The notes beneath the pieces are model-generated. The model was given only the letters and a program-made list of their open reading frames with translations, ran no database searches and was not told where the DNA came from. From contig CAMXCT020001382.1 in assembly GCA_947184155.2 (NCBI GenBank), positions 1 through 64,000 of the forward strand: a stretch of DNA of 64,000 nt. The letters are read 5' to 3'. The translations under genes and the position numbers were made by a program. This document shows, piece by piece, positions 1 through 64,000 of this stretch. Within the stretch, counting starts at the first letter, position 1; each line of letters starts with the position of its first letter. This DNA comes from Cladocopium goreaui. Lineage: Eukaryota > Sar > Dinophyceae > Suessiales > Symbiodiniaceae.

Positions 1-2040
1 GGTTTGAAAGGTCCCTAACTGGTCCAGTCAAGCCATAGACAAGCGCGTCCCCTATGCGTCTGCCAAAATCCCCACTCCTGTGCAGTAAATGTCTTTTGTG
101 CTCTGCTTTCGGAATTCGACTTGGATCGTGACTTAGACATCTCAGACAAGTCTTGTCAATTTCACATCCATACGACGCACTCTTCCTACATGGCTCCACG
201 CAAATTGCAGCCTCCTGCTGCAATCCTTCCAAATGTTCGTACTCTTTGATCCAGCTGTGAAACATGCGCAAGTGCCGTCCACTAGCCTGGCACAAATCGG
301 AATGACAGGACTCCCACATCGGATCAAAAAGCGCTGCAAACCCCCGCCCCTAAGGAAGTGCAAGATGAAGCTGAACCTTACCATCCCCACCTTGGGGCAA
401 ATCCTCTTCAAAAAGCTCGTGAATGTGGTCCTGCTGACTCCCCGCTCATCCTCAGCAAAAGGAGTTCAGAATATGTTCAGCAGAGTGGGCCACATCAGGA
501 ACTACTTTCTATGTCAAAGACAAGCATATAAATCGCTACTGGCAATATCAAAAAGTCCTATATATATATATATACATACTCTTCAGCCGGGGTAGCAAGA
601 GGTGACGTCTGTCAGGAATCTTCGAGTACAACCAGAATCAGAACATGAAGCCAGAACGAATTGCTGAATTGCCAGAGTTAGTTTAGGACCTTGCAACTTC
701 TCTGGACCCAAAGCTCCAAGCTGTGTGGGAAGGGGTAAACTCCACTTTGCACTGCCCCAGCGTCTTCCGTGGCGTCCAATGCTCGATGCAGTTTATCAAT
801 CCAAAGATTTTGGTCGACAGGTCCCACTACAGCTTCCGCTTCAGAATGGGACATGCCTCGGCTGCGACCACAACTACCCTACTAGTAGATGAATGAATCC
901 TTAAGCATCGAATTGCAGGTTTTTAAGCCATTGGTCCTGATTTGAGCGGGTAAATCTGCTATTTGGGGAGCGACTTCCGGTTTGTTTTTGCTACATCTGT
1001 CTGACAAAAATTTGGTGAAGATGAGAGACCCAGGTCTCAACCCAAACGACGATGATCAAATATCCTGTAACCCCGGTTTGAAGTGACCACATCGTTGAGT
1101 GCTGCCAACATACCAAAACCTCCAGTGGAGAGACAGTGGTTGAACAGCTTGTGCGCAACCTGAAGGGATGAAACTAGATGGCCCTGGAGAATGAGCTACG
1201 CCAAGCCAATAAAACAAACAATTCAATGATACGTCACATAGATTCACATGGGTCATGATGGGTCATTCACACACTTCCCTGAATATAACGAAGAAGGTTG
1301 TAAAGCAGCCTCCCCACATCTCCCACTGCATCTCAGCGACAACTACCTCATTTCGATTGAGAAATGTTGCGTCCAATGACGCTGCTGTCTCTAGCGGCGG
1401 AACCACCGGCGCCGTATGCGAGAGTCGAAACTTCCGATCTTAGCCCCACTTGCTGGCAAGGCAAACGGAAGCAACAAACTTTTGGGAAATCTTAGCATTC
1501 CGCCGTTCCGCCCTATAGTTTTCTCCACAGCACATACAGTCGCTTTATCGGATGGATCATGATGCACAGATTCTAGGCACCGTACCCTCATCTTCAAACA
1601 ATTCTGGGTCTTCTTCCTGCACGGAAAAATCTTCAGCCGCCGAGAAATTGATAGACCCTACTTCTCCCTGCCCCAAACTCTGGGTGGGGGACCGAATCTC
1701 TATCACCCTTACTACGTCTTGATAAGTTTGATGAGGCTCTCGTCAAGATCTTGAAATTCTCATGTTCTCTCCAGATTGAATCCTGCCAAGTTTTTCTCCT
1801 CCCCAGGCGCGGAGTATCGATAAATGAAGAGGGCGAAAGGTGCATTGAGGGCATCGCTGTTTTGGCCCAAAAGCCAATCCTGCCAAATCTGCCAGTCGCT
1901 CAACCATCGTTTGCATCGTTTGCAACTTGGAGGCGGCCCGGATTAGATTTCACAGTAACATAGACAACAGATTGAAATTGAATGGGATGACTGTCAGAGA
2001 GGCGAACTGTCTGTCTGCGTCAAAACAACCAATTAACCGC
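1..2040. other. Intergenic DNA without a recognisable gene
   Basis: No reading frame here has recognisable protein motifs; the open frames are short and occur on both strands. A short TA run lies near 557-573. I see no RNA gene. Confidence 0.5.
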
Positions 2041-2054
2041 TTTGCAACCCAACA

Positions 2055-3160
2055 GCAGGCTCCAGGGTTCCAGGGTTGCAATGTTCTCGGGCAAGGCCCC
2101 AAGGTTTTGCAGGATTCCAGGGTTCCACAGTTGCAGGTCTCCAGGATTGCACAGTTGCAGGTTTCGAGAGTTCCAAGGTTCCAAAGTTCTGGATTGCCAG
2201 GGTTCTGGGGTTCCAGGTTTCCAGGGTTCAAGGTTCCAAACATCAAGGTTCCAGACTTGTAAGGGTCTTGGTTTGATTCATCAACAACGAAATGACCAGC
2301 GCCATGCAAAACAAATGCCAAACAAATTATGATCCATAGTAAAGCGTCAATTCTACAGCTTCACAAGGTTCCAAGGTTCAAAGTTTTCCACAAGGCTTTC
2401 GGTTTCCAGCCAGGGTAGCAAGGCTCTAAGGTTGCAAGAGGCCAAGTTCGGGGTTCCAAAATTACATGACTCGTTTAAAAATTCCAAGTTCCCTGGTTCC
2501 AAGATCCATGGACCAAGGGACCCATACTATGCGAGTCCCAAAATGCAGGGTTTCAGGTAAAGCTTGAGGGTTTCCAGTGCGCAAGGTTACCACGGCTCAC
2601 GGCAAGCACAAAGGTTCCAGTTGCAAAGGGTCGAAATTTCCGGGATTCCAGGGCTCCAGGGTTGCAGGATTCTAAGGTCGCGGGGTTCCAAGGTTCCAAG
2701 GCTACAAGGCTCCAGGAATCCAAGGTTGCAGGTTTCAACGGTTTCAAAGCTCCAGGGTTCTGGAATTATAGGTTCCAGAGCTCTCCAGAATTCCAAGGTT
2801 GCAATGTCACGGGGCAAAGTTCCAAGCTTGCACCACGATCTCAAGGATGCAGGTTTCCAAGGTTTTAGGCTTAATTTAAGATTGAAGGGTTCCAAGATTT
2901 TAGGGTTTCAGGGTTCCAGGGTTCCTGGGTTCCAGGATCTATCGCTCCAGGTTTTTCAGGGTTCGACTGGTAGGATTTGCCGCACATTCATTAAGCAGAG
3001 AAAAATGCAAACTAATAAAACAAAATTCAAACAAAATCTGCAAGTTTTGTTAACAAGGTTCTAGCAGAGTTCCAGCAAGGTTCGAGCAAGGTTTCACCAG
3101 GCAGCAAGGTTCCACCAAGGTAAGGTTCCAGCAAGGTTCCAGTAAGGTTTCGCCAGTACT
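2055..3160. repeat. Degenerate short-unit minisatellite (GGTTCCAAG-like)
   Basis: The tract is built from variants of a unit of about 9-10 bases, such as GGTTCCAAG, GGTTCCAGG and GGTTGCAGG. Blocks lie near 2055-2270, 2360-2960 and 3055-3160 with AT-richer breaks between. The unit length lets all frames stay open in places, which produces apparent proteins rich in FQGSK or LEPWNPA on both strands; these are artefacts of the repeat. Confidence 0.85.
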
Positions 3161-3670
3161 GTTGCGGTTTTTCGGGGCGTGCATTTTCCTGTCACCACTC
3201 CCCGGGCGCAGAGATTGAAACCCAACAGATTCACTGTTGGGAACTAGTCCCCTGTCCTGGAGAATGACCCTGAAAGTCTGAAAGTTCCTCTTAGGAATTA
3301 TACCTTCAATCCGTTCACACCCAGTGAATCAAAACCATGCACTCATTCCTAGTCGAATGTTTCAGTCAAGATTCAAGATGAACGTCCACGAAAGTTCATG
3401 GTGAAGTTTAGCCTGTCTTAAATATGCGTAAATGAAATCTGTTTGGAGACTTGTCGCGGAAGCACCCAGCGCCTCAATGACAGTAAAGGGCATACTCTCG
3501 TCCAAAAAACAATCTCCTGGTAGGGCTGCATTGTAACAAATTGCAACTCACAGGTGGCGTAAGCAGAACACCAAAGAGGTCCCAAGACTGTGGCTTTTCA
3601 GGGTTTTCCCCCTACTGGCCCAAAATGGCCCAAGACAGTCACCAGATTCGCCAGGAAAAAGTGCAAATCC

Positions 3671-3800
3671 TTAGCCCACCTCCATCCACCGTCCTGTCTT
3701 GTCTCGATAGAAATCAATGATGCGCCCGAAGAGGCGCCTAGCCAGAGCTTCCATGCGCTGCTTGGAGGGCATGGCGTCCTTCAAATTCAGCATGTTGAAC
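3671..3800 (-). CDS. Putative 3' exon of a split EF-hand gene
   Basis: On the minus strand an open segment reads FNMLNLKDAMPSKQRM, continues with ARRLFGRIIDFYRDKTG and ends at a stop at 3673-3671. It is preceded by a pyrimidine-containing stretch ending in CCCAG next to AGG, which could be a splice acceptor. The EF-hand exons lie about 450 bp upstream on the same strand, so I place it tentatively in the same gene. The charged, helical composition suits a linker or regulatory tail of a membrane or signalling protein, but no domain is recognised. Exon ends are guesses. Confidence 0.3.
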
Positions 3801-4237
3801 CTCTGGGTGGCTCAGCAACAAGACCTATGTCACGAGGCACAACAAAACAGTGCATTCTCCGCCCTGTTCACACTTCTGCAAACCTGCAGTTTCAGAACAG
3901 CAAGATGATCTTGACATGTCAGACTATGTCAGACTAAGATGTTTTGGTTCATCCCGATGCGTTTTCCAAGCTCTCCCCACACACCATGCAAGCTGGATAG
4001 CTACAAGCACAGCTACCAGACATGAGGCAACGGAGTATTACACACCGGGGCAACGGACTCTTAAGGGCTTCAGCTACTCACAGGAACAGCCCAAAGTTCC
4101 ACCCGGTTCTGCCGGGTGGTCACATAAACTCATAAACTTCCAGCATACAAGAAATGGCGCTACAAAATTGTTCACACCTTCTCACCTGTTCCAAGCTCAA
4201 GATAACTCTGGGTCTGATCAATTGAAAGCAACTCATA

Positions 4238-4502
4238 TCATCCAAGGGGCATGGCACCCATGCCACAGAAAAGTGCGAGCAGCATCTCCACAAACTCTTC
4301 CTCCTCAAAGGCGCGATTGTCGTTCTCGTCGAAGATTCCTTGCAATCAAGACTGATGTCGTCATGACGGAAATCAGCAACAGCAACAGAAAAATTGGAAA
4401 AAAGCTCGGCAAAGCGGCAAAACCATGTTACACCAATTGCACCAAGATTCCCAGCAAGAAGCGGATCTTTTGCTTCTTGGAGATCGCCTTGGTGGGCTGG
4501 AA
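4238..4502 (-). CDS. Two exons encoding an EF-hand motif (split gene fragment)
   Basis: Two minus-strand segments join into a coherent EF-hand. The first (about 4502-4451) reads RFQPTKAISKKQKIRFLLG. The second (4338 downwards) continues FDENDNRAFEEEEF and then FVEMLLALF. Joined, these give an incoming helix, a 12-residue loop DENDNRAFEEEE with D1, N3, N5 and E12 as calcium ligands, and an exit helix. Position 6 is R instead of the usual G, and a negatively charged residue is at 9. Neither exon shows the motif alone, which supports the splice. The frame meets a stop at 4240-4238, so another donor probably lies before it. EF-hands of this style are common in dinoflagellate channels and kinases, but the parent protein is not recognised. 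Confidence 0.5.
4339..4450 (-). other. Predicted 112-bp GA-AG intron with 8-bp terminal repeat
   Basis: On the minus strand GGAATCTT occurs at both exon borders (plus-strand positions 4444-4451 and 4332-4339). Removing the DNA between them restores the frame through the EF-hand. Read as an intron it starts GAATCTTGG and ends TTGCAAG, a GA-AG intron. Dinoflagellates are known to use GC and GA as 5' splice sites beside GT, and introner insertions leave short direct repeats at their ends. No transcript evidence is available. Confidence 0.45.
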
Positions 4503-4583
4503 CCGCTGAGCAAGACCTGTCTGGCTTGGTGTCTGTTTGCTCTGTTTGTTTGGTGCCTTGAGAAAGCGCTACAACTCAGATAT

Positions 4584-4622
4584 ATAGCCATCATAGCCAT
4601 CATAGCCATCATAGCCATCATA
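4584..4622. repeat. Nine-base tandem repeat (ATAGCCATC)n
   Basis: About four perfect copies of ATAGCCATC follow one another. The minus-strand frame gives a run of MMA residues, so the 168-residue frame spanning it is not a gene. Confidence 0.9.
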
Positions 4623-5263
4623 TAGCGACCAATGCTGGGCCCAGGCTTGGAGATTTCAGATCGGATGGAAGGAGGCAAGAGATCGCAAGGGAACAGACAT
4701 GAACAGAGTCCTTTCTTGTGGAGAACCCAAACGATCAGCGCTTTCTCATGCAGGATGTGCAGTTGTATGCCAGTGTATTTTGATGTATTTTTGCCGTGAT
4801 TTTCCGTGGCTTGTTCAACTTCGTTCCGCTCTTTTCTACTTGTGCTTGTCTGATTTGCCAGATTTCCCCCCAAGGCCACTCTGCGTAGCTTTTGAGCACT
4901 GCAAACATCTATATACCTTTAAGCACGTCAGCACAATACATTTTGGGCCATAAGTATCGTACTCAGCAAGCCGTTTCACTTAGCAAACTACTGAACATTC
5001 TCAATCTTGTCCGCTTATCTCAACATCTCTATCTCGATTTGTCTGCACCAAGAAGCTCATGTCTAAACTTCCAAAACAGTGCACTAGCTGTCATTAGCTC
5101 TTGAGACTGCGCATTTGTTCCAAATTAAGGAACACAGCAAACGTTGCTTGGTGGTCGGAGTCTAAGGACCTCGGGGGAAGCAATCTGGTGCGGTCTGCTC
5201 CACGAAGAAGTAATCTGGAAACATCTGGAAACAGGATAGCCTGTGATAACCTGTGATAACAAT

Positions 5264-5308
5264 CTCATTATCTTCTCATTATCTTCTCATTATCTTCTCA
5301 TTATCGTC
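5264..5308. repeat. Eleven-base tandem repeat (CTCATTATCTT)n
   Basis: About four copies of CTCATTATCTT are followed by a variant ending in CGTCTCC. Two copies of CTGTGATAAC directly precede the array. Confidence 0.85.
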
Positions 5309-5717
5309 TCCATTTAAATGTGCCAAGGTGCCCCTGACTTGGGAGAGTTGGGGGAATGAAAACACAACATAATTCCAGCCAAGGAGCAGTGGACATCAAA
5401 ATACAAACTGTGATCAATGGAGAAATTGGAAGTTTTATTCTCACATAGTCCTGGAAGCGCAAGCTAGTCTGGATCACTGGAAGAATTGGATTTGCAATTT
5501 TTAAGACATTTCAAAACCACAGGCAGGCGATGAGAGGGAACATTGGAGCATTTGGTCAGAATCTGAGCTTGACCTACACACAAGTCATTCTGCCTTCCGA
5601 TGTCAGCCCACACATACAAACAAAACAAAATCAGTCGTTCAAGCCTTGCTGTATCCATGCACGGATTGCTGGTCTTACGAGTAGTCGAATAATCAAAAAG
5701 ATCCCACTGCTGAGTCA

Positions 5718-6370
5718 CACACTAGACAAGAATGGATCATTATATGATCCGGCAGGAACTGAATCCTGAAACATGCAGATTAGATACGAAACAATGAAAT
5801 TAACGATGCAGCCTACGAATAATGGAAGTACTTCAGAATGGTCATCGGGTTCAGAATCGCATCAAAAAGAATAAATAAACCAGCAATAATATCATCGGCG
5901 ATGTCTCGGCGAAGCTTAGCCAATAAATAAATAACTGTCGGCGACGATGGTGTCGGCGATCATGTAAACAGATTGTTCCAAGTATGTTTTCTACGTCCTT
6001 GCTCTGAGGAAGGTTCTGATGTAGCAAAAACCATTACATGGTTTCGGCGAAAATACAGATTGTGGCAACCGTGAAGAAATAAATAAATTGACATTGACAT
6101 TGACATTGAGGTTCTTGGGTTGAGCCTCTTCCCATCAGCAAACATGGACAATTGAATAGAAGCAAACCCTGAACAACCGGTGATCACAACAACGCAGGTA
6201 CGTCACTGGACGTCTCCAGTGATATCCTCAGGACACTGCAGAGAGCTTTGTTAAGTGGAGCTCTGCAGGCCTGCTCCACTCCCCTGCAAATGTGAAAAGA
6301 TTCCCGGCAAATGTGAACAGATTTGAATCAAAGAAGTTTTACATCTGTTCAGATGTTACACACACACACA
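5718..6370 (-). repeat. Pseudo-LTR, 3' copy relative to the coding strand
   Basis: It matches 18390-19043 throughout except for one inserted base (TCGCATC here against TCGACATC there). It contains (TGACAT)3, an AATAAATAAATA run, a stem-loop with an 8-bp stem at 6203-6222, a second 8-bp stem pairing 6236-6243 with 6261-6268, and a terminal (AC)n run at 6358-6370. No hammerhead ribozyme core (CUGAUGA with GAAA) was found on either strand. Confidence 0.9.
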
Positions 6371-6387
6371 CCCCGCGTGTAGCGGGG
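6371..6387. other. Perfect hairpin abutting the pseudo-LTR
   Basis: CCCCGC, a five-base loop GTGTA and GCGGGG form a perfect 6-bp GC stem directly next to the (AC)n end of the pseudo-LTR, on the inner side. It is absent from the outer side of the other copy at 19044, so it belongs to the internal 3' untranslated DNA of the element. Confidence 0.6.
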
Positions 6388-6480
6388 TTTGATTTTTTGG
6401 ATGAGCAACGCAGCAAAAGTTGGCAAGATTATTCAAATACAAAAACCGTTTCCGGTACTAATGTACAGAGCCGTGTTCAA

Positions 6481-7206
6481 TCACTCAGAAGGGAGGTGCG
6501 TCCCAGCTTGAAGTGTTTGGATCGCGTCACGGAAGCTCATGTCCTCAAGCATCCTCCACGTGTCGTTGAGTTCCCCCGATGCCATAGCAGCCCTCAAAGT
6601 GATGGAAAGTTGTTGGGACAGGTCCTGAATCTTCGGAGTAAAGTGGGTTGCCTCCGTAGGTGCCGTGGGCTCAATGGGAACATTGTGATAAGGGTGATGT
6701 CCATGTACTAGAGGAATCTCAAAGTGATGTCGCCAGTAATCCGCTGTGCGCAGGGACCACTCCCAGTTGCCCGAAAGACCGTAAAAGTAGTGCTCAGGAT
6801 CACGACATTTGGAAAGCCCGGACAAGGGGATCTCTTCAATGAATAGCGCCCTGGTATTGTTGGAGTGAGTAATGATCTTGAATTGGATCTGGTGAACCAC
6901 GCGGGAAGAGAAGTGAGCACGATGGAGGTAGTGGTATGCAGGACGTTGCTCCGTCGGAAAAGGGGCGTCAAAAGGTGCGGGGCCTGAATATGTATCAGAA
7001 TGGGTCGTGGTTCCAGTGTCGGTAGTTGTATTGTCAGCTGCTAAAGGTGCCGAAGGGGTCCCAGTAGTAGGATCAGGAAGACCAGAATGACATAGTGTAG
7101 AAGCCGGGCCGTCTGGTGCTTGATCAGGGTTGGTAGGAGCAAGTCCACGGTTGGGATTCGAAGGCCAAGCCAAGCCCGCCACGGTCGCGTCTCGTTTATG
7201 CTCCAT
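6481..7206 (-). CDS. Accessory ORF of the PLE, unknown function (241 aa)
   Basis: This is the last ORF of the element, ending about 110 bp before the pseudo-LTR. I start it at the ATGG of MEHKRDATVAGLAW, since the longer frame has no ATG upstream. The first third is rich in P, T, D and G and looks disordered. The rest is a compact region with FKIITHSNNTRALFIEEIPL and LRTADYWRHHFEIPL. The second motif resembles LRTTANQWRRYYDVPL in the ORF at 8248-8944, so the two may be diverged paralogues. No catalytic motif, membrane segment or signal peptide is seen. A GGGTGAAACGA motif sits directly upstream of the start; related motifs stand before two other ORFs of the element. Confidence 0.65.
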   Translation of the reverse strand: MEHKRDATVAGLAWPSNPNRGLAPTNPDQAPDGPASTLCHSGLPDPTTGTPSAPLAADNTTTDTGTTTHSDTYSGPAPFDAPFPTEQRPAYHYLHRAHFSSRVVHQIQFKIITHSNNTRALFIEEIPLSGLSKCRDPEHYFYGLSGNWEWSLRTADYWRHHFEIPLVHGHHPYHNVPIEPTAPTEATHFTPKIQDLSQQLSITLRAAMASGELNDTWRMLEDMSFRDAIQTLQAGTHLPSE

Positions 7207-7472
7207 GGGTGAAACGATCAGAAATGCGTGAGATGGTGCAACAAAAGCTGAGGTATCACGAAAATGCGAGAGTGAGCCCAGCCCAGGAATAAAAATAACC
7301 AAAATGATGATAAAAGTGAGGTCCAGTCATCAATCAAGTGGTTCAAGGTTCACGGAAAGGCAATAGTTCAAAGCCTAACAAAATGGAATTCCCAGAATCC
7401 TTCGTGTTGAAAATTGTCAACGGTAAAACGACAAACCCTCGAGCATTGTCTTTTTTGTGGCCAGTGAGCGTA
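7207..7472 (-). other. Spacer between element ORFs
   Basis: This 266-bp spacer has no conserved frame. It carries one GGTGAAACGA-like motif next to the downstream ATG and AT-rich stretches. Similar spacers of 100-200 bp separate most ORFs of the element. Confidence 0.4.
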
Positions 7473-8066
7473 TCAGGGCAGGATCACACCGGGAGTAACT
7501 TTGCTGCATCGTAGACGTAGTACGAAAGGCTGTGAGGTACCCGGGACGAGCAAGGAGGATTCAATGTAGTTGTACTGTCGGAGTCGCCATTCGGGTCGGT
7601 ATTCTTCCAGAAGCTGCATGATCGTCATCTCATTGGGGACTTGGAACGAATCACCTTCCAGGTCGCAATAGCGAAACTCCAAATTCGAAGGGTCAAACTG
7701 GATGTCCCATTGGGTCCTCAATCTTTTTGAAATGCGGAAACGTAGTTCTCCAATGGGAAGGACACCGGCTTCCACTGGTCCCATCTGACGTGACCAGGTG
7801 AACAGACCTTCAAGTTCGTAGCCAGTAACATTTTTGAGGTTTGAGCTAGCCAAAGCCATGTAGTGTTCACGGTCAGGTTCGCTGCGATGAGTCAGTTCCT
7901 GTAAGGGAGAGTAGTCAATCAAAATAAGGATAGGTCGGTATGGAGGAGGGTTCAAGTGACCAGGAAGGCCTCGGGGTCCAGCAAACCATCCAATGGTGCG
8001 GGTGCCCTCTGGTGTCTCAACCGTAGCTGTAGCGCGATATGGATGGGGCCGAGACGAATGAGCCAT
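7473..8066 (-). CDS. Accessory ORF of the PLE, unknown function (197 aa)
   Basis: The frame is open from further upstream, but the first convincing start is the ATGG of MAHSSRPHPY. The protein is a single compact region without low-complexity tails. It has RPILILIDYSPLQEL near residue 50 and LLEEYRPEWRLRQY near residue 150. The ORF at 9167-9838 has a similar layout (RPVIFQLDLKPMQQL and later LNWFYPRWKTHQ), so the two may be related. No enzyme motif is recognised. It is flanked on both sides by ORFs of the other small family. Confidence 0.6.
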   Translation of the reverse strand: MAHSSRPHPYRATATVETPEGTRTIGWFAGPRGLPGHLNPPPYRPILILIDYSPLQELTHRSEPDREHYMALASSNLKNVTGYELEGLFTWSRQMGPVEAGVLPIGELRFRISKRLRTQWDIQFDPSNLEFRYCDLEGDSFQVPNEMTIMQLLEEYRPEWRLRQYNYIESSLLVPGTSQPFVLRLRCSKVTPGVILP

Positions 8067-8247
8067 GGCGTTGAATGTCAGGTTTCGAGTATAAAGCGAA
8101 AAGCCCAAGCTGCAACATAGAAGGACAATGACCAAGGAATAAATCCCAAAAATTGGAAAATGGAGGGAAAAGGTATACCGAATGAGTAGTCACAAATCGA
8201 CGTGTAGTCACCGTACCTTTTCCGATTCCGACAAATAATGTGGTGTA

Positions 8248-8944
8248 TTACACACTGGAGTCAGACATATCCATCAGGTCCGTCTCGTTCGCTTCCAGTG
8301 GACCATGTACTTGTTGAGGAGGGATGGTGGGGCGATTGAGAGGTAAGGTACGTTGCAATGTTGCCGGTGGTGAAGAAGGTGGTGTAGACCGCCATGGTGG
8401 CCAATATAAAGAGGTGGTGGTTCCTTGAGAGTGGTGTTGGGCGGAACGTCCCCAGCATGACTGTAAAATATGGAGTTGGTCCGGTATCGCTTCGTACGGT
8501 TGGGAGACGTAGACGTTGGAGTGTTCCGGGTGTGGTAGAACAGGACCAGCAGTTGCCGTAGGGGAGGAGGATGATTGGAGTGGTACGTCATAGTATCGGC
8601 GCCACTGGTTGGCCGTGGTACGTAGGGTAGCAGCTGGTAGCACAATCGTTGGTGAGGTGCATGTTCTCCAGAAATGTTTCCACTGGTTTCCACGTTTCAA
8701 TACCATCAAGTGTCCTTTCCACGATCCAAAGTTCATCTGGACGAGTAGATAAAGGGTAGCTCAGCTTCTTGATGAAGACGGAATGGACGGTGGTTGAGGT
8801 TGGAATCATTCGCGCTTCACGGGGAATATATGATGCCGAGGTAGGATCATCCGGTGGTAGGTGTGGAACGAGGCCATGTGCGGATGTAGGTGAGGAACGG
8901 TTTGAGACAAATCGGGCATTGTCATCCGTGTTGGAGGTCATCAT
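8248..8944 (-). CDS. Accessory ORF of the PLE, frame broken once (about 230 aa)
   Basis: The gene starts at MMTSNTDDNARF (ATG at 8944-8942). Its first frame runs to about 8660 (ETFLENMHLT) and then closes at 8588. A second frame continues the protein from about 8660 (PTIVLPAATLRTTANQWRRYY) to the stop at 8248, ending in an acidic tail TDLMDMSDSSV. The break may be a frameshift mutation, a sequencing error or programmed shifting. The LRT-x-WR-x-PL motif links it to the 6481-7206 ORF. The remainder is rich in S, T and P. No function is recognised. Confidence 0.5.
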
Positions 8945-9166
8945 GTACAGTAGCAATAATATGATATCGAGATAAACTGAACTGAAGCCAAAAAGCCGTG
9001 GGGAAAGGTCAATGATGGAAGGACGAACCAAGAACATCGCAATATGTAAAGAGGAGAAGCAAGGGGGACAAAAGAAACCCAAAAACCGGGGTGGCGGACA
9101 TCATAACGAGTGCATTTTTCTTTTCTCATAGAGGTGAGCGTCGCCAAGTTCTATCTCCAAGGTTAA

Positions 9167-9838
9167 TCACTCGGCCGCTTTAGTGTATCTGGTGGCCGTG
9201 ACGAATGGATGCCCACGAGGAATCACTTGAACATGTACAGCGAAGCCTGTGTCTTGTGCATCTGGATGGGGTGTCAGCAGCAAAGGTGAACACTCACGAG
9301 TCGTGAAAGCATCGAGATGTTGATGAGTTTTCCATCTCGGGTAGAACCAGTTCAAAACGTCCAAAAGAGAATGAGGGAGGTCGTCAAGCATCTGAGCTCC
9401 TTGATCAGTATCAATCATCATGTAGAAATCTGACGCTGGTAGGTGTATCGACCATCGTTGTAGCAACGTGTCGGTGACCACAGTTTTGAGGTCTGAAACA
9501 AAATGACTGCGAGCATAGTCCGGGTAGATCACCTTGAACGTCTGAAACAGGCTATCGTAGGTGGCCGTAGGGAGGTTGCCCGCGACCTTAGGGGTCAAGA
9601 TGTTGTAGTAAGGGTTGCGGACGGCAAGTTGCTGCATCGGCTTCAGGTCCAATTGGAAAATAACCGGTCGATGGGGTGTCATAGGCGGAGTCCGGTTGGG
9701 TGGGTGCTGAAGTGACGAAGAACCCATAGCGGAAGACGATGCCCTTGTTGGAGAGCGTGAGCGTCGTGTAGGTGAGATCCTCTCGTTGGACATAGCTCTC
9801 AGTTGGCAATAGCGGTCCAGGTGAATGCGGAGAGACAT
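9167..9838 (-). CDS. Accessory ORF of the PLE, unknown function (223 aa)
   Basis: The ORF starts at a true ATG (9838-9836). A second ATG, MSNERISPTRRSRSP, follows 15 residues later. The first 50 residues are basic and serine-rich with an RRSRSP stretch, a plausible nuclear localisation or RNA-contact tail. The body begins with RPVIFQLDLKPMQQL and includes LNWFYPRWKTHQ, comparable to motifs of the ORF at 7473-8066. No catalytic signature is visible. Confidence 0.6.
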   Translation of the reverse strand: MSLRIHLDRYCQLRAMSNERISPTRRSRSPTRASSSAMGSSSLQHPPNRTPPMTPHRPVIFQLDLKPMQQLAVRNPYYNILTPKVAGNLPTATYDSLFQTFKVIYPDYARSHFVSDLKTVVTDTLLQRWSIHLPASDFYMMIDTDQGAQMLDDLPHSLLDVLNWFYPRWKTHQHLDAFTTRECSPLLLTPHPDAQDTGFAVHVQVIPRGHPFVTATRYTKAAE

Positions 9839-10017
9839 AATAAATGGCTAGCGGGTTATATGATACGACGTGTCAAAAGTCAATGGGGCAACAACGCCCG
9901 AGGTTGTGAAGATCAACGAAAGGAACAATGATTCACAAAGAAAAGGCCAACTGGTTGGTGAGACTGTGATACAGTGCCGCAAACTACCTTTTTCTTGTGG
10001 TTCGCATATGTCGTTGG

Positions 10018-10650
10018 TCAGCCAAGTTTGTCTTTGATCTTATTCCACATAGAGCGAACGTCTTCCTCGGACTTGCCCATCTTGGTCGAGACCACCTTCC
10101 ATGAGAATCTAGACTTCTCGTCAGCCTTCAAGGTGCGTAGTTTCTGTTTGTCTTCGGAAGTCCAGAGTGACAGTGGGCTCGAGGAGCGGGATCGGGATTG
10201 GTCACGTCGGCGACGACGTTTAGCGGGCGCCTTTGGAGCGGATTTGGCTTTCTGTTTGCGCTTCGGCGGTGATGGTGTTCTGGTAGAAAGCTTCGAGGGT
10301 GCAGGTAGGACATCAGGTGACGGAGCGGCAACATGGTGGTGTGGCTCAGGGAGATGAGTTTCCACCAGATCCTCCATAAGTGTCTCTTCCTCCAACATGT
10401 CCGGTGATGGGATGGGGGCATTGTCAATAAAGGCGTTGGTCTGGTCCGAGTAGTGTGGACGTAGCCCATCAGGTTGATTCCATACGTCTGTACTGGGAAG
10501 AGGAGTAGGTTCAATGTTGGGAATGAGCGTGGGTGGTAGTAGCGCCATTGCTCGATGTAGTAGAAGGTAAGCATGGTGAACATCATGAAGAAATTGAAGA
10601 AACACTGGTTCTTGAATCGGAATTGACGTTGTAGGAGGCGAGGAAGCCAT
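10018..10650 (-). CDS. SANT/Myb-like DNA-binding protein encoded by the PLE (210 aa)
   Basis: The start is the ATGG of MASSPPTTSIP; the longer frame upstream lacks an ATG. Residues 1-140 are acidic and proline-rich. A strongly basic block KAPAKRRRRRDQSRSR follows near residue 155 and looks like a nuclear localisation signal. The last 50 residues fit a single SANT/Myb-like helix-turn-helix: LWTSEDKQKLRTLK, then FSWKVVSTKMG, then DVRSMWNKIKDKL, with the spaced tryptophans typical of the fold. Such domains bind DNA or histone tails. In this element it could help target chromatin or control element expression; that is inference. It follows the reverse transcriptase by 171 bp. Confidence 0.75.
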   Translation of the reverse strand: MASSPPTTSIPIQEPVFLQFLHDVHHAYLLLHRAMALLPPTLIPNIEPTPLPSTDVWNQPDGLRPHYSDQTNAFIDNAPIPSPDMLEEETLMEDLVETHLPEPHHHVAAPSPDVLPAPSKLSTRTPSPPKRKQKAKSAPKAPAKRRRRRDQSRSRSSSPLSLWTSEDKQKLRTLKADEKSRFSWKVVSTKMGKSEEDVRSMWNKIKDKLG

Positions 10651-10821
10651 GATAATGCGTCGAATATGGGCCGACAAATAAATGAAGCCGAGTTTGAGGG
10701 TAAGCCAGCTGGAAACACTACTCTAAGATCATATAAATTCACATGTGGTCCAAATAGGTGAAACGTTCAGCAAGATGTGAATAATGAAACGTAAGTACCA
10801 GCGGCAGGCCGGTTCAGGTTT

Positions 10822-12277
10822 TTACCACAATGAGGGAACGTGCAAATATTGACGGATCGGCTTGGCAGCAGCGACAAGGTCGGACTCGGTAAAACCTGCA
10901 AATCTGTACAAACGGTGCAATGCGGCAAAACCTCGTGTTCGTTCGTGTGCAGGGTGCGCGCATTTGGCGACCAGAAATAATCGTGAAACAAAACCCGAAA
11001 GTTGGACGGCCAAAGGTGATGCGGAGAATGGCGCCATGACCTGGTTGAAGTCGCGTGGAGGGCTGTAGCGAAGGGCAAAAGGCTCGAACTCGATGCAAAA
11101 ACCCAAGAACTCCTGGTCCGGTTCCGTTTCCAAAATGATAGGATGGCCGTAGAACTCCGGGTGGAGGAAATTGGCGAAGCAGATTTCGTAGTCCCAGCAG
11201 GGGTCCGACAAGCACAGTCTGTTGTCCACATAGCGAAGGAGGCGAGCTGTAAGATCCATGGTGCTGAGGGTGGTATGGTAGGTTCGGTACCAGATTTCTT
11301 CAGAGAGTGCGACAACCATCATGCATAATGCTGGACTCAGTGGGGAGCCCATAGGGGATCCCCGGATTTGTTCAAAAACCGTAGTGCCAATAGAGAATTG
11401 AGTCATCTTCAAAGACATAAGGATGATGCGTTCAATGTCCCGAATGAAGATCTTCCTGGTCACATTCAGTGTACGGCATGTGCGGCCTTTGACTACGTCC
11501 CCTGTGGTGTTGCCCGGAGTTGCCTTCACGGAGATGATCTCGTCAGGGTCGGTGTTCATAAGGGTCGAGAGAAACTGCAAGGTCAGTCGCCAGCTAGCGA
11601 TGAAGCGGTCAGTGTCAATGCTTGTGAAGAAACCCGCAAGATCTTGGTTGTGTATTCGTGGAGTAGGGAGTGAATCAAAGTCGGTGTCCTTGAGGAGCTT
11701 GATGAGGTCAAATACATCACCCTTTGCCAGGTTGTGGGGAAACGCTTGGGGTAGAAGGTTGTAGATCAGCTTGGCGGTGCAGTTCAACATAGGCCGGAAA
11801 GGTGCCGTGAAGAAGCTGACGATGGGTCGCCCGGCATTGAACTGTTTCTTCCGTTTGGGGAGAACATAGGCATTCGGTAGGTCTCGTCCGGCACCAAGTG
11901 CCCATGGGTATGCTTTGCCAAATTGGCGGTTGATCTCGGCGATGGTCTTCTCGATGATGTCACTCGAGCTTTGCTCCAACTTGCGAAATACCAACGGATC
12001 GGCGAAGGTGGTGGTGAGGCACTGGAAGTAGAGTACGGGGCAGTAGATTCGTAGGGATGTAGCGCGCTTGTCCTCGTTGTGGAAGACGGCTTCTGGAAAG
12101 AGACGTTTGAAGCGGCCGATGTCTTTGTGAGTGATGTGGTTGTTGAGGGTGTGGTAGTGGGATTGAATAGAACGATGCCAGAGCTCATCAATATGAGACT
12201 TTTGTAAGGGAGGGAGTGAGTTCCGGGTAGTCCACGTCCGCAGAGCCAGGCGAAGCGATGTCTGGATTTCTTTGGAA
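10822..12277 (-). CDS. Reverse transcriptase domain of the PLE
   Basis: The frame has no ATG until 11994 but is open and protein-like from about 12277 (SKEIQTSLRLALRTW, then SHIDELWHRSIQSHYH), so it is read as the continuation of the endonuclease frame after a shift. Counting from the Met at 11994, the motifs are AGRPIVSFF (54-62), DLAGFFTSIDTDRF (118-131, motif A), RGSPMGSPLSPAL (211-223, motif B') and RYVDNRL (254-260, motif C). The MGSPLSP block and extra sequence between A and B' suit PLE-type enzymes. Motif C has YVDN where YxDD is expected, so the second catalytic aspartate is asparagine. The protein ends at IRQYLHVPSLW without an RNase H domain, as in PLEs. It would make cDNA at the endonuclease nick. 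Confidence 0.8.
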
Positions 12278-13592
12278 GGTGGAAGATTTTGTTTTGAAGT
12301 GAGCCAGTCGCAATGGATGTGTGTGGGCCATCCTCGAAATGTAGGTTGTCGCCGTCCAGGACCAAGTGGTGATCGGGTTGGGGAGCATGAAGGGCATGAG
12401 GTTGCAAGGCATCACAGGTACATTTTGGGGTTTCGCCATCAGCCCATTTTGTAGCGGCTTCTTTGTGATTGCACAAGCTATCCATCACCGAGGGGAACTT
12501 TGTGAAGACAATCGCCGTGGAAGGAGTCTGCAATGTGGTGTTATAACGTCGAGTTTGATGAACGTGGAAGGTGAGCAGCCGTCGAAGATCCCGAGTCCAA
12601 TTGGGGCATAGTAACCAAGGTGCACGAAGAGGAACCGGTTTTCTGACTCGTTTGGCCTTCCAGAAGGTCAAAGCTCGGTCAATGGCATTGATGGCGTACG
12701 ACCTTTGGGGTTCTCCCAGATTGTTGGCAAGGCGTCGGATAAAATAGCAGCCTTGGACTCCAATTTCGTTGGATCGGAGTTTCTTCTCCATGTGGAAGCG
12801 TCTGACGGAGTTACTGCCCAAATCCTGAATAATCTCCCACAGTTGTACTCGTCGATGGAAAAGGGGACTATGAAGAGCATGTCTAACATGATGAGGTGTA
12901 GATCGCCAGCGAAGTTTCCGCCACAAGGAAAATGCTCCAAATTGTCGGGAGGCGGAAAATTTGGTACGTGCAATGAGTCCCTTTCGGCAATTGAAAAACT
13001 GGTAAATGAACGGAGTATTCAATCGAGGTTGCCACAATTGAATTAAGGCCTGTTCCAAGGCCCAAAAATTGGATTTATTGGTGTAGATCGGGAAAACAGA
13101 CCACATCCAGAAGTTGTCAAATCTGCACCAAAACCGTAAGGCAACTTCGGCCAACACGAATTTATGTTGTTGTACTTGCAGAAATTTCCGATAGCGAGAG
13201 TGTTCGCGGTCCAAAACAAACGAAGACGTGGAACCAACATAAAACTTGGGTTGAAAATTAGCAATGTGGCAAAACCGAATATACACCGCCTGAGGGTGCT
13301 TGAAACACTGGAGGGCGACTGACAAGTCATCCCAGGATCTGCAAAAGAAAATACTCTGCATCGGAGTGCCTTTGAGCAAGGCTTGGAGTTTCGGATTGGC
13401 CCGTGGATGCAATAACACATATTGGCCCATCAATACCGTTTGGAGCATCCGAAAAGCAAAAAAGACATCAACAGAAGGGGACAACGTAAAAGGAGTCAAT
13501 AATGCAAGAACAAGAATACAGGAATGAGCCACGGCCAAAGTTCGCATAATGTTGGCTGCTTTTGAGCCAGGTGATTTCAAATACGCTGCTAG
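12270..13592 (-). CDS. N-terminal GIY-YIG endonuclease and CxC linker of the PLE
   Basis: This frame continues the Gag-like frame directly after a single UGA and has no ATG of its own near its start. Counting from the Leu codon at 13580, the GIY-YIG features are VYIRFC (99-104), FYVGSTSSFVLDREH (113-127, with R125 and H127) and ALEQALIQLWQPRLN (174-188, with catalytic E176 and the terminal N). These cut DNA to prime reverse transcription. A short linker with KCTCD (C387, C389) follows, matching the CxC motif that joins endonuclease and RT in N-terminal-endonuclease PLEs. Near residue 435 (about 12275) the protein-like sequence moves to the -1 frame. This frame stays open to 11784 but turns into a serine/threonine-rich shadow. 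Confidence 0.78.
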
Positions 13593-13598
13593 TCAGGA
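13586..13598 (-). promoter_or_regulatory. Candidate stop-codon readthrough site UGA-CUAG
   Basis: On the minus strand the Gag-like frame ends ATG CAC TCC TGA and continues CTA GCA GCG TAT in the same frame into the endonuclease. UGA followed by CUAG is the best-known context for efficient readthrough in eukaryotic and viral genes. The next frame has no nearby ATG. Selenocysteine insertion is an alternative, since some Naiad PLEs are known to encode selenoproteins. Confidence 0.6.
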
Positions 13599-14897
13599 GT
13601 GCATCAATAACGCCACAGTCATGACCTTGAGGACGACTTCATCCGTGGAGGCCCCTTTGTGCTTGCATGGGTCGATACCCATAGCCACGCTTGCGCGTTG
13701 AATAGTCTTTGAAGCATCATCGGGTTGGTTTTGCCACCATTCGTTGACCTTCTCCAAGTTCTTCTCCAAGATGTCCTGCTTGGGCTGTGGTAGTTTCAGG
13801 GCTTTCACCCACTTTGTGTATTGTGTGTCAGACAATGATGTGGGTTGATTGTCAACGAGCCAAGTGTTCACCGATCCCGGGGAGATAAGTAGCGTCGAAG
13901 GATCAAAGGTCGTAGAGGCGGCAGGTTGTCCTTGAAGTGCGCGTCCAATCGGTGTCGTGGCCGGAGTAGAGCCCTGAGGTGCCGTACCCGGTGAGGTAGT
14001 GGTGGTCGATTTGACCTTGGCCAGTTCTGCCTCCAATTCGAGAATGCGTTGTTGGCTCGCCACATCCGCAGATGGTTGAGCCGGGAGCCAAGATTGGAGA
14101 AGTTGAGCAACGTCTTTGGCCATGTTTTGAGTTGCTTCCTTCTGGTTGAGACATTGGCCTGCTGAGCGAGCTCGAAAGGTAGCAAGTTTGTCCAAATCCA
14201 CGTTGCGGGTGCGTAGTTGTGATACCAATTCAGCCACAAATACTGTAGTGCCGATGTTGTCAAAAGGGAGGACGAAGGTTTCTCTTCCGTATGCAACCCG
14301 ACGGAGCCAGGTATTGTGCAAGCCCTGGTACAAGAACTTCCAGAGTGGGACTTGTAAAGGATCCATCCCTTCAATGTCCTTGTAGCTGGAAAATCTGCTC
14401 TGTCGGATTCTGGAAGGGAAATCCAGACCATTGATTTTGTTGGAGTCGTGGAAGTCGACATCAGGTTTCCATTGCTCCACTGGTGGGATTTCGATTGGTC
14501 TGCATGTATATCCGTCGTTGACAGTAGAACTTGCTCCCGGGGATGACATAGGCCTCGGCGATCTCGGTGTAAAAGGATGACGTTGAGGTGCAAAGTTGGC
14601 ATTGTTGGGAGGTGTCTGTGAGCACGGAGGCGGTGTGGGTGGAAAAGGTGCCGTAGGTGGAGTCCATGGTGGGCGTGTTGGGAACGATGGAGATGTAGGT
14701 GGCGGAGGCGGTATTCCGGACGGGTTCCAGAAAGGTCGATGGGTCGCCATGGCATAGTGCATCGGGCCACGGAACGCAGGTACTGCTTGGTGCCATCCAT
14801 GTTGATGACGGGGAGGTGTGCGAGAGCAATCCGGCTGGGAAGGAGGAATTCCATTGACATCCGAATTGAACTGGGAGATCAGGTCCTGGGACGCCAT
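13593..14897 (-). CDS. Gag-like ORF of the PLE (434 aa)
   Basis: I choose the ATGG start of MASQDLISQFNSDVNG because the longer frame to 15071 begins without ATG. The first 150 residues are rich in P, H, R and T. A folded region follows (PVEQWKPDVDFHDSNK, then FSSYKDIEGMDPLQVPL) and a predicted helical stretch with LEAELAKVK. The C-terminal 80 residues (YTKWVKALKLPQPKQDI, VNEWWQNQP, VAMGIDPCKH) look like a compact alpha-helical domain. No CCHC knuckle is seen. Position upstream of EN-RT and the single in-frame UGA at its end point to a Gag-like structural role, with a Gag-Pol fusion made by readthrough. The role is inferred from context, not from homology. Confidence 0.65.
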   Translation of the reverse strand: MASQDLISQFNSDVNGIPPSQPDCSRTPPRHQHGWHQAVPAFRGPMHYAMATHRPFWNPSGIPPPPPTSPSFPTRPPWTPPTAPFPPTPPPCSQTPPNNANFAPQRHPFTPRSPRPMSSPGASSTVNDGYTCRPIEIPPVEQWKPDVDFHDSNKINGLDFPSRIRQSRFSSYKDIEGMDPLQVPLWKFLYQGLHNTWLRRVAYGRETFVLPFDNIGTTVFVAELVSQLRTRNVDLDKLATFRARSAGQCLNQKEATQNMAKDVAQLLQSWLPAQPSADVASQQRILELEAELAKVKSTTTTSPGTAPQGSTPATTPIGRALQGQPAASTTFDPSTLLISPGSVNTWLVDNQPTSLSDTQYTKWVKALKLPQPKQDILEKNLEKVNEWWQNQPDDASKTIQRASVAMGIDPCKHKGASTDEVVLKVMTVALLMHS

Positions 14898-15243
14898 GAT
14901 GTAGACGGGGCCACGAGATAATAGGTCAAATAAGCTCGAACTGCCGGTTGAAAGCTGCGGAAATTGTCCAGGTGAGACAAGAGTAATGTGTGATTGAAAT
15001 GGTGTGAAACATAATACGTGATACCAGTAGGTGAAACGTAAAGTGAAGTTCGAATCTGGCGCAAGGTTCAAATATCATGAGCATGCAGCAGTTCCCAAAC
15101 CTTTTGAGGAAGAAGTGGCATCAATACCGAATGTCGGGAGAAGCATTGTTACTCCAAAATGATCGGGCAAGGCCACTAGGCTCACTGTATCGCAGTCGTA
15201 GAATAGTCGATACTTGTTCCGGTGCTCCTCAGAGGTAAAGAGT

Positions 15244-17856
15244 TCACCAACGAGATCTGGAGTGATACGTCGAGTGTCGAGAATGAGGTCGGCCTTCACG
15301 GTGCTGGTCTCGAGAGTGGCCTTCATGATAGGAGGAACGGCGATCTCGGCGGCTGTAGGTTGAATTGTCCCAAGGGGCAGTGTCGTGCCAAGATCGGCGA
15401 GCATGATCTCGAGAACCAGAAGCAGCTGTCTCGTGGTGGCCAGGTGTATCTCGAGAGTCGTCTGGAGGTGGTTCCAAAAGTTCTGGGGCATTGGCAGGAG
15501 GGTCAGGTCGTACTGGACGTGCATGATCATCAGGATGTTCCGTGGGTGCATTGGTCTCCGCCGTCTGGTGTGTGATCAAGCCCGGGAAAACCGAGTGAGT
15601 GGAGGCGACGTAGCATATGGATGCGGCGCTGGAGTTCATAGCCGTTGCATTGTCTTTGCCCTTGGCTATGCCCGCAAGGTTGCACAAGCGTTGAATTTGG
15701 TCATTTCCTCCAGCTAGGGCACGGATGCATTTGGGTGAGCGGCAAATGGCCAGCAGGCCTGATGGGTTTTGTCCTTTGCCAATTTTGTAGAGCTGAGAGG
15801 TACAGATCTTGACAGCATAGCCGGGTAGGTTGTCGATGTCCGCGATCTCAGAGGACATACCGAAGAATCCGTAACATGGGTATTGAGTTGGCATGCCGGC
15901 TTCGTTTTTTGTCCAAGTTGCCGGGCGAATGCAGTCTTCCGCGAGAATTTTGGCAACTGTTTCCCAACTCGTTTTGTGATAGATCAGGTAGGTGCCCATG
16001 TGTTCGCCACGATAGATTGGTTTCTTTTTCAATCCTGTGGGCACCGTGATGGTCAGCAGGTTCTCTGGCTCGATGTAGAAGGCTTGTGTTTGCCTCGCAA
16101 GCTCGATGTCCAGTAAGTTGGATTGTGCAAAGGCCCTGGCAATGTTTTTGACGGTGGCTTGGCTAGCTTTGATATAAATACGTTGGTTGTTGACGGTTCG
16201 GTATGGTTGAGCCAACTGGTGGAACATCTCGTCAACGAACTGGTTGAAGAGCTGCAAGATAGCCGGGGTCAATGATTGGCGTAGGGGCACAACATGATCG
16301 GGCCCAAGCTCCGTCAGGCAGCGGACCCTAAGGGGGTCATTGGCCGCCTCAACCATTTCACTGAGGTCGATGTCATTCGTGTCGAACTTGGTGATCGAAA
16401 TTGTATCTGCAACCTCAGAATTTTCACTGTCACCGTCAGGGACGCGGAAGGACACAGCGCCAAGTGGTGCTGAAGTATGGGCTGGTGGGTTGGTTGGTGG
16501 TTCCGGTTGTGGTGGATCGGCAGGAGAATTGGGTCGAGCAGTGTGGTGATGGTAGTCGTCGGTGTAGTGGCTGTCTTTCCATGTACCCCTGGTGTCATCA
16601 GCGTCGGGAATGGGGATGTAGTTCGGATTGGATGGGTTTGCAGCTGGTCGAAGTATGACTTCACGGCCTCTGGATTGGTGACGTGGTGTCTCGGAACGTG
16701 GTCGCGGGTGAGATCGGTGACGTCGAGGAACCACGGGAGAGCGGTGTCTTGGTGGTGATCGTCGTCTGTATGGAGATGGGGTTCTGCGGTCCTTGGCATG
16801 TTTCGTGGATGACCGATGACGAGGAAGAGGAGAACGAGGTCGAGCTGCACGGTGGGGAGAGTAGCGAGGGTGATGGGAACGTACAGAAGGTCGATGGGAA
16901 CGTGATCTTGGAGTCCTGGAACGTGGTCGGCGTGTTGTTGGTGGTGGAACATGTAGTTGGTGAGGAGGATCGATGGTTGGAGCTTGGACAATACGAGGGT
17001 CCGGAATATCAGGTTCGGTGGGTCTGGCTTTCGGTGCAGGTGGAGGAGTGGCGATCAGTGGTGGTGTAGTTGTTGGTGGTGGTGTCTGTGGAATAGGGTT
17101 CGGTGGAGGTCCATCTTGTTGGAGAAGTAGCTGACGTTGTTCTTGGGCTCGTTGGGAATCCATGATCATTTGTTGCTGAGCTTGAATAAATCGAACCGAT
17201 TCCGCAAGTTGCTGTGCAGTGGAGCCCAACGCTACCAGTTCAGGTGACACGGATGAAGTCGGTGCTGCCGTGGGTGTTGGTGGTGTAGAAGGAGGAGGGA
17301 CTTTTGGAGCTGGTCGACGTGGTCGATCCGGTCGCTTGTCAGAGCGAAGCCTGGGAGCCGCTTTAACTGCTGGGGCCCGTACTGAAGGTTCATCTGGAGG
17401 GACCATCGATGCGTCCGTCTGTAATGGTGGTTGAATATGGTGGGGTGGGTATGGAGAACTGGGCAAAGGTGTCGGTGGCGTAGTCGATGTAGGTGGTGTA
17501 GTCGATGTAGGGGATGGAGTAGGCCACGTGGGTGGAGCGGTGGGTGCCGTAGGCGATGGAAAGGTCGACGGAGCGGTGTGCACCATGGTGGTTTCAGGGG
17601 CCAAAGGCGAGGGCATAGTGGGAACGAACTGTGGGCCTGGTACTGCATGAGGAGCCGGAGTCAATGAGGTGAACGGCAGCGAGGTTGGGGCCGATGTGGA
17701 CGGCATGAGCGAAGCTGAAGAAGACCATGTAGGATGCAATGCCGAAGGATGTCCAAATAGATGTGCATTTTGCGACGATTGCTGCCACGTCGAAGATGGG
17801 TTCGCAGGCTGCGGTGGAGCAGGCCATGACGTCGGAGGGTTGGTCCACGGATACAT
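15244..17856 (-). CDS. SR-rich first ORF of the PLE with a possible ART-like domain (870 aa)
   Basis: It starts at ATG 17856-17854 and is the first ORF of the element. Residues 1-180 are rich in P, T and S. A coiled-coil-like stretch with AQQLAESVRFIQAQQQM lies near 215-235. Residues about 305-400 are an arginine/serine domain (RSRTPRSRSHRPS and similar), as in SR splicing factors. The folded part, about 500-760, contains YRGEHMGTYLIYHKTSWETV and then YPCYGFFGMSSEIAD. The YHKTSWETVAKIL pattern followed by a CYGFFGMS strand resembles the H-Y core of ADP-ribosyltransferase or KptA-like folds; this is a weak visual match. The C-terminus is again rich in R, S, D and H. A second frame is open from 15551 to 15075 and reads protein-like near its end (ELFTSEEHRNKYRLFYD), so the true 3' end may differ. 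Confidence 0.65.
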   Translation of the reverse strand: MYPWTNPPTSWPAPPQPANPSSTWQQSSQNAHLFGHPSALHPTWSSSASLMPSTSAPTSLPFTSLTPAPHAVPGPQFVPTMPSPLAPETTMVHTAPSTFPSPTAPTAPPTWPTPSPTSTTPPTSTTPPTPLPSSPYPPHHIQPPLQTDASMVPPDEPSVRAPAVKAAPRLRSDKRPDRPRRPAPKVPPPSTPPTPTAAPTSSVSPELVALGSTAQQLAESVRFIQAQQQMIMDSQRAQEQRQLLLQQDGPPPNPIPQTPPPTTTPPLIATPPPAPKARPTEPDIPDPRIVQAPTIDPPHQLHVPPPTTRRPRSRTPRSRSHRPSVRSHHPRYSPHRAARPRSPLPRHRSSTKHAKDRRTPSPYRRRSPPRHRSPVVPRRHRSHPRPRSETPRHQSRGREVILRPAANPSNPNYIPIPDADDTRGTWKDSHYTDDYHHHTARPNSPADPPQPEPPTNPPAHTSAPLGAVSFRVPDGDSENSEVADTISITKFDTNDIDLSEMVEAANDPLRVRCLTELGPDHVVPLRQSLTPAILQLFNQFVDEMFHQLAQPYRTVNNQRIYIKASQATVKNIARAFAQSNLLDIELARQTQAFYIEPENLLTITVPTGLKKKPIYRGEHMGTYLIYHKTSWETVAKILAEDCIRPATWTKNEAGMPTQYPCYGFFGMSSEIADIDNLPGYAVKICTSQLYKIGKGQNPSGLLAICRSPKCIRALAGGNDQIQRLCNLAGIAKGKDNATAMNSSAASICYVASTHSVFPGLITHQTAETNAPTEHPDDHARPVRPDPPANAPELLEPPPDDSRDTPGHHETAASGSRDHARRSWHDTAPWDNSTYSRRDRRSSYHEGHSRDQHREGRPHSRHSTYHSRSRW

Positions 17857-18389
17857 CGCTCACGAGGAATAATGACAAATAATGGGATTGTAACAACAGG
17901 ATTGTAACAACAGGATTCAGTTCCTAGAGCTACTATTCGTGCAATTGTGCCACAACAGGCCCGCAGTCAAGTCGTGCCCCAATGGCATCAAACGGCTTTC
18001 AAATTCCAGCGAATTAGATGCACAAAATGTTTCACCTCAACAGAGAACCAAAAGGAAAGGAAAACCACACCTGAAAGTCGTGTGCCTGCCTGGTCCATTG
18101 TCGTGTAATGTTGCAAAATGTCGCTGTGAGAGTGCTGCAGAATAAGAGGTTTCTGAATGTTCGGCACAACTTCACTCTGCAGAGGAGCATTTCACTAGGT
18201 TCACAAGGACCACAGCAACGGCGGGACACTCAAAACGGCTGATAAAACGCAAGGCAGGCTGTTCCACTTGACTTAAACGAATTACTGAGTTGAAAAATGT
18301 GAATTCAGAAGTCAAGTCTGTCAACACTCACCCTGACAAGGGTTGCCTCAAATGGCTCCATGGCACCATGTCGGAGCCACCATGGAAAT
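17857..18389 (-). other. 5' untranslated DNA of the PLE
   Basis: This 533-bp segment lies between the upstream pseudo-LTR and the first ORF. It holds two copies of GGATTGTAACAACA in tandem (17883-17910) and, next to the pseudo-LTR, an inverted repeat GGCTCC...GGAGCC at about 18354-18378. No coding frame is convincing. Confidence 0.5.
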
Positions 18390-19043
18390 CACACTAGACA
18401 AGAATGGATCATTATATGATCCGGCAGGAACTGAATCCTGAAACATGCAGATTAGATACGAAACAATGAAATTAACGATGCAGCCTACGAATAATGGAAG
18501 TACTTCAGAATGGTCATCGGGTTCAGAATCGACATCAAAAAGAATAAATAAACCAGCAATAATATCATCGGCGATGTCTCGGCGAAGCTTAGCCAATAAA
18601 TAAATAACTGTCGGCGACGATGGTGTCGGCGATCATGTAAACAGATTGTTCCAAGTATGTTTTCTACGTCCTTGCTCTGAGGAAGGTTCTGATGTAGCAA
18701 AAACCATTACATGGTTTCGGCGAAAATACAGATTGTGGCAACCGTGAAGAAATAAATAAATTGACATTGACATTGACATTGAGGTTCTTGGGTTGAGCCT
18801 CTTCCCATCAGCAAACATGGACAATTGAATAGAAGCAAACCCTGAACAACCGGTGATCACAACAACGCAGGTACGTCACTGGACGTCTCCAGTGATATCC
18901 TCAGGACACTGCAGAGAGCTTTGTTAAGTGGAGCTCTGCAGGCCTGCTCCACTCCCCTGCAAATGTGAAAAGATTCCCGGCAAATGTGAACAGATTTGAA
19001 TCAAAGAAGTTTTACATCTGTTCAGATGTTACACACACACACA
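18390..19043 (-). repeat. Pseudo-LTR, 5' copy relative to the coding strand
   Basis: It is 654 bp and matches 5718-6370 with one inserted base. It contains the same stems (18876-18895 and 18909-18941), (TGACAT)3 and terminal (AC)n. Directly outside, at 19046-19063, GACCCA and TGGGTC form a 6-bp stem; this is flanking DNA. Transcription of the element on the minus strand would have to start in or near this copy. Confidence 0.9.
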
Positions 19044-21085
19044 GAGACCCAACCGCATGGGTCACCAAGTACAGGACAAGCACAATTAGGTTCCAGGGCC
19101 AGGAATGTTTGTTTGGATCTCAAGTGATACATCGGATATCATCGGTAAGTATACTCTGGAATAAGATTGCCATCGATGCTGCCTGATAATTCCCACGCTG
19201 ACCCGAGGGCTCTTGGTCTGGTGCGCTCTGGCATAGCCTTGAGGGTCGAAGAGCCTGGCAAATTCCATCACCTGAGCTGCGCAACGAAATCAATCACTGG
19301 AGCATGACCTTCGTTCACCAAGAAAACACTGCATGATTATAATTGAACAATATTGAACAGATAGATCTCAACAGCTTGAAACATCTTCAGATGCGCCGGG
19401 GAATGACATGAGTATTCAAGAAAGCACCACAAGAAAACAGAAAAAAAGATTGCTATCTGCAAATGTGGGACGCGGGGCAATGGGATGCCCAGCATCTGCT
19501 GGGCCTCGAGCGCCTGGGTCAAGTTGTAGGCTCATTGTTGAGGGCCGAGCCAGGAAAAATTCATGAAAATGGTTAGCTGATCTGTTAGCTGTTCCGATGT
19601 GCTCAGCTGCCGTTCATCGCCTCTCCTACTGCTCCCCATTTGACGATGCTGCAAGAAACGGCAGAAATCCTTTAGACGAGAACTCTCTAGCGCTGTATCA
19701 AATCCTCTGATGCGGTGAAATGGCAGTGTCTTTATCAATCCCTCTCTTCCAGCACGCTCTGAAAAAAATCCGTCTGGATTCGAAACAACAATCCGTCCTA
19801 CCTGTTTGTTCTGTCGCCCAGGCGCATTGAAAAAGTGCGGTGCTTGGCCAGGTTTCCATTCCCCAACTGCTTGCCATCGATTGTAAATCGCCACCCAGTT
19901 CGCAAGTGAACGCAATGCAAGCGTCTTACAAGCCGCTGGACACGGGGCTGTCAAAACCCTGTCCCAAAACCTTGGCCCACCAGTGCCAAGAAACAGGGTG
20001 AAACTGTTGAAACTGGTGAAAAATGATAAAAATGCAAAACAGCTCTTTGAAATGACTGGAGAGGGAGCAACATCCTCAGTCTTGGAAGATATTAAACACT
20101 CTTACAGAATACTTCAACTGCTATGTCGGTGTTCTTTCAAAATCATGTATGACCCTGTAGACAATCCACACAACCATGGGAAAAAAAGATCTGGCCAAGT
20201 GCAATTTGTCCTCTGAACAATTTGGGGGGATTCCTTGGGGGCATGTCTCTGATGCCTCTGCATCTTACCCAAATTGAGAAGGTCCCTTTGTGGCTGAAGA
20301 GAGGGATGCCTCTTTAACCCACTCCCAAATCCTTGCACAATTCGCGAAGTTCTCGGTCAGAAACTCAGGCAGCCAGTCCAAAAATGGTTCCTACCCAGCG
20401 AGCATGAAGGAAATTCAATATACATCTTCTACATTCTTATACGATGTGTGCATGTGCTGTGAGATTCAGCCCATTCTAGAAGCACCAGAAATGATTGGTC
20501 AAGTTTCCACCCACCATTTGTGTTCCAACCTGTTGCAATTAAGACTTCAAAAAAATACCTGCAGCTTTTGGGCCTTATCACTTTCAAAACCTGCATCGGC
20601 TGCAGCTTCTCACATTCTGGTCCTCCTCTTGGATCGCTTCCCAAATGTTTGTCATGGACATGCCCACGAAGGACAATCGCCGCACCGAGATCTGAGGCTC
20701 TGCATCAGTCCTTCAGCCCCACGACATGTAGCGTTCGCCCATATTCATCCATATTTGCCATATCCTCTGTATGTGCCGAATATTCATCCGCTCCAGGATT
20801 GACATGCCAAAGGAGTTCCGGTGTTTGATGTAACAACACCTCTCAGAACGAAGATAACAAAGGTATTCCTTGAAGACTTCCTGTTGAAAGCACGGCATGT
20901 TGCGTGTGGTGCAATTCATGTCCATTCTGATTCATCACTTGCATTAGAAAGCTGTGCACGAAACTCGGCCAGTGGGGAACCTATGCATTCCGGTCAGGTG
21001 TGCAGGTCCAAACCCACCAAACACTCCTGCTGGTCATGCTCATGCTGCTTGAGGGCCGCTGCCGCTCCTAGCAGGGCATTAAGAG
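19044..21085. other. Gene-poor DNA between the PLE and the 464-bp array
   Basis: Open frames of 70-170 codons exist on both strands (for example minus 19532-19954 and plus 20290-20802), but none has a recognisable motif or a convincing partner exon. No RNA gene or clear mobile element is seen. Confidence 0.4.
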
Positions 21086-22821
21086 TTTCCGAAAAGAAAT
21101 GCTGATTCTGTCAGATCTGTCAGACATCTTGATGCATCTTGTCTCATCCCGTGCCGGGACGGCAAAACACAATGTCCTGCCCATCGTGCTCTGGCATTGC
21201 AAGCCTGGGTGCTCCTGTGCACAACAAGTAAAGGAGCAAAGAAACCTTGAATTAAGTGGTAGTTCCCAGAAAACGCAAAAGAATGGCCAATGGACCAACA
21301 ACATTCGGATTATGGCCTACCATGACCTGGACAGAAAACAAAGGGACAGTCAGCGCTACCAAGACCTTTGCAAGTGCTAGCGGCAACCAAACCCATCCAC
21401 GGTGCAACTGAAACACACTTTGGTCGCTGCCGAATTCGCTCCTTTCGATGCCTTTTTGCTGGAAAGGCTCTCGGAACGCATCTGGGTGACTGGCACGGAG
21501 TCCTTGCCAAATTCGCCCGAGACGGAGTCGAAAAAATCCGACTCAGCGTTTCCGAAAAGAAATGCTGATTCTGTCAGATCTGTCAGACATCTTAATGCAT
21601 CTTGTCTCATCCCGTGCCGGGACGGCAAAACACAATGTCCTGCCAATCGTGCTCTGGCAATGCAAGCCTGGGTGCTCCTGTGCATAACAAGTAAAGGAGC
21701 AAAAGAAACCTTGAATTAAGTGGTAGTTCCCAGAAAACGCAAAAGAATGGCCAATGGACCAACAACATTCGGATTATGGCCTACCATGACCTGGACAGAA
21801 AACAAGAGGACAGTCAGCGCTATCAAGACATTTGCAAGTGCTAGCGGCAAACAAACCCATCCACGGTGCAACTGAAACACACTTTGGTCGCTGCCGAATT
21901 CGCTCCTTTCGATGCCTTTTTGCTGGAAAGGCTCTCGGAACGCGTCTGGGTGACTGGCACGAAGTCCTTGCCAAATTCGCCCGAGACGGAGTCGCAAAAA
22001 TCCGACACAGCGTTTCCGAAAAGAAATGCTGATTCTGTCAGATCTGTCAGACATCTTGATGCATCTTGTCTTATCCCGTGCCGGGACGGCAAAACACAAT
22101 GTCCTGCCCATCGTGCTCTGGCATTGCAAGCCTGGGTGCTCCTGTGCACAACAAGTAAAGGAGCAAAAGAAACCTTGAATTAAGTGGTAGTTCCCAGAAA
22201 ACGCAAAAGAATGGCCAATGGACCAACAACATTCGGATTATGGCCTACCATGACCTGGACAGAAAACAAAGGGACAGTCAGCGCTACCAAGACCTTTGCA
22301 AGTGCTAGCGGCAACCAAACCCATCCACGGTGCAACTGAAACACACTTTGGTCGCTGCCGAATTCGCTCCTTTCGATGCCTTTTTGCTGGAAAGGCTCTC
22401 GGAACGCGTCTGGGTGACTGGCACGAAGTCCTTGCCAAATTCGCCCGAGACGGAGTCGCAAAAATCCGACACAGCGTTTCCGAAAAGAAATGCTGATTCT
22501 GTCAGATCTGTCAGACATCTTGATGCATCTTGTCTCATCCCGTGCCGGGACGGCAAAACACAATGTCCTGCCCATCGTGCTCTGGCAATGCAAGCCTGGG
22601 TGCTCCTGTGCACAACAAGTAAAGGAGCAAAAGAAACCTTGAATTAAGTGGTAGTTCCCAGAAAACGCAAAAGAATGGCCAATGGACCAACAACATTCGG
22701 ATTATGGCCTACCATGACCTGGACAGAAAACAAGAGGACAGTCAGCGCTATCAAGACATTTGCAAGTGCTAGCGGCAACCAAACCCATCCACGGTGCAAC
22801 TGAAACACACTTTGGTCGCTG
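21086..22821. repeat. Tandem array of a 464-bp unit, about 3.7 copies
   Basis: The unit recurs with a period of 463-464 bp. For example GAAAAGAAATGCTGATTCTG appears near 21091, 21555, 22018 and 22482. Copies differ by only a few bases. The array ends sharply at TTTGGTCGCTGC (22821) before unrelated sequence. Both strands carry a frame of 100-137 codons in every unit, with few stops in four of six frames, so coding cannot be assigned. It may be a satellite or a short tandem gene of unknown type. Confidence 0.9.
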
Positions 22822-24500
22822 CGACATGATTGACATGTGTTGGGAGGGAATAGAAGAGGATCGTGGATCGACAAAATGCACTTCCAGTTTGGATTTGCTC
22901 AGCCAAACAATGAAACATTCCAAAGATTGGAATCATCAGAATCATTGCATGTCCATCAGAAGTTTTTGTCCATTCTTCGTTGGCATGAACATACAATATG
23001 GATCAATATGGTTCAATATGGTTCAAACCTCTCAAGTGCAGTAAAAGGCTCCTGCAGAAGTCACAGCTGCATCTATGGGCTCCACTTTCCCTGACGCAGC
23101 TCCAGACACGTCACGTGGCACAGAAAAACTCCAACACTTGAAGGTTTCTTGGGAGGATGTTCCCAAATCTAGGGACCCATTTGTCTGTCCTTCAGCTAAA
23201 CGGTCGGTCTTTTCGCATGGATCGTGAACCAGGCCACATCATTTTGAAAATTGCGAGGATTGCAGACCTTTTTAGGAGAAGAGTCGTTATACATCGTTAT
23301 ACACAGGAACATGCTTTACAAATCCCACCGCTCGGACCTTCAAGCGGGAGGCCACGATCTAGAAGGGTCGTAGCAATCAAACCGAACTGACTTAGTAGTT
23401 AGTGTTAAACGTGGGGCGGGCAGGACCCAAGTGTCCGATCTCCGAGTTTTGATGTTTGGTTTGCTTGGAAACATGTTATGCATTGATGGGCATTGATGCT
23501 GCTGATTGGTGTTATTCGAAAATGCAAAAACACAGCAAATTGCGGTGTTTTTGTACATCGTCGTATTTGGATATGTTGAAATTAAAAGCAACACAAATAA
23601 CCACAGTTTTGTGAAGAAAAAAACACGTAAATCACTGTGGTCTGTTGCCTTCCAGCATTTTCAAGCGCAGTTTTTTTCCTTGCTTTGTTCATGTCTCAAT
23701 TGCGGTGCTTGTGGAATTGATGACTGAATTTGAAACACAACATGTCCTGTTTCATTCATAGACCTTTCATAAACCTCTTCAAATCCGACACTTCGTTTTA
23801 TGGCACACCGGAAAGACTACAAGCAGCCTTGAATTGTTTGTTGCGGTTGCATTAGGTTTCTCTACTGTTTTGACTCAAGGTTTTTTGCAAGCTATGATCA
23901 AGATGCTTTACTTCGCACCCTCCAGATCCCGCAAGAGTATTTGCACTGCCCCTCGACAAATCGTGCCACATATGCAACGATGTATTGTTATCGTGGATCA
24001 ACAGAACGGCCGCTGTACTGTAATATCAAAGGCTTGTTCGTGATGTCCATACCTTCCAACACAGGCAAGTCAAGACTACGTTCTTTGAAGGGGTTCCAGG
24101 TCAGCAAGCTCCTTTGCTGTTCTTTTTGTTTTGGAAGTATTTGCTCTGCTGTGATTTGCACATCTTTGCCAAGAGTTTGGTTTGAAGACTCTGCCTGCGC
24201 GATGGCAATTCTGTTCTTGCCTACCATCTTTGTGCACATATCCTATTTCCATCGATTCCCCATTAAAACAGGTGCTCGCATACATTCTGAGCAAATCCAA
24301 AGCGGAAGCGTTCAAGTGGAGTTGTCAAAAAGGTGCTTGTTTTCGCCGCACCTCTTTTTGACTTGACCTCTGAGGTGACTTGTCCCAGCTGTCCTACCTT
24401 TCAATCTGGTTGTCTTGGCTGCACTCAAAGGTCTCAAGGAAAGAAAACAAATGCCTGGAAGTACCACACCACCAAACCAAAATCCCAAAGAGCAACCATA
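22822..24500. other. Gene-poor DNA
   Basis: No convincing gene. Short frames on both strands lack motifs, and a T-rich stretch lies near 23590-23700. Confidence 0.4.
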
Positions 24501-24639
24501 TGGCATTTGGGTTCAGCTTGCCACCGTTCTATCACTACACTCCTTGCTGGCGCTGCCTCTTGATCCTCTTGGAGACGGAAGTGGCAGCGTTGCTGATCCG
24601 CGTGATTTACCGTGAGATGCTGTTCTGGCACTCCACCTT

Positions 24640-27600
24640 AGGCTGACAGCACACACGCAGTGTGGCCAACACAGCCACCACTCGAGAGAAGATCCTTGCA
24701 ACCTGGATAGCTGGATAGCCATTTTACTGCGTGACAGGGCTACAGCACTTTACTGTGTGACAGGGCTACAGCACAGCTCACCACATGTAGCAAATCTTGA
24801 CTTTCGAGCGAACGTCCCCAATTCAAGATTGCGAAATCCTGGGGTTGTATGGGGACATTGTGGGGATAAGACAGAAATTGCAGCCATGGAAAAGTATCAT
24901 TGGAGAATCAAAAACCAAATATATATATATATGTTGCGCAAAGAAAAAAAACATGTGTAGCAATTTGATCCAAGACTGATCTACAAATCTATTACAGATT
25001 TTGCAGAAATGTAGCTGCTGACATCTATCTGTAAGATTCATTTTTGCTGATAAGCTACAGTTGTCCCTCAGGAACAGTCTGCACCCGCCGCTGTGCTGGG
25101 AAAGCAGTCTTCGGGCTCCCAGGGGGAGAAACATCTGGGTCTTCTGAACAAAGCACCGCACCTCAGGGGCTTGGCGTGACCGCTTTCTTCCTGTCTTGCT
25201 CGGCAATGTGGCAAGACTGCACATCTTGAGACTCTACGGAGAGACTCTAGAAGAAACAACGACGGAATCGCTTTTTCTGTTTTCTCTGTGTTTCTTGCTG
25301 GTTTCTTTGCTGAAGAACTCATGGCTGGCAAGCGAAGAGTATTTGGCGCCCTCTGGGGTCATTGCTCCGAACAGGCATGTTTGTGCAAAGCACTGGCAAG
25401 AACCACCATGTTTATTCTGACCAAAGACTTGAGCACAATACAACTCTAGATTGTACTAGATATCGATTGTTCACGATTTATACACATGGGATCACATGGG
25501 TTTGGCTTATGTGGTTGGGACTTGGAGTAACATTCTGGCCTTCAAAAGTCTGAATCATAACGCGGAAAGGAGATTCCTCTGGTTTCAGCAGGTTCCTGAA
25601 GACGAGACCGAGACTGGAGAAAATAAGAGAGACGAGTTGTAAGGAGGTGGACACGGCAGCAGGAAGCAAGTCGTGAGAAGGTGGACACAGCATCGGATAA
25701 GCAAAAGGTGCTCAAACCCTGTAAAAAATTGAACTGCCAAGAAAACATACATTTGCTGCGAGTGCACAGCTGAACCTTTCAGCGTGGACACCAAGCTCAA
25801 AAGAGTTACAATTATCAAATGCATTCCCGAAAAACAAACATTGCAGGCCTACAAGGACCTATATAATCCCAAATCTAAGGCCTACATATCCACCGCACAT
25901 CGGAATTCACCACTTCATCAATTCACAAAATGGGAACTGTTGCGACACCCTGTCACCCCCGACATCCCAAGACACTCTGCAGGTCTGATGAGTCCTCAGT
26001 CCGAATGATGCATTGCAAGGCATTGCCCTGTGGAATCAACATGATGATTATCTTGACTTGTCAATGACATTTTTCATCAAGGAAAATTGACAAGCGTGGA
26101 GCAAAAAAAAAATTAGCAAGTAAGTGCTGCAGACTAAAGCAAATGAAGAGAGTCGAGGTCGCCAGCACTCACACCATCCACAGTTTTTGCTCGCAGAACT
26201 GAAATTTTTGACCTAGTCATCGGTTTCGGTTCAGCATCACCTCCCACTTCAACGGATTCTCTGGCAGTGCTGATTTTTGATCCTTTTGGTGACGATGTCT
26301 GCACTGAACCGCGAGGTGAAGGTGCACCACGGGATTCTCCATTGGGGGTAGGTGTTCTGGCACTCACCCTTAGGCCGACATCAAGTTACAGAAAAATTGT
26401 GACAGCAACTCACCACATGATTGAACCACTTGTAGCACATGTTGTAGTGATCGATCTTAGACACGAGCGGCTCTTACGGTAGAGGCATGGCAATTTTTGG
26501 AATTTTGAGGGAGAACCTTCGCAATGCAAGATAATGAATTCCTAGAGTTGTTTGGGTTATGAGGATAGGACAGAAAGGGCAGCCATGGAAAAGCATCATT
26601 GAAGAATCAAAGATTGGAAAAAATATGATGTTGCACGAATAACAAATCCTAAGCTTGATTTTTGCTGCCAAACTACAGCTGTCCCTCAGGAACAGTCTGC
26701 GCCCGCCGCTGTGCTGGGCGACCACTCTTCGGGCTTCCACTAGGGGTAGAAATACGTGGGCCCGCTGAAGGAAACACCGCACCTCAGGGCTTCTTGCTCG
26801 GCAATGTGGCAAGACTGCACATCTTGAGACTCTACGGAGAGACTCTAGAAGAAACAACGACGGAATCGCTTTTTCTGTTTTCTCTGTGTTTCTTGCTGGT
26901 TTCTTTGCTGAAGAACTCATGGCTGGCAAGCGGAGAGTATTTGGCGCCCTCTGGGGTCATTGCTCCGAACAGGCATGTTTGTGCAAAGCACTGGCAAAAA
27001 CCACCATGTAGCACAATACAACTCTAGATTGTACTAGATATCGATTGTTCACGATTTATACACATGGGATCACATGGGTTTGGCTTATGTGGTTGGGACT
27101 CGGAGTAACATTCTGCCCTTCAAAAGTCTGAATCATAACGCGGAAAGGAGATTCCTCTGGTTTCAGCAGGTTCCTGAAGACGAGACCGAGACTGGAGAAA
27201 ATAAGAGAGACGAGTTGTAAGGAGGTGGACACGGCAGCAGGAAGCAAGTCGTGAGAAGGTGGACACAGCATCGGATAAGCAAAAGGTGCTCAAACCCTGT
27301 AAAAAATTGAACTGCCAAGAAAACATACATTTGCTGCGAGTGCACAGCTGAACCTTTCAGCGTGGACACCAAGCTCAAAAGAGTTACAATTATCAAATGC
27401 ATTCTCGAAAAACAAACATTGCAGGCCTACAAGGACCTATATAATCCCAAATCTAAGGCCTACATATCCACCGCACATCGGAATTCACCACTTCATCAAT
27501 TCACAAAATGGGAACTGTTGCGACACCCTGTCACCCCCGACATCCCAAGACACTCTGCAGGTCTGATGAGTCCTCAGTCCGAATGATGCATTGCAAGGCA

Positions 27601-28360
27601 TTGCCCTGTGGAATCAACATGATGATTATCTTGACTTGTCAATGACATTTTTCATCAAGGAAAATTGACAAGCGTGGAGCAAAAAAAAATTAGCAAGTAA
27701 GTGCTGCAGACTAAAGCAAATGAAGAGAGTCGAGGTCGCCAGCACTCACACCATCCACAGTTTTTGCTCGCAGAACTGAAATTTTTGACCTAGTCATCGG
27801 TTTCGGTTCAGCATCACCTCCCACTTCAACGGATTCTCTGGCAGTGCTGATTTTTGATCCTTTTGGTGACGATGTCTGCACTGAACCGCGAGGTGAAGGT
27901 GCACCACGGGATTCTCCATTGGGGGTAGGTGTTCTGGCACTCACCCTTAGGCCGACATCAAGTTACAGAAAAATTGTGACAGCAACTCACCACATGATTG
28001 AACCACTTGTAGCACATGTTGTAGTGATCGATCTTAGACACGAGCGGCTCTTACGGTAGAGGCATGGCAATTTTTGGAATTTTGAGGGAGAACCTTCGCA
28101 ATGCAAGATAATGAATTCCTAGAGTTGTTTGGGTGATGAGGATAGGACAGAAAGGGCAGCCATGGAAAAGCATCATTGAAGAATCAAAGATTGGAAAAAA
28201 TATGATGTTGCACGAATAACAAATCCTGAGCTTCATTTTTGCTGCCAAGCTACAGCTGTCCCTCAAGAACAGTTTGCGCCCGCCGCTGTGCTGGGCGACC
28301 ACTCTTCGGGCTTCCACTAGGGGTGGGAATACGTGGGCCCGCTGAAGGAAACACCGCACC
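24640..28360. repeat. Tandem duplication of a 1.58-kb unit, with a diverged partial third copy
   Basis: Segments 25480-26680 and 27058-28250 are almost identical at a distance of 1577-1578 bp. A diverged partial copy precedes them (about 24640-25150). The junction sequence with CAGCTGTCCCTCA and CCCGCCGCTGTGCTGGG recurs near 25060, 26680 and 28250. The array ends near 28360. Each unit has a minus-strand segment reading SVQTSSPKGSKIS then EPKPMTRSKISVLRAKTVDG (26134-26367 and 27711-27944), which may be an exon because GTGAG follows it on the minus strand. It has no ATG and no recognised family. Confidence 0.85.
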
Positions 28361-28379
28361 TGCGCTGATGCAGCAACCT

Positions 28380-28425
28380 ATAAATATAAGTTTAAATATA
28401 CATATAAATATAAATGCGAAGATAT
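28380..28425. repeat. ATAAATAT-rich simple repeat
   Basis: Short run of TATAAATATAAG-like units directly after the end of the 1.58-kb duplication. Confidence 0.6.
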
Positions 28426-29096
28426 GAAGTGATATTTTGCTGTGTGTTCTTCCGCTTTAATTGCAAAAGCAAGTGGTCTGTTTTCTCAGCATGCGTGGCA
28501 TGTCGTTAGGCTCAAACGGGCCCTCAGTGATTCACAGAGGACACGCCACGTCGGAAAAAACAAAACAGGCCGGCGAGGTATGGCATTGATGTTCCGAAAT
28601 GTCATTGGTGTTCTGCTGCAGCATATAGATTGGCCTGGCAGATGGCGATTGCATTCGAAGTTTGTGGCACAAACTCACACCGGTAGAAAGGAGGAAAAAT
28701 CGCCATGGGCCACCGAGGTTGGAATTGTCTCCTAGGACTTGGATACATTCGCTGCAGCATGTCAAGTTTCTGATGCAGCTCGGCAATCTCTGCTCACATG
28801 ATATCTGGCACCAGTCCGGCTCACAAACAAGGATGTGGTCGTCACATCACCCTCGTAGTAGTGGGCCAGGCTTTCAAGATCTTCAATTATTCCATCACGT
28901 TCGCCCAACTGTTGTTCAAGCATTTGGATTCAGCAATTCAGCAGTCTGACTGTTTGATCACGACCGCCATCTGCTTGAGTTGATACATCTTCCAGCACAG
29001 CTCGCTGCTTCCAGAAAAAACCCAGTAAAGGTCTCGTCATGGACCATGACATTCTTTGAAAGAACTGCACCAGTAAAGGTCTCTGCAAGGACCTTG

Positions 29097-29465
29097 TCAT
29101 TCTGTATAAGCACTGCCCAGCCAGAAACATCGTCGCTGCAAACATGGCAATAAAAAGGTGAAAATGAAAATGATATTGAAAGATGAAAGACCATCATCAG
29201 AAAAATCATCTCCTTGAACTGGCTCAAGTTGATTCGACAGCACCGCAAAAACTAGGCTTCCCTTGTGCACCAGAGGACCGATAGTATTGCGTCTGGCTGA
29301 GGCTTGACCCAATGTCTTCTTCTTTGCAGCTTGAAAACTTTGGTCTGAATGCAGGGAGAAGACATGGGACCGAAGACGGTCGGCCAACAGCTGTCGTGCT
29401 GCGATCTTTGTAGCAACATCTGCCAGTTTGGTTTCTGATGAAATCCATTTCAATTTTGTTTTCAT
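29097..29465 (-). pseudogene. Fragment of a copia-like pol 3' end
   Basis: The minus-strand frame begins LKWISSETKLADVATK and continues ARQLLADRLRSHVF and FQAAKKKT. The ADxxTK motif after a WxxSE stretch is the usual end of the RNase H region of Ty1/copia polyproteins. The rest of the RNase H and the reverse transcriptase are not joined upstream, so this is a remnant. Beyond AAKKKT the frame continues as a hydrophobic tail. The match is from memory of the family pattern. Confidence 0.55.
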
Positions 29466-29539
29466 CTCATCATCTCATCCATTTTCTGCTCAATTGCTGC
29501 AGACCACTGAACCTGACATACCAGTCCCCCTTATTGACA

Positions 29540-29890
29540 GGGCCCAATAGTGTAGATCAACAGGGCATGGGGTGATGGGGGCTGATCAGAACGTGTTGTC
29601 AGCTCAGAAAGGCGAGCCACTAGTTGAGGAAATCTTCGGCCACTAGCTAAAACTTGGAAGCTCTCACTAGGGCCATCCGCCAGAACTAGACCCGCTAATC
29701 TCCTAAGCAATCTATGCTGGCTCGGAGAGGGAGTCCTCTTCAGATGCTCCAAAGGGATGAAGCAGCTTCCAGACCACCAAAAGTTAAGGGCCATAACAAT
29801 GACGCGCAATGCTCGTCGGAAGTGGTACTTTCTTCTCTTGGCAGCTGAAAGACCTGAAGGCATCCTTGAGAAAATCCCTGGGAAAGGCGG
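29540..29890 (-). pseudogene. Degenerate retroelement-like coding fragment
   Basis: One minus-strand frame reads ALNFWWSGSCFIPLEHLKR, then PSQHRLLRRLAGLVLADG and GRRFPQLVARLSEL. This looks like genuine protein sequence of the kind found in dinoflagellate retroelement polyproteins. No defining catalytic motif is present, and the frame is not continuous with neighbouring fragments. Confidence 0.35.
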
Positions 29891-30124
29891 GCGAAACCGA
29901 AGCATCGGAGCTCCGTGGCAAGTGCATTGTTGCAAGTCAAAATTTCAAAAAGGGCGACCTTGTGCGCAAAACAGAGACTGCCAAAAGCGAACACCATCTT
30001 GAGAAAGACAATTCATCCACAGCAGGCCCAAGTTGAATTCCGGGAACTTGACGGCCAGGAGAAAATCCACAACTTTGGCAAGATTTTCCTTCACCAAAGG
30101 ATGGATGGCATTTGCTGCAAAACC

Positions 30125-31800
30125 TCACCTTGGACCTATCTCTATTTTATTTATATTTAAAAGTCCATACATTAAAAGTCCATCCTTAATTATGTCTATC
30201 TTATCTGCAGGGGCATCTTCGTACTCACAGCGGTTACAAGACGGAGCTGTGCTATTCATGCATCGGAGGTTGCCTTTGCTTTGGGCTTTTTTGGGAAACC
30301 GAGGTTTCCTCTTTGGTGATGCTTCTTGATCGGGCTCGCTTGACGGCTGTGCATTTGGATTTTGCCCAGCCTTTGGCGGTTTCTTCGATGTCTCCGCCTT
30401 CTTTGTCGAGAGGACTTCCAAGTCCTTGAGATATGCCAAGCAGTCCACTGTGGAGGGACAAGGGGACCAAAGGCTTTTGTATGTCGGGCTGTTGGGCCAC
30501 ATTCAGGCTTCGGTCTTGGAACACGGCCAGGGGGGGTCCTCCATCAGCGTTCGCCCTTGTCCACAACTGCCTGCTCGACGGACAATTCTGAAGTCCCCAT
30601 TTGCTGCAGCATCTATGGCATGCTCCGGTTCCTGAAGCCCTGTCTCTCTAGATGCGAAAGGACAGAAAGGCCATGCAGATCTTCTTCGGCTTGGGGCTGG
30701 CATGGGGCGGATCTGATAACGGGCCTGGTTTGGGGGCAGGGGAAACTGGTCTTCTTGGGCAGTATAAAAACCTGCCTTGTCATCGGTACGTTCAAGCAAC
30801 CACTGGCGGACCTTTGGCATCAACTTTGTGACATCAGGAAGACTAGCAGGGTGATCAGCTGAAAAGCCCATGATGACCTCTAAGCTGTCGGTGACTGGGC
30901 CATACTCGCGGCAAAATGCCAACACATCATCATGCACGTCAATGACAAGATCTGGAGCATCAACGCCTAAGGACACAGTTCAAAGCAAGTCCTCAGTCTC
31001 TTCCCACCAGCTTAACGACAAAAGTTGAATTAGGAACAAACAAAACCTCTTCGGATCCAGCATGGCCTTCGGCAATGGTTTGGGCAGAATCAGAAGCAAT
31101 GTCCTTGGGAACGGCAAGCAAAAAACTTCCTTCACGGAGCTCAATTGGCAAAGCATCAACATCCACAGCATCACCCAATGCAGATGCAGAGGCTGGCAAA
31201 GTGATAACAAGAAGGGACGGGCCCCCTTTGCTTGCAGGTCGAAGCTTGCTTCGCTCTAACATGATTCGTAGAGAGGAGGTACTGCAATTCGTGCTCCTTT
31301 GCAATACACTTCAAGCTCTTTGAAAGTGTTGAAACCCTGGAAGACAAGACCACCGGCAAACACCTGATCACAAAATCGACTCAAATGGCTCTTGGAGGCA
31401 AAACGGACGAAGCCACCTAATCCACACGCTCGCAGGACAATGAAATGCTGAGCCACGGGCGGAGTCTCCAGGAAAGGCTGATCAGGCTGATCAGAAAATG
31501 TTTCAAGGGATGCTCGTCCCCAAAACCCAGCAGAGTAAGTCACGTGCACATGCTGGAGAGCCTCTTTCTGATTCCACTCGCCGTGAGTGGCCTGCTCTTT
31601 GATCAATGCAGGCACTGGCCAAACTCCCTTCCTTCAAAGGGAGGACCCCCTTCCTCAATGCACTTCCACAGACGGGCAATTGGAGGGATTGCTGGGCAAA
31701 AAGGCTTTGGTTCAATGGGCCAAAATGGCAGCGGCTCTGGCTTGTGGATCTCCCCTACGGTAACCGGAAGGCCCCGGTCGGCTGCTCTGGCTAGTTTCAA
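30125..31800 (-). pseudogene. Decayed retroelement ORF, several frames
   Basis: Protein-like segments follow each other on the minus strand but change frame: KPFCPAIPPIARLWKCIEEG (31603-31800), FIVLRACGLGGFVRFASKSH and FNTFKELEVYCKGARI (31256-31615), VDALPIELREGSFLLAV (30993-31304), then VDAPDLVIDVHDDVLAFCRE with LPDVTKLMPKVRQWLLER (30503-30976), then a lysine-rich tail KPPKAGQNPNAQ (30125-30502). The shifts between segments indicate decay, or introns. I cannot name the family; the layout suggests the N-terminal part of a retroelement polyprotein. Confidence 0.4.
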
Positions 31801-32453
31801 GTTGCTTTTGCCACTCCTCTAATCGCTCCAATTTCAACATCAAATCTCGCAGATCAGATGCGGAAAAGGGACAACTCATTCAAGGTATCGGGACAGCCGA
31901 GGACGTGGGTGCTGGACGTTGCACCGAGCAAGGACCAGTGAAAAACAACTCGAATCTGAAAATCCAGAGCACACAAAGGCCACAGATCAGGATTGCACAA
32001 GAAAATCCAAGACCAAATCCAAGGAAGATCCAGGGCAGACAGCTGGAATGGCAGTGGAACGGGCACGCACTCAGACGGGACACTTCATCTGCAACCGAAA
32101 GCCAGTTCCACACGGTCTCAATTCCTACCCCCATTTACTTGAGCAGCAAGCAAGGCCACAGTTACCATCAAGTTTGGAAGTCATATGTACAGTATGTATA
32201 TCCGACCCAACGTTGTAAGACAGTATGAGAGAATTTTTTTTTCCGGCTACTTTGCTGGAAAATCACATCAGCTGGAAAGCGGCATTTGAGTTGGCATATT
32301 TTTGAGTCGGTGCTTTCAACAGCCATGTTTGTGTAAGATAGCAATAGGAAACATTATCTTCAAGGACTTCAATGACATTTATTCTGACCAAGTGGCTCCT
32401 CAAACCCCACTCTGGATTTTCGCTTTGATCTGATTGGATTGGAGTAAGCAAAA
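31801..32453. other. Gene-poor DNA
   Basis: No gene recognised. Short frames on both strands lack motifs. Confidence 0.4.
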
Positions 32454-32760
32454 GGTGCTCGAACCCTGTAAAAAATTGAACTGCCAAGAAAACATACATT
32501 TGCTGCGAGTGCACAGCTGAACCTTTCAGCGTGGACACCAAGCTCAAAAGAGCTACAATTATCAAATGCATTCCCGAAAAACAAACATTGCAGGCCTACA
32601 AGGAAAATGGGAACTGTTGCGACACCCTGTCACCCCCGACATCCCAAGGCACTCTTCAGGTCTGATAAGTCCTCAGTCCAAATGATGCATTGCGAGGCAT
32701 TGCCCTGTGGAATCAACATGATGATGTTCGAATTATCTTGACTTGTCCATGACATGTTTC
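32454..32760. repeat. Dispersed partial copy of the 1.58-kb unit
   Basis: From AGCAAAAGGTGCTCGAACCC to about 32760 the sequence matches 25704-26070 and its duplicate. About 76 bp are missing after CCTACAAGGA and several single bases differ. It shows that the unit also occurs outside the tandem array. Confidence 0.8.
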
Positions 32761-35700
32761 ACCTTTTTCACCAAGAAAAAATGGCAACTGTGGGGTAAAA
32801 AGAAAGACTTCCTGCCGAGATTCAAAGTTGTCAGCCTCGGTGCTTGTTTGGACATCTTCCACATAGGATGTTTCAGGACGTGTAGGTCGTGTAAGTCTTT
32901 GGGGTCTACGTTGCACAGGACCTGCGCGATGCGTTGCCAACACGCACATGGTCTCGGATAAGTCTAATACAACAAAGTAATGTTGATTCCATTGGTGCAT
33001 CGAACTGATATATTAGATCCGAATGTCCAATTGTTTTTTTTACATGGCTAGAATTATGTTTTCGTTGGGGGAAAACACGTCGCACATACCCAAATATTGC
33101 AATCATATACTTGCAACATTGTCACAAAAAGATTTGGTATATAGTATAAAATACCTTTCAAATTTGTAGGTGACATGCAGAATGATAGTAATCAATATTT
33201 GTTGCTTAAATACCATAGGAAGAGCATGGAAGAACCTATTTACTCCATTTGAATAAAATTTGTACTATATACTTAATTTTCTGTGTCGGTCATCCGTTCG
33301 TGCATATACCATATAAGAAAATCATGCAATGTCCATGGCAAATACGAAAATACGATCCGTTAGTTTTTTCCGATCAATTTTATCTGACCATATTCATCCA
33401 CTTTGAACAAACCTGCATGACCCTGTCCCGGTGAATTTGCCTGCAAGTTCACCTGCAGATGAGTGCCAACCACGGCTGGCAGGTCGGATCATGGCAACAC
33501 GTCCACAATTCGCCTGACAAAAAGAAACGAAGGCAAAGTGTGTTACCGATCACCATTGGGTGCCACGTCCAGCCACGTGGCTGCAAGAGAAATCCGTTGT
33601 GAAAAAACTGTTTTGAGCAATCTTGGGTTACTGGGCACTGCAGAAAGTTGTCAATTGTTTCGTATTTTACCCCGTGAAACAAAAACGAGTGCTGGGAGCG
33701 GTGGCATCGGCATGCGTGATTGTGCACAACACTGTCTGAAAAACATTGTTTTTGTATGTTTTTGTACTACATCGGTATCGTGTCTGTGCGTTGAATTCAA
33801 CCAACCATTCCCAAACTGGGAACAACACATTTCTGACCGCCGAGTGTCGATAACCAAAGGTAGATTTGATTGCCCAAGATTCGAACCAGTCCATTTCAAA
33901 CATTTCCAAACGCACGCATTCATTCTAAAGCGATTTTTGGCGGCATGAGTGTTTAGTTACATTTGCGGTCATTTTTTCCAACATGCGTTTTTCTTGTCCA
34001 ATCCAATCATGGAAAATTCAAAGGCCACAAAAAATTGTCATCACAACAAACCAAACAAACTAGACAACAGCATGGCCAGAAAGAAAACAGAAGGGGACAC
34101 CCTCAGAGTGCAGTTTTTTCACTGTTCTCTTACACATGCACTGACAATTTTTGCTTAGCACATCTGCAATGGCTATGTCACTACTGTGCAAACATTGACA
34201 ATTTCTCCCTGGCATCTCTGCAATGGCGAAACAAAACCAAACAAACAAAAAAAATGACAAGACCCAACTCTCTGCCACTACTCCCCCCTTGGGGTGTGCA
34301 ATCTTGTTTTTTTGTTTTTTGGTTTTTTTATGTTTCTTGTTTTTAAGGTTTTTGGGTTTTTTGTTTTCTGGTTCGTTGTTGGTTTTTTTGAAGGGCTCGC
34401 AAAACAACACAAAAGTGAAGGACCTGGACCTAACTCTTTGCCAGTTCTCCCACTTTAGGGGTTGCAAATTTGTTTTTGGTTGTTTTGTTGTTTGCTTTGG
34501 GTTTGTGGTTCCATTAGAAAACCATGTAAAAACCATGGCAAAATGCAGGTATCGCCGGGGGAAACTTAGGGGGGTTGGGACACAGATTAGGCATTTTGTC
34601 TGTTTATGTCATTTTTCAAACTGTGTTTGGAAACATTGCAAAAACATTGGCAACCAATGAATTTGTAGAACTGATTTTGATATTGGCATTGTCGAGTCAA
34701 ACCCTTAAGTCAACACATGTTCAAACACTTTAAATGATTCCTTTGAAAAGAAGTGTTGCATCTCTTTGAAATGAGTGTTCCCTTCAACAAGTGCATTTTT
34801 TTTTAAGGGTAGAACATCCCATTGAAGTTGGACATGTCTTAGTCTACTTCTATGTCAAAAATGAACCCTCCTGCACATGCAACGCCATTTTTCACAATAT
34901 GTTTTCTTAAATGAAGAACACGTGGTATATGTAAGCACGTAAAATATGTCCTTCACAATTGCACATCATTTTTCTGAATGCATAATGTGATATTTATCCA
35001 AGACAACGAACCATATTTTGGGAATAACACCCTTTGATGTAGGCTGTTCTCCTCTTGAAACATATTGTAACTTGAAGAATTTGCATCTTGAAAAATATTG
35101 TAGTTTGAAGAATGTGGATCTTAAAATCCTAAGATAATCAAACATTGTTTGAACATATTGTATACTGTATGCATGTAGCACTTTTTTGAAAGAGTACACT
35201 CGTCATTGAAGAATTTGTTGTTTTATTTTGTGCAACATCCCCTTGATATGAGTAAACGAATACATTTTTGTTGGATAGTATTGAAAACATGTTTTTAAGT
35301 GAGAGTTGTCTAAATGAAGGCTGGGCTGATCTGACCAACGGGAAGAGTACACATGTCAAACAGAAGTAATCCTGTTTTCCAAGAATGTTGTTTTTTCACA
35401 CGAAGATTGCGTTGCCACGCAGGGCAATATTCTGCTGTAAGAAACGCAAGAGCATTCTGTAACAATGCTCACGATTTCAAACATATTGCGCGTTTGAAGG
35501 GGATGTTCTATGTCAATAATACTGCATGCATAGCAAAAATATTGATTTTTCCAAAAGAGGTACTGTTCCTTTGAAAGGAAGGTTAGACATCTGGAAATGC
35601 ACACTTTAAGGGGCATGGTGCAATTTTTCAAGGAATACTTCATATTTTGTTTGGATATTGTCTTTGCAAAAACACACTGCGTTGCCCCAAAGAATGATTA

Positions 35701-35850
35701 TTCCTATTCAGAATGGTATGTTTGTTTTGAGTACTGCATTTGTTGGCAGATATGGGGATGTTGTAATTATGTTGAAGACATCTAGCATATTCTGCAGAAA
35801 TTGTGTTTTCTTCGTCAGGCTATGAGTCAAAATTGTGTATGGAACGTTCC
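32761..35850. other. AT-rich intergenic DNA with small local repeats
   Basis: No gene recognised. Local repeats include two diverged copies of a segment with CCCAACTCTCTGCCA and CCTAACTCTTTGCCA (near 34265 and 34428), and two copies of ATCT(C)TGCAATGGC near 34164 and 34218. Long T and TTTTGGG runs occur near 34300-34500. Confidence 0.45.
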
Positions 35851-36828
35851 GCGCTGTTCCGGGCATATGGAACGAAGGGGTTTCGTAACTGGTCTTGTTC
35901 CGGAACTTTGGAATGTGATGAAATATAAGTTGTACATAAATATAAATATATATGTATGCTGTATAAATGTAAAATATATGTAAATAATATACATCTCAAG
36001 GATATGCACGTTGAAGCTACTACCGCTGGTTGCCGCTCATTTTCATTTCTCATCTGCGCGGCATCCTTGTTGTACACCTGTTCAACGCAGGTTTGCCTTG
36101 CATGGCTAGTGCTCGTGCACTAGATAGGACATAACCGGTAGCCAGCCTCACCCACTGGCTACTATGTGAAGCTGTCCACTCAGTTTCAGACCTGTCACGC
36201 AGGTCCTACCACCTACGCTTAAAACTCAGAGGTCCCGGTCCCTATGGGGTAGATTGTGTCCCCGCGTAGCAAGTCTCTAGTCTCCCAAAACCCATGCGCA
36301 AAGGATGGCTTAGGAGCAGTCTATGTGAGAACCTGCCATTTGTTCACCTGGAAGTGGGTCAGGGATGGTACATGGGTGGTCCGCGCCTGGAACGGGTACA
36401 GAACGGTATGGAACGGGGTCTGGAACGAAACGGGGCCCACTCCAGCACATTTTTTTAGCACGCAGCACATCTTTATCGAAATTGGCAGTTTGGGGAAAGT
36501 AGCGCAGCAAGCAATTCTTAGACTGCCAGCTAGCAACAGCCAAGCGCATCTCTACCATGCCACAGCCGGCAGCAACTGTAAGTGGTGCAGGCGCAAACCT
36601 GCCACAGGTTGAGAGGGAGGGAGGGTTACAAGCAATCCATTCTTAGACTGCCAGCTGACAACAGCCAAGCACATCCCTACCATCACACAACAAACGCCGC
36701 AGGCACAGACTTGCCAACACAATCACAGGGTTTGGGCATAGCAAAACGTATTCTTGCATGTAAACACTCATGTGTGTATGTGCGCTCAAGTATGCGCGTA
36801 CAAATGTAAAATCAGACTGCACATATTC
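35851..36828. other. Gene-free DNA with GGAAC-rich motifs
   Basis: GGAACG-rich motifs lie near 35850-35910 and 36370-36440 and return after the microsatellite. A CT-balanced stretch 36080-36290 without stops in several frames could be untranslated DNA of a retroelement, but nothing is recognised. Confidence 0.35.
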
Positions 36829-37070
36829 AGATAGATAGATAGATAGATAGAGATAGATAGATAGATAGAGATAGATAGATAGATAGATAGATGGATAGAT
36901 AGATGGATGGATAGATAGATGGATGGATAGATAGATAGATAGACAGATAGATAGATAGATAGATAGATCTATATATCTATATATCTATATATCTATATAT
37001 CTATATATCTATATATATATATTATTTATATCTATATATCTCTATATATAAATACACATATATATATATC
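36829..37070. repeat. GATA microsatellite followed by TATATC repeats
   Basis: A long (GATA)n run with GATG and GACA variants (36829-36968) is followed by (TATATC)n and AT-rich sequence. Confidence 0.95.
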
Positions 37071-37080
37071 ATAACGTATG

Positions 37081-37175
37081 AATCAGAGGTATGGAACAGA
37101 GGTATGGAACGGATCCTTCAAGGAGGTATGGAACGGGGGTAGGGAACGGGGGTATAGAACGGGTGTGGTCCCGGA
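37081..37175. repeat. Short tandem repeat of GGTATGGAAC-like units
   Basis: Five or so variants of GAGGTATGGAACGGGG occur in a row. The same motif occurs before the microsatellite at 36364-36440. Confidence 0.7.
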
Positions 37176-37322
37176 GCTTGTTCCGGACCTCCTATTTTGA
37201 CTTTCAAACCACGTTCAGATGCAAGCGAGCTGACATAAAATTGTGTTCTCACCACAGCGCCGTGGGTTAAGTTCGGCGCTTTGTTTGTACTTTTATTTTA
37301 CAGATTCCATTTGTTTGCGCGA

Positions 37323-37612
37323 CGGGCGCAGCACTTGAGAACCCCGTGCAGCCATCTTTGAGGTTGAAGCGTGGTAGGCGGAGCGCTTGAGAACCTTATA
37401 CCATCTTAAAAGTTGAAGCGCGGCAGGTGCAGCGCTTGAGAACTCAGTGCGGCCATCGTAAAGGTTGAAGCGCGGCAGGTGCAGCGCTTACCCAGACGGG
37501 CATCTTAAAGGTTGAAGCGCGGCTGGCGCAGCGCTTGAGAACCCAGTACGGCCGTCTGAAACATTGACGCGTGGCAGGCGCAGCCTTGAGAACCCCGTGC
37601 GGCCATCTTTCC
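37323..37612. repeat. Tandem array of a 47-52-bp unit, about 5.5 copies
   Basis: Each unit contains TTGAAGCGCGGCAGG, GCAGCGCTTGAGAAC and CGGCCATCTTAAAG in this order, with substitutions and one internal deletion. GCGC-rich palindromic stretches (AGCGCT) occur in every unit. Confidence 0.85.
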
Positions 37613-37615
37613 TTG

Positions 37616-37673
37616 CGGTGTGGCGTCACTCTTGCTGACAGACTGGCGCTGGTGGTTCAATTCCCCTGCGACC
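37616..37673 (+). repeat. SINE fragment with tRNA-like B box
   Basis: The segment TGGCGTCACTCTTGCTGACA with GGTGGTTCAATTCCCC matches the middle part of the SINE at 39094-39236, including a mutated B box. Head and tail are missing, and it directly follows the 52-bp array. Confidence 0.5.
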
Positions 37674-38044
37674 CCAATGTTGAGGGTGTGTTGACACTAT
37701 TGCAACTTAGAAATGAATTCCAATTTGAGGATGTGACCTGAGGCAAAATTTCTGTGTGATGGCTGTCAGTTCAGGTGAAACTGCAACATTTAAGCCTCCG
37801 TCCAACATTGAAGATGGGGCGGGGATTTAAACATACGTCAAATCATCTTGGATTTGCAAGTCTGGACCTGGAAGCGCAAACATCCACGATTCCCCTTTAC
37901 AGGAGGCATGCCCGCCCAATCGTCTAGCAGACCGCTGAAAGAAGATCATGTAGACTTTGTTTGCGCCTCTGTACAAATTTTGGCCTCCAGATTCCATTTT
38001 GGGGCCTGATTTTGAGGTTAAATTTTGGTCCTTGTTTTGGGTTT
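37674..38044. other. Gene-poor DNA
   Basis: No gene recognised. The segment is rich in TTTTGGGG and CCAAAA motifs that continue on the far side of the next SINE. Confidence 0.35.
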
Positions 38045-38201
38045 CATTTTTGGGCACCTTTTTTTTTTCCGAGCCCGTTCCTTTTCGGCGGGTCTACGGT
38101 CTTAAGTCTACTTACGGACCAGCCAAGAATCGGAAGTGTCAGCGCCACAAAAGTGACGCTATTCCATCTGAGACACGAGGACGACTCCATTTTTGGGCAC
38201 C
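38045..38201 (-). mobile_element. tRNA-derived SINE, diverged copy with 14-bp target-site duplication
   Basis: CATTTTTGGGCACC occurs at 38045-38058 and again at 38188-38201. The 129 bp between, read on the minus strand, are a diverged version of the SINE at 39094-39236. Shared parts are TCTCAG near the head, GTGGCGCTGACA, GGCTGGTCCG and GACCCGCCGAAAAGG, and a tail of ten A. The B box is lost. The duplication and poly-A tail show LINE-type retrotransposition. Confidence 0.75.
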
Positions 38202-38810
38202 GTTCGGGGCCCCTAGAATTACAAACAAATTCAAGGACGCCAGAACGGGCCCCAAAATGGAACCCAAAACTAGACCAAAATTGACCCAAATCAGGCCCTA
38301 AAATGGAATCCGGGGCCCCAAATTTGTACGGAACAAAGTCTACATGATCTTCAATTCAGCGGTCTGGGTGATCGGATTTAATTGTGCAACAAAAAACAAC
38401 TTCAACCCAAGAAGGAAGGGAAACTTGGGCGGGCAAAATTGCTCCAAAGCGTGAGCATGAATCATTCACAGACCACACATAGCCAACACATGTTCCACTT
38501 GCAAAAGATACAACGCCTCAGAGCTCTCGGGTCGTTCATCATGCCTATGCCTGTAAGCCAGTTGCAAATTGACAAATTAATTGATGGTCACCGACAAAGA
38601 CAATCAGCGCGGGCTACTGTATGGCTGCTATCGAGGCGATTTCATGGCAGTTGTCATACTGTAACCAGCAGCCTTGTCGCCACGACGCTCTCGGTTGTGC
38701 TGATTGCTACGGCGCCAGAGGAATTTGGTATTCCAGAATGCACTGATACCTTGCAGCAGCTGGCTTGGAAGGTCCTCATAGATGGGGCGTCATTCTTCCA
38801 AACAGTTCGA

Positions 38811-38872
38811 TTTTTTTTCCTCCGTTGCGGCCGATTTTGTTCTGAGGCTCGGTCCTAACAATGAGAGAAGCG
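38811..38872 (-). repeat. 3' fragment of a second SINE-like family
   Basis: On the minus strand it reads GGACCGAGCCTCAGA, then ATCGGCCGCAACGGAGG and a poly-A tail. It matches the 3' ends of the copies at 39824-40058 and 50587-50830. It is inserted directly after the NSS codons of the helicase relic. Confidence 0.65.
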
Positions 38873-39073
38873 GGTAAATAAATTCCAAACATTATGAAAC
38901 ACCTTGGTTCCACAATTCAAGGCAAATTCAACACCAAACATTTTTTTCATGTTTTTTGAAAAAAATATGCCAAAGAGTTCGAGGGTCTCTTTATTCATAA
39001 GACGGCCCCAGGACTCAACCGGAGAGATGAAGACTTTCAAGCCTCCCAATGCTTCACTGAAGTGATCCGTGGC

Positions 39074-39256
39074 TATCGGATTGGTGTCATAGAGGCGACC
39101 CGATGGCTCAGTTGGTATGGCGTTGGTCTTGCCAGCGCTGACAGACTGCCGGTGGTGGTTCGAATCCCTGCTGGTCCACTCGGGAGTCTCAAGTGCGACC
39201 CGCCGAAAGGCAACGGGCGCCGACCACAAAAAAAAATATCGGATTGGTGTCATAGA
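39074..39256 (+). mobile_element. tRNA-derived SINE with perfect 20-bp target-site duplication
   Basis: A perfect 20-bp repeat (39074-39093 and 39237-39256, beginning TATCGGATTGG) flanks a 143-bp insert. The insert has an A box TGGCTCAGTTGG (39104-39115), a B box GGTTCGAATCC (39157-39167) and nine terminal A. These are RNA polymerase III internal promoter elements of tRNA origin. The middle region folds as GCGTTGG/CCAGCGC rather than as a normal anticodon arm, so this is a SINE and not a tRNA gene. It splits the relic frame between GYRIGVIE and PATVHSF. Confidence 0.9.
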
Positions 39257-39515
39257 ACCAGCCACTGTGCACAGCTTTCAGCCAACTGGTCCTGTCCGAG
39301 TTTCTCTGGAAGTAATCACACCGTCTCAAGGTGGAATCACCACAGAACAGTGGAAACAGGCCACGCTGTGTCCCCTCGACTGGCCAACCAACGGTGCCTT
39401 TTACGGCTATGGCATCATCCCAAGAGTCTGCATCAATTTAAGTTAGCAGACAGAGTTATGTTTCAACAACCTGCGAACTACTTCTCTGACGCCGCGCTGC
39501 AAGAACATTGATGCG

Positions 39516-39815
39516 ATCTTGTCCAATCCAAGGTGATATTGCCGAATTTAACTCCCAAAAAAGCTGACGTGCGGCGAACCGGCGGAACAAGAACAGCTCA
39601 CTCCAGTGTCGTTTCTCATGCTGTCCTTACTGTTTCACTGGTTTTTTGGATCCTGTTTTGGGAGCCATGATGAAGCAGGTTTGTTGGCATTCGAGGCGCC
39701 AAGGCTTACCGAGGCCTGCCTGAGGCACGCATAGCAGGGAGGCACGCATGGCAGGCCAGGGGCCATGGGTCAGGCAGCGTGGATAGGCAATGCAGCAACT
39801 CGGAGGTCAGTTCTG
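39516..39815. other. Gene-free DNA between relic and SINE
   Basis: No gene. Two copies of AGGCACGCAT(A/G)GCAGG lie near 39722-39752. Confidence 0.4.
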
Positions 39816-39823
39816 GAGATATT

Positions 39824-40058
39824 TGTTTGTGTTTGGTTTGGTTTTTGGTCTTGTTTGCCGCTTTCTCTGACGAAACGCAAGTCTGGCTGGGGGATTTGCG
39901 GGTCGTCGTGGTTTTTTGCCTTTGTTGTTTTGTTGTTTGTGTTGATCTGCCTGCTCGTATGGACCAACTGTGTCCTTATACAAACATTTTCTCACAGCTT
40001 ATGCTCATGTAAGGACCGAGCCTCAGAGCGACATCGGCCAAATTTGAGGAATAAAAAA
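39824..40058 (+). mobile_element. Second SINE-like family, near-complete copy
   Basis: The copy matches the minus-strand copy at 50587-50830. Shared blocks are GAAACGCAA, GTCTGGCTGGGGGATTTGCG, a TTG-rich middle, GTGTCCTT, GTAAGGACCGAGCCT and CGACATCGGCCAAA, then an A-rich tail. GAGATATT flanks it at 39816-39823 and 40059-40066, a short but well-placed target-site duplication. Confidence 0.65.
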
Positions 40059-40089
40059 GAGATATTACTGGGAGGTCGATAATCTGCGG

Positions 40090-40616
40090 TTGCAGCTGCT
40101 GTGCCTTTGCTCATTTGTGTGTGGATGCGGGCCGCCTTATGCACTTCCTGCATGGTGGACTCATATTGGTTGACCATAGCTCGTAGGTACTTGCATGCGC
40201 GGACCGCTGCCCTCCTTGTATTTGGCCCATCTTCTTGGTTCTTGGCGGCTGCGACCGGGTTAGTTCCGTACCAGCGGAAGGTGTAGCAGGAGCGACATCC
40301 CGGACTGGCGCTTCTTTGGTGCGTGGTAGGTCGCTGGGGATTGGTAGCGTTGGATGCACCATCCATCAAAGAAGCGCATACCTGGCAAGGGTAGGATTTC
40401 CTGTTCAGGGCCGGTCTGCGCCACGATCTGCCCTGTACGCCTTGTACAATCCTGAGGGCAGGCATACATATGTGGGAAAGGGCGTGCGATCAGCTGCGCA
40501 GGCATACAGGACGACTTCTGGGAACGGGAGATTCTGCACAGGAATCCATTTGTGTTCAGCTGCTAGCCCTGCCTTGACTTCTTGGAGGCGATCTCTGTTA
40601 AGCCACGCAAGATCTG
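40090..40616 (-). pseudogene. Degenerate coding fragment next to the second element
   Basis: Minus-strand segments read DLAWLNRDRLQEVKAGLAAE and FPEVVLYACAADRTPFPTYV (40405-40638), then in another frame ILPLPGMRFFDGWCIQRYQS, then in a third frame ACKYLRAMVNQYESTMQEVH. The protein-like character and frame changes suggest a decayed gene. The first segment ends where the long direct repeat starts, so the element may have inserted into it. Family unknown. Confidence 0.35.
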
Positions 40617-42045
40617 ATGTAGAAAAAGCGCCGTGCACAGATCTGCTGTCAGATCTAACGCTTCATCCAAATTCCTACAGAACTACGCAGGTGGACGCGT
40701 ACGTCAACCACGCACACCAAACACAAGCGCAGAGCGTAAATTCCCACAACTAATTAAACTAAAGCAATACCGTGTCAAAAGGAATGTTTCTCCCTCGACT
40801 CCCACATGCTGACGTCAAGCTCCTTCTTTTCGCTCCAGACGCAACACGATCAGTCACGGAGAAACAAAAACACAACAAACAACAGAACAAACAGAACGAG
40901 AACAAAAAGAGATGTGTTCGTGTTCTCTGTGTCAGTCTGTCTTATGCCAAGTTATGTGACACAGCAGCTCTTGTTCATTAAATGAACTTCTGACACCAGT
41001 CCTTCGAGCCGATGTCTCAACTGGTAAACTCGATTTCAGGTTTCCAGTTAACAAACCTCAAGTTCTTCAAATAAAGGTTTGTTGAAACTATTCCAGCTGC
41101 TAGAAGTCTACAAAACTCAATTTCACTATATGAATTCAAAACCATCGAAACACTTCCAAAAGTTCTCAAATCAAACTGGTTCTCATCCAAACGTGAATAA
41201 CCAGCTCACTAGTCATAAGCTGACTAACTTCTCAAGAACGAAGTGATTCACACAAGGTGTCTGTACAACCTTCTTCTGGATACAAAACATAGTCAGAACA
41301 CAAAGTTCTTTCTCCAAATCAGTTTTCCACATAGAGATAGCATCTCACAGCTTCCAATCTCAATGGAGAATAGAATGTTCTATTCGACATTGTCAATGTA
41401 GGTCAGCCAAATACAGTTGTATCGCTGAAGTCTTTCGACCACTGTAATAGCCAATCCACAATGTAGACCAAAGTCTTCTCCAATAATGTCGTCCTCATAG
41501 AGATAACCAGTCGTCTCAGGAACGATACAATGCACACCATAAGATCAAGTGTATGATCCATAAGTCACGATGACGATGATGTAGGTATTGTCCTCACAAT
41601 ACCGAAACATCTCATCACAAAACTCTCAGACAAATAAGATGCCCAAATATGGCTATTGTCTTCACAATACCAATGCATCCCATAGTCCAAACTCAAAGTA
41701 TAGCAGGTTCTCTCCATCAGATATTTCCAGCTGGTTTAAACTCTTCTCCAAGAGTTTCTAGCTGTGTTCTCATCACTTGGAGAGAATGAGCTTCACAATG
41801 TTCAGTGTCCAGGAATGTCGTGGACACAAGAGGTAGTCTCAATGTCAAACCAATGTAGGTATCTTCAGCTCAAGCAATAAGCTGTACCAGACTCAAGTCG
41901 AATCCAGAATAAGATGTAGAACTGATCAATATACCACAATCACTGGTCAACACTGATCAATGACATCCTCCTGATGTCAAAAATGATAAGTCCGAAGACC
42001 AATAGAATATTGTGACACAGGATGGTCACATACAAGATTCCTTCC
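40617..42045 (-). repeat. Left long direct repeat (1429 bp)
   Basis: It matches 49156-50586. It starts ATGTAGAAAAAGCG and ends ACATACAAGATTCCTTCC. It carries small inner repeats such as two copies of ATGGCTATTGTC or AGGTATTGTC around CACAATACC, and no convincing gene. A frame of 69 codons near 40772 is kept in both copies, but it is rich in K, N and Q with no motif. Confidence 0.9.
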
Positions 42046-43444
42046 GCAATAAGTAGAGTGTTCTCTACCAATCTTCCATGATCTCTTGCAGTATCATCGC
42101 GTCATGAACTCTTGTAGTAGCCTTCCACGTATCCTCTGTGTACAAACTATACAACCAATGATGAATGGCATGTCGCTTCACCCTTAACCCAAAGGGTGTT
42201 CCCACAGGGTGTCAAATTTCCATACCCCCTTTCGACATGACATCTCATCCACTCACATCCAGGTACAGATACCAATCAAATATCCGCAGAAAAATGTTCA
42301 CGTTCCAGATCACATCCATGATCAAAAGATATCCAAAGAAGAACACGTCTCCCAAAACACAATGTAGATGATAAAGCATCACCCAAAACTCATCTCGTTC
42401 GACTCATGCATAGTGTCGTAGCTTCCAAATTCAAAATCTTCTCTGTTGCAAAAACCAGATATAAGAATACCAGACTCAGTCCAAAGACTCCTAAAGTCTT
42501 TCCAGTACTAAGCTCGTCTTCCAAAATCCAGTTCCTCGGATAAACCATGGCGTCAATAAAGATATATCTACAGTGCTGTTGTTTTCCTACAACAAACAAA
42601 ACAACAACAACAGAACAACACAAACAAACACACACACACACACGAGACCCAAGACGAAACCTAACGTCGCACGATCGGAGTCAACGCGAAAACAAAGGCC
42701 AACTGTTTCAGCTAATCCGCACCTTCGTGTAGAAGGTAGGCGTATGAAAAGAAAACGCAAGTGAAATAATATCACTCATGCAACTCATCTCAAATTCAAA
42801 GCAAGTGAAGTACAGTTCACAGTCACTGCACAACAAATTCAAAATGTTCTGAATGAAAATCTTTCACAGTCAGGGTCAGGACTAGCTAAGATTGGCACGA
42901 AATGAGGAAGCGGTGAGGGACATTTTGATAAAACATCTCCCACAGCTTCATCATCGCATAGATCGCCGTCCCCCTTTCAACGTCTGATCCATCCTAAAGA
43001 TCTCGGAGGTGTGGTATGTTTGTGAAAACACTCACATCATCAAGTTCCATGCTTCAAGCAACAAAGACTCAAGACATGAAAAATACCGCAATCAAGCCAA
43101 ACAAGAACAACTTCAACTTTTCTTCATGATGTCTCCCTCAGATCTGTCAGCAACTCCACGTTCTGAATGCCTTCACGAACGTTGCTCTCGCCATCGTCAT
43201 TGAGAGACATATGACAACAAAACGAACCTCAAACAACCAAAAAAAACAATATGCAGACAGAGTTATGTCCACGGCGTCAATCAGCGTGTCTCGCCCCCTT
43301 TTAAACTCAAGCTTGGTACCGGTGCTCAACCATATCGTCCTTTCTGAAACAACAAGTGAACCTCGAGTTGACAAAATCAACTATTCTCTTGTCGTCACAC
43401 CAGGCGAATTCCGGTGCCTTTGGCACTTTGCTCAGGTATAGATA
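42046..43444. other. Interior of the second element, noncoding
   Basis: No convincing gene. A CAACAA and (CA)n run lies near 42590-42643. The segment would be the 3' untranslated DNA of the minus-strand ORF at 43445. Confidence 0.45.
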
Positions 43445-44637
43445 TCAGGGGTATACCCTACGGTATTCCCGTGTCCCCTGTATCTGCATATACCCTAGAG
43501 GGGAGAACGCTGCCGTCCCCGTCAAAGGATCGTGACGTGGTGTGGGTGAAACAGATCTAACACGCCCCGTGACCTCCTCGATCACCTGACAAGGTGGTGA
43601 TTTAATGTCTTTCACCTCCAGGGCCAGGGGATAGCTCATTGGTACTTCGCCCATCCTTGCCGGGCTATAACCCGCGAACTTCACCGTCGGCAACGTCGGC
43701 GGTGCTGGGATCACAGGTCTTGGTGGCACTGCCGGTGGAGGCGGGAGGTGCCCAGAGCTCAAACTCGCGCCAGGTGCCGGCGTCATAGGTGCCAATGGTG
43801 GACTGCTCTGTGACATGCCAGGATGTCCCATGGGTGGCTGCGGAGGATCATATGCTGGAGCTGCCTCTGGCGGCGGTGTCCCCTTTTCAATCCTCTCAGC
43901 AACCAGCTTCATATTTTCTTGTAGCTTGTCCATCGATTCGTAGAGCTGGGTCATCACATCCTGCAAGGATTGGTCGCGCTCCATGCGGCCTTTCTTGTTA
44001 TCCTTGAGCACGTCTTTCATCGAGACGTCCAGCGACCACTCCAGGTGCTTTTTCAATTTGTTAAATTCACCCACGACTGCACCCACTCTGCTGGTGTTGT
44101 GGTTCACACCAGCAGCCAATGATTCTGATGCCCGTGCCATGTTGTTGACTGCCGCTCCCACGGCCTCTAGGCTTCGGCAAAGGTCCTGCTGAAGAGTATG
44201 TGTACTCTTGATAAGGGTCTCAAGTTTGTCCGTCGACCCTTTCAGCGCAGCGACCATCGAAGTGATTCCCACGGCCAAGTCCGTGGTAGAGCTCAACAGG
44301 TCTGTGGCATCACCATGATCAAGTGGCTCATGCATTCTCAACCTTGGAGATCTCGATCTATCGTCATCTCTTCCAGCATCTCCTTCCTCTTTGTCTTCCT
44401 TGTCATCTCCATGCATATGGGCAGTGTCCTGCTCTTTCTCTTTCTCGGAATCCGTCTCAGCAGCTCCTGCCTGTGCCGGCAGCGCTGGATTCTCAGACAC
44501 GGGAAACTCTCCCTCTGCCCGTGGAACTGCCGGGGCTGCTGGAGCTGGCACGTTCGCTGCCATGAATCGTTCGAGTCTCCTAGACAAGGCCTGATGCACT
44601 CGTTGGGATAAGCCGGGGCCCAAATACAGCTTGGGCA
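43445..44637 (-). CDS. Coiled-coil and proline-rich ORF of the second element (397 aa)
   Basis: The frame is open further upstream, but the first ATG is MPKLYLGPGLSQRVHQALSR. A TTGCAG directly before it could be a splice acceptor. Residues 30-100 are rich in A, P, E and D, with an acidic stretch EKEKEQDTAHMHGDDKEDK. Residues about 105-250 are predicted helical and heptad-like (LSSTTDLAVGITSMVAALKG and later QDVMTQLYESMDKLQENMKL), consistent with a multimerising coiled coil. Residues 255-335 are proline-rich. The C-terminus is VKDIKSPPCQVIEEVTGRVR and then a short basic region. A structural, Gag-like role is possible from position and composition only. Confidence 0.55.
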
Positions 44638-45282
44638 TAATCTGCAATCAAACTCGACAATCCCTCTAATGACCATGCAGATTACAACTCAGCCATTTCA
44701 TGCCATGCCAAGCACAAACTCTCTCTTGATCATCCTAAGGTGCGTGACGCACACCTTAACAGATGATTCACACTTCCGACAAAGATCACTCACTACTACC
44801 CCAAGATGCGTGCCGCACATCTTGACAGGTAATATGTGATCGACCAAACTTCAATGTCTCAGACAAAACAAAAATAATACAAACTTGTGGCAAACCGCAA
44901 ACTCAATCCAAATCCAACTGCCAATGCATGCACAACCCTTCACAAAACTGCAAAACAGATCACAGTGGTTTCCGCGCGTATAAAACCCATAGACATGTAA
45001 TGCAGCAAAAATGAAAACTCATGCAAAGCTCGTGACAGCTGACTGAAAACCACACAACCTGAATTCCACAAGTCCAAGTTCCGTCCAGTCCGAAATCGTC
45101 CAAAACTATGAAGTTCCAAGACATCCCAAAATTGTCATTTCACTCCAATCTCAGCTTGACAGCTCTTTCACCACAGCTTTTGCATTTCTCCTCGCAGCTA
45201 ACGTCGGCTTCCAAGCCTAGCACTACCACCCGGCCTGGAACCATTGCAAAACCTATACATTGGGAGGATATTTCCTCTGTAC
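44638..45282. other. Spacer inside the second element
   Basis: No gene. Three related palindromic motifs occur, of the type AAGRTGCGTGMCGCACAYCTT (near 44739-44759 and 44803-44823), inverted around GCGTG(A/C)CGCAC. Confidence 0.45.
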
Positions 45283-45672
45283 TCAGACGATCTGGTGAGC
45301 GTCCGCGGCCAACTTGTATAATAAGTTGCCATTCTGGTCAAACTCCATAGCTTTCATCGTACCCTGCCAACGGTATTCGTTGGGTTTATATTTCAGAAGG
45401 ATCCCCGCCTCGGCCTTCTGGAGATAGCCAATGGCGGTCAGTTCGACCTCAACAAGGACATAATCCTTGGCACAGAACTCACCTTTGGGACCTTCCGGTG
45501 TCCAATCATTGAAGTACTGCGCACGCTCAACGGCAGCAACCGGGTCTTTTCGTAGTCCAAACCTTTTGGAATATTCGTCAGGCTGAATCTCCTTGCCATT
45601 GTTCAAGTCATCAAACTGCTTAGGAGTCAGAGCCAACCAAAGACGAATGGATTCCATTGCCATTGATGCCAT
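45283..45672 (-). CDS. Small ORF of the second element, unknown function (129 aa)
   Basis: It has a real ATG (45672-45670) in a weak cluster of three, MASMAMESIRLWLALT. The protein is compact and mixed alpha/beta in character: LWLALTPKQFDDLNNGKEIQ, DPVAAVERAQYFNDW, then DYVLVEVELTAIGYLQKA, and ends LYKLAADAHQIV. No catalytic residue pattern is clear. The layout of a leading strand, helix and VLVEVEL strand is faintly like small ART-type folds, but I do not claim it. Confidence 0.5.
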   Translation of the reverse strand: MASMAMESIRLWLALTPKQFDDLNNGKEIQPDEYSKRFGLRKDPVAAVERAQYFNDWTPEGPKGEFCAKDYVLVEVELTAIGYLQKAEAGILLKYKPNEYRWQGTMKAMEFDQNGNLLYKLAADAHQIV

Positions 45673-47282
45673 AGGATCTCAAAGCGATCGTGAGGGTAGC
45701 TGAAATGCAAAAACACTGAGCCAAAGTTGTCTTATAGTAAAACAGCAAAATGGAATGAAACCTATACAAACATGAGAAGTCCAGACAAAATGTCAAGTCA
45801 AGTCCAGCATAATAGACAGCTCCATACTTCGTCTCTCACTTAGACAGCATGTCGAGCCACAAACTGACATCACATTTACATTCATTTCAGTCAGTTTCCG
45901 CTTTGGAACCTATGCAAGTCGTAATCGCCCCTGCCGTCCAGTTCCCTTTGTCTCTTTCTCTATTACTTAATCTGTTCTCTGAGCCTATGCACGTCTGCGC
46001 TCCAGCTCATGTGTGAACCTTGCAACGTCTTGCAATCTGGTCCACGTTTTGACTTTCTACAACTTTTCTTTTCCTTTTCGGAACCTATGCAAGTCGTAAT
46101 CGCCCCTGCCGTCCAGTTCCCTATGGACCTATGCAGCGCCTCTGCCATCCAGCCCATTTCTTTCTTCTTTGTTGTTGTAAGTCAAAACTCTTCAATTCCA
46201 AAAGAAAATTGCAAATCTCAAATCCCAGATTCCCTCCTTTTGCTTTTCACTCTGAGCAACACGCAAACGCACAAACTAAACTACCGCTCTACTTCCCTCT
46301 CTCAGGATCCTCTGCAAAGCTCCAATGCTGTAAATCTCGTGAAACTCCATGCCAGCCTTCTGCTAATACAAGATGTCCACTCAACATGGCCCAAGGTTCG
46401 CAAAGGAAACCCTCCAGGGTCGACTAACATCACAAGCATCTTGTTCTCAACCACATTTCTACCAAATGAAGTGCCATAACCAACGTAGGCAAACCACACT
46501 GGCAATCATCGCTATAAAGACCATAGAGCTCGTCTCACAGTCAAACTGGCTTGCAGATATCTCCGTGCTCGCCCATCCATCTAGAGAGGTACGGTATGAT
46601 TGCTCTAAGCCAAAAAGGGGAATACTTGCATTCAAGTTGTCTTCACATAAAGTCCAGTCAGTCTGACAACAACTCCAGAGTACCTACCTGTCTCAGGGTT
46701 CAATGTACCTTCTCTGCATCTGTCCCAGGTTTCACAAACGACTGCAACAATCCAAGCAACGCAAGTCATACCTGACCTGCCTGCGACACTGCAAAACTGT
46801 TCAAATTCCGGTCAAAGAAACATGAAAACAAACTCACAACAAAGTTTCCTGTTTCGTTTCAAATACAGTTCAAAACAGTTTCCACTACCTACACAGTTCA
46901 GGTCGTTTCCAATGACTCACTGCATGTCCCAATCAAACGCAATCACAACTGCAGTTCAAACCAACATCCTTGGTCACCTGATGCATCTGAAAAATCAAAT
47001 CAACGTTCCCAAACAGGCAAACACAGTTCACTCTGGCCATTCTTACTCACTACCTGTTGTCAACTACCAATCTCAACACCAAGTTCCACTGCGCCTTCAG
47101 TGCCATGACGGTTCCTATTTCTCTCTCTCTCAGCACTCCAGTGCCTATACTGCCAGGCAAACAACAATGCTTCAGGCTCCAATCTCAAGGTCACTAGTCA
47201 GTGCAAACGTCCGTCAAGCTCCACTGTTCCTGCACACTACTGAACCTCAGGTGTTCAATTATTCACGCATTACATTACAAAT
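45673..47282. other. Interior of the second element, noncoding
   Basis: No gene recognised. Motifs such as GAACCTATGCAAGTCGTAATCGCCCCTGCC (near 45906 and 46080) and GGACCTATGCAGCGCC (46125 and 47976) recur and show local duplication. Confidence 0.45.
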
Positions 47283-47870
47283 GTGGCAACTAAACCAAGG
47301 TCACTGACAAAGCAAACTCGACCCTCCAGGCTCTCATGCCAACGCTTCTCAAATCTGTGTGGCAACTAAACCAGGTCACCGACCTTTCCGGGTTCTCATG
47401 CCAATCTTTCTCAAATCTGTGTGGCAACTAAACCAGGTCACCGACCTTTCGGGTTCTCATGCCAATCTTTCTCAAATCTGTGTGGCAACTAAACCAGGTC
47501 ACCGACCTTTCCGGGTTCTCATGCCAATCTTTATCAACTCTGTGTGGCAACTAAACCAAGGTCACCTACCCTTCCGGGTTCTCATGCCAACGCTTCTCAA
47601 ATCTGTGTGGCAACTAAACCAGGTCACCGACCTTTCCGGGTTCTCATGCCAATCTTTCTCAAATCTGTGTGGCAACTAAACCAGGTCACCGACCTTTCCG
47701 GGTTCTCATGCCAATCTTTCTCAACTCTGTGTGGCAACTAAACCAGGTCACCGACCTTTCCGGGTTCTCATGCCAATCTTTATCAACTCTGTGTGGCAAC
47801 TAAACCAAGGTCACCTACCCTTCCGGGTTCTCATGCCAATGTTTCTCAACTCTGTCACCTCCAGGCATGA
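47283..47870. repeat. Minisatellite of a 62-bp unit, about nine copies
   Basis: Each unit has GTGTGGCAACTAAACCAGG, TCACCGACCTTTCCGGG and TTCTCATGCCAATC. Variation is by single bases and one-base indels. Because 62 is not a multiple of three, the frame rotates; the apparent repeat proteins on the plus strand are artefacts. Confidence 0.95.
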
Positions 47871-48248
47871 CGCCAGGCTCAGTAGCACCACGCACTGTGC
47901 ACTCCGTGCGTCTAGGATCAACTACAACCTGACCAACCTGTCGAGATGTTACTCTTTCTTATTTTTTTCTATTATGGACCTATGCAGCGCCCTGCCGTCC
48001 AGCCCATTTCCTTTTGTTACTCTTTCAAATGCTTTCTAGTGATTCTCCAGGCTCTCTCTCTCCTTCTTGCCAAAATCACCAAGCTTCTTGCACAAAAACC
48101 GCAAATCACACATGCAACGCAACTGCAACTTACTCTCACATGCAGCTCAGTCGTTGTCACCTATTTTTCACGCTTACCACCACTGCCAGGAACCCTACCT
48201 ATCGTCTACATCTGGCAAATCTATCACACAGCCATGGGTCACAGGTTT

Positions 48249-48542
48249 TCAACCTTGCAATGACCTGTGGTACCTACCCAAGATATGCTCACGCATCTCA
48301 CAAATCTGCCTCTGCATTTCGGTTTCCAACTCTCTGAGATGATCACGGAACATTGCTATGATGTCTCGTTGGTTCGCATTCAGACGAACATCTTCAAGCA
48401 ACGGCAAAAGCCATTCCATGAGAACAATCAGAGTCTGTACCAGTCTCAAGACACTGGTCACCCTCTCCAAACCGATAATCCATTCAATGTAACGCTCCTG
48501 CATTGCTTCACGTAATGGCCGGTTCTCACGGCGGTTGTCCAT
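48249..48542 (-). CDS. Helical ORF of the second element (97 aa)
   Basis: The first ATG in the frame is MDNRRENRPLREAMQERYIE; the frame is open upstream to 48620 without ATG. The sequence is almost entirely helical, with LVQTLIVLMEWLLPLLEDV in the middle and FRDHLRELETEMQRQI near the end. A GTGAGTGG upstream might be a splice donor, so this could be an exon of a larger gene. No family is recognised. Confidence 0.4.
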   Translation of the reverse strand: MDNRRENRPLREAMQERYIEWIIGLERVTSVLRLVQTLIVLMEWLLPLLEDVRLNANQRDIIAMFRDHLRELETEMQRQICEMREHILGRYHRSLQG

Positions 48543-48644
48543 TCCTAATACAGATGGTATGGCGACACTTTTCTCGAGCTCAAACGCCTTGGTTCCACTC
48601 ACACTCCAGTGGTTTCTCAACTTTTACTTTCAAAGACTTCTAGG

Positions 48645-48840
48645 CTAGTTGTCGGAGTCTCTACTGTCCAAACACTCAACCTGTGTCTCCAGGACCTACT
48701 CCCAACCTCAGCCTATCGAAGTATTCTCAATGTGCATCTCCAGGCAAGTTGTCGGAGTCTTCACTGTCCAAACACCTCACTTGTGTCTCCAGGACTTACT
48801 CCCAACCTCAGCCTGTCGAGATATCCTAAGCATTCCAAAA
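48645..48840. repeat. Two copies of a 100-bp tandem repeat
   Basis: GTTGTCGGAGTC and the following CACTGTCCAAACAC, then GTGTCTCCAGGAC and TACTCCCAACCTCAGCCT, occur twice at a distance of 100 bp. Confidence 0.85.
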
Positions 48841-49155
48841 CATGTCATCTCCGGCAATCAATTGACAAGTCACCTTCAACCAATGACCTCACAGTCAACA
48901 TGCCACAAGTGAAACAAAAACACACTATCTGAATCAAGAATACTCAAGCTCTTCGATGCCCTTGACTTTACATCAGCAGCATACCAACCTAGTGTCGACT
49001 GCAAATCCTCAGTACAAGCTCAACACGTATCCCTGCGCAAAAGATTCAGGAGCTCAATACAAACGATCTCAGCTTCACCTTAGATGGCGTCCTTAGTACA
49101 CTGCAACAAGGGTCAGCGGAGAATGGTGTGGGTAGCTCCGTAGAGCTCCGCTACC
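48841..49155. other. Interior end of the second element, noncoding
   Basis: No gene or repeat seen. It adjoins the right direct repeat; TAGCTCCG-TAGAGCTCCGCTACC at 49132-49154 has inverted GTAGC/GCTAC ends. Confidence 0.4.
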
Positions 49156-50586
49156 ATGTAGAAAAAGCGCCGTGCACAGATCTGCTGTCAGATCTAACGC
49201 TTCATCCAAATTCCTACAGAACTACGCAGGTGGACGCGTACGTCAACCACGCACACCAAACACAAGCGCAGAGCGTAAATTCCCACAACTAATTAAACTA
49301 AAGCAATACCGTGTCAAAAGGAATGTTTCTCCCTCGACTCCCACATGCTGACGTCAAGCTCCTTCTTTTCGCTCCAGACGCAACACGATCAGTCACGGAG
49401 AAACAAAAACACAACAAACAACAGAACAAACAGAACGAGAACAAAAAGAGATGTGTTCGTGTTCTCTGTGTCAGTCTGTCTTATGCCAAGTTATGTGACA
49501 CAGCAGCTCCTGTTCATTAAATGAACTTCTGACACCAGTCCTTCGAGCCGATGTCTCAACTGGTAAACTCGATTTCAGGTTTCCAGTTAACAAACCTCAA
49601 GTTCTTCAAATAAAGGTTTGTTGAAACTATTCCAGCTGCTAGAAGTCTACAAAACTCAATTTCACTATATGAATTCAAAATCATCGAAACACTTCCAAAA
49701 GTTCTCAAATCAAACTGGTTCTCATCCAAACGTGAATAACCAGCTCACTAGTCATAAGCGGACTAACTTCTCAAGAACGAAGTGATTCACACAAGGTGTC
49801 TGTACAACCTTCTTCTGGATACAAAACATAGTCAGAACACAAAGTTCTTTCTCCAAATCAGTTTTCCACATAGAGATAGCATCTCACAGCTTCCAATCTC
49901 AATGGAGAATAGAATGTTCTATTCGACATTGTCAATGTAGGTCAGCCAAATACAGTTGTATCGCTGAAGTCTTTCGACCACTGTAATAGCCAATCCACAA
50001 TGTAGACCAAAGTCTTCTCCAATAATGTCGTCCTCATAGAGATAACCAAAGTCGTCTCAGGAACGATACAATGCACACCATAAGATCAAGTGTATGATCC
50101 ATAAGTCACGATGACGATGATGTAGGTATTGTCCTCACAATACCGAAACATCTCATCACAAAACTCTCAGACAAATAAGATGCCCAAATATGGCTATTGT
50201 CTTCACAATACCAATGCATCCCATAGTCCAAACTCAAAGTATAGCAGGTTCTCTCCATCAGATATTTCCAGCTGGTTTAAACTCTTCTCCAAGAGTTTCT
50301 AGCTGTGTTCTCATCACTTGGAGAGAATGAGCTTCACAATGTTCAGTGTCCAGGAATGTCGTGGACACAAGAGGTAGTCTCAATGTCAAACCAATGTAGG
50401 TATCTTCAGCTCAAGCAATAAGCTGTACCAGACTCAAGTCGAATCCAGAATAAGATGTAGAACTGATCAATATACCACAATCACTGGTCAACACTGATCA
50501 ATGACATCCTCCTGATGTCAAAAATGATAAGTCCGAAGACCAATAGAATATTGTGACACAGGATGGTCACATACAAGATTCCTTCC
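49156..50586 (-). repeat. Right long direct repeat (1431 bp)
   Basis: It matches 40617-42045. Differences seen: CTCCTG against CTCTTG, AATCATCG against AACCATCG, AGCGGAC against AGCTGAC, and two extra bases in ATAACCAAAGTCG. Minus-strand transcription of the element would start here. Confidence 0.9.
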
Positions 50587-50830
50587 TTTTTTTTTTTCCT
50601 CCGGTTTGGCCGATGTCGCACTAGGCTCGGTCCTTACAATTGCGTAAGCAGTGAAAAGCAGTAATGTACAAGGACACGTGTGGTCCAAAAACTTTGGCAA
50701 ATCATCACGAAAACAAAACCAAACAAAAACCAACAAAACAACCAAAAACGACCCGCAAATCCCCCAGCCAGATTTGCGTTTCGCCTCAAAGCAAAACAGC
50801 GAAGCAACAAAGAACGGGGCAGGGCCCAAC
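50587..50830 (-). mobile_element. Second SINE-like family, minus-strand copy
   Basis: Read on the minus strand it has GAAACGCAAATCTGGCTGGG, GGATTTGCGGGTCG, GTAAGGACCGAGCCTAG, GACATCGGCCAAAC and a tail of eleven A. It abuts the right direct repeat of the second element exactly. Confidence 0.65.
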
Positions 50831-53138
50831 AAACCGAAACAAAACTCATCCAGATTTGCCTTCGATACAGTGACCTTAGCCACCGTATCATCCTCAAAAA
50901 CATGCAAACTAATTAACATAGCGGCAGTGCGTGAAATATAGTACATGATCGCCCAGAATGTCTCACCTGAGAACAGATAAGAGAGTCCAGTGTTGCAGGC
51001 AAACTGATGTGTAGCACGACAGCTGTTCATCCTGCATCGTTCAGCGTACACAAGTCAGTCTGTTCCGGTAAATATACACCGCCGCAAGGGATTGTGATCT
51101 ATTTCCTCCCCTAGGTGGGGAGGAGAGTACTGACGGCCTGTAAGTCATGCCAGATGGTGTGAGCCCTCACAGGAACCGCCAATAGCACAGGGCCCAAGAC
51201 CCTAATGGGCAGTGGGTAAAATGGTGACTGAAGAACCCTGACCGGCACTATACGGCCATTACAGACAGGCGAAGCTTCTGACCATAGCATGGGCTCGTGA
51301 GCACAACAAGTATGCTACCGCCATCATTTAAGCGAAGGTTGCATTCGCATTGCAGTTGAACTCGTCCCCCTAAGCTATGAAGGTTGAAATGGTTCGCTGC
51401 GCCAGCACCAGATTCTCTGACAGGAGTCACTAGGCGTCATCGTCCCAGCAAGAGCCTGCGGAGAGGACCAGACGCACCGAAAGTCAGCAGTGTATTCCAG
51501 ACCAGGCCACTCTCCCAGCGAGTGGGCCATCTGCCAAGGCACTACAGAACATCAGCACAGCGAACCATGTGGGCAGGCTTTGCTGCACGCGGGCGCACCA
51601 GACTGAACAGCAGGAAGCTCAACTGGACAGCGCCAGTAAAGCTCACTGCAGTGCAGCCTAGTCCATGGCTCTACCGGGAATCTACCGCCCCTCTCGGAAC
51701 AAAGGCAGAAACAAAATAAAGGGAGAAGGGCCCTCCCCAATAAGAAGCCGAAGAAAGATGCACAAGAGAAACACAAACAAATTCAAAAAGAATGCAATTG
51801 GAGGAGAGGGGGGAGCGATGAAGGGCTACCCCACCTCGGACGAGTCCTTAGTCACAAAAAGATGAGACCAATGTAGCAAGGGTGAAACGGCGAGCTATGG
51901 TGCGGGGCAGTATCCTCGGTATCCAGGCAAAAGGAGAAACAAAACAACACGCAGCAACCAAAAAGAAACCTGCCATCAAGGGGGGGAAGCAGAGAGAGGG
52001 GGGCGGCCAAAGCACTACACCCGCCACACCACAAAACCAGGCAGAAACAAAAGAAGGGGGGGAGAGGAGCCAGGAGGCAGCAGAGGACAGAGGGAGAACA
52101 TGACACACCCGCAACAGGAGGACTACGAACGTGCCTTAGCGGAGTCCAGAGAGGGGCCAAGGATCATACGATGATGAATACCTCAGTGAGGGAGCACACA
52201 GCACCCCAACAACACAGGAAGCATGGTGTAGAGGGAAAAGATCCCCACACAGGGCCAAAGGCCTTTGTTGCCATGAGACACAATGAGGAGGGGAGACAAT
52301 GCGCCACAACACTCCACGCACAGAGGCAAGACAACCAGGCCGTCGCCAGAAGCAACGATACCCAGAGGGAGGGACCAGTAAAACCTGGGCCAAGGCGCCA
52401 AAAAGGACCATCCGAGGGGGAGGGGGGGGCCACGTCAGGCAGGAAACAAATGAACAAAAACAGAACCACAATACACGGCACCAATATCTAAGGTAGCTCT
52501 ACTAAAGGCAAAAACTAGGGAGTAGTAAACGAATTCAACTATCTTAACTAGTGGGGAGGGTGGGAGAGGGGTTGTCTCGTCAATACTAGGTCAGCAAGTG
52601 GGAGCAATCATTTCGTAACCCATCTATGATTGTCAGGCAAACTGCGAGAGCACACGCCAGTGCAATAGGCATCATGGTGGAAGAGATCTTAGTAAACTCT
52701 AAGCTCTCGACTGGGCAGCACATTCAAATTACCAGTGCAAGGGTAATCCATCCTGCCCGATCTGTTACACCTGAGCTAGCACTCACACCTACTACACATG
52801 AATGTGGCTACCAACTGTTTGAGCGGTCTGGATAGGTAGGGGTCGGGCATGCTAACACGATAAACCTGACAATTATAAATGAGGAGGAGCTGAGCACCCT
52901 GCTGCATCCCGGTGCACCTGTCACGTCTTTGGACAGACACACCGGTATGACAGTAATCTTGGAACTGACGAAAAGCCCGAGTAGGAGTAAGCCAACTCCC
53001 ACCGAAATTGTTGATGAAACAAAAGCCACAGATTGTGTAAGACAACATGGAGTGAAACAGAAAAGGTGGGGAAAAGAAGAGAAGAGAAGGGGAGTTACAA
53101 GAAGGTTATGGGGGATGTGAATTGGGGTGAGCGTGGGA
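50831..53138. other. Noncoding DNA with a purine-rich tract
   Basis: A minus-strand fragment near 50880-51050 reads NTGLSYLFSGETFWAIMYYI and then LHVFEDDTVAKVTVSKANLD and may be a decayed exon. From about 51700 to 52480 the plus strand is strongly purine-rich (GGGAGAAGG, GGAGGGGGG), so most frames lack stops. A hairpin of the type described at 60792 lies at 52918-52936. No gene is recognised. Confidence 0.4.
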
Positions 53139-54431
53139 TCATGTCATACCTCTCGTGAAATGTTCCAAATGATGCTTTTTATCTGATGTAATAGTGTCGT
53201 GCCATTCGTTGGTGAGCCCAAACGAGACTGGGTTCCCTCTTTGTTGGGCAGCGGCACGCTGCAGAAGCGCTTGGATCGCCCTTTGATGATCGTTCAGGTC
53301 TGTCGGAGGAACCCTCCTGCGGACTTTCCTGTCTGGGAAGTTTCGTTCCCGCAGGTTGGTTTGCAAGGCATGTCCCGCTACATAAACTGCAGGTTGCTGG
53401 AATAAGACCCGCTCTGCAAATCTCGGGAGATGCACTGTCCACTCAGCAAACATATGACTGTGCGACAGTTGATTCCTGAGTCGCGCTTCCGTTTGATGGA
53501 GGCTTCCATTGGTATGCCACAATCGCAATAGACTGTAGTTGGAAGGCCAATCCAGTGGGCACAGTGTGGCTGTTTCTTTCCACTTCTCGGGTGTGAGCCC
53601 TGATTGAGAGGGAATGATAATTTCAAGCGTAGTGCGACTCGGTCCCAGTGGTTGGAGGCCTCGCATCATGTATGGTTCAACTAGCCCTGCTGTATACCCA
53701 TGGATGAGCTCCTGGAAACATCCTGCCATTTGAAAGTCTTCATCCAAACCAAGGCGAAAACCAGGCATGTTTTTGGCAGCAAATTTAACTGCCTGGAGCA
53801 CCTGCTTTGCTCCCTCTACCGGAGTTTCGTCACAGGAACGTTTCGGGCACGCAATGTTAATTGCTTGTGGTTTCTGCGCATTCTCAGGAGCATTCTCGAG
53901 AAGTTTGGGAGCAATTTTACTGGCCCAGCTGGCCGGAAACCATGCCAGTAAGGCAGAGGCACCACTCGTAAGGTCCACTAGCCCATTCAGGCGTCGATGC
54001 GGTCGGTCTGTGACCAGGACTTTAACTGGGCCACTCGGCGCTCGACTCCGATTCACCTCAGCGCTCTCTCGGGCCGAGCCAATGAGTTCAGACAGGATGG
54101 GCCGAAACCAGTACGTGGCATACAGCAAACATTCAGTTTCTGGAGTCACCATGGATTCAGCCAATCTCATCAACGAGCTCAACGCCTTGGCGAGCTTCTC
54201 TGCCAAACGAATTGTGAGGGCCCTTGCCACCTGCAGGAGGACATCCTCCACCCTGGCAATTTGCCCGCGCAACCAAAGTTCACAGGCCACACTCAGCAAG
54301 ATGCGCGCAAACTTTTCTTGGATGGCAGTCAAAGACAACGTCAATCTTGCCTGTAGCCATAACGGTGGGAGAGCACCAAGGTTTTCGGGTATGCAAAACG
54401 GGTTTCCGTTGGGTTGGACATTGGAGATCAT
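53139..54431 (-). CDS. 430-aa protein of the helicase locus, unknown function
   Basis: It starts at a true ATG five bases after the stop of the helicase frame, so both may come from one transcript. The first 120 residues are helical (FARILLSVACELWLRGQIAR and IRLAEKLAKALSSLMRLAE). Near 240-300 are FQMAGCFQELIHGYTAGLVE and LEIIIPSQSGLTPEKWKE, followed by TATLCPLDWPSN. Later come RVLFQQPAVYVAGHALQ and a basic C-terminal part. No catalytic motif is recognised. The same blocks occur in the relic at 39028-39515, where IPSQ.G.T.E.WK and TLCPLDWP are kept; this marks them as the conserved core. It may be the C-terminal part of the helicase polyprotein, separated by a stop codon. Confidence 0.6.
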   Translation of the reverse strand: MISNVQPNGNPFCIPENLGALPPLWLQARLTLSLTAIQEKFARILLSVACELWLRGQIARVEDVLLQVARALTIRLAEKLAKALSSLMRLAESMVTPETECLLYATYWFRPILSELIGSARESAEVNRSRAPSGPVKVLVTDRPHRRLNGLVDLTSGASALLAWFPASWASKIAPKLLENAPENAQKPQAINIACPKRSCDETPVEGAKQVLQAVKFAAKNMPGFRLGLDEDFQMAGCFQELIHGYTAGLVEPYMMRGLQPLGPSRTTLEIIIPSQSGLTPEKWKETATLCPLDWPSNYSLLRLWHTNGSLHQTEARLRNQLSHSHMFAEWTVHLPRFAERVLFQQPAVYVAGHALQTNLRERNFPDRKVRRRVPPTDLNDHQRAIQALLQRAAAQQRGNPVSFGLTNEWHDTITSDKKHHLEHFTRGMT

Positions 54432-54436
54432 GATTG

Positions 54437-57400
54437 CTAGCTGGTCAGCTGCACTGCGATCTCATCTTCAGAGGGATCTTCCGCTGCATCAGGTATGGGT
54501 GGGCACCATGCAACTGTAGGGTCTTCTGGATCACTCTCGCCATCGGTAGAAGCCGCTTCCTCATCCGTGGAGGGATCGTTCACTGTGTCTCCTGCACCCT
54601 CGGGGCTTGCGAGTTTCATAGACCCAGGATCAAACTGGCGATCCAATGTGTCCAAAAGTTCCGGTTGCAGCCGATGGGCATCGAAATAATGAATACCCGG
54701 TATTGCGACGAGTTGCCGATCCTGTATGCCCACGTGAAAGAAGACCTTGTGGCCTCGATGTCGATGAACAAGCGCTGGGGACCCATTGTAGGCTGCACAC
54801 AGCCAGAGAGGAGATCTGTAGCCATCAGCAGCATAACCATACAAGTATTCACGATCAATCGAGCAGGGGAAGAAGCCGCTGGTCGTTAGCACATGGTCAC
54901 GTGTGCGAGACTCCAGAGCTGCAAGGACCTCAGGGGGAAGGCGCAACTTGTCTCTGCATGCCACCACCAACCGATATCGTCGCCACACTCGCGTGCCATT
55001 GATGGTCACAATCATGGCAATAGCAAGAGGTGGTTTATCTTGGGAAATAAAAGGTGCCACTAATCCCCATTCCATTATAGCAATTTTGTCGGTGGGGTAG
55101 GCCGCAGGGCCATGGTACTGGATGTATCGGTTTTTCAGTGTGAAGTATCCATAATGATACACTCCCAGTGTCTGAGCCATGCCAATCATGCCTGCCATAT
55201 CAAGAGGCGAGACAATGTAGGTATGGTCAATGGCTCTTGTTAGCGCTACAGTTGCTCTTCCATAGCAGTCTTCACGCTCGTCTGCTGTTGCATCTCTGCG
55301 TCCTCCACTGAGAAACCCACAGCCTGTTTGAACAATGACCGCAATGCGTGCTGTTGCCCCCGCGGCAGAGGAAGTGGTGGAAACTCGCAACCCACCATAC
55401 CACGTAGTATGAAAGCCATGTTGGAGGAGCAAGTTGTGCACCGCAGTACGGTTACATAAGACAAGCAGCTGCGAGGTCGCTCCTTGTTGCAAGTTGCGAT
55501 GATAATTCTTCAGATAGGTGCAGAAAGCAACGACGTCCTCAACAGCAGCTCTTAAATCTTTAGGGGCATTCCACAGTACTGTCCGGAAACCTCCTTGAGC
55601 TACTGTGGACTCATGTGGCACGAAGTGTCCAATGTAAATATGATTGGGCTCGTGGAGGACTAACTCAGGATAGCGAACTGCAACGATAGCTTGGTAAGTC
55701 AGCATTGAGACCCGTGAGCTGTTAGGGAGAATGATACCCCAACGGTGAGGACCACATAGCCCGGCTGCTTCAAGGGTTGTGGTGCACTCAGGTACTCCAA
55801 ACTCCTCTGGTGCTGTGGCAATCAGCAGGACTGCAAGAGCTGCTGCAATTAGGCTGCTGTGTGCATCCAACTGGCACGAGATTCGGCGGTGAAACACCCG
55901 CCCTAGGGCGACAGGCAGCTCGTAGTCTTGCAGAGTGGATGTCCATGGGCCACTATGAGGCTTGTTTGCAAGTCTCAGCAGACTAAAGAGATCTGACTCC
56001 GGATCTTGGCTCGCATCAGGCCAGAGCTGAGCGACCAGTGCTGCCATACGTGCCGGTGGGAGATAGTCTCCTGGCCTATCAAGCGCTCTGAGCCCTAACG
56101 GCCGCTGCAACAGTTTGCGTCGATTGGCAGCCGCAGCTCGGCCTTTTGACAGCCCTCCTGGAGTTTGCCTGTGATCGCCAATGAAGACAGTGAGGGTGGG
56201 TTGTTGAATGGCAGCGAGAGCTGCGATCTCATGGTAGTTGCCGTTCTGTTGGCTTTCATCCATGAAAGCTAGCCAGGTGCGAGAGATCCAATGGCCAAAA
56301 GAGGAGTAGCGCATCGCCATCTCAGCCGTGGCTGAGCCACCTGTTGCAATGAGCACATTCTTGTATGCGATGATTTTGTTACGGTCACTGCACCGGACGT
56401 CAATTTTAGAAGCATAGGCTTCTCCTTTACCTTCCTCCATGCGACCAATTAGCCTGCCAAAACTCCTGATTGTGGGGGGCGCAAGATCACTAATTTGATC
56501 CGCAAGTGCTTTGGCAGCTACATTTTCTTTCGTATAGACAATCGCAACAAAGTCCTTGAGTTCACAGCTCAGTGCAATGAGCAAGACCGCTAGGGACCGC
56601 GTTTTGCCAGCACCAAAGACCCCTGCAATACATAAGTCAGATCTGCCTGTCAAAATAGCCAGCAGCAATGCAATTGAGACCGTTAAGACATGTCCATCAC
56701 CGTGGGCTGCTAGAGGGAGGAGGAACTCACGGTAATAACTGTCATGGGCCCCCTCCATCGAGATCGTGGCTGGTGTCAGGAAGCGGCTCAAGATGCTGAC
56801 TAGTGCATCGGTCAGCTTCGTTTTGTGCTCGCTGGCCATGCGGCGAGCAGGTATATGCGGCTGTACGATGCCCATGGCCAAAGGTAGGCGCGACTGGTTA
56901 GCTTGTGCAAACACCAAAAGTTCATGGCGGCTTCGTGTGTCACCCAGGAAGGCGAGCTCTTCCCACACTACGGCCATAGACACATGTTCTTCAATGGGTT
57001 TCGGCCAGTCCTGTGCAGGATCAAAGTAACTCATTGTTTTGAGATACTGGTCTAACAGTCGTCCGCAAAACGTCCGAGCAATGAGTAATGAGACGATTAC
57101 AAGCTCTAGCAACTTCGGGGCAATGCGTTTGATTGCTCGCTGAGCAGGGTTCTTGCTGGTTCCGCTGTGCATCACCTTTTCATGTACCAGTAGTATAACA
57201 CACCGCTGCTGAGTGTCTGGCAACTGGAGTACTCCGAGTAGCGCTCTGCCCGCCATCACGTTGGCTTCAAGGTTGCCTAGATTCCCAGCTTCACAGAGAT
57301 CACGTGGCGAAGCCTGTGGAACATCCAAAGGTGCACTAAAGAGTAGGAGAGGGGCACCTTCAGTATGTAGGTGAATGACATGAAAACCAGCATACGCCTC

Positions 57401-58470
57401 ATATTGGTAGGTGACCTGCATCCGCGTTCCAGTTTGTCCTCGCTTCTTCTGCTGAGCTAGTTCTACACTGACCCAGGGCTGAAGGTGTTGGAGCTGCCGT
57501 CCCGCATGATAGGCGTCTAGTTGCGGAAGCACCATGTCCAGCAGGAAGATGAGGGTTCTTAATGAAAAACCACGCAGGAATTCCGCCAGTAAATTGCGAA
57601 CCAGCACCCCTCCTTCATCGTGGGATCCTCCTGGTGTGGGAATCATCGCGATCAGAGCCGCTTGTAACTCAGCTTCCGTATCAGGCTGACCATCCCGAAT
57701 GTCCCGGCCGACAATAGGCACTGTTTGTAGCTCAGTGTTTCCTTCTCCAGCGGCTACTAACAGAGTGCTTAGAGTCGTCTTGAGGTGCACAGGAAAGTCA
57801 AAGCTAACCCATGAGAGTACGCGCAGCAATCCTTCACACCGTACCCCGTGTGGAATGACCTGAAGGGTGGTGATTTGCAATCTTTGAACTTCATGGACCC
57901 CTTCATCAAGGTCAATGAAAAGCAAGTGGCCGTATGAGTGTTTGGCACGCCCACTCCATGTGGGGTGCCCTTCTATAAGAACCACCTGGTAGTTGAATTC
58001 TGTCAGAGAGTCAGGTTTCCATACACATAGCCGGTCCTCCAGGCAGTGCACCAGGGTGACTCTGCGTTCGCCAGTGGCAAGTCGCATCATCTCCGGCGGC
58101 GTCGCAATCGCAGCCACTTTAGTGAGGCCTGGGAATGCAGCGAAATCACTCAGGATCTCGTGAACTGCAAGGCCCGTGTAGGACCCTGCCGAGAAACCAT
58201 AAATGTTGACGTCCCTGACACCTCCTGCAGCCACTGTAGTGACTAATTGAGGAAAGCATGACTTCAGGAAACGATGTTTGCCTTGTGGATGGTAACAGCG
58301 AAAGATCTGCATGATTGCTGTTGACCAGGTCGGGTGTGGGGGTCTGGCATGAGCTGGCCGGATATGCGCAGCCTGAATGAGACGAATCGCTCTCGTGAGC
58401 AACAGTTGGTGATCGGAGAAACGTTCAGGGAGGAAGTCTCGCCACGCTGTCCATCCTTCTGCAGTGGAGA
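54437..58470 (-). CDS. Large protein with alpha/beta-hydrolase-like region and SF1 (UPF1-like) helicase
   Basis: The frame is open from 58540 but has no ATG there; it continues the upstream glycosyltransferase-like frame after a shift near 58465. Counting from 58540, VNIYGFSAGSYTGLAVHEI (about 112-130) is a nucleophile-elbow motif GFSAG of alpha/beta hydrolases. Helicase motifs follow: GVFGAGKTRSLAV (about 640, Walker A), AFMDESQQN (about 759, motif II, DExQ type), VFIGDHRQTPGGL (about 790, motif III) and YGRATVALTRAIDHTYIVSP (about 1100, motif VI). This set and the spacing are those of superfamily 1 helicases of the UPF1 type, which unwind RNA or DNA with ATP. Insertions between motifs are large. 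The C-terminus is acidic. The stop is 5 nt before the next ATG. Confidence 0.75.
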
Positions 58471-60714
58471 GTATAGCTGGTAGACCGCATATTCGTGCAC
58501 TGTTTTGGTTAGGCCCAATTGGGTGACATGTGCTTCCCAATTATCCGTCATAGCGAGCGATGGGCCATACACCTTTGTTTGTGCATGATTTTGCAGAAAA
58601 ATATCATAGTCTTGTTCGCCACTCAGTAGGCCACCTCCTAATCCACTGCAGTGCACTTCAAGGGGTCGATCTTGCATTGGGGCGTCATCTTGCCAAACTT
58701 CTAAGAGGGAAAAGACCAAAGACGCCCACTCATCAGAACTCTTGAGTGCTGCGGGCAGCGCAGCAGCAGGTGTGCTTCCAATGTAGTTTTGTTTGGACAC
58801 TTCTCTAACATCTATGGTTTGCTCATTGACAGTGACGTCCCACTTAGCCATCTCTCTGAAAGGTAACGGAAGACCAAAATTCACGGAAGCTGCTTGCTGC
58901 AGCGATGTACATGAGGGTTCCGATTGTACCTTTCGTTGCCACAGTCCACACAGCAAAATTAGTTGAGCTTGGGAAAGTGGAGGAGGAGGCACTTTGGCAT
59001 GTAGTCGCAGACCAAGCACTGGAAGGAAATTGTGATGTAGCCATTGAGGCTTCCATTCTTGTGTACCAAATAAAGCTGCAGCGAAAGGCAACCAGCCATA
59101 TTGGGCGAGGTCAGCGAGACTGCCAGGCATTCTTCTCTTGGCATGGGTGCCAAACCCATGCAGAATAACAGGCCGCATGTAATGTGGCTCGATTTCCATG
59201 GCCTGGTACATCTTGTCTCCTGGTAGCACGCGTACACTGACCTCACCTGGTAGCAGGCTAAGGGTCGGAAGGGCACCTTGCTCGTAGGCAGGCCGAGCCC
59301 ATTTATGGAAGTTTGGTTGTCTGCCTTGATAGCCATCAAGGATCTTCCGTAAATGACCATGGCGCGGCCAAACTCCAGAGGCTGGGACAGGAAACGTGAC
59401 TAATCCAGACCACTGGCCTAACACACTCCACGCATGGCACCAATCTGCAGTAACACGAGTGGACGTGCCCAGCAGAGGAGAGCCAAGTAATCCACTAGCT
59501 ACTGCCTGCTCAACATCTGCAGGTGGATACGTGGTAGCAAGGTAGGCTTCAACATGTTCATGGTAGGCACGAGTAATGACGTGGGCTATTTCATCAGGAT
59601 CCGTGTCCGAGTCCTCCAAGGTAGTGACCGGTACGGGGCTCTCATGACCCGAAGCTAATACAATGACCAGACCCGCATTGATTTCAGTGAATGCCTCACT
59701 CACAAGGATGACTCCTTTGGGCTTGCACGCACTGGTAGTTTCATCAACGTCTGATTTGTCCTTCCGGGTAGGTTTGGTTGACCCAGCCGGGGAAGAGTCA
59801 TTGCTGCTAGACGTCGCCCGTCGAGACATGCGGGGACTAGGGTCTGGCGAATCACCATAGTCAACCTCGTCTGCCAAATTTGCACCATAGGTAAGGGGAG
59901 GGACTCGTGGTGGGTCAGCTTTTCTGACAGCAAGATTGTCCGCACTATGCGATCTAGATAGCTTCGATGGTGGACCAGGCTGCTGCATGTCCCTTCCCGT
60001 GTCAACAGAGCGAACACGTTTGTGCGATGACGCAATGGGGCTTGACTGTTTGCTCTTCGCAACTTTGCTTGATGTAGCTGGTCGGGTCGGGTCAGTGCTC
60101 GCAAGCCAAAGTTCTCGTATCTCGAAGAGGGTCACTGGCACACAATCGCTGTCAATCAGTGCAAAATTGATGGTCGGAAAGAGGAACACACACGCATCAA
60201 GGATGTACGTTCCTGCCCATGTTGGGTGTACCTTATGAAGACCAGTGTCAGCTGAAATGTGAACAAATACAACTGTGGTGAGTTCTCCATATGGGCCAAC
60301 ATAGCGTAACCGTTCTTTCCACCAAGCAGCGACCATTGGCCAATGGCTGAGTCCTTGCACGGATTTGACCTCGTCCGACTGCAAATCACGATTATCCGTC
60401 ACCAAGTACACGGTGTGGTAAGGCAAGAAAGCAGAGCTTTGACTAACCAACCATCGATACAACTTGTGCCAGTCAGGTCCAGGTGGAGTTTCGATCCCGT
60501 TTACCATTGCAATTTCGTAGTCATGTCGATCAGGATCAGCTGTCTTCTTATGGGGGTCTCCAAATCGCCAGTGCTGTTCAATAGATACATTCAGCCCGTA
60601 CTCAGTAGAAATGCTCTTGTGCTGTTCAAGTGCATAGAGCAGATCCAAGAAACTGATTTCAGGATTTTTGGCGTACCAGGACTTCACAACTTGTTCCCTG
60701 GAGAGCAGAGACAT
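58470..60714 (-). CDS. Glycosyltransferase-like N-terminal part of the helicase protein
   Basis: The ORF starts at ATG 60714-60712 (MSLLSREQVVKSWYAKNPEI); the longer frame upstream is repeat DNA without ATG. Near residue 130-195 it reads YRWLVSQSSAF, HTVYLVTDNRDL, then YILDACVFLFPTINFALIDS followed by DCVPVTLFEIRELW. The hydrophobic strand ending in DSD and the following LFEIRELW resemble the DxD region of GT8-like glycosyltransferases, and VILHGFGTHAKRR near residue 560 could be the C-terminal metal-binding H. Residues 215-360 are a disordered S/P/K-rich linker. The frame runs to 58264, but after about 58465 the sensible sequence moves to the frame of the helicase (STAEGWTAWRDFLPERF). So this and the helicase are probably one gene of about 2,100 codons with a frameshift. 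Confidence 0.55.
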
Positions 60715-61620
60715 CTCACTGTTCAGTTCCTGTATAGCTGATTTGAGTGTAAAGGTTATGAGGGGGGAGGGATGGGGAGGTGTTGAGAATCCTGACACGT
60801 CTCTGGTCAGAAGACTCGAGCACTCCAAGCAGTACCGATACACCGAGTAAAGGAAATTAAAGAAGGGAACCCCAAACCAAAGACCAAACGGCAAAAAGCG
60901 ACCGGAAAAACCCTAAATCAAAAAAGGGGGGGAGGGAACAAGTGTTGAAAAACCTGACACGTCTTTGGCCAGGCAGTTCAAGCACCTTAACAGGAAGCAA
61001 GAGGAACAAAGCACAAGACAAGAAAACCAACAGACAGCACAGATACAGCGGTACCCAATGCGGGGAGGGGGTAAGGTGCAAAAAGGAGGGAGAGCGGGGC
61101 AAGAAAAGCTGGAAGCCCTGACAGTCTTTAGTCAGAAAATCCAGGCACGAAGAAAGAGAGGAGATCAGAGAGGGAGCAGGAGGGAGCAGAGCTCAAAGAA
61201 ATTAGGCAGCAATCAATATCGCGAAAGAAGATCCCAAGCGCACGAAGGATCAGGGTGTAAGCTGTGGTATGGACGAAACAAGCTTGTGCGTACTATCTAC
61301 AGCCCAATTACCAGAGGAGTTTGTTTTATCTATCCCTTACTGAGATAGGGAGGCACTATATCTACCCACTTTCTCAAACCCAGCTGCGGCAGCAGGTCTG
61401 TCTACTGCTGTGGTTTTGAGCCAATAGGGTCGCAGGGAGTGGCAATTACATGTAGCTGCGCACACGAAACTTGTGTAGTTAAGGACACCTTTGTTCAAAG
61501 GAAGCTTGACTGATATGTACTGCGCTTACTGTTTTCCCGGGATCACAAAAAGGGCCCACAGAGTCAGCCTTTCCATGGTGACAGCCTCTCACTGGGAAAG
61601 TGTCCATCTATATCGCAGGA
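60715..61620 (-). other. Spacer with three diverged repeats of about 163 bp and a hairpin motif
   Basis: CTGACACGTCT...GGTCAG-like hairpins stand at 60792-60810, 60954-60972 and 61118-61135, at distances of 162 and 164 bp. Each is followed on the plus strand by a TTCAAGCAC-like stretch and a purine-rich tract; on the coding strand this is a pyrimidine-rich tract. The last one ends 77 nt before the ATG of the glycosyltransferase-like ORF. The rest (61140-61620) has no gene or clear repeat. Confidence 0.6.
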
Positions 61621-62739
61621 TTAGTCAACTTGATGCAGGAAAGTCTCGGCCCGGTTGAGCTCTGGAGGATTTTGCAGCTCATTTCGTATTCGTACTGGTA
61701 AATACAATCCTTCGAGTATTCTGCGCCATCGGAACGTAGTAAAGTTTGTCTGTCGTGACTGCTTTTCGATGATATGTTGATATTTCCACACAGTCTGCCT
61801 CATGATAGTGGTGGCCCTCTCTGTAAGGGCTGTAGGCTTCACTCGTGCCAGGGAGTATTGTCCTCTCCCTACCCCTTCTGTAGCGTTGATGAATTGCTGT
61901 AGCATGTCAATGACCGTGTCCTCTGTACTCTGCGCAGCAGCAGCTTGTACAGCATTGAAGACTTCTTTTCGGGCGGCGTGACCGTGCCATTGCAGTGAAT
62001 GACAAAGCACGGAGGCAATCGCAATCTCCTGCCACGGGTCCGCTTGCGCGTCTAGGAGCAGCTGTACATTTTTCTTGTGCCGATGGAGGACAGCAAGAAA
62101 CAGTGGTGGTAGCGCTCCTTTCACGGGCATGACCGAGGCACCAGCCTCGAGCAGAGTTTGAACAAGCTGTGAGCTGCCCAATTCAACTGCCAATTCCAAC
62201 ATAGTGGTAGGTTGCGTTTTGGGCGGGAGAGTATTGGGGTCAGCTTGGGCTTGTAACAATAAATAAGTTAAGCTGGCCCCATGTCGAGGAAAGCAGTGGC
62301 CAGCACTAGGCTGGTAAGCATATGGATCAGTAGAATGATCTCGAAGGATAGCAGAAGCTACTAACGTGCTGATATGCCCTCCCTCCGTCATCAGGCCCGT
62401 AAGGCCTACTCCCTTGCCGAGGAGATAGCTTAAATCCATAACATCTTTGTGATGAATGGCTGTCATAAGGTCTTGGTATTGCTCTGCTGATGGGACTTGC
62501 AATGATTGCACTATATAGCATACAGTTGCCTCATTTGCATCAGTATCAAGCTGAACAGCCCTCAGTGGCGATTGGATTACTGAAGAGCTGTCCGCATAGA
62601 GGACCACTTGGAAGGGTGAATCCAACCTAAGCACTTTGGCCATCTGTTTCATGATATCCCATCCGAGAATTGACCGTTCCATGACGTCCATCGTCAGGGC
62701 TACTTCTCCAAGGAGTCCATGGCGCACACAGAGTCGCAT
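61621..62739 (-). CDS. Ankyrin-repeat protein of the helicase locus
   Basis: The frame is open to 62877 without an ATG, and part of the upstream frame is the hairpin motif of 62771-62788. I start at MRLCVRHGLLGEVALTMDVM. MDVMERSILGWDIMKQ, 16 residues on, is an alternative. Ankyrin-type repeats are visible: TYLLLQAQADPNTLPPK, then TTMLELAVELGSSQLVQTLL followed by EAGASVMP, then PPLFLAVLHRHKKNVQLLLD followed by AQADP. The repeat tips (LLxAxADP) fit the ankyrin consensus, which binds partner proteins. The N-terminal 130 residues with VVLYADSSSVIQSPL and the C-terminal helical part have no recognised domain. It lies about 0.9 kb upstream of the glycosyltransferase-like ORF on the same strand. Confidence 0.65.
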   Translation of the reverse strand: MRLCVRHGLLGEVALTMDVMERSILGWDIMKQMAKVLRLDSPFQVVLYADSSSVIQSPLRAVQLDTDANEATVCYIVQSLQVPSAEQYQDLMTAIHHKDVMDLSYLLGKGVGLTGLMTEGGHISTLVASAILRDHSTDPYAYQPSAGHCFPRHGASLTYLLLQAQADPNTLPPKTQPTTMLELAVELGSSQLVQTLLEAGASVMPVKGALPPLFLAVLHRHKKNVQLLLDAQADPWQEIAIASVLCHSLQWHGHAARKEVFNAVQAAAAQSTEDTVIDMLQQFINATEGVGRGQYSLARVKPTALTERATTIMRQTVWKYQHIIEKQSRQTNFTTFRWRRILEGLYLPVRIRNELQNPPELNRAETFLHQVD

Positions 62740-63321
62740 ACGTATCCCGTAAAATGGAGCGGAGGCAACCCTGACAGTCTTTAGCCAGAGAAGCCTCACA
62801 CTTAAGACTACCGCCAAAGGACTCGTCAAAGTAAGGAATAGGGAGGATACAGATGGGGATACCTGGAAGTAAAGCAATCAACAAAGATCAGATCATCGAG
62901 ACTTGACCAGAATTGCAAAACAGACTAAACATGAAAAACCTTGTAACGAACACATTGAAATGCAAGACAACACATCGAGCCAGGGACTTAACCTGTACCA
63001 GGAACCGTTAATGGAGATCACAAAATCAGTGCTTTGTTTTGATCTAAAAATGCTGCAGGCCCTCCATCGAGCAGCACGACAAGTGGCCTCATGCTCACCA
63101 CAGACAGTTTCTGCAGGAGTGCAAAGGAAGAATACCGCATGCAATGCTTTACCTGCATACTGATATTAATAGACTTCTACTGATTCATCAATAGGCGTAT
63201 CTTCCTGTGCAATTAGCTTCTTTTCACGTCCTGCATCCTCGGGGTGAGAATAGGGCCACAGTCTTCGCTGTGGTTCCTGCGGACTTTATACAGCATGCAG
63301 ATGTCAGAATTTAATGTGCAC
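62740..63321. other. Spacer with one hairpin motif
   Basis: The hairpin motif CTGACAGTCTTTAGCCAG lies at 62771-62788, about 30 nt before the chosen ATG of the ankyrin ORF. CTTTACTTCCAG at 62863-62874 on the minus strand could be a splice acceptor. No other feature seen. Confidence 0.45.
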
Positions 63322-64000
63322 TCAGTTCTGACTTCCCTCTGTAGCTGGCTCTGTGCAAGATTCGGTTGGAGCAGCTGAAGCAGCTTGCCCCAAATCTTCC
63401 TCCTTAGCTGCTGCTTGTTCATTCTCGATTTGCACTAAATTGCCCACAACTTCTTCCATTTGGGTGGCTGCCTCTATAACAACTGATAATAGAGTGCGAG
63501 CATAAGCCAGCTGTTTAGCAGCACGGGCCCGGCCCTCTGCCGCAGGTCCTAGTGGCGGTACTTCACCTTGTCGCCACATCGTGACTTTGCTGGTTGTATG
63601 GGTTGGCACTGTTGCAGCTGAGTTAGACTCAGCCTGATCGGCAAAGGTCGCATTGAGCTTCTGCAGATCACGTGCACTGTAATTCCCGGACGGGTCAACC
63701 TGTATATTCGTTTGTCCCGAGGAGTCCGAGTGCTTTCTCTTGCCAGGTAGGTTCTCTTCCCTTCGAGGCATGGGCTTCATGGCAATTTTGTGTTCAAAGC
63801 CAGTCTTGAAAGTTTCGTGAGCTGCTGAACTACAACGGGATTCTTTTTTCAGGGCTATGGTTTTATCCGTCACCTTGCCTGAGCTATTGGTCAGGTCAGT
63901 GAAGTACCAGCACGATGTACGATTTGCCAGGATATTATGTTCATGCATCCTGTCAACATAAAAATGATTCAATTTCTCACTGTGTTGGTGGTTCGTGATG
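63322..64000 (-). CDS. Unknown ORF at the window edge, 5' end incomplete
   Basis: The frame is open to the end of the window and its listed start is not ATG, so the gene probably begins outside or is an internal exon. The first ATG is MHEHNILANRTSCWYF. A basic segment MKPMPRREENLPGKRKHSD, likely a nuclear localisation signal, is followed by a polar middle. The last 90 residues are alanine- and glutamate-rich and helical (RARAAKQLAYARTLLSVVIE, then MEEVVGNLVQIENEQAA), consistent with a coiled coil. No family is recognised. It lies upstream of the ankyrin ORF on the same strand. Confidence 0.45.
   Translation of the reverse strand, partial: ITNHQHSEKLNHFYVDRMHEHNILANRTSCWYFTDLTNSSGKVTDKTIALKKESRCSSAAHETFKTGFEHKIAMKPMPRREENLPGKRKHSDSSGQTNIQVDPSGNYSARDLQKLNATFADQAESNSAATVPTHTTSKVTMWRQGEVPPLGPAAEGRARAAKQLAYARTLLSVVIEAATQMEEVVGNLVQIENEQAAAKEEDLGQAASAAPTESCTEPATEGSQN

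Follow-up and report, generated by a model that had tools for sequence, protein, structure and literature searches.

The window, that is, the whole stretch of 64,000 nucleotides of Cladocopium goreaui DNA analysed here, belongs to contig C1382 of a 1.17-Gb assembly of 6202 contigs. At positions 5718–19043, eight genes lie on the minus strand between two pLTRs in the 5'-to-3' order H, G, EN-CxC-RT, E (SANT), D, C, B, A, with spacers of 45–346 nt between the ORFs downstream of a 533-nt leader. We consider, with a probability of about 0.9, that this region is a copy of an abundant Penelope-like element (PLE) with multiple genes, which has pLTRs at both ends and carries its endonuclease (EN) N-terminal to the reverse transcriptase (RT). 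Its features are given below.

5718..6370, minus strand: 3' pLTR; the outer edge starts with CACACTAG; 99.85% identical to the other pLTR
6481..7206, minus strand: ORF A, 241 aa from Met (7206); weakly similar to C; dN/dS 0.23–0.60
7473..8066, minus strand: ORF B, 197 aa from Met (8066); homologous to D; dN/dS 0.16–0.66
8248..9037, minus strand: ORF C, Met at 9037; two frames in the window copy; dN/dS of the halves 0.15–0.80
9167..9838, minus strand: ORF D, 223 aa, Met at 9838; the most constrained small ORF, dN/dS 0.03–0.17
10018..10650, minus strand: ORF E, 210 aa, Met at 10650; C-terminal Myb/SANT domain; dN/dS 0.13–0.28
10822..13547, minus strand: EN-CxC-RT, Met at 13547; a 923-aa open frame in intact relatives, two frames in the window copy
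13593..14897, minus strand: ORF G, 434 aa, Met at 14897; conserved core, no known domain; dN/dS 0.07–0.13
15244..17856, minus strand: ORF H, 870 aa, Met at 17856; Pro-rich and SR-rich, with a conserved C-terminal domain; dN/dS 0.19–0.41
17857..18389, minus strand: leader of 533 nt between the 5' pLTR and ORF H
18390..19043, minus strand: 5' pLTR; at its outer end the hairpin ACATCTGTTCAGATGT, then (CA)n

A mechanical count gives ten frames in the window copy, which become eight genes once the EN/RT and C halves are joined. Since other copies mostly have EN-RT in one frame and C as one ORF, we regard the unit as eight genes. The EN frame (11784–13592) and the RT frame (10822–12411) of the window copy are different frames, and so are those of the ORF C halves (8588–9100 and 8248–8760). 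ORF C is unbroken (245–332 aa, stop to stop) in 8 of the 8 other copies listed, and EN-RT is a single frame in most other copies read, with further breaks in C868, C1831, and some others; several fetched copies also have stops or frame breaks elsewhere among their genes. The window copy as assembled is not intact, EN-RT and C being broken, and intact EN-RT relatives exist.

The original prediction, a single PLE of 13 kb and eight genes in which the endonuclease is N-terminal, is supported by both recurrence and selection. The whole-assembly search for full-length copies with the same ORF set found seven besides the window copy (C535, C2024, C868, C5855, C1831, C5898, and C838), whose pLTR pairs are 12.5–12.7 kb apart and whose interiors are collinear with the window at 76–99% identity, with unaligned gaps in C868. 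The best 40 of 2315 candidates were scored in the pLTR search of the genome, with matches also on further contigs such as C5918, C6032, C920, and C237, and the recurrence of H, D, C, B, and A was assessed in the fetched copies. Four interrupted or deleted copies were read besides: C1922, which is interrupted within H; C4314, which is without about window 6603–9473 (A–C and part of D); and C4591 and C925, which have a common deletion of about window 8629–12971, where the RT part is gone. None of the 11 other copies read carries EN-RT alone between the repeats. The flanks differ from locus to locus, except for those of C4591 and C925. These two copies (L021 and L022) have the same internal deletion, the same 3' flank, and identical pLTRs, suggesting a duplication or haplotigs.

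In Nei-Gojobori comparisons of the window with other copies, dN/dS never reached 1 for any ORF where a ratio was obtained, with 0.02–0.24 for EN and 0.07–0.20 for RT, and the loosest values were those of A, B, and C. Five comparisons with a dS of zero gave no ratio, namely A in the comparison with C4314 (39 codons, dN 0.045) and, in that with C5855, C, its second half, D, and E. With these ratios below 1 and seven other full-length loci sharing the boundaries of the unit, the ORFs are not chance. The computed comparisons thus show a repeated element whose boundaries and gene order are fixed and whose ORFs evolve under purifying selection.

We examined the EN-CxC-RT gene in alignments of 15 rows (A1) and 69 rows (A2) drawn from 120 listed EN-RT matches. 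P0001, a 908-aa close relative of the window family, has EN-type residues at 89–177 and RT motifs from about residue 565. EN thus precedes RT within one ORF, which is the N-terminal-EN arrangement, both in P0001 and in the frames of at least 920 aa that hold 57 of the 82 RT matches scored in the genome (best 82 of 1799 candidates); frames of at least 860 aa hold 65 of the 82. Matches starting only at residue 40–42 of the window RT frame make up 79 of the 82, which is what a joint EN-RT frame at those loci would give; in the window, C6133, and C1800, the match begins at residue 1–2. The suggestion that the element is possibly active therefore holds for the family, with its 57 long frames, but not for the window copy with its broken EN-RT and C.

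Glu165 and Asn177 (P0001 numbering) are invariant in the 15 rows, and Tyr89, Tyr103, Gly105, and Arg114 are conserved at 90% or more. We take these residues to be the GIY-YIG pattern, which was also examined in five EN slices. The conserved residues are consistent with the proposed GIY-YIG endonuclease, but no Pfam match to GIY-YIG was obtained for EN, and much of the EN part is at low confidence in the predicted model. Between EN and RT, Cys376 and Cys378 form a CxC motif that is invariant in the 15 rows and present at 90% or more in the 69 rows. This motif at this position defines the N-terminal-EN PLEs. RT motif C reads RYVDNR (P0001 residues 772–777) in 15 of 15 rows, and is thus YVDN, not YVDD, with the second catalytic-type Asp replaced by Asn. 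When an RT model of a public relative was searched, telomerases filled the top 13 rows of the Foldseek list and the top 15 of the VIA list; TM-scores by query length were 0.26–0.34 in the 10 best Foldseek rows, with large rmsd. These model comparisons indicate that the RT shares ancestry with telomerase RT, a hallmark of PLEs.

Among the other genes, ORF E matches Myb_DNA-bind_6 with an E-value of 0.0016, below the cut-off, and a Pfam scan of nine window ORFs at E ≤ 0.1 gave nothing beyond Myb and RVT_1. ORF G had been called Gag-like, a label that found no support, as there is no credible Pfam or PDB match for it. No domain matches assign roles to G, H, or A–D. The alignments used for H (A3) and G (A5) comprise 29 of 43 H matches and 16 of 120 listed G matches, respectively.

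The genes also stay together when they are searched one by one. ORF E lies 102–116 bp downstream of RT on the same strand in 70 of the 82 scored RT matches. Searches with G alone (best 97 of 7811 candidates scored) placed E within 6 kb downstream in 78 of the 97 matches, most often at 2880–2885 bp, and RT within 3 kb downstream in 45, most often at 1304–1305 bp; one or the other was found in 81. In the best-score lists, including that of E alone (best 150 of 1817 candidates), no partner appears for 9 of 82 RT matches (no G or E), 16 of 97 G matches (no RT or E), and 44 of 150 E matches (no RT or G). Since the lists hold best scores only, these missing partners are not evidence of absence. Database clusters of public proteins were compared by the sizes of their longest contigs, using 118 of 120 listed RT rows, 43 H rows (42 distinct sizes), and 97 of 120 listed G rows. 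Exactly equal sizes occurred five times for RT–G, twice for RT–H, and twice for H–G; in shifted-size controls the means were 0.09, 0.06, and 0.03, and no count exceeded 1. The RT partners in these pairs are as distant as 65%. A distant predicted protein, P0225, has an H-type domain followed by G (hhalign 98.7%; BLASTP 35%, E 4e-19). EN-RT relatives among the listed public proteins range from 98% down to 41% identity, and just one of the 120 listed EN-RT matches carries a species name, that of Durusdinium trenchii (62%), which agrees with a dinoflagellate lineage without proving it. We consider that the element probably represents a dinoflagellate lineage of multi-gene, N-terminal-endonuclease PLEs.

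The near-identity of the two repeats, with a one-base difference, was read correctly from the start: the window pLTRs are direct repeats with 99.85% identity over 654 columns, and their sole difference is a 1-base gap. The outer edge of the 3' pLTR is constant within a base or two across the other copies read. Within-copy pLTR identity is 95.8–100% in 11 copies, and in 10 of the 11 the pLTRs match their own partner at least as well as that of any other fetched copy; in 8 of the 11, the best pLTR from another fetched copy is only 83.0–96.2% identical. A pLTR of C1831 is nearer to C925 than to its own partner. The within-copy likeness argues that, in most copies, the pair arose with its own insertion. 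In C5855 (L017 and L018), the interior is 99% identical to the window, yet the middle of the pLTR does not align, and pLTR segments seem to have been exchanged between the subfamilies.

Head-to-tail tandem remnants adjoin the C535, C5855, and C4314 copies, each abutting another pLTR. Inspection of the flanks by eye revealed CA-rich repeats at C5898, C2024, C1831, C838, and C4591/C925, a short CA run at C868, and no microsatellite at the window copy. In this by-eye tally, the sites resemble the microsatellite bias of N-terminal-EN PLEs. No telomere-type repeats were seen by eye in 60–70 bases of flank.

Other repeats occur elsewhere in the window. Direct repeats of 1.43 kb at 40617–42045 and 49156–50586 are 99.65% identical and 8.5 kb apart, and 40617–50586 may be a further element bounded by LTRs or pLTRs, with few evident coding regions. 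Two direct repeats of 1.7 kb, 95% identical, lie nearly adjacent at 25032–28361, and a tandem repeat with a 464-bp unit (3.7 copies, 97%) lies at 21085–22822. On the minus strand, 53139–60912 contains three long ORFs of 440, 1367, and 882 aa, of which the 1367-aa ORF matches AAA_19 weakly (E 0.0021, below the cut-off), and 61621–62877 contains a 418-aa ORF with ankyrin repeats (Ank_2 above the cut-off).

The genome also contains a second family with the same order. P0079, an EN-RT relative with 43% identity, has at least 50 loci (best 50 of 1865 candidates), and the second-family EN-RT proteins of C605 and C5903 are 46% and 44% identical to P0001. In C605 (L029 and L032), 471-bp repeats of 99.4% identity are 10.9 kb apart. 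Between them lie an H-like ORF (hmmsearch E 5.8e-11), a G-like ORF (3.3e-73), EN-RT in a 975-aa frame, a SANT ORF (6.8e-5; Myb_DNA-bind_6 24.9 bits, above the cut-off of 22.9), and two further ORFs, one recognized by profile B (2.4e-4) and the other by profile A (1.1e-7); C605 has no good match to profile D or profile C. C5903 (L030), as far as it was read, has H-like (4.6e-4), G-like (2.7e-78), EN-RT, and SANT ORFs (7.9e-6; Myb 30.0 bits, above the cut-off) in the same order. G2 (best 123 of 1472 candidates scored) lies upstream of EN-RT2 in 42 of the 50 scored EN-RT2 matches, and 8 of the 50 are without G2 in the list. Segments of the second-family pLTR recur in the pLTR of the window element, among them the outer (CA)n end. 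That the H-G-EN/RT-SANT order is kept at 44–46% EN-RT identity indicates that the additional genes are long-standing components of the element, not late acquisitions. The window element belongs to a multi-gene PLE family in which many close copies have an intact EN-RT, and the genome contains one or more other families organized in this way. The C-terminal domain of the second-family H (L029 1302–3473, L030 6117–7715) reads HGTT...EGKIRPANW, which is reminiscent of an ADP-ribosyltransferase signature; no profile support for ADP-ribosyltransferase was found in this H.

The four small genes of the window family resemble one another in pairs. D and B are homologous by hhalign (90%, E 1.6e-6, 128 columns). 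Profile B scored 14.2–34.4 bits on 10 D sequences against at most 9.1 for 2000 shuffled sequences, and profile D scored 8.4–23.5 bits on 10 of 11 B sequences and -0.6 on the remaining one, against at most 5.7 for shuffled sequences. A and C are less clearly alike (16.5% by hhalign, E 0.0015, in a set of 21 tested pairs). Of 11 C sequences, 5 scored above the best of 2200 shuffles (10.9 bits) with profile A, and of 12 A sequences, 9 scored above the best of 2400 shuffles (8.4 bits) with profile C. Judged from these sequence comparisons, the window family probably doubled a two-gene cassette into D-C and B-A. The D-B half of this duplication is solid, and the C-A half is probable. Doubling is the simplest reading since C605 has one B-like and one A-like ORF.

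A working model of the element would begin with a full-length RNA from the 5' pLTR, which may be packaged by the SR-rich H and by G in a ribonucleoprotein or ORF1-like role. The EN domain would nick the target, often CA-rich microsatellite DNA, and the telomerase-like RT would prime on the nick and copy the RNA; the pLTR pair may be produced within a single insertion event. For this element, we infer EN nicking, RT copying, and all later steps. The SANT protein E may contact DNA or chromatin for targeting or transcription, and the D-C and B-A proteins may have a selected accessory role. Our guess for the expression of eight ORFs from one RNA is trans-splicing of a polycistronic RNA, which would be natural in a dinoflagellate. 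Splice-acceptor and shared-signal tests on the spacers gave weak or non-significant results, and a search for relicts of a spliced leader was negative.

The same region could be read as a plain PLE with EN-RT as its single ORF that has caught host genes between the pLTRs, since PLEs are able to move host DNA between terminal repeats, as described in excerpts of PMC6431247. However, the ORF set is repeated in seven other full-length copies under purifying selection, its order is kept in a family only 44–46% identical in EN-RT, and copy flanks that differ everywhere except at C4591/C925 speak against spread by one segmental duplication; we consider such transduction extremely unlikely. An LTR retrotransposon-like element that gained a PLE RT would explain why the repeats within a copy are nearly identical, as LTRs are. 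It is nevertheless highly unlikely, because the RT is nearest to telomerase, the nine ORFs have no protease, RNase H, or integrase domain (Pfam, E ≤ 0.1), and the tandem remnants beside C535, C5855, and C4314 are head-to-tail, as in PLEs.

The accessory genes themselves invite the idea that this PLE has become virus-like, as an endogenous retroelement that keeps a PLE-type RT and forms particles from the products of its accessory ORFs. Their proteins are gene-dense, non-overlapping, and conserved, the cassette is duplicated, and the listed relatives of H and G are nearly all without a name and look like the same proteins. On the other hand, the ORFs tested show no capsid, envelope, or movement-type domain, and IMG/VR holds no relative by EN-RT, and we regard this idea as quite improbable. 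We favor the multi-gene, N-terminal-endonuclease PLE. A bolder form of it, which we offer tentatively and consider rather unlikely as a whole, is an old, vertically maintained PLE lineage, probably of dinoflagellates, with a core set of six genes (H, G, EN-CxC-RT, SANT, B-like, and A-like) that later became eight by cassette duplication and with accessory proteins that build an element-specific particle. If so, particle-building accessory genes would be the PLE counterpart of Gag and Env in LTR elements. The element makes three questions accessible: the set of accessory proteins required for mobility by a telomerase-like RT, the way in which a retroelement with eight cistrons is expressed, and whether particles have evolved in PLEs as in LTR elements.

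Among known systems, the Naiad/Chlamys clade is marked by EN before RT, CxC between them, pLTRs with tandem copies, and microsatellite insertion. The window element shares EN before RT, CxC, pLTRs, tandem copies, and the lack of a detected hammerhead ribozyme (none at E ≤ 1 in window 5200–19600), and several insertions of its family are in CA-rich repeats. N-terminal-EN PLEs are not known to carry a hammerhead ribozyme, so the negative search is not counted against this clade. The Naiad/Chlamys PLEs differ in size and content: those said to have been described by Craig et al. in 2021 with an N-terminal GIY-YIG endonuclease are reportedly mostly single-ORF elements of a few kb, whereas the families here have 6 to 8 ORFs in 11–13 kb. 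Titles and abstract openings in the open-access literature gave no report of multi-ORF endonuclease-bearing PLEs, and novelty is thus unproven.

Canonical EN-bearing PLEs (Penelope/Poseidon) resemble the window element in the telomerase-like RT, the EN (putatively of GIY-YIG type in the window element), and the terminal repeats. They differ in that EN is C-terminal, with RT N-terminal in Penelope (excerpts of PMC1564403), and in having a single ORF in 4–6 kb (excerpts of PMC6431247). According to the same excerpts of PMC6431247, PLEs are compact, with one or two ORFs in 4–6 kb, and the giant exception is the endonuclease-lacking Terminons of rotifers. These Athena PLEs of bdelloid rotifers are, like the window element, large and multi-ORF, with accessory proteins and head-to-tail arrays, and the excerpts describe for them an RT gene without EN, attachment at telomeres, hammerhead ribozymes, and accessory GDSL, DEDDy, and Rep proteins (PMC6431247). 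In contrast, no GDSL, DEDDy, or Rep domain was found in the nine window ORFs, no hammerhead was detected, and an EN-like residue pattern without a profile match lies inside the RT ORF. The conserved H-G-EN/RT-SANT order indicates that multi-gene PLEs exist also with an endonuclease.
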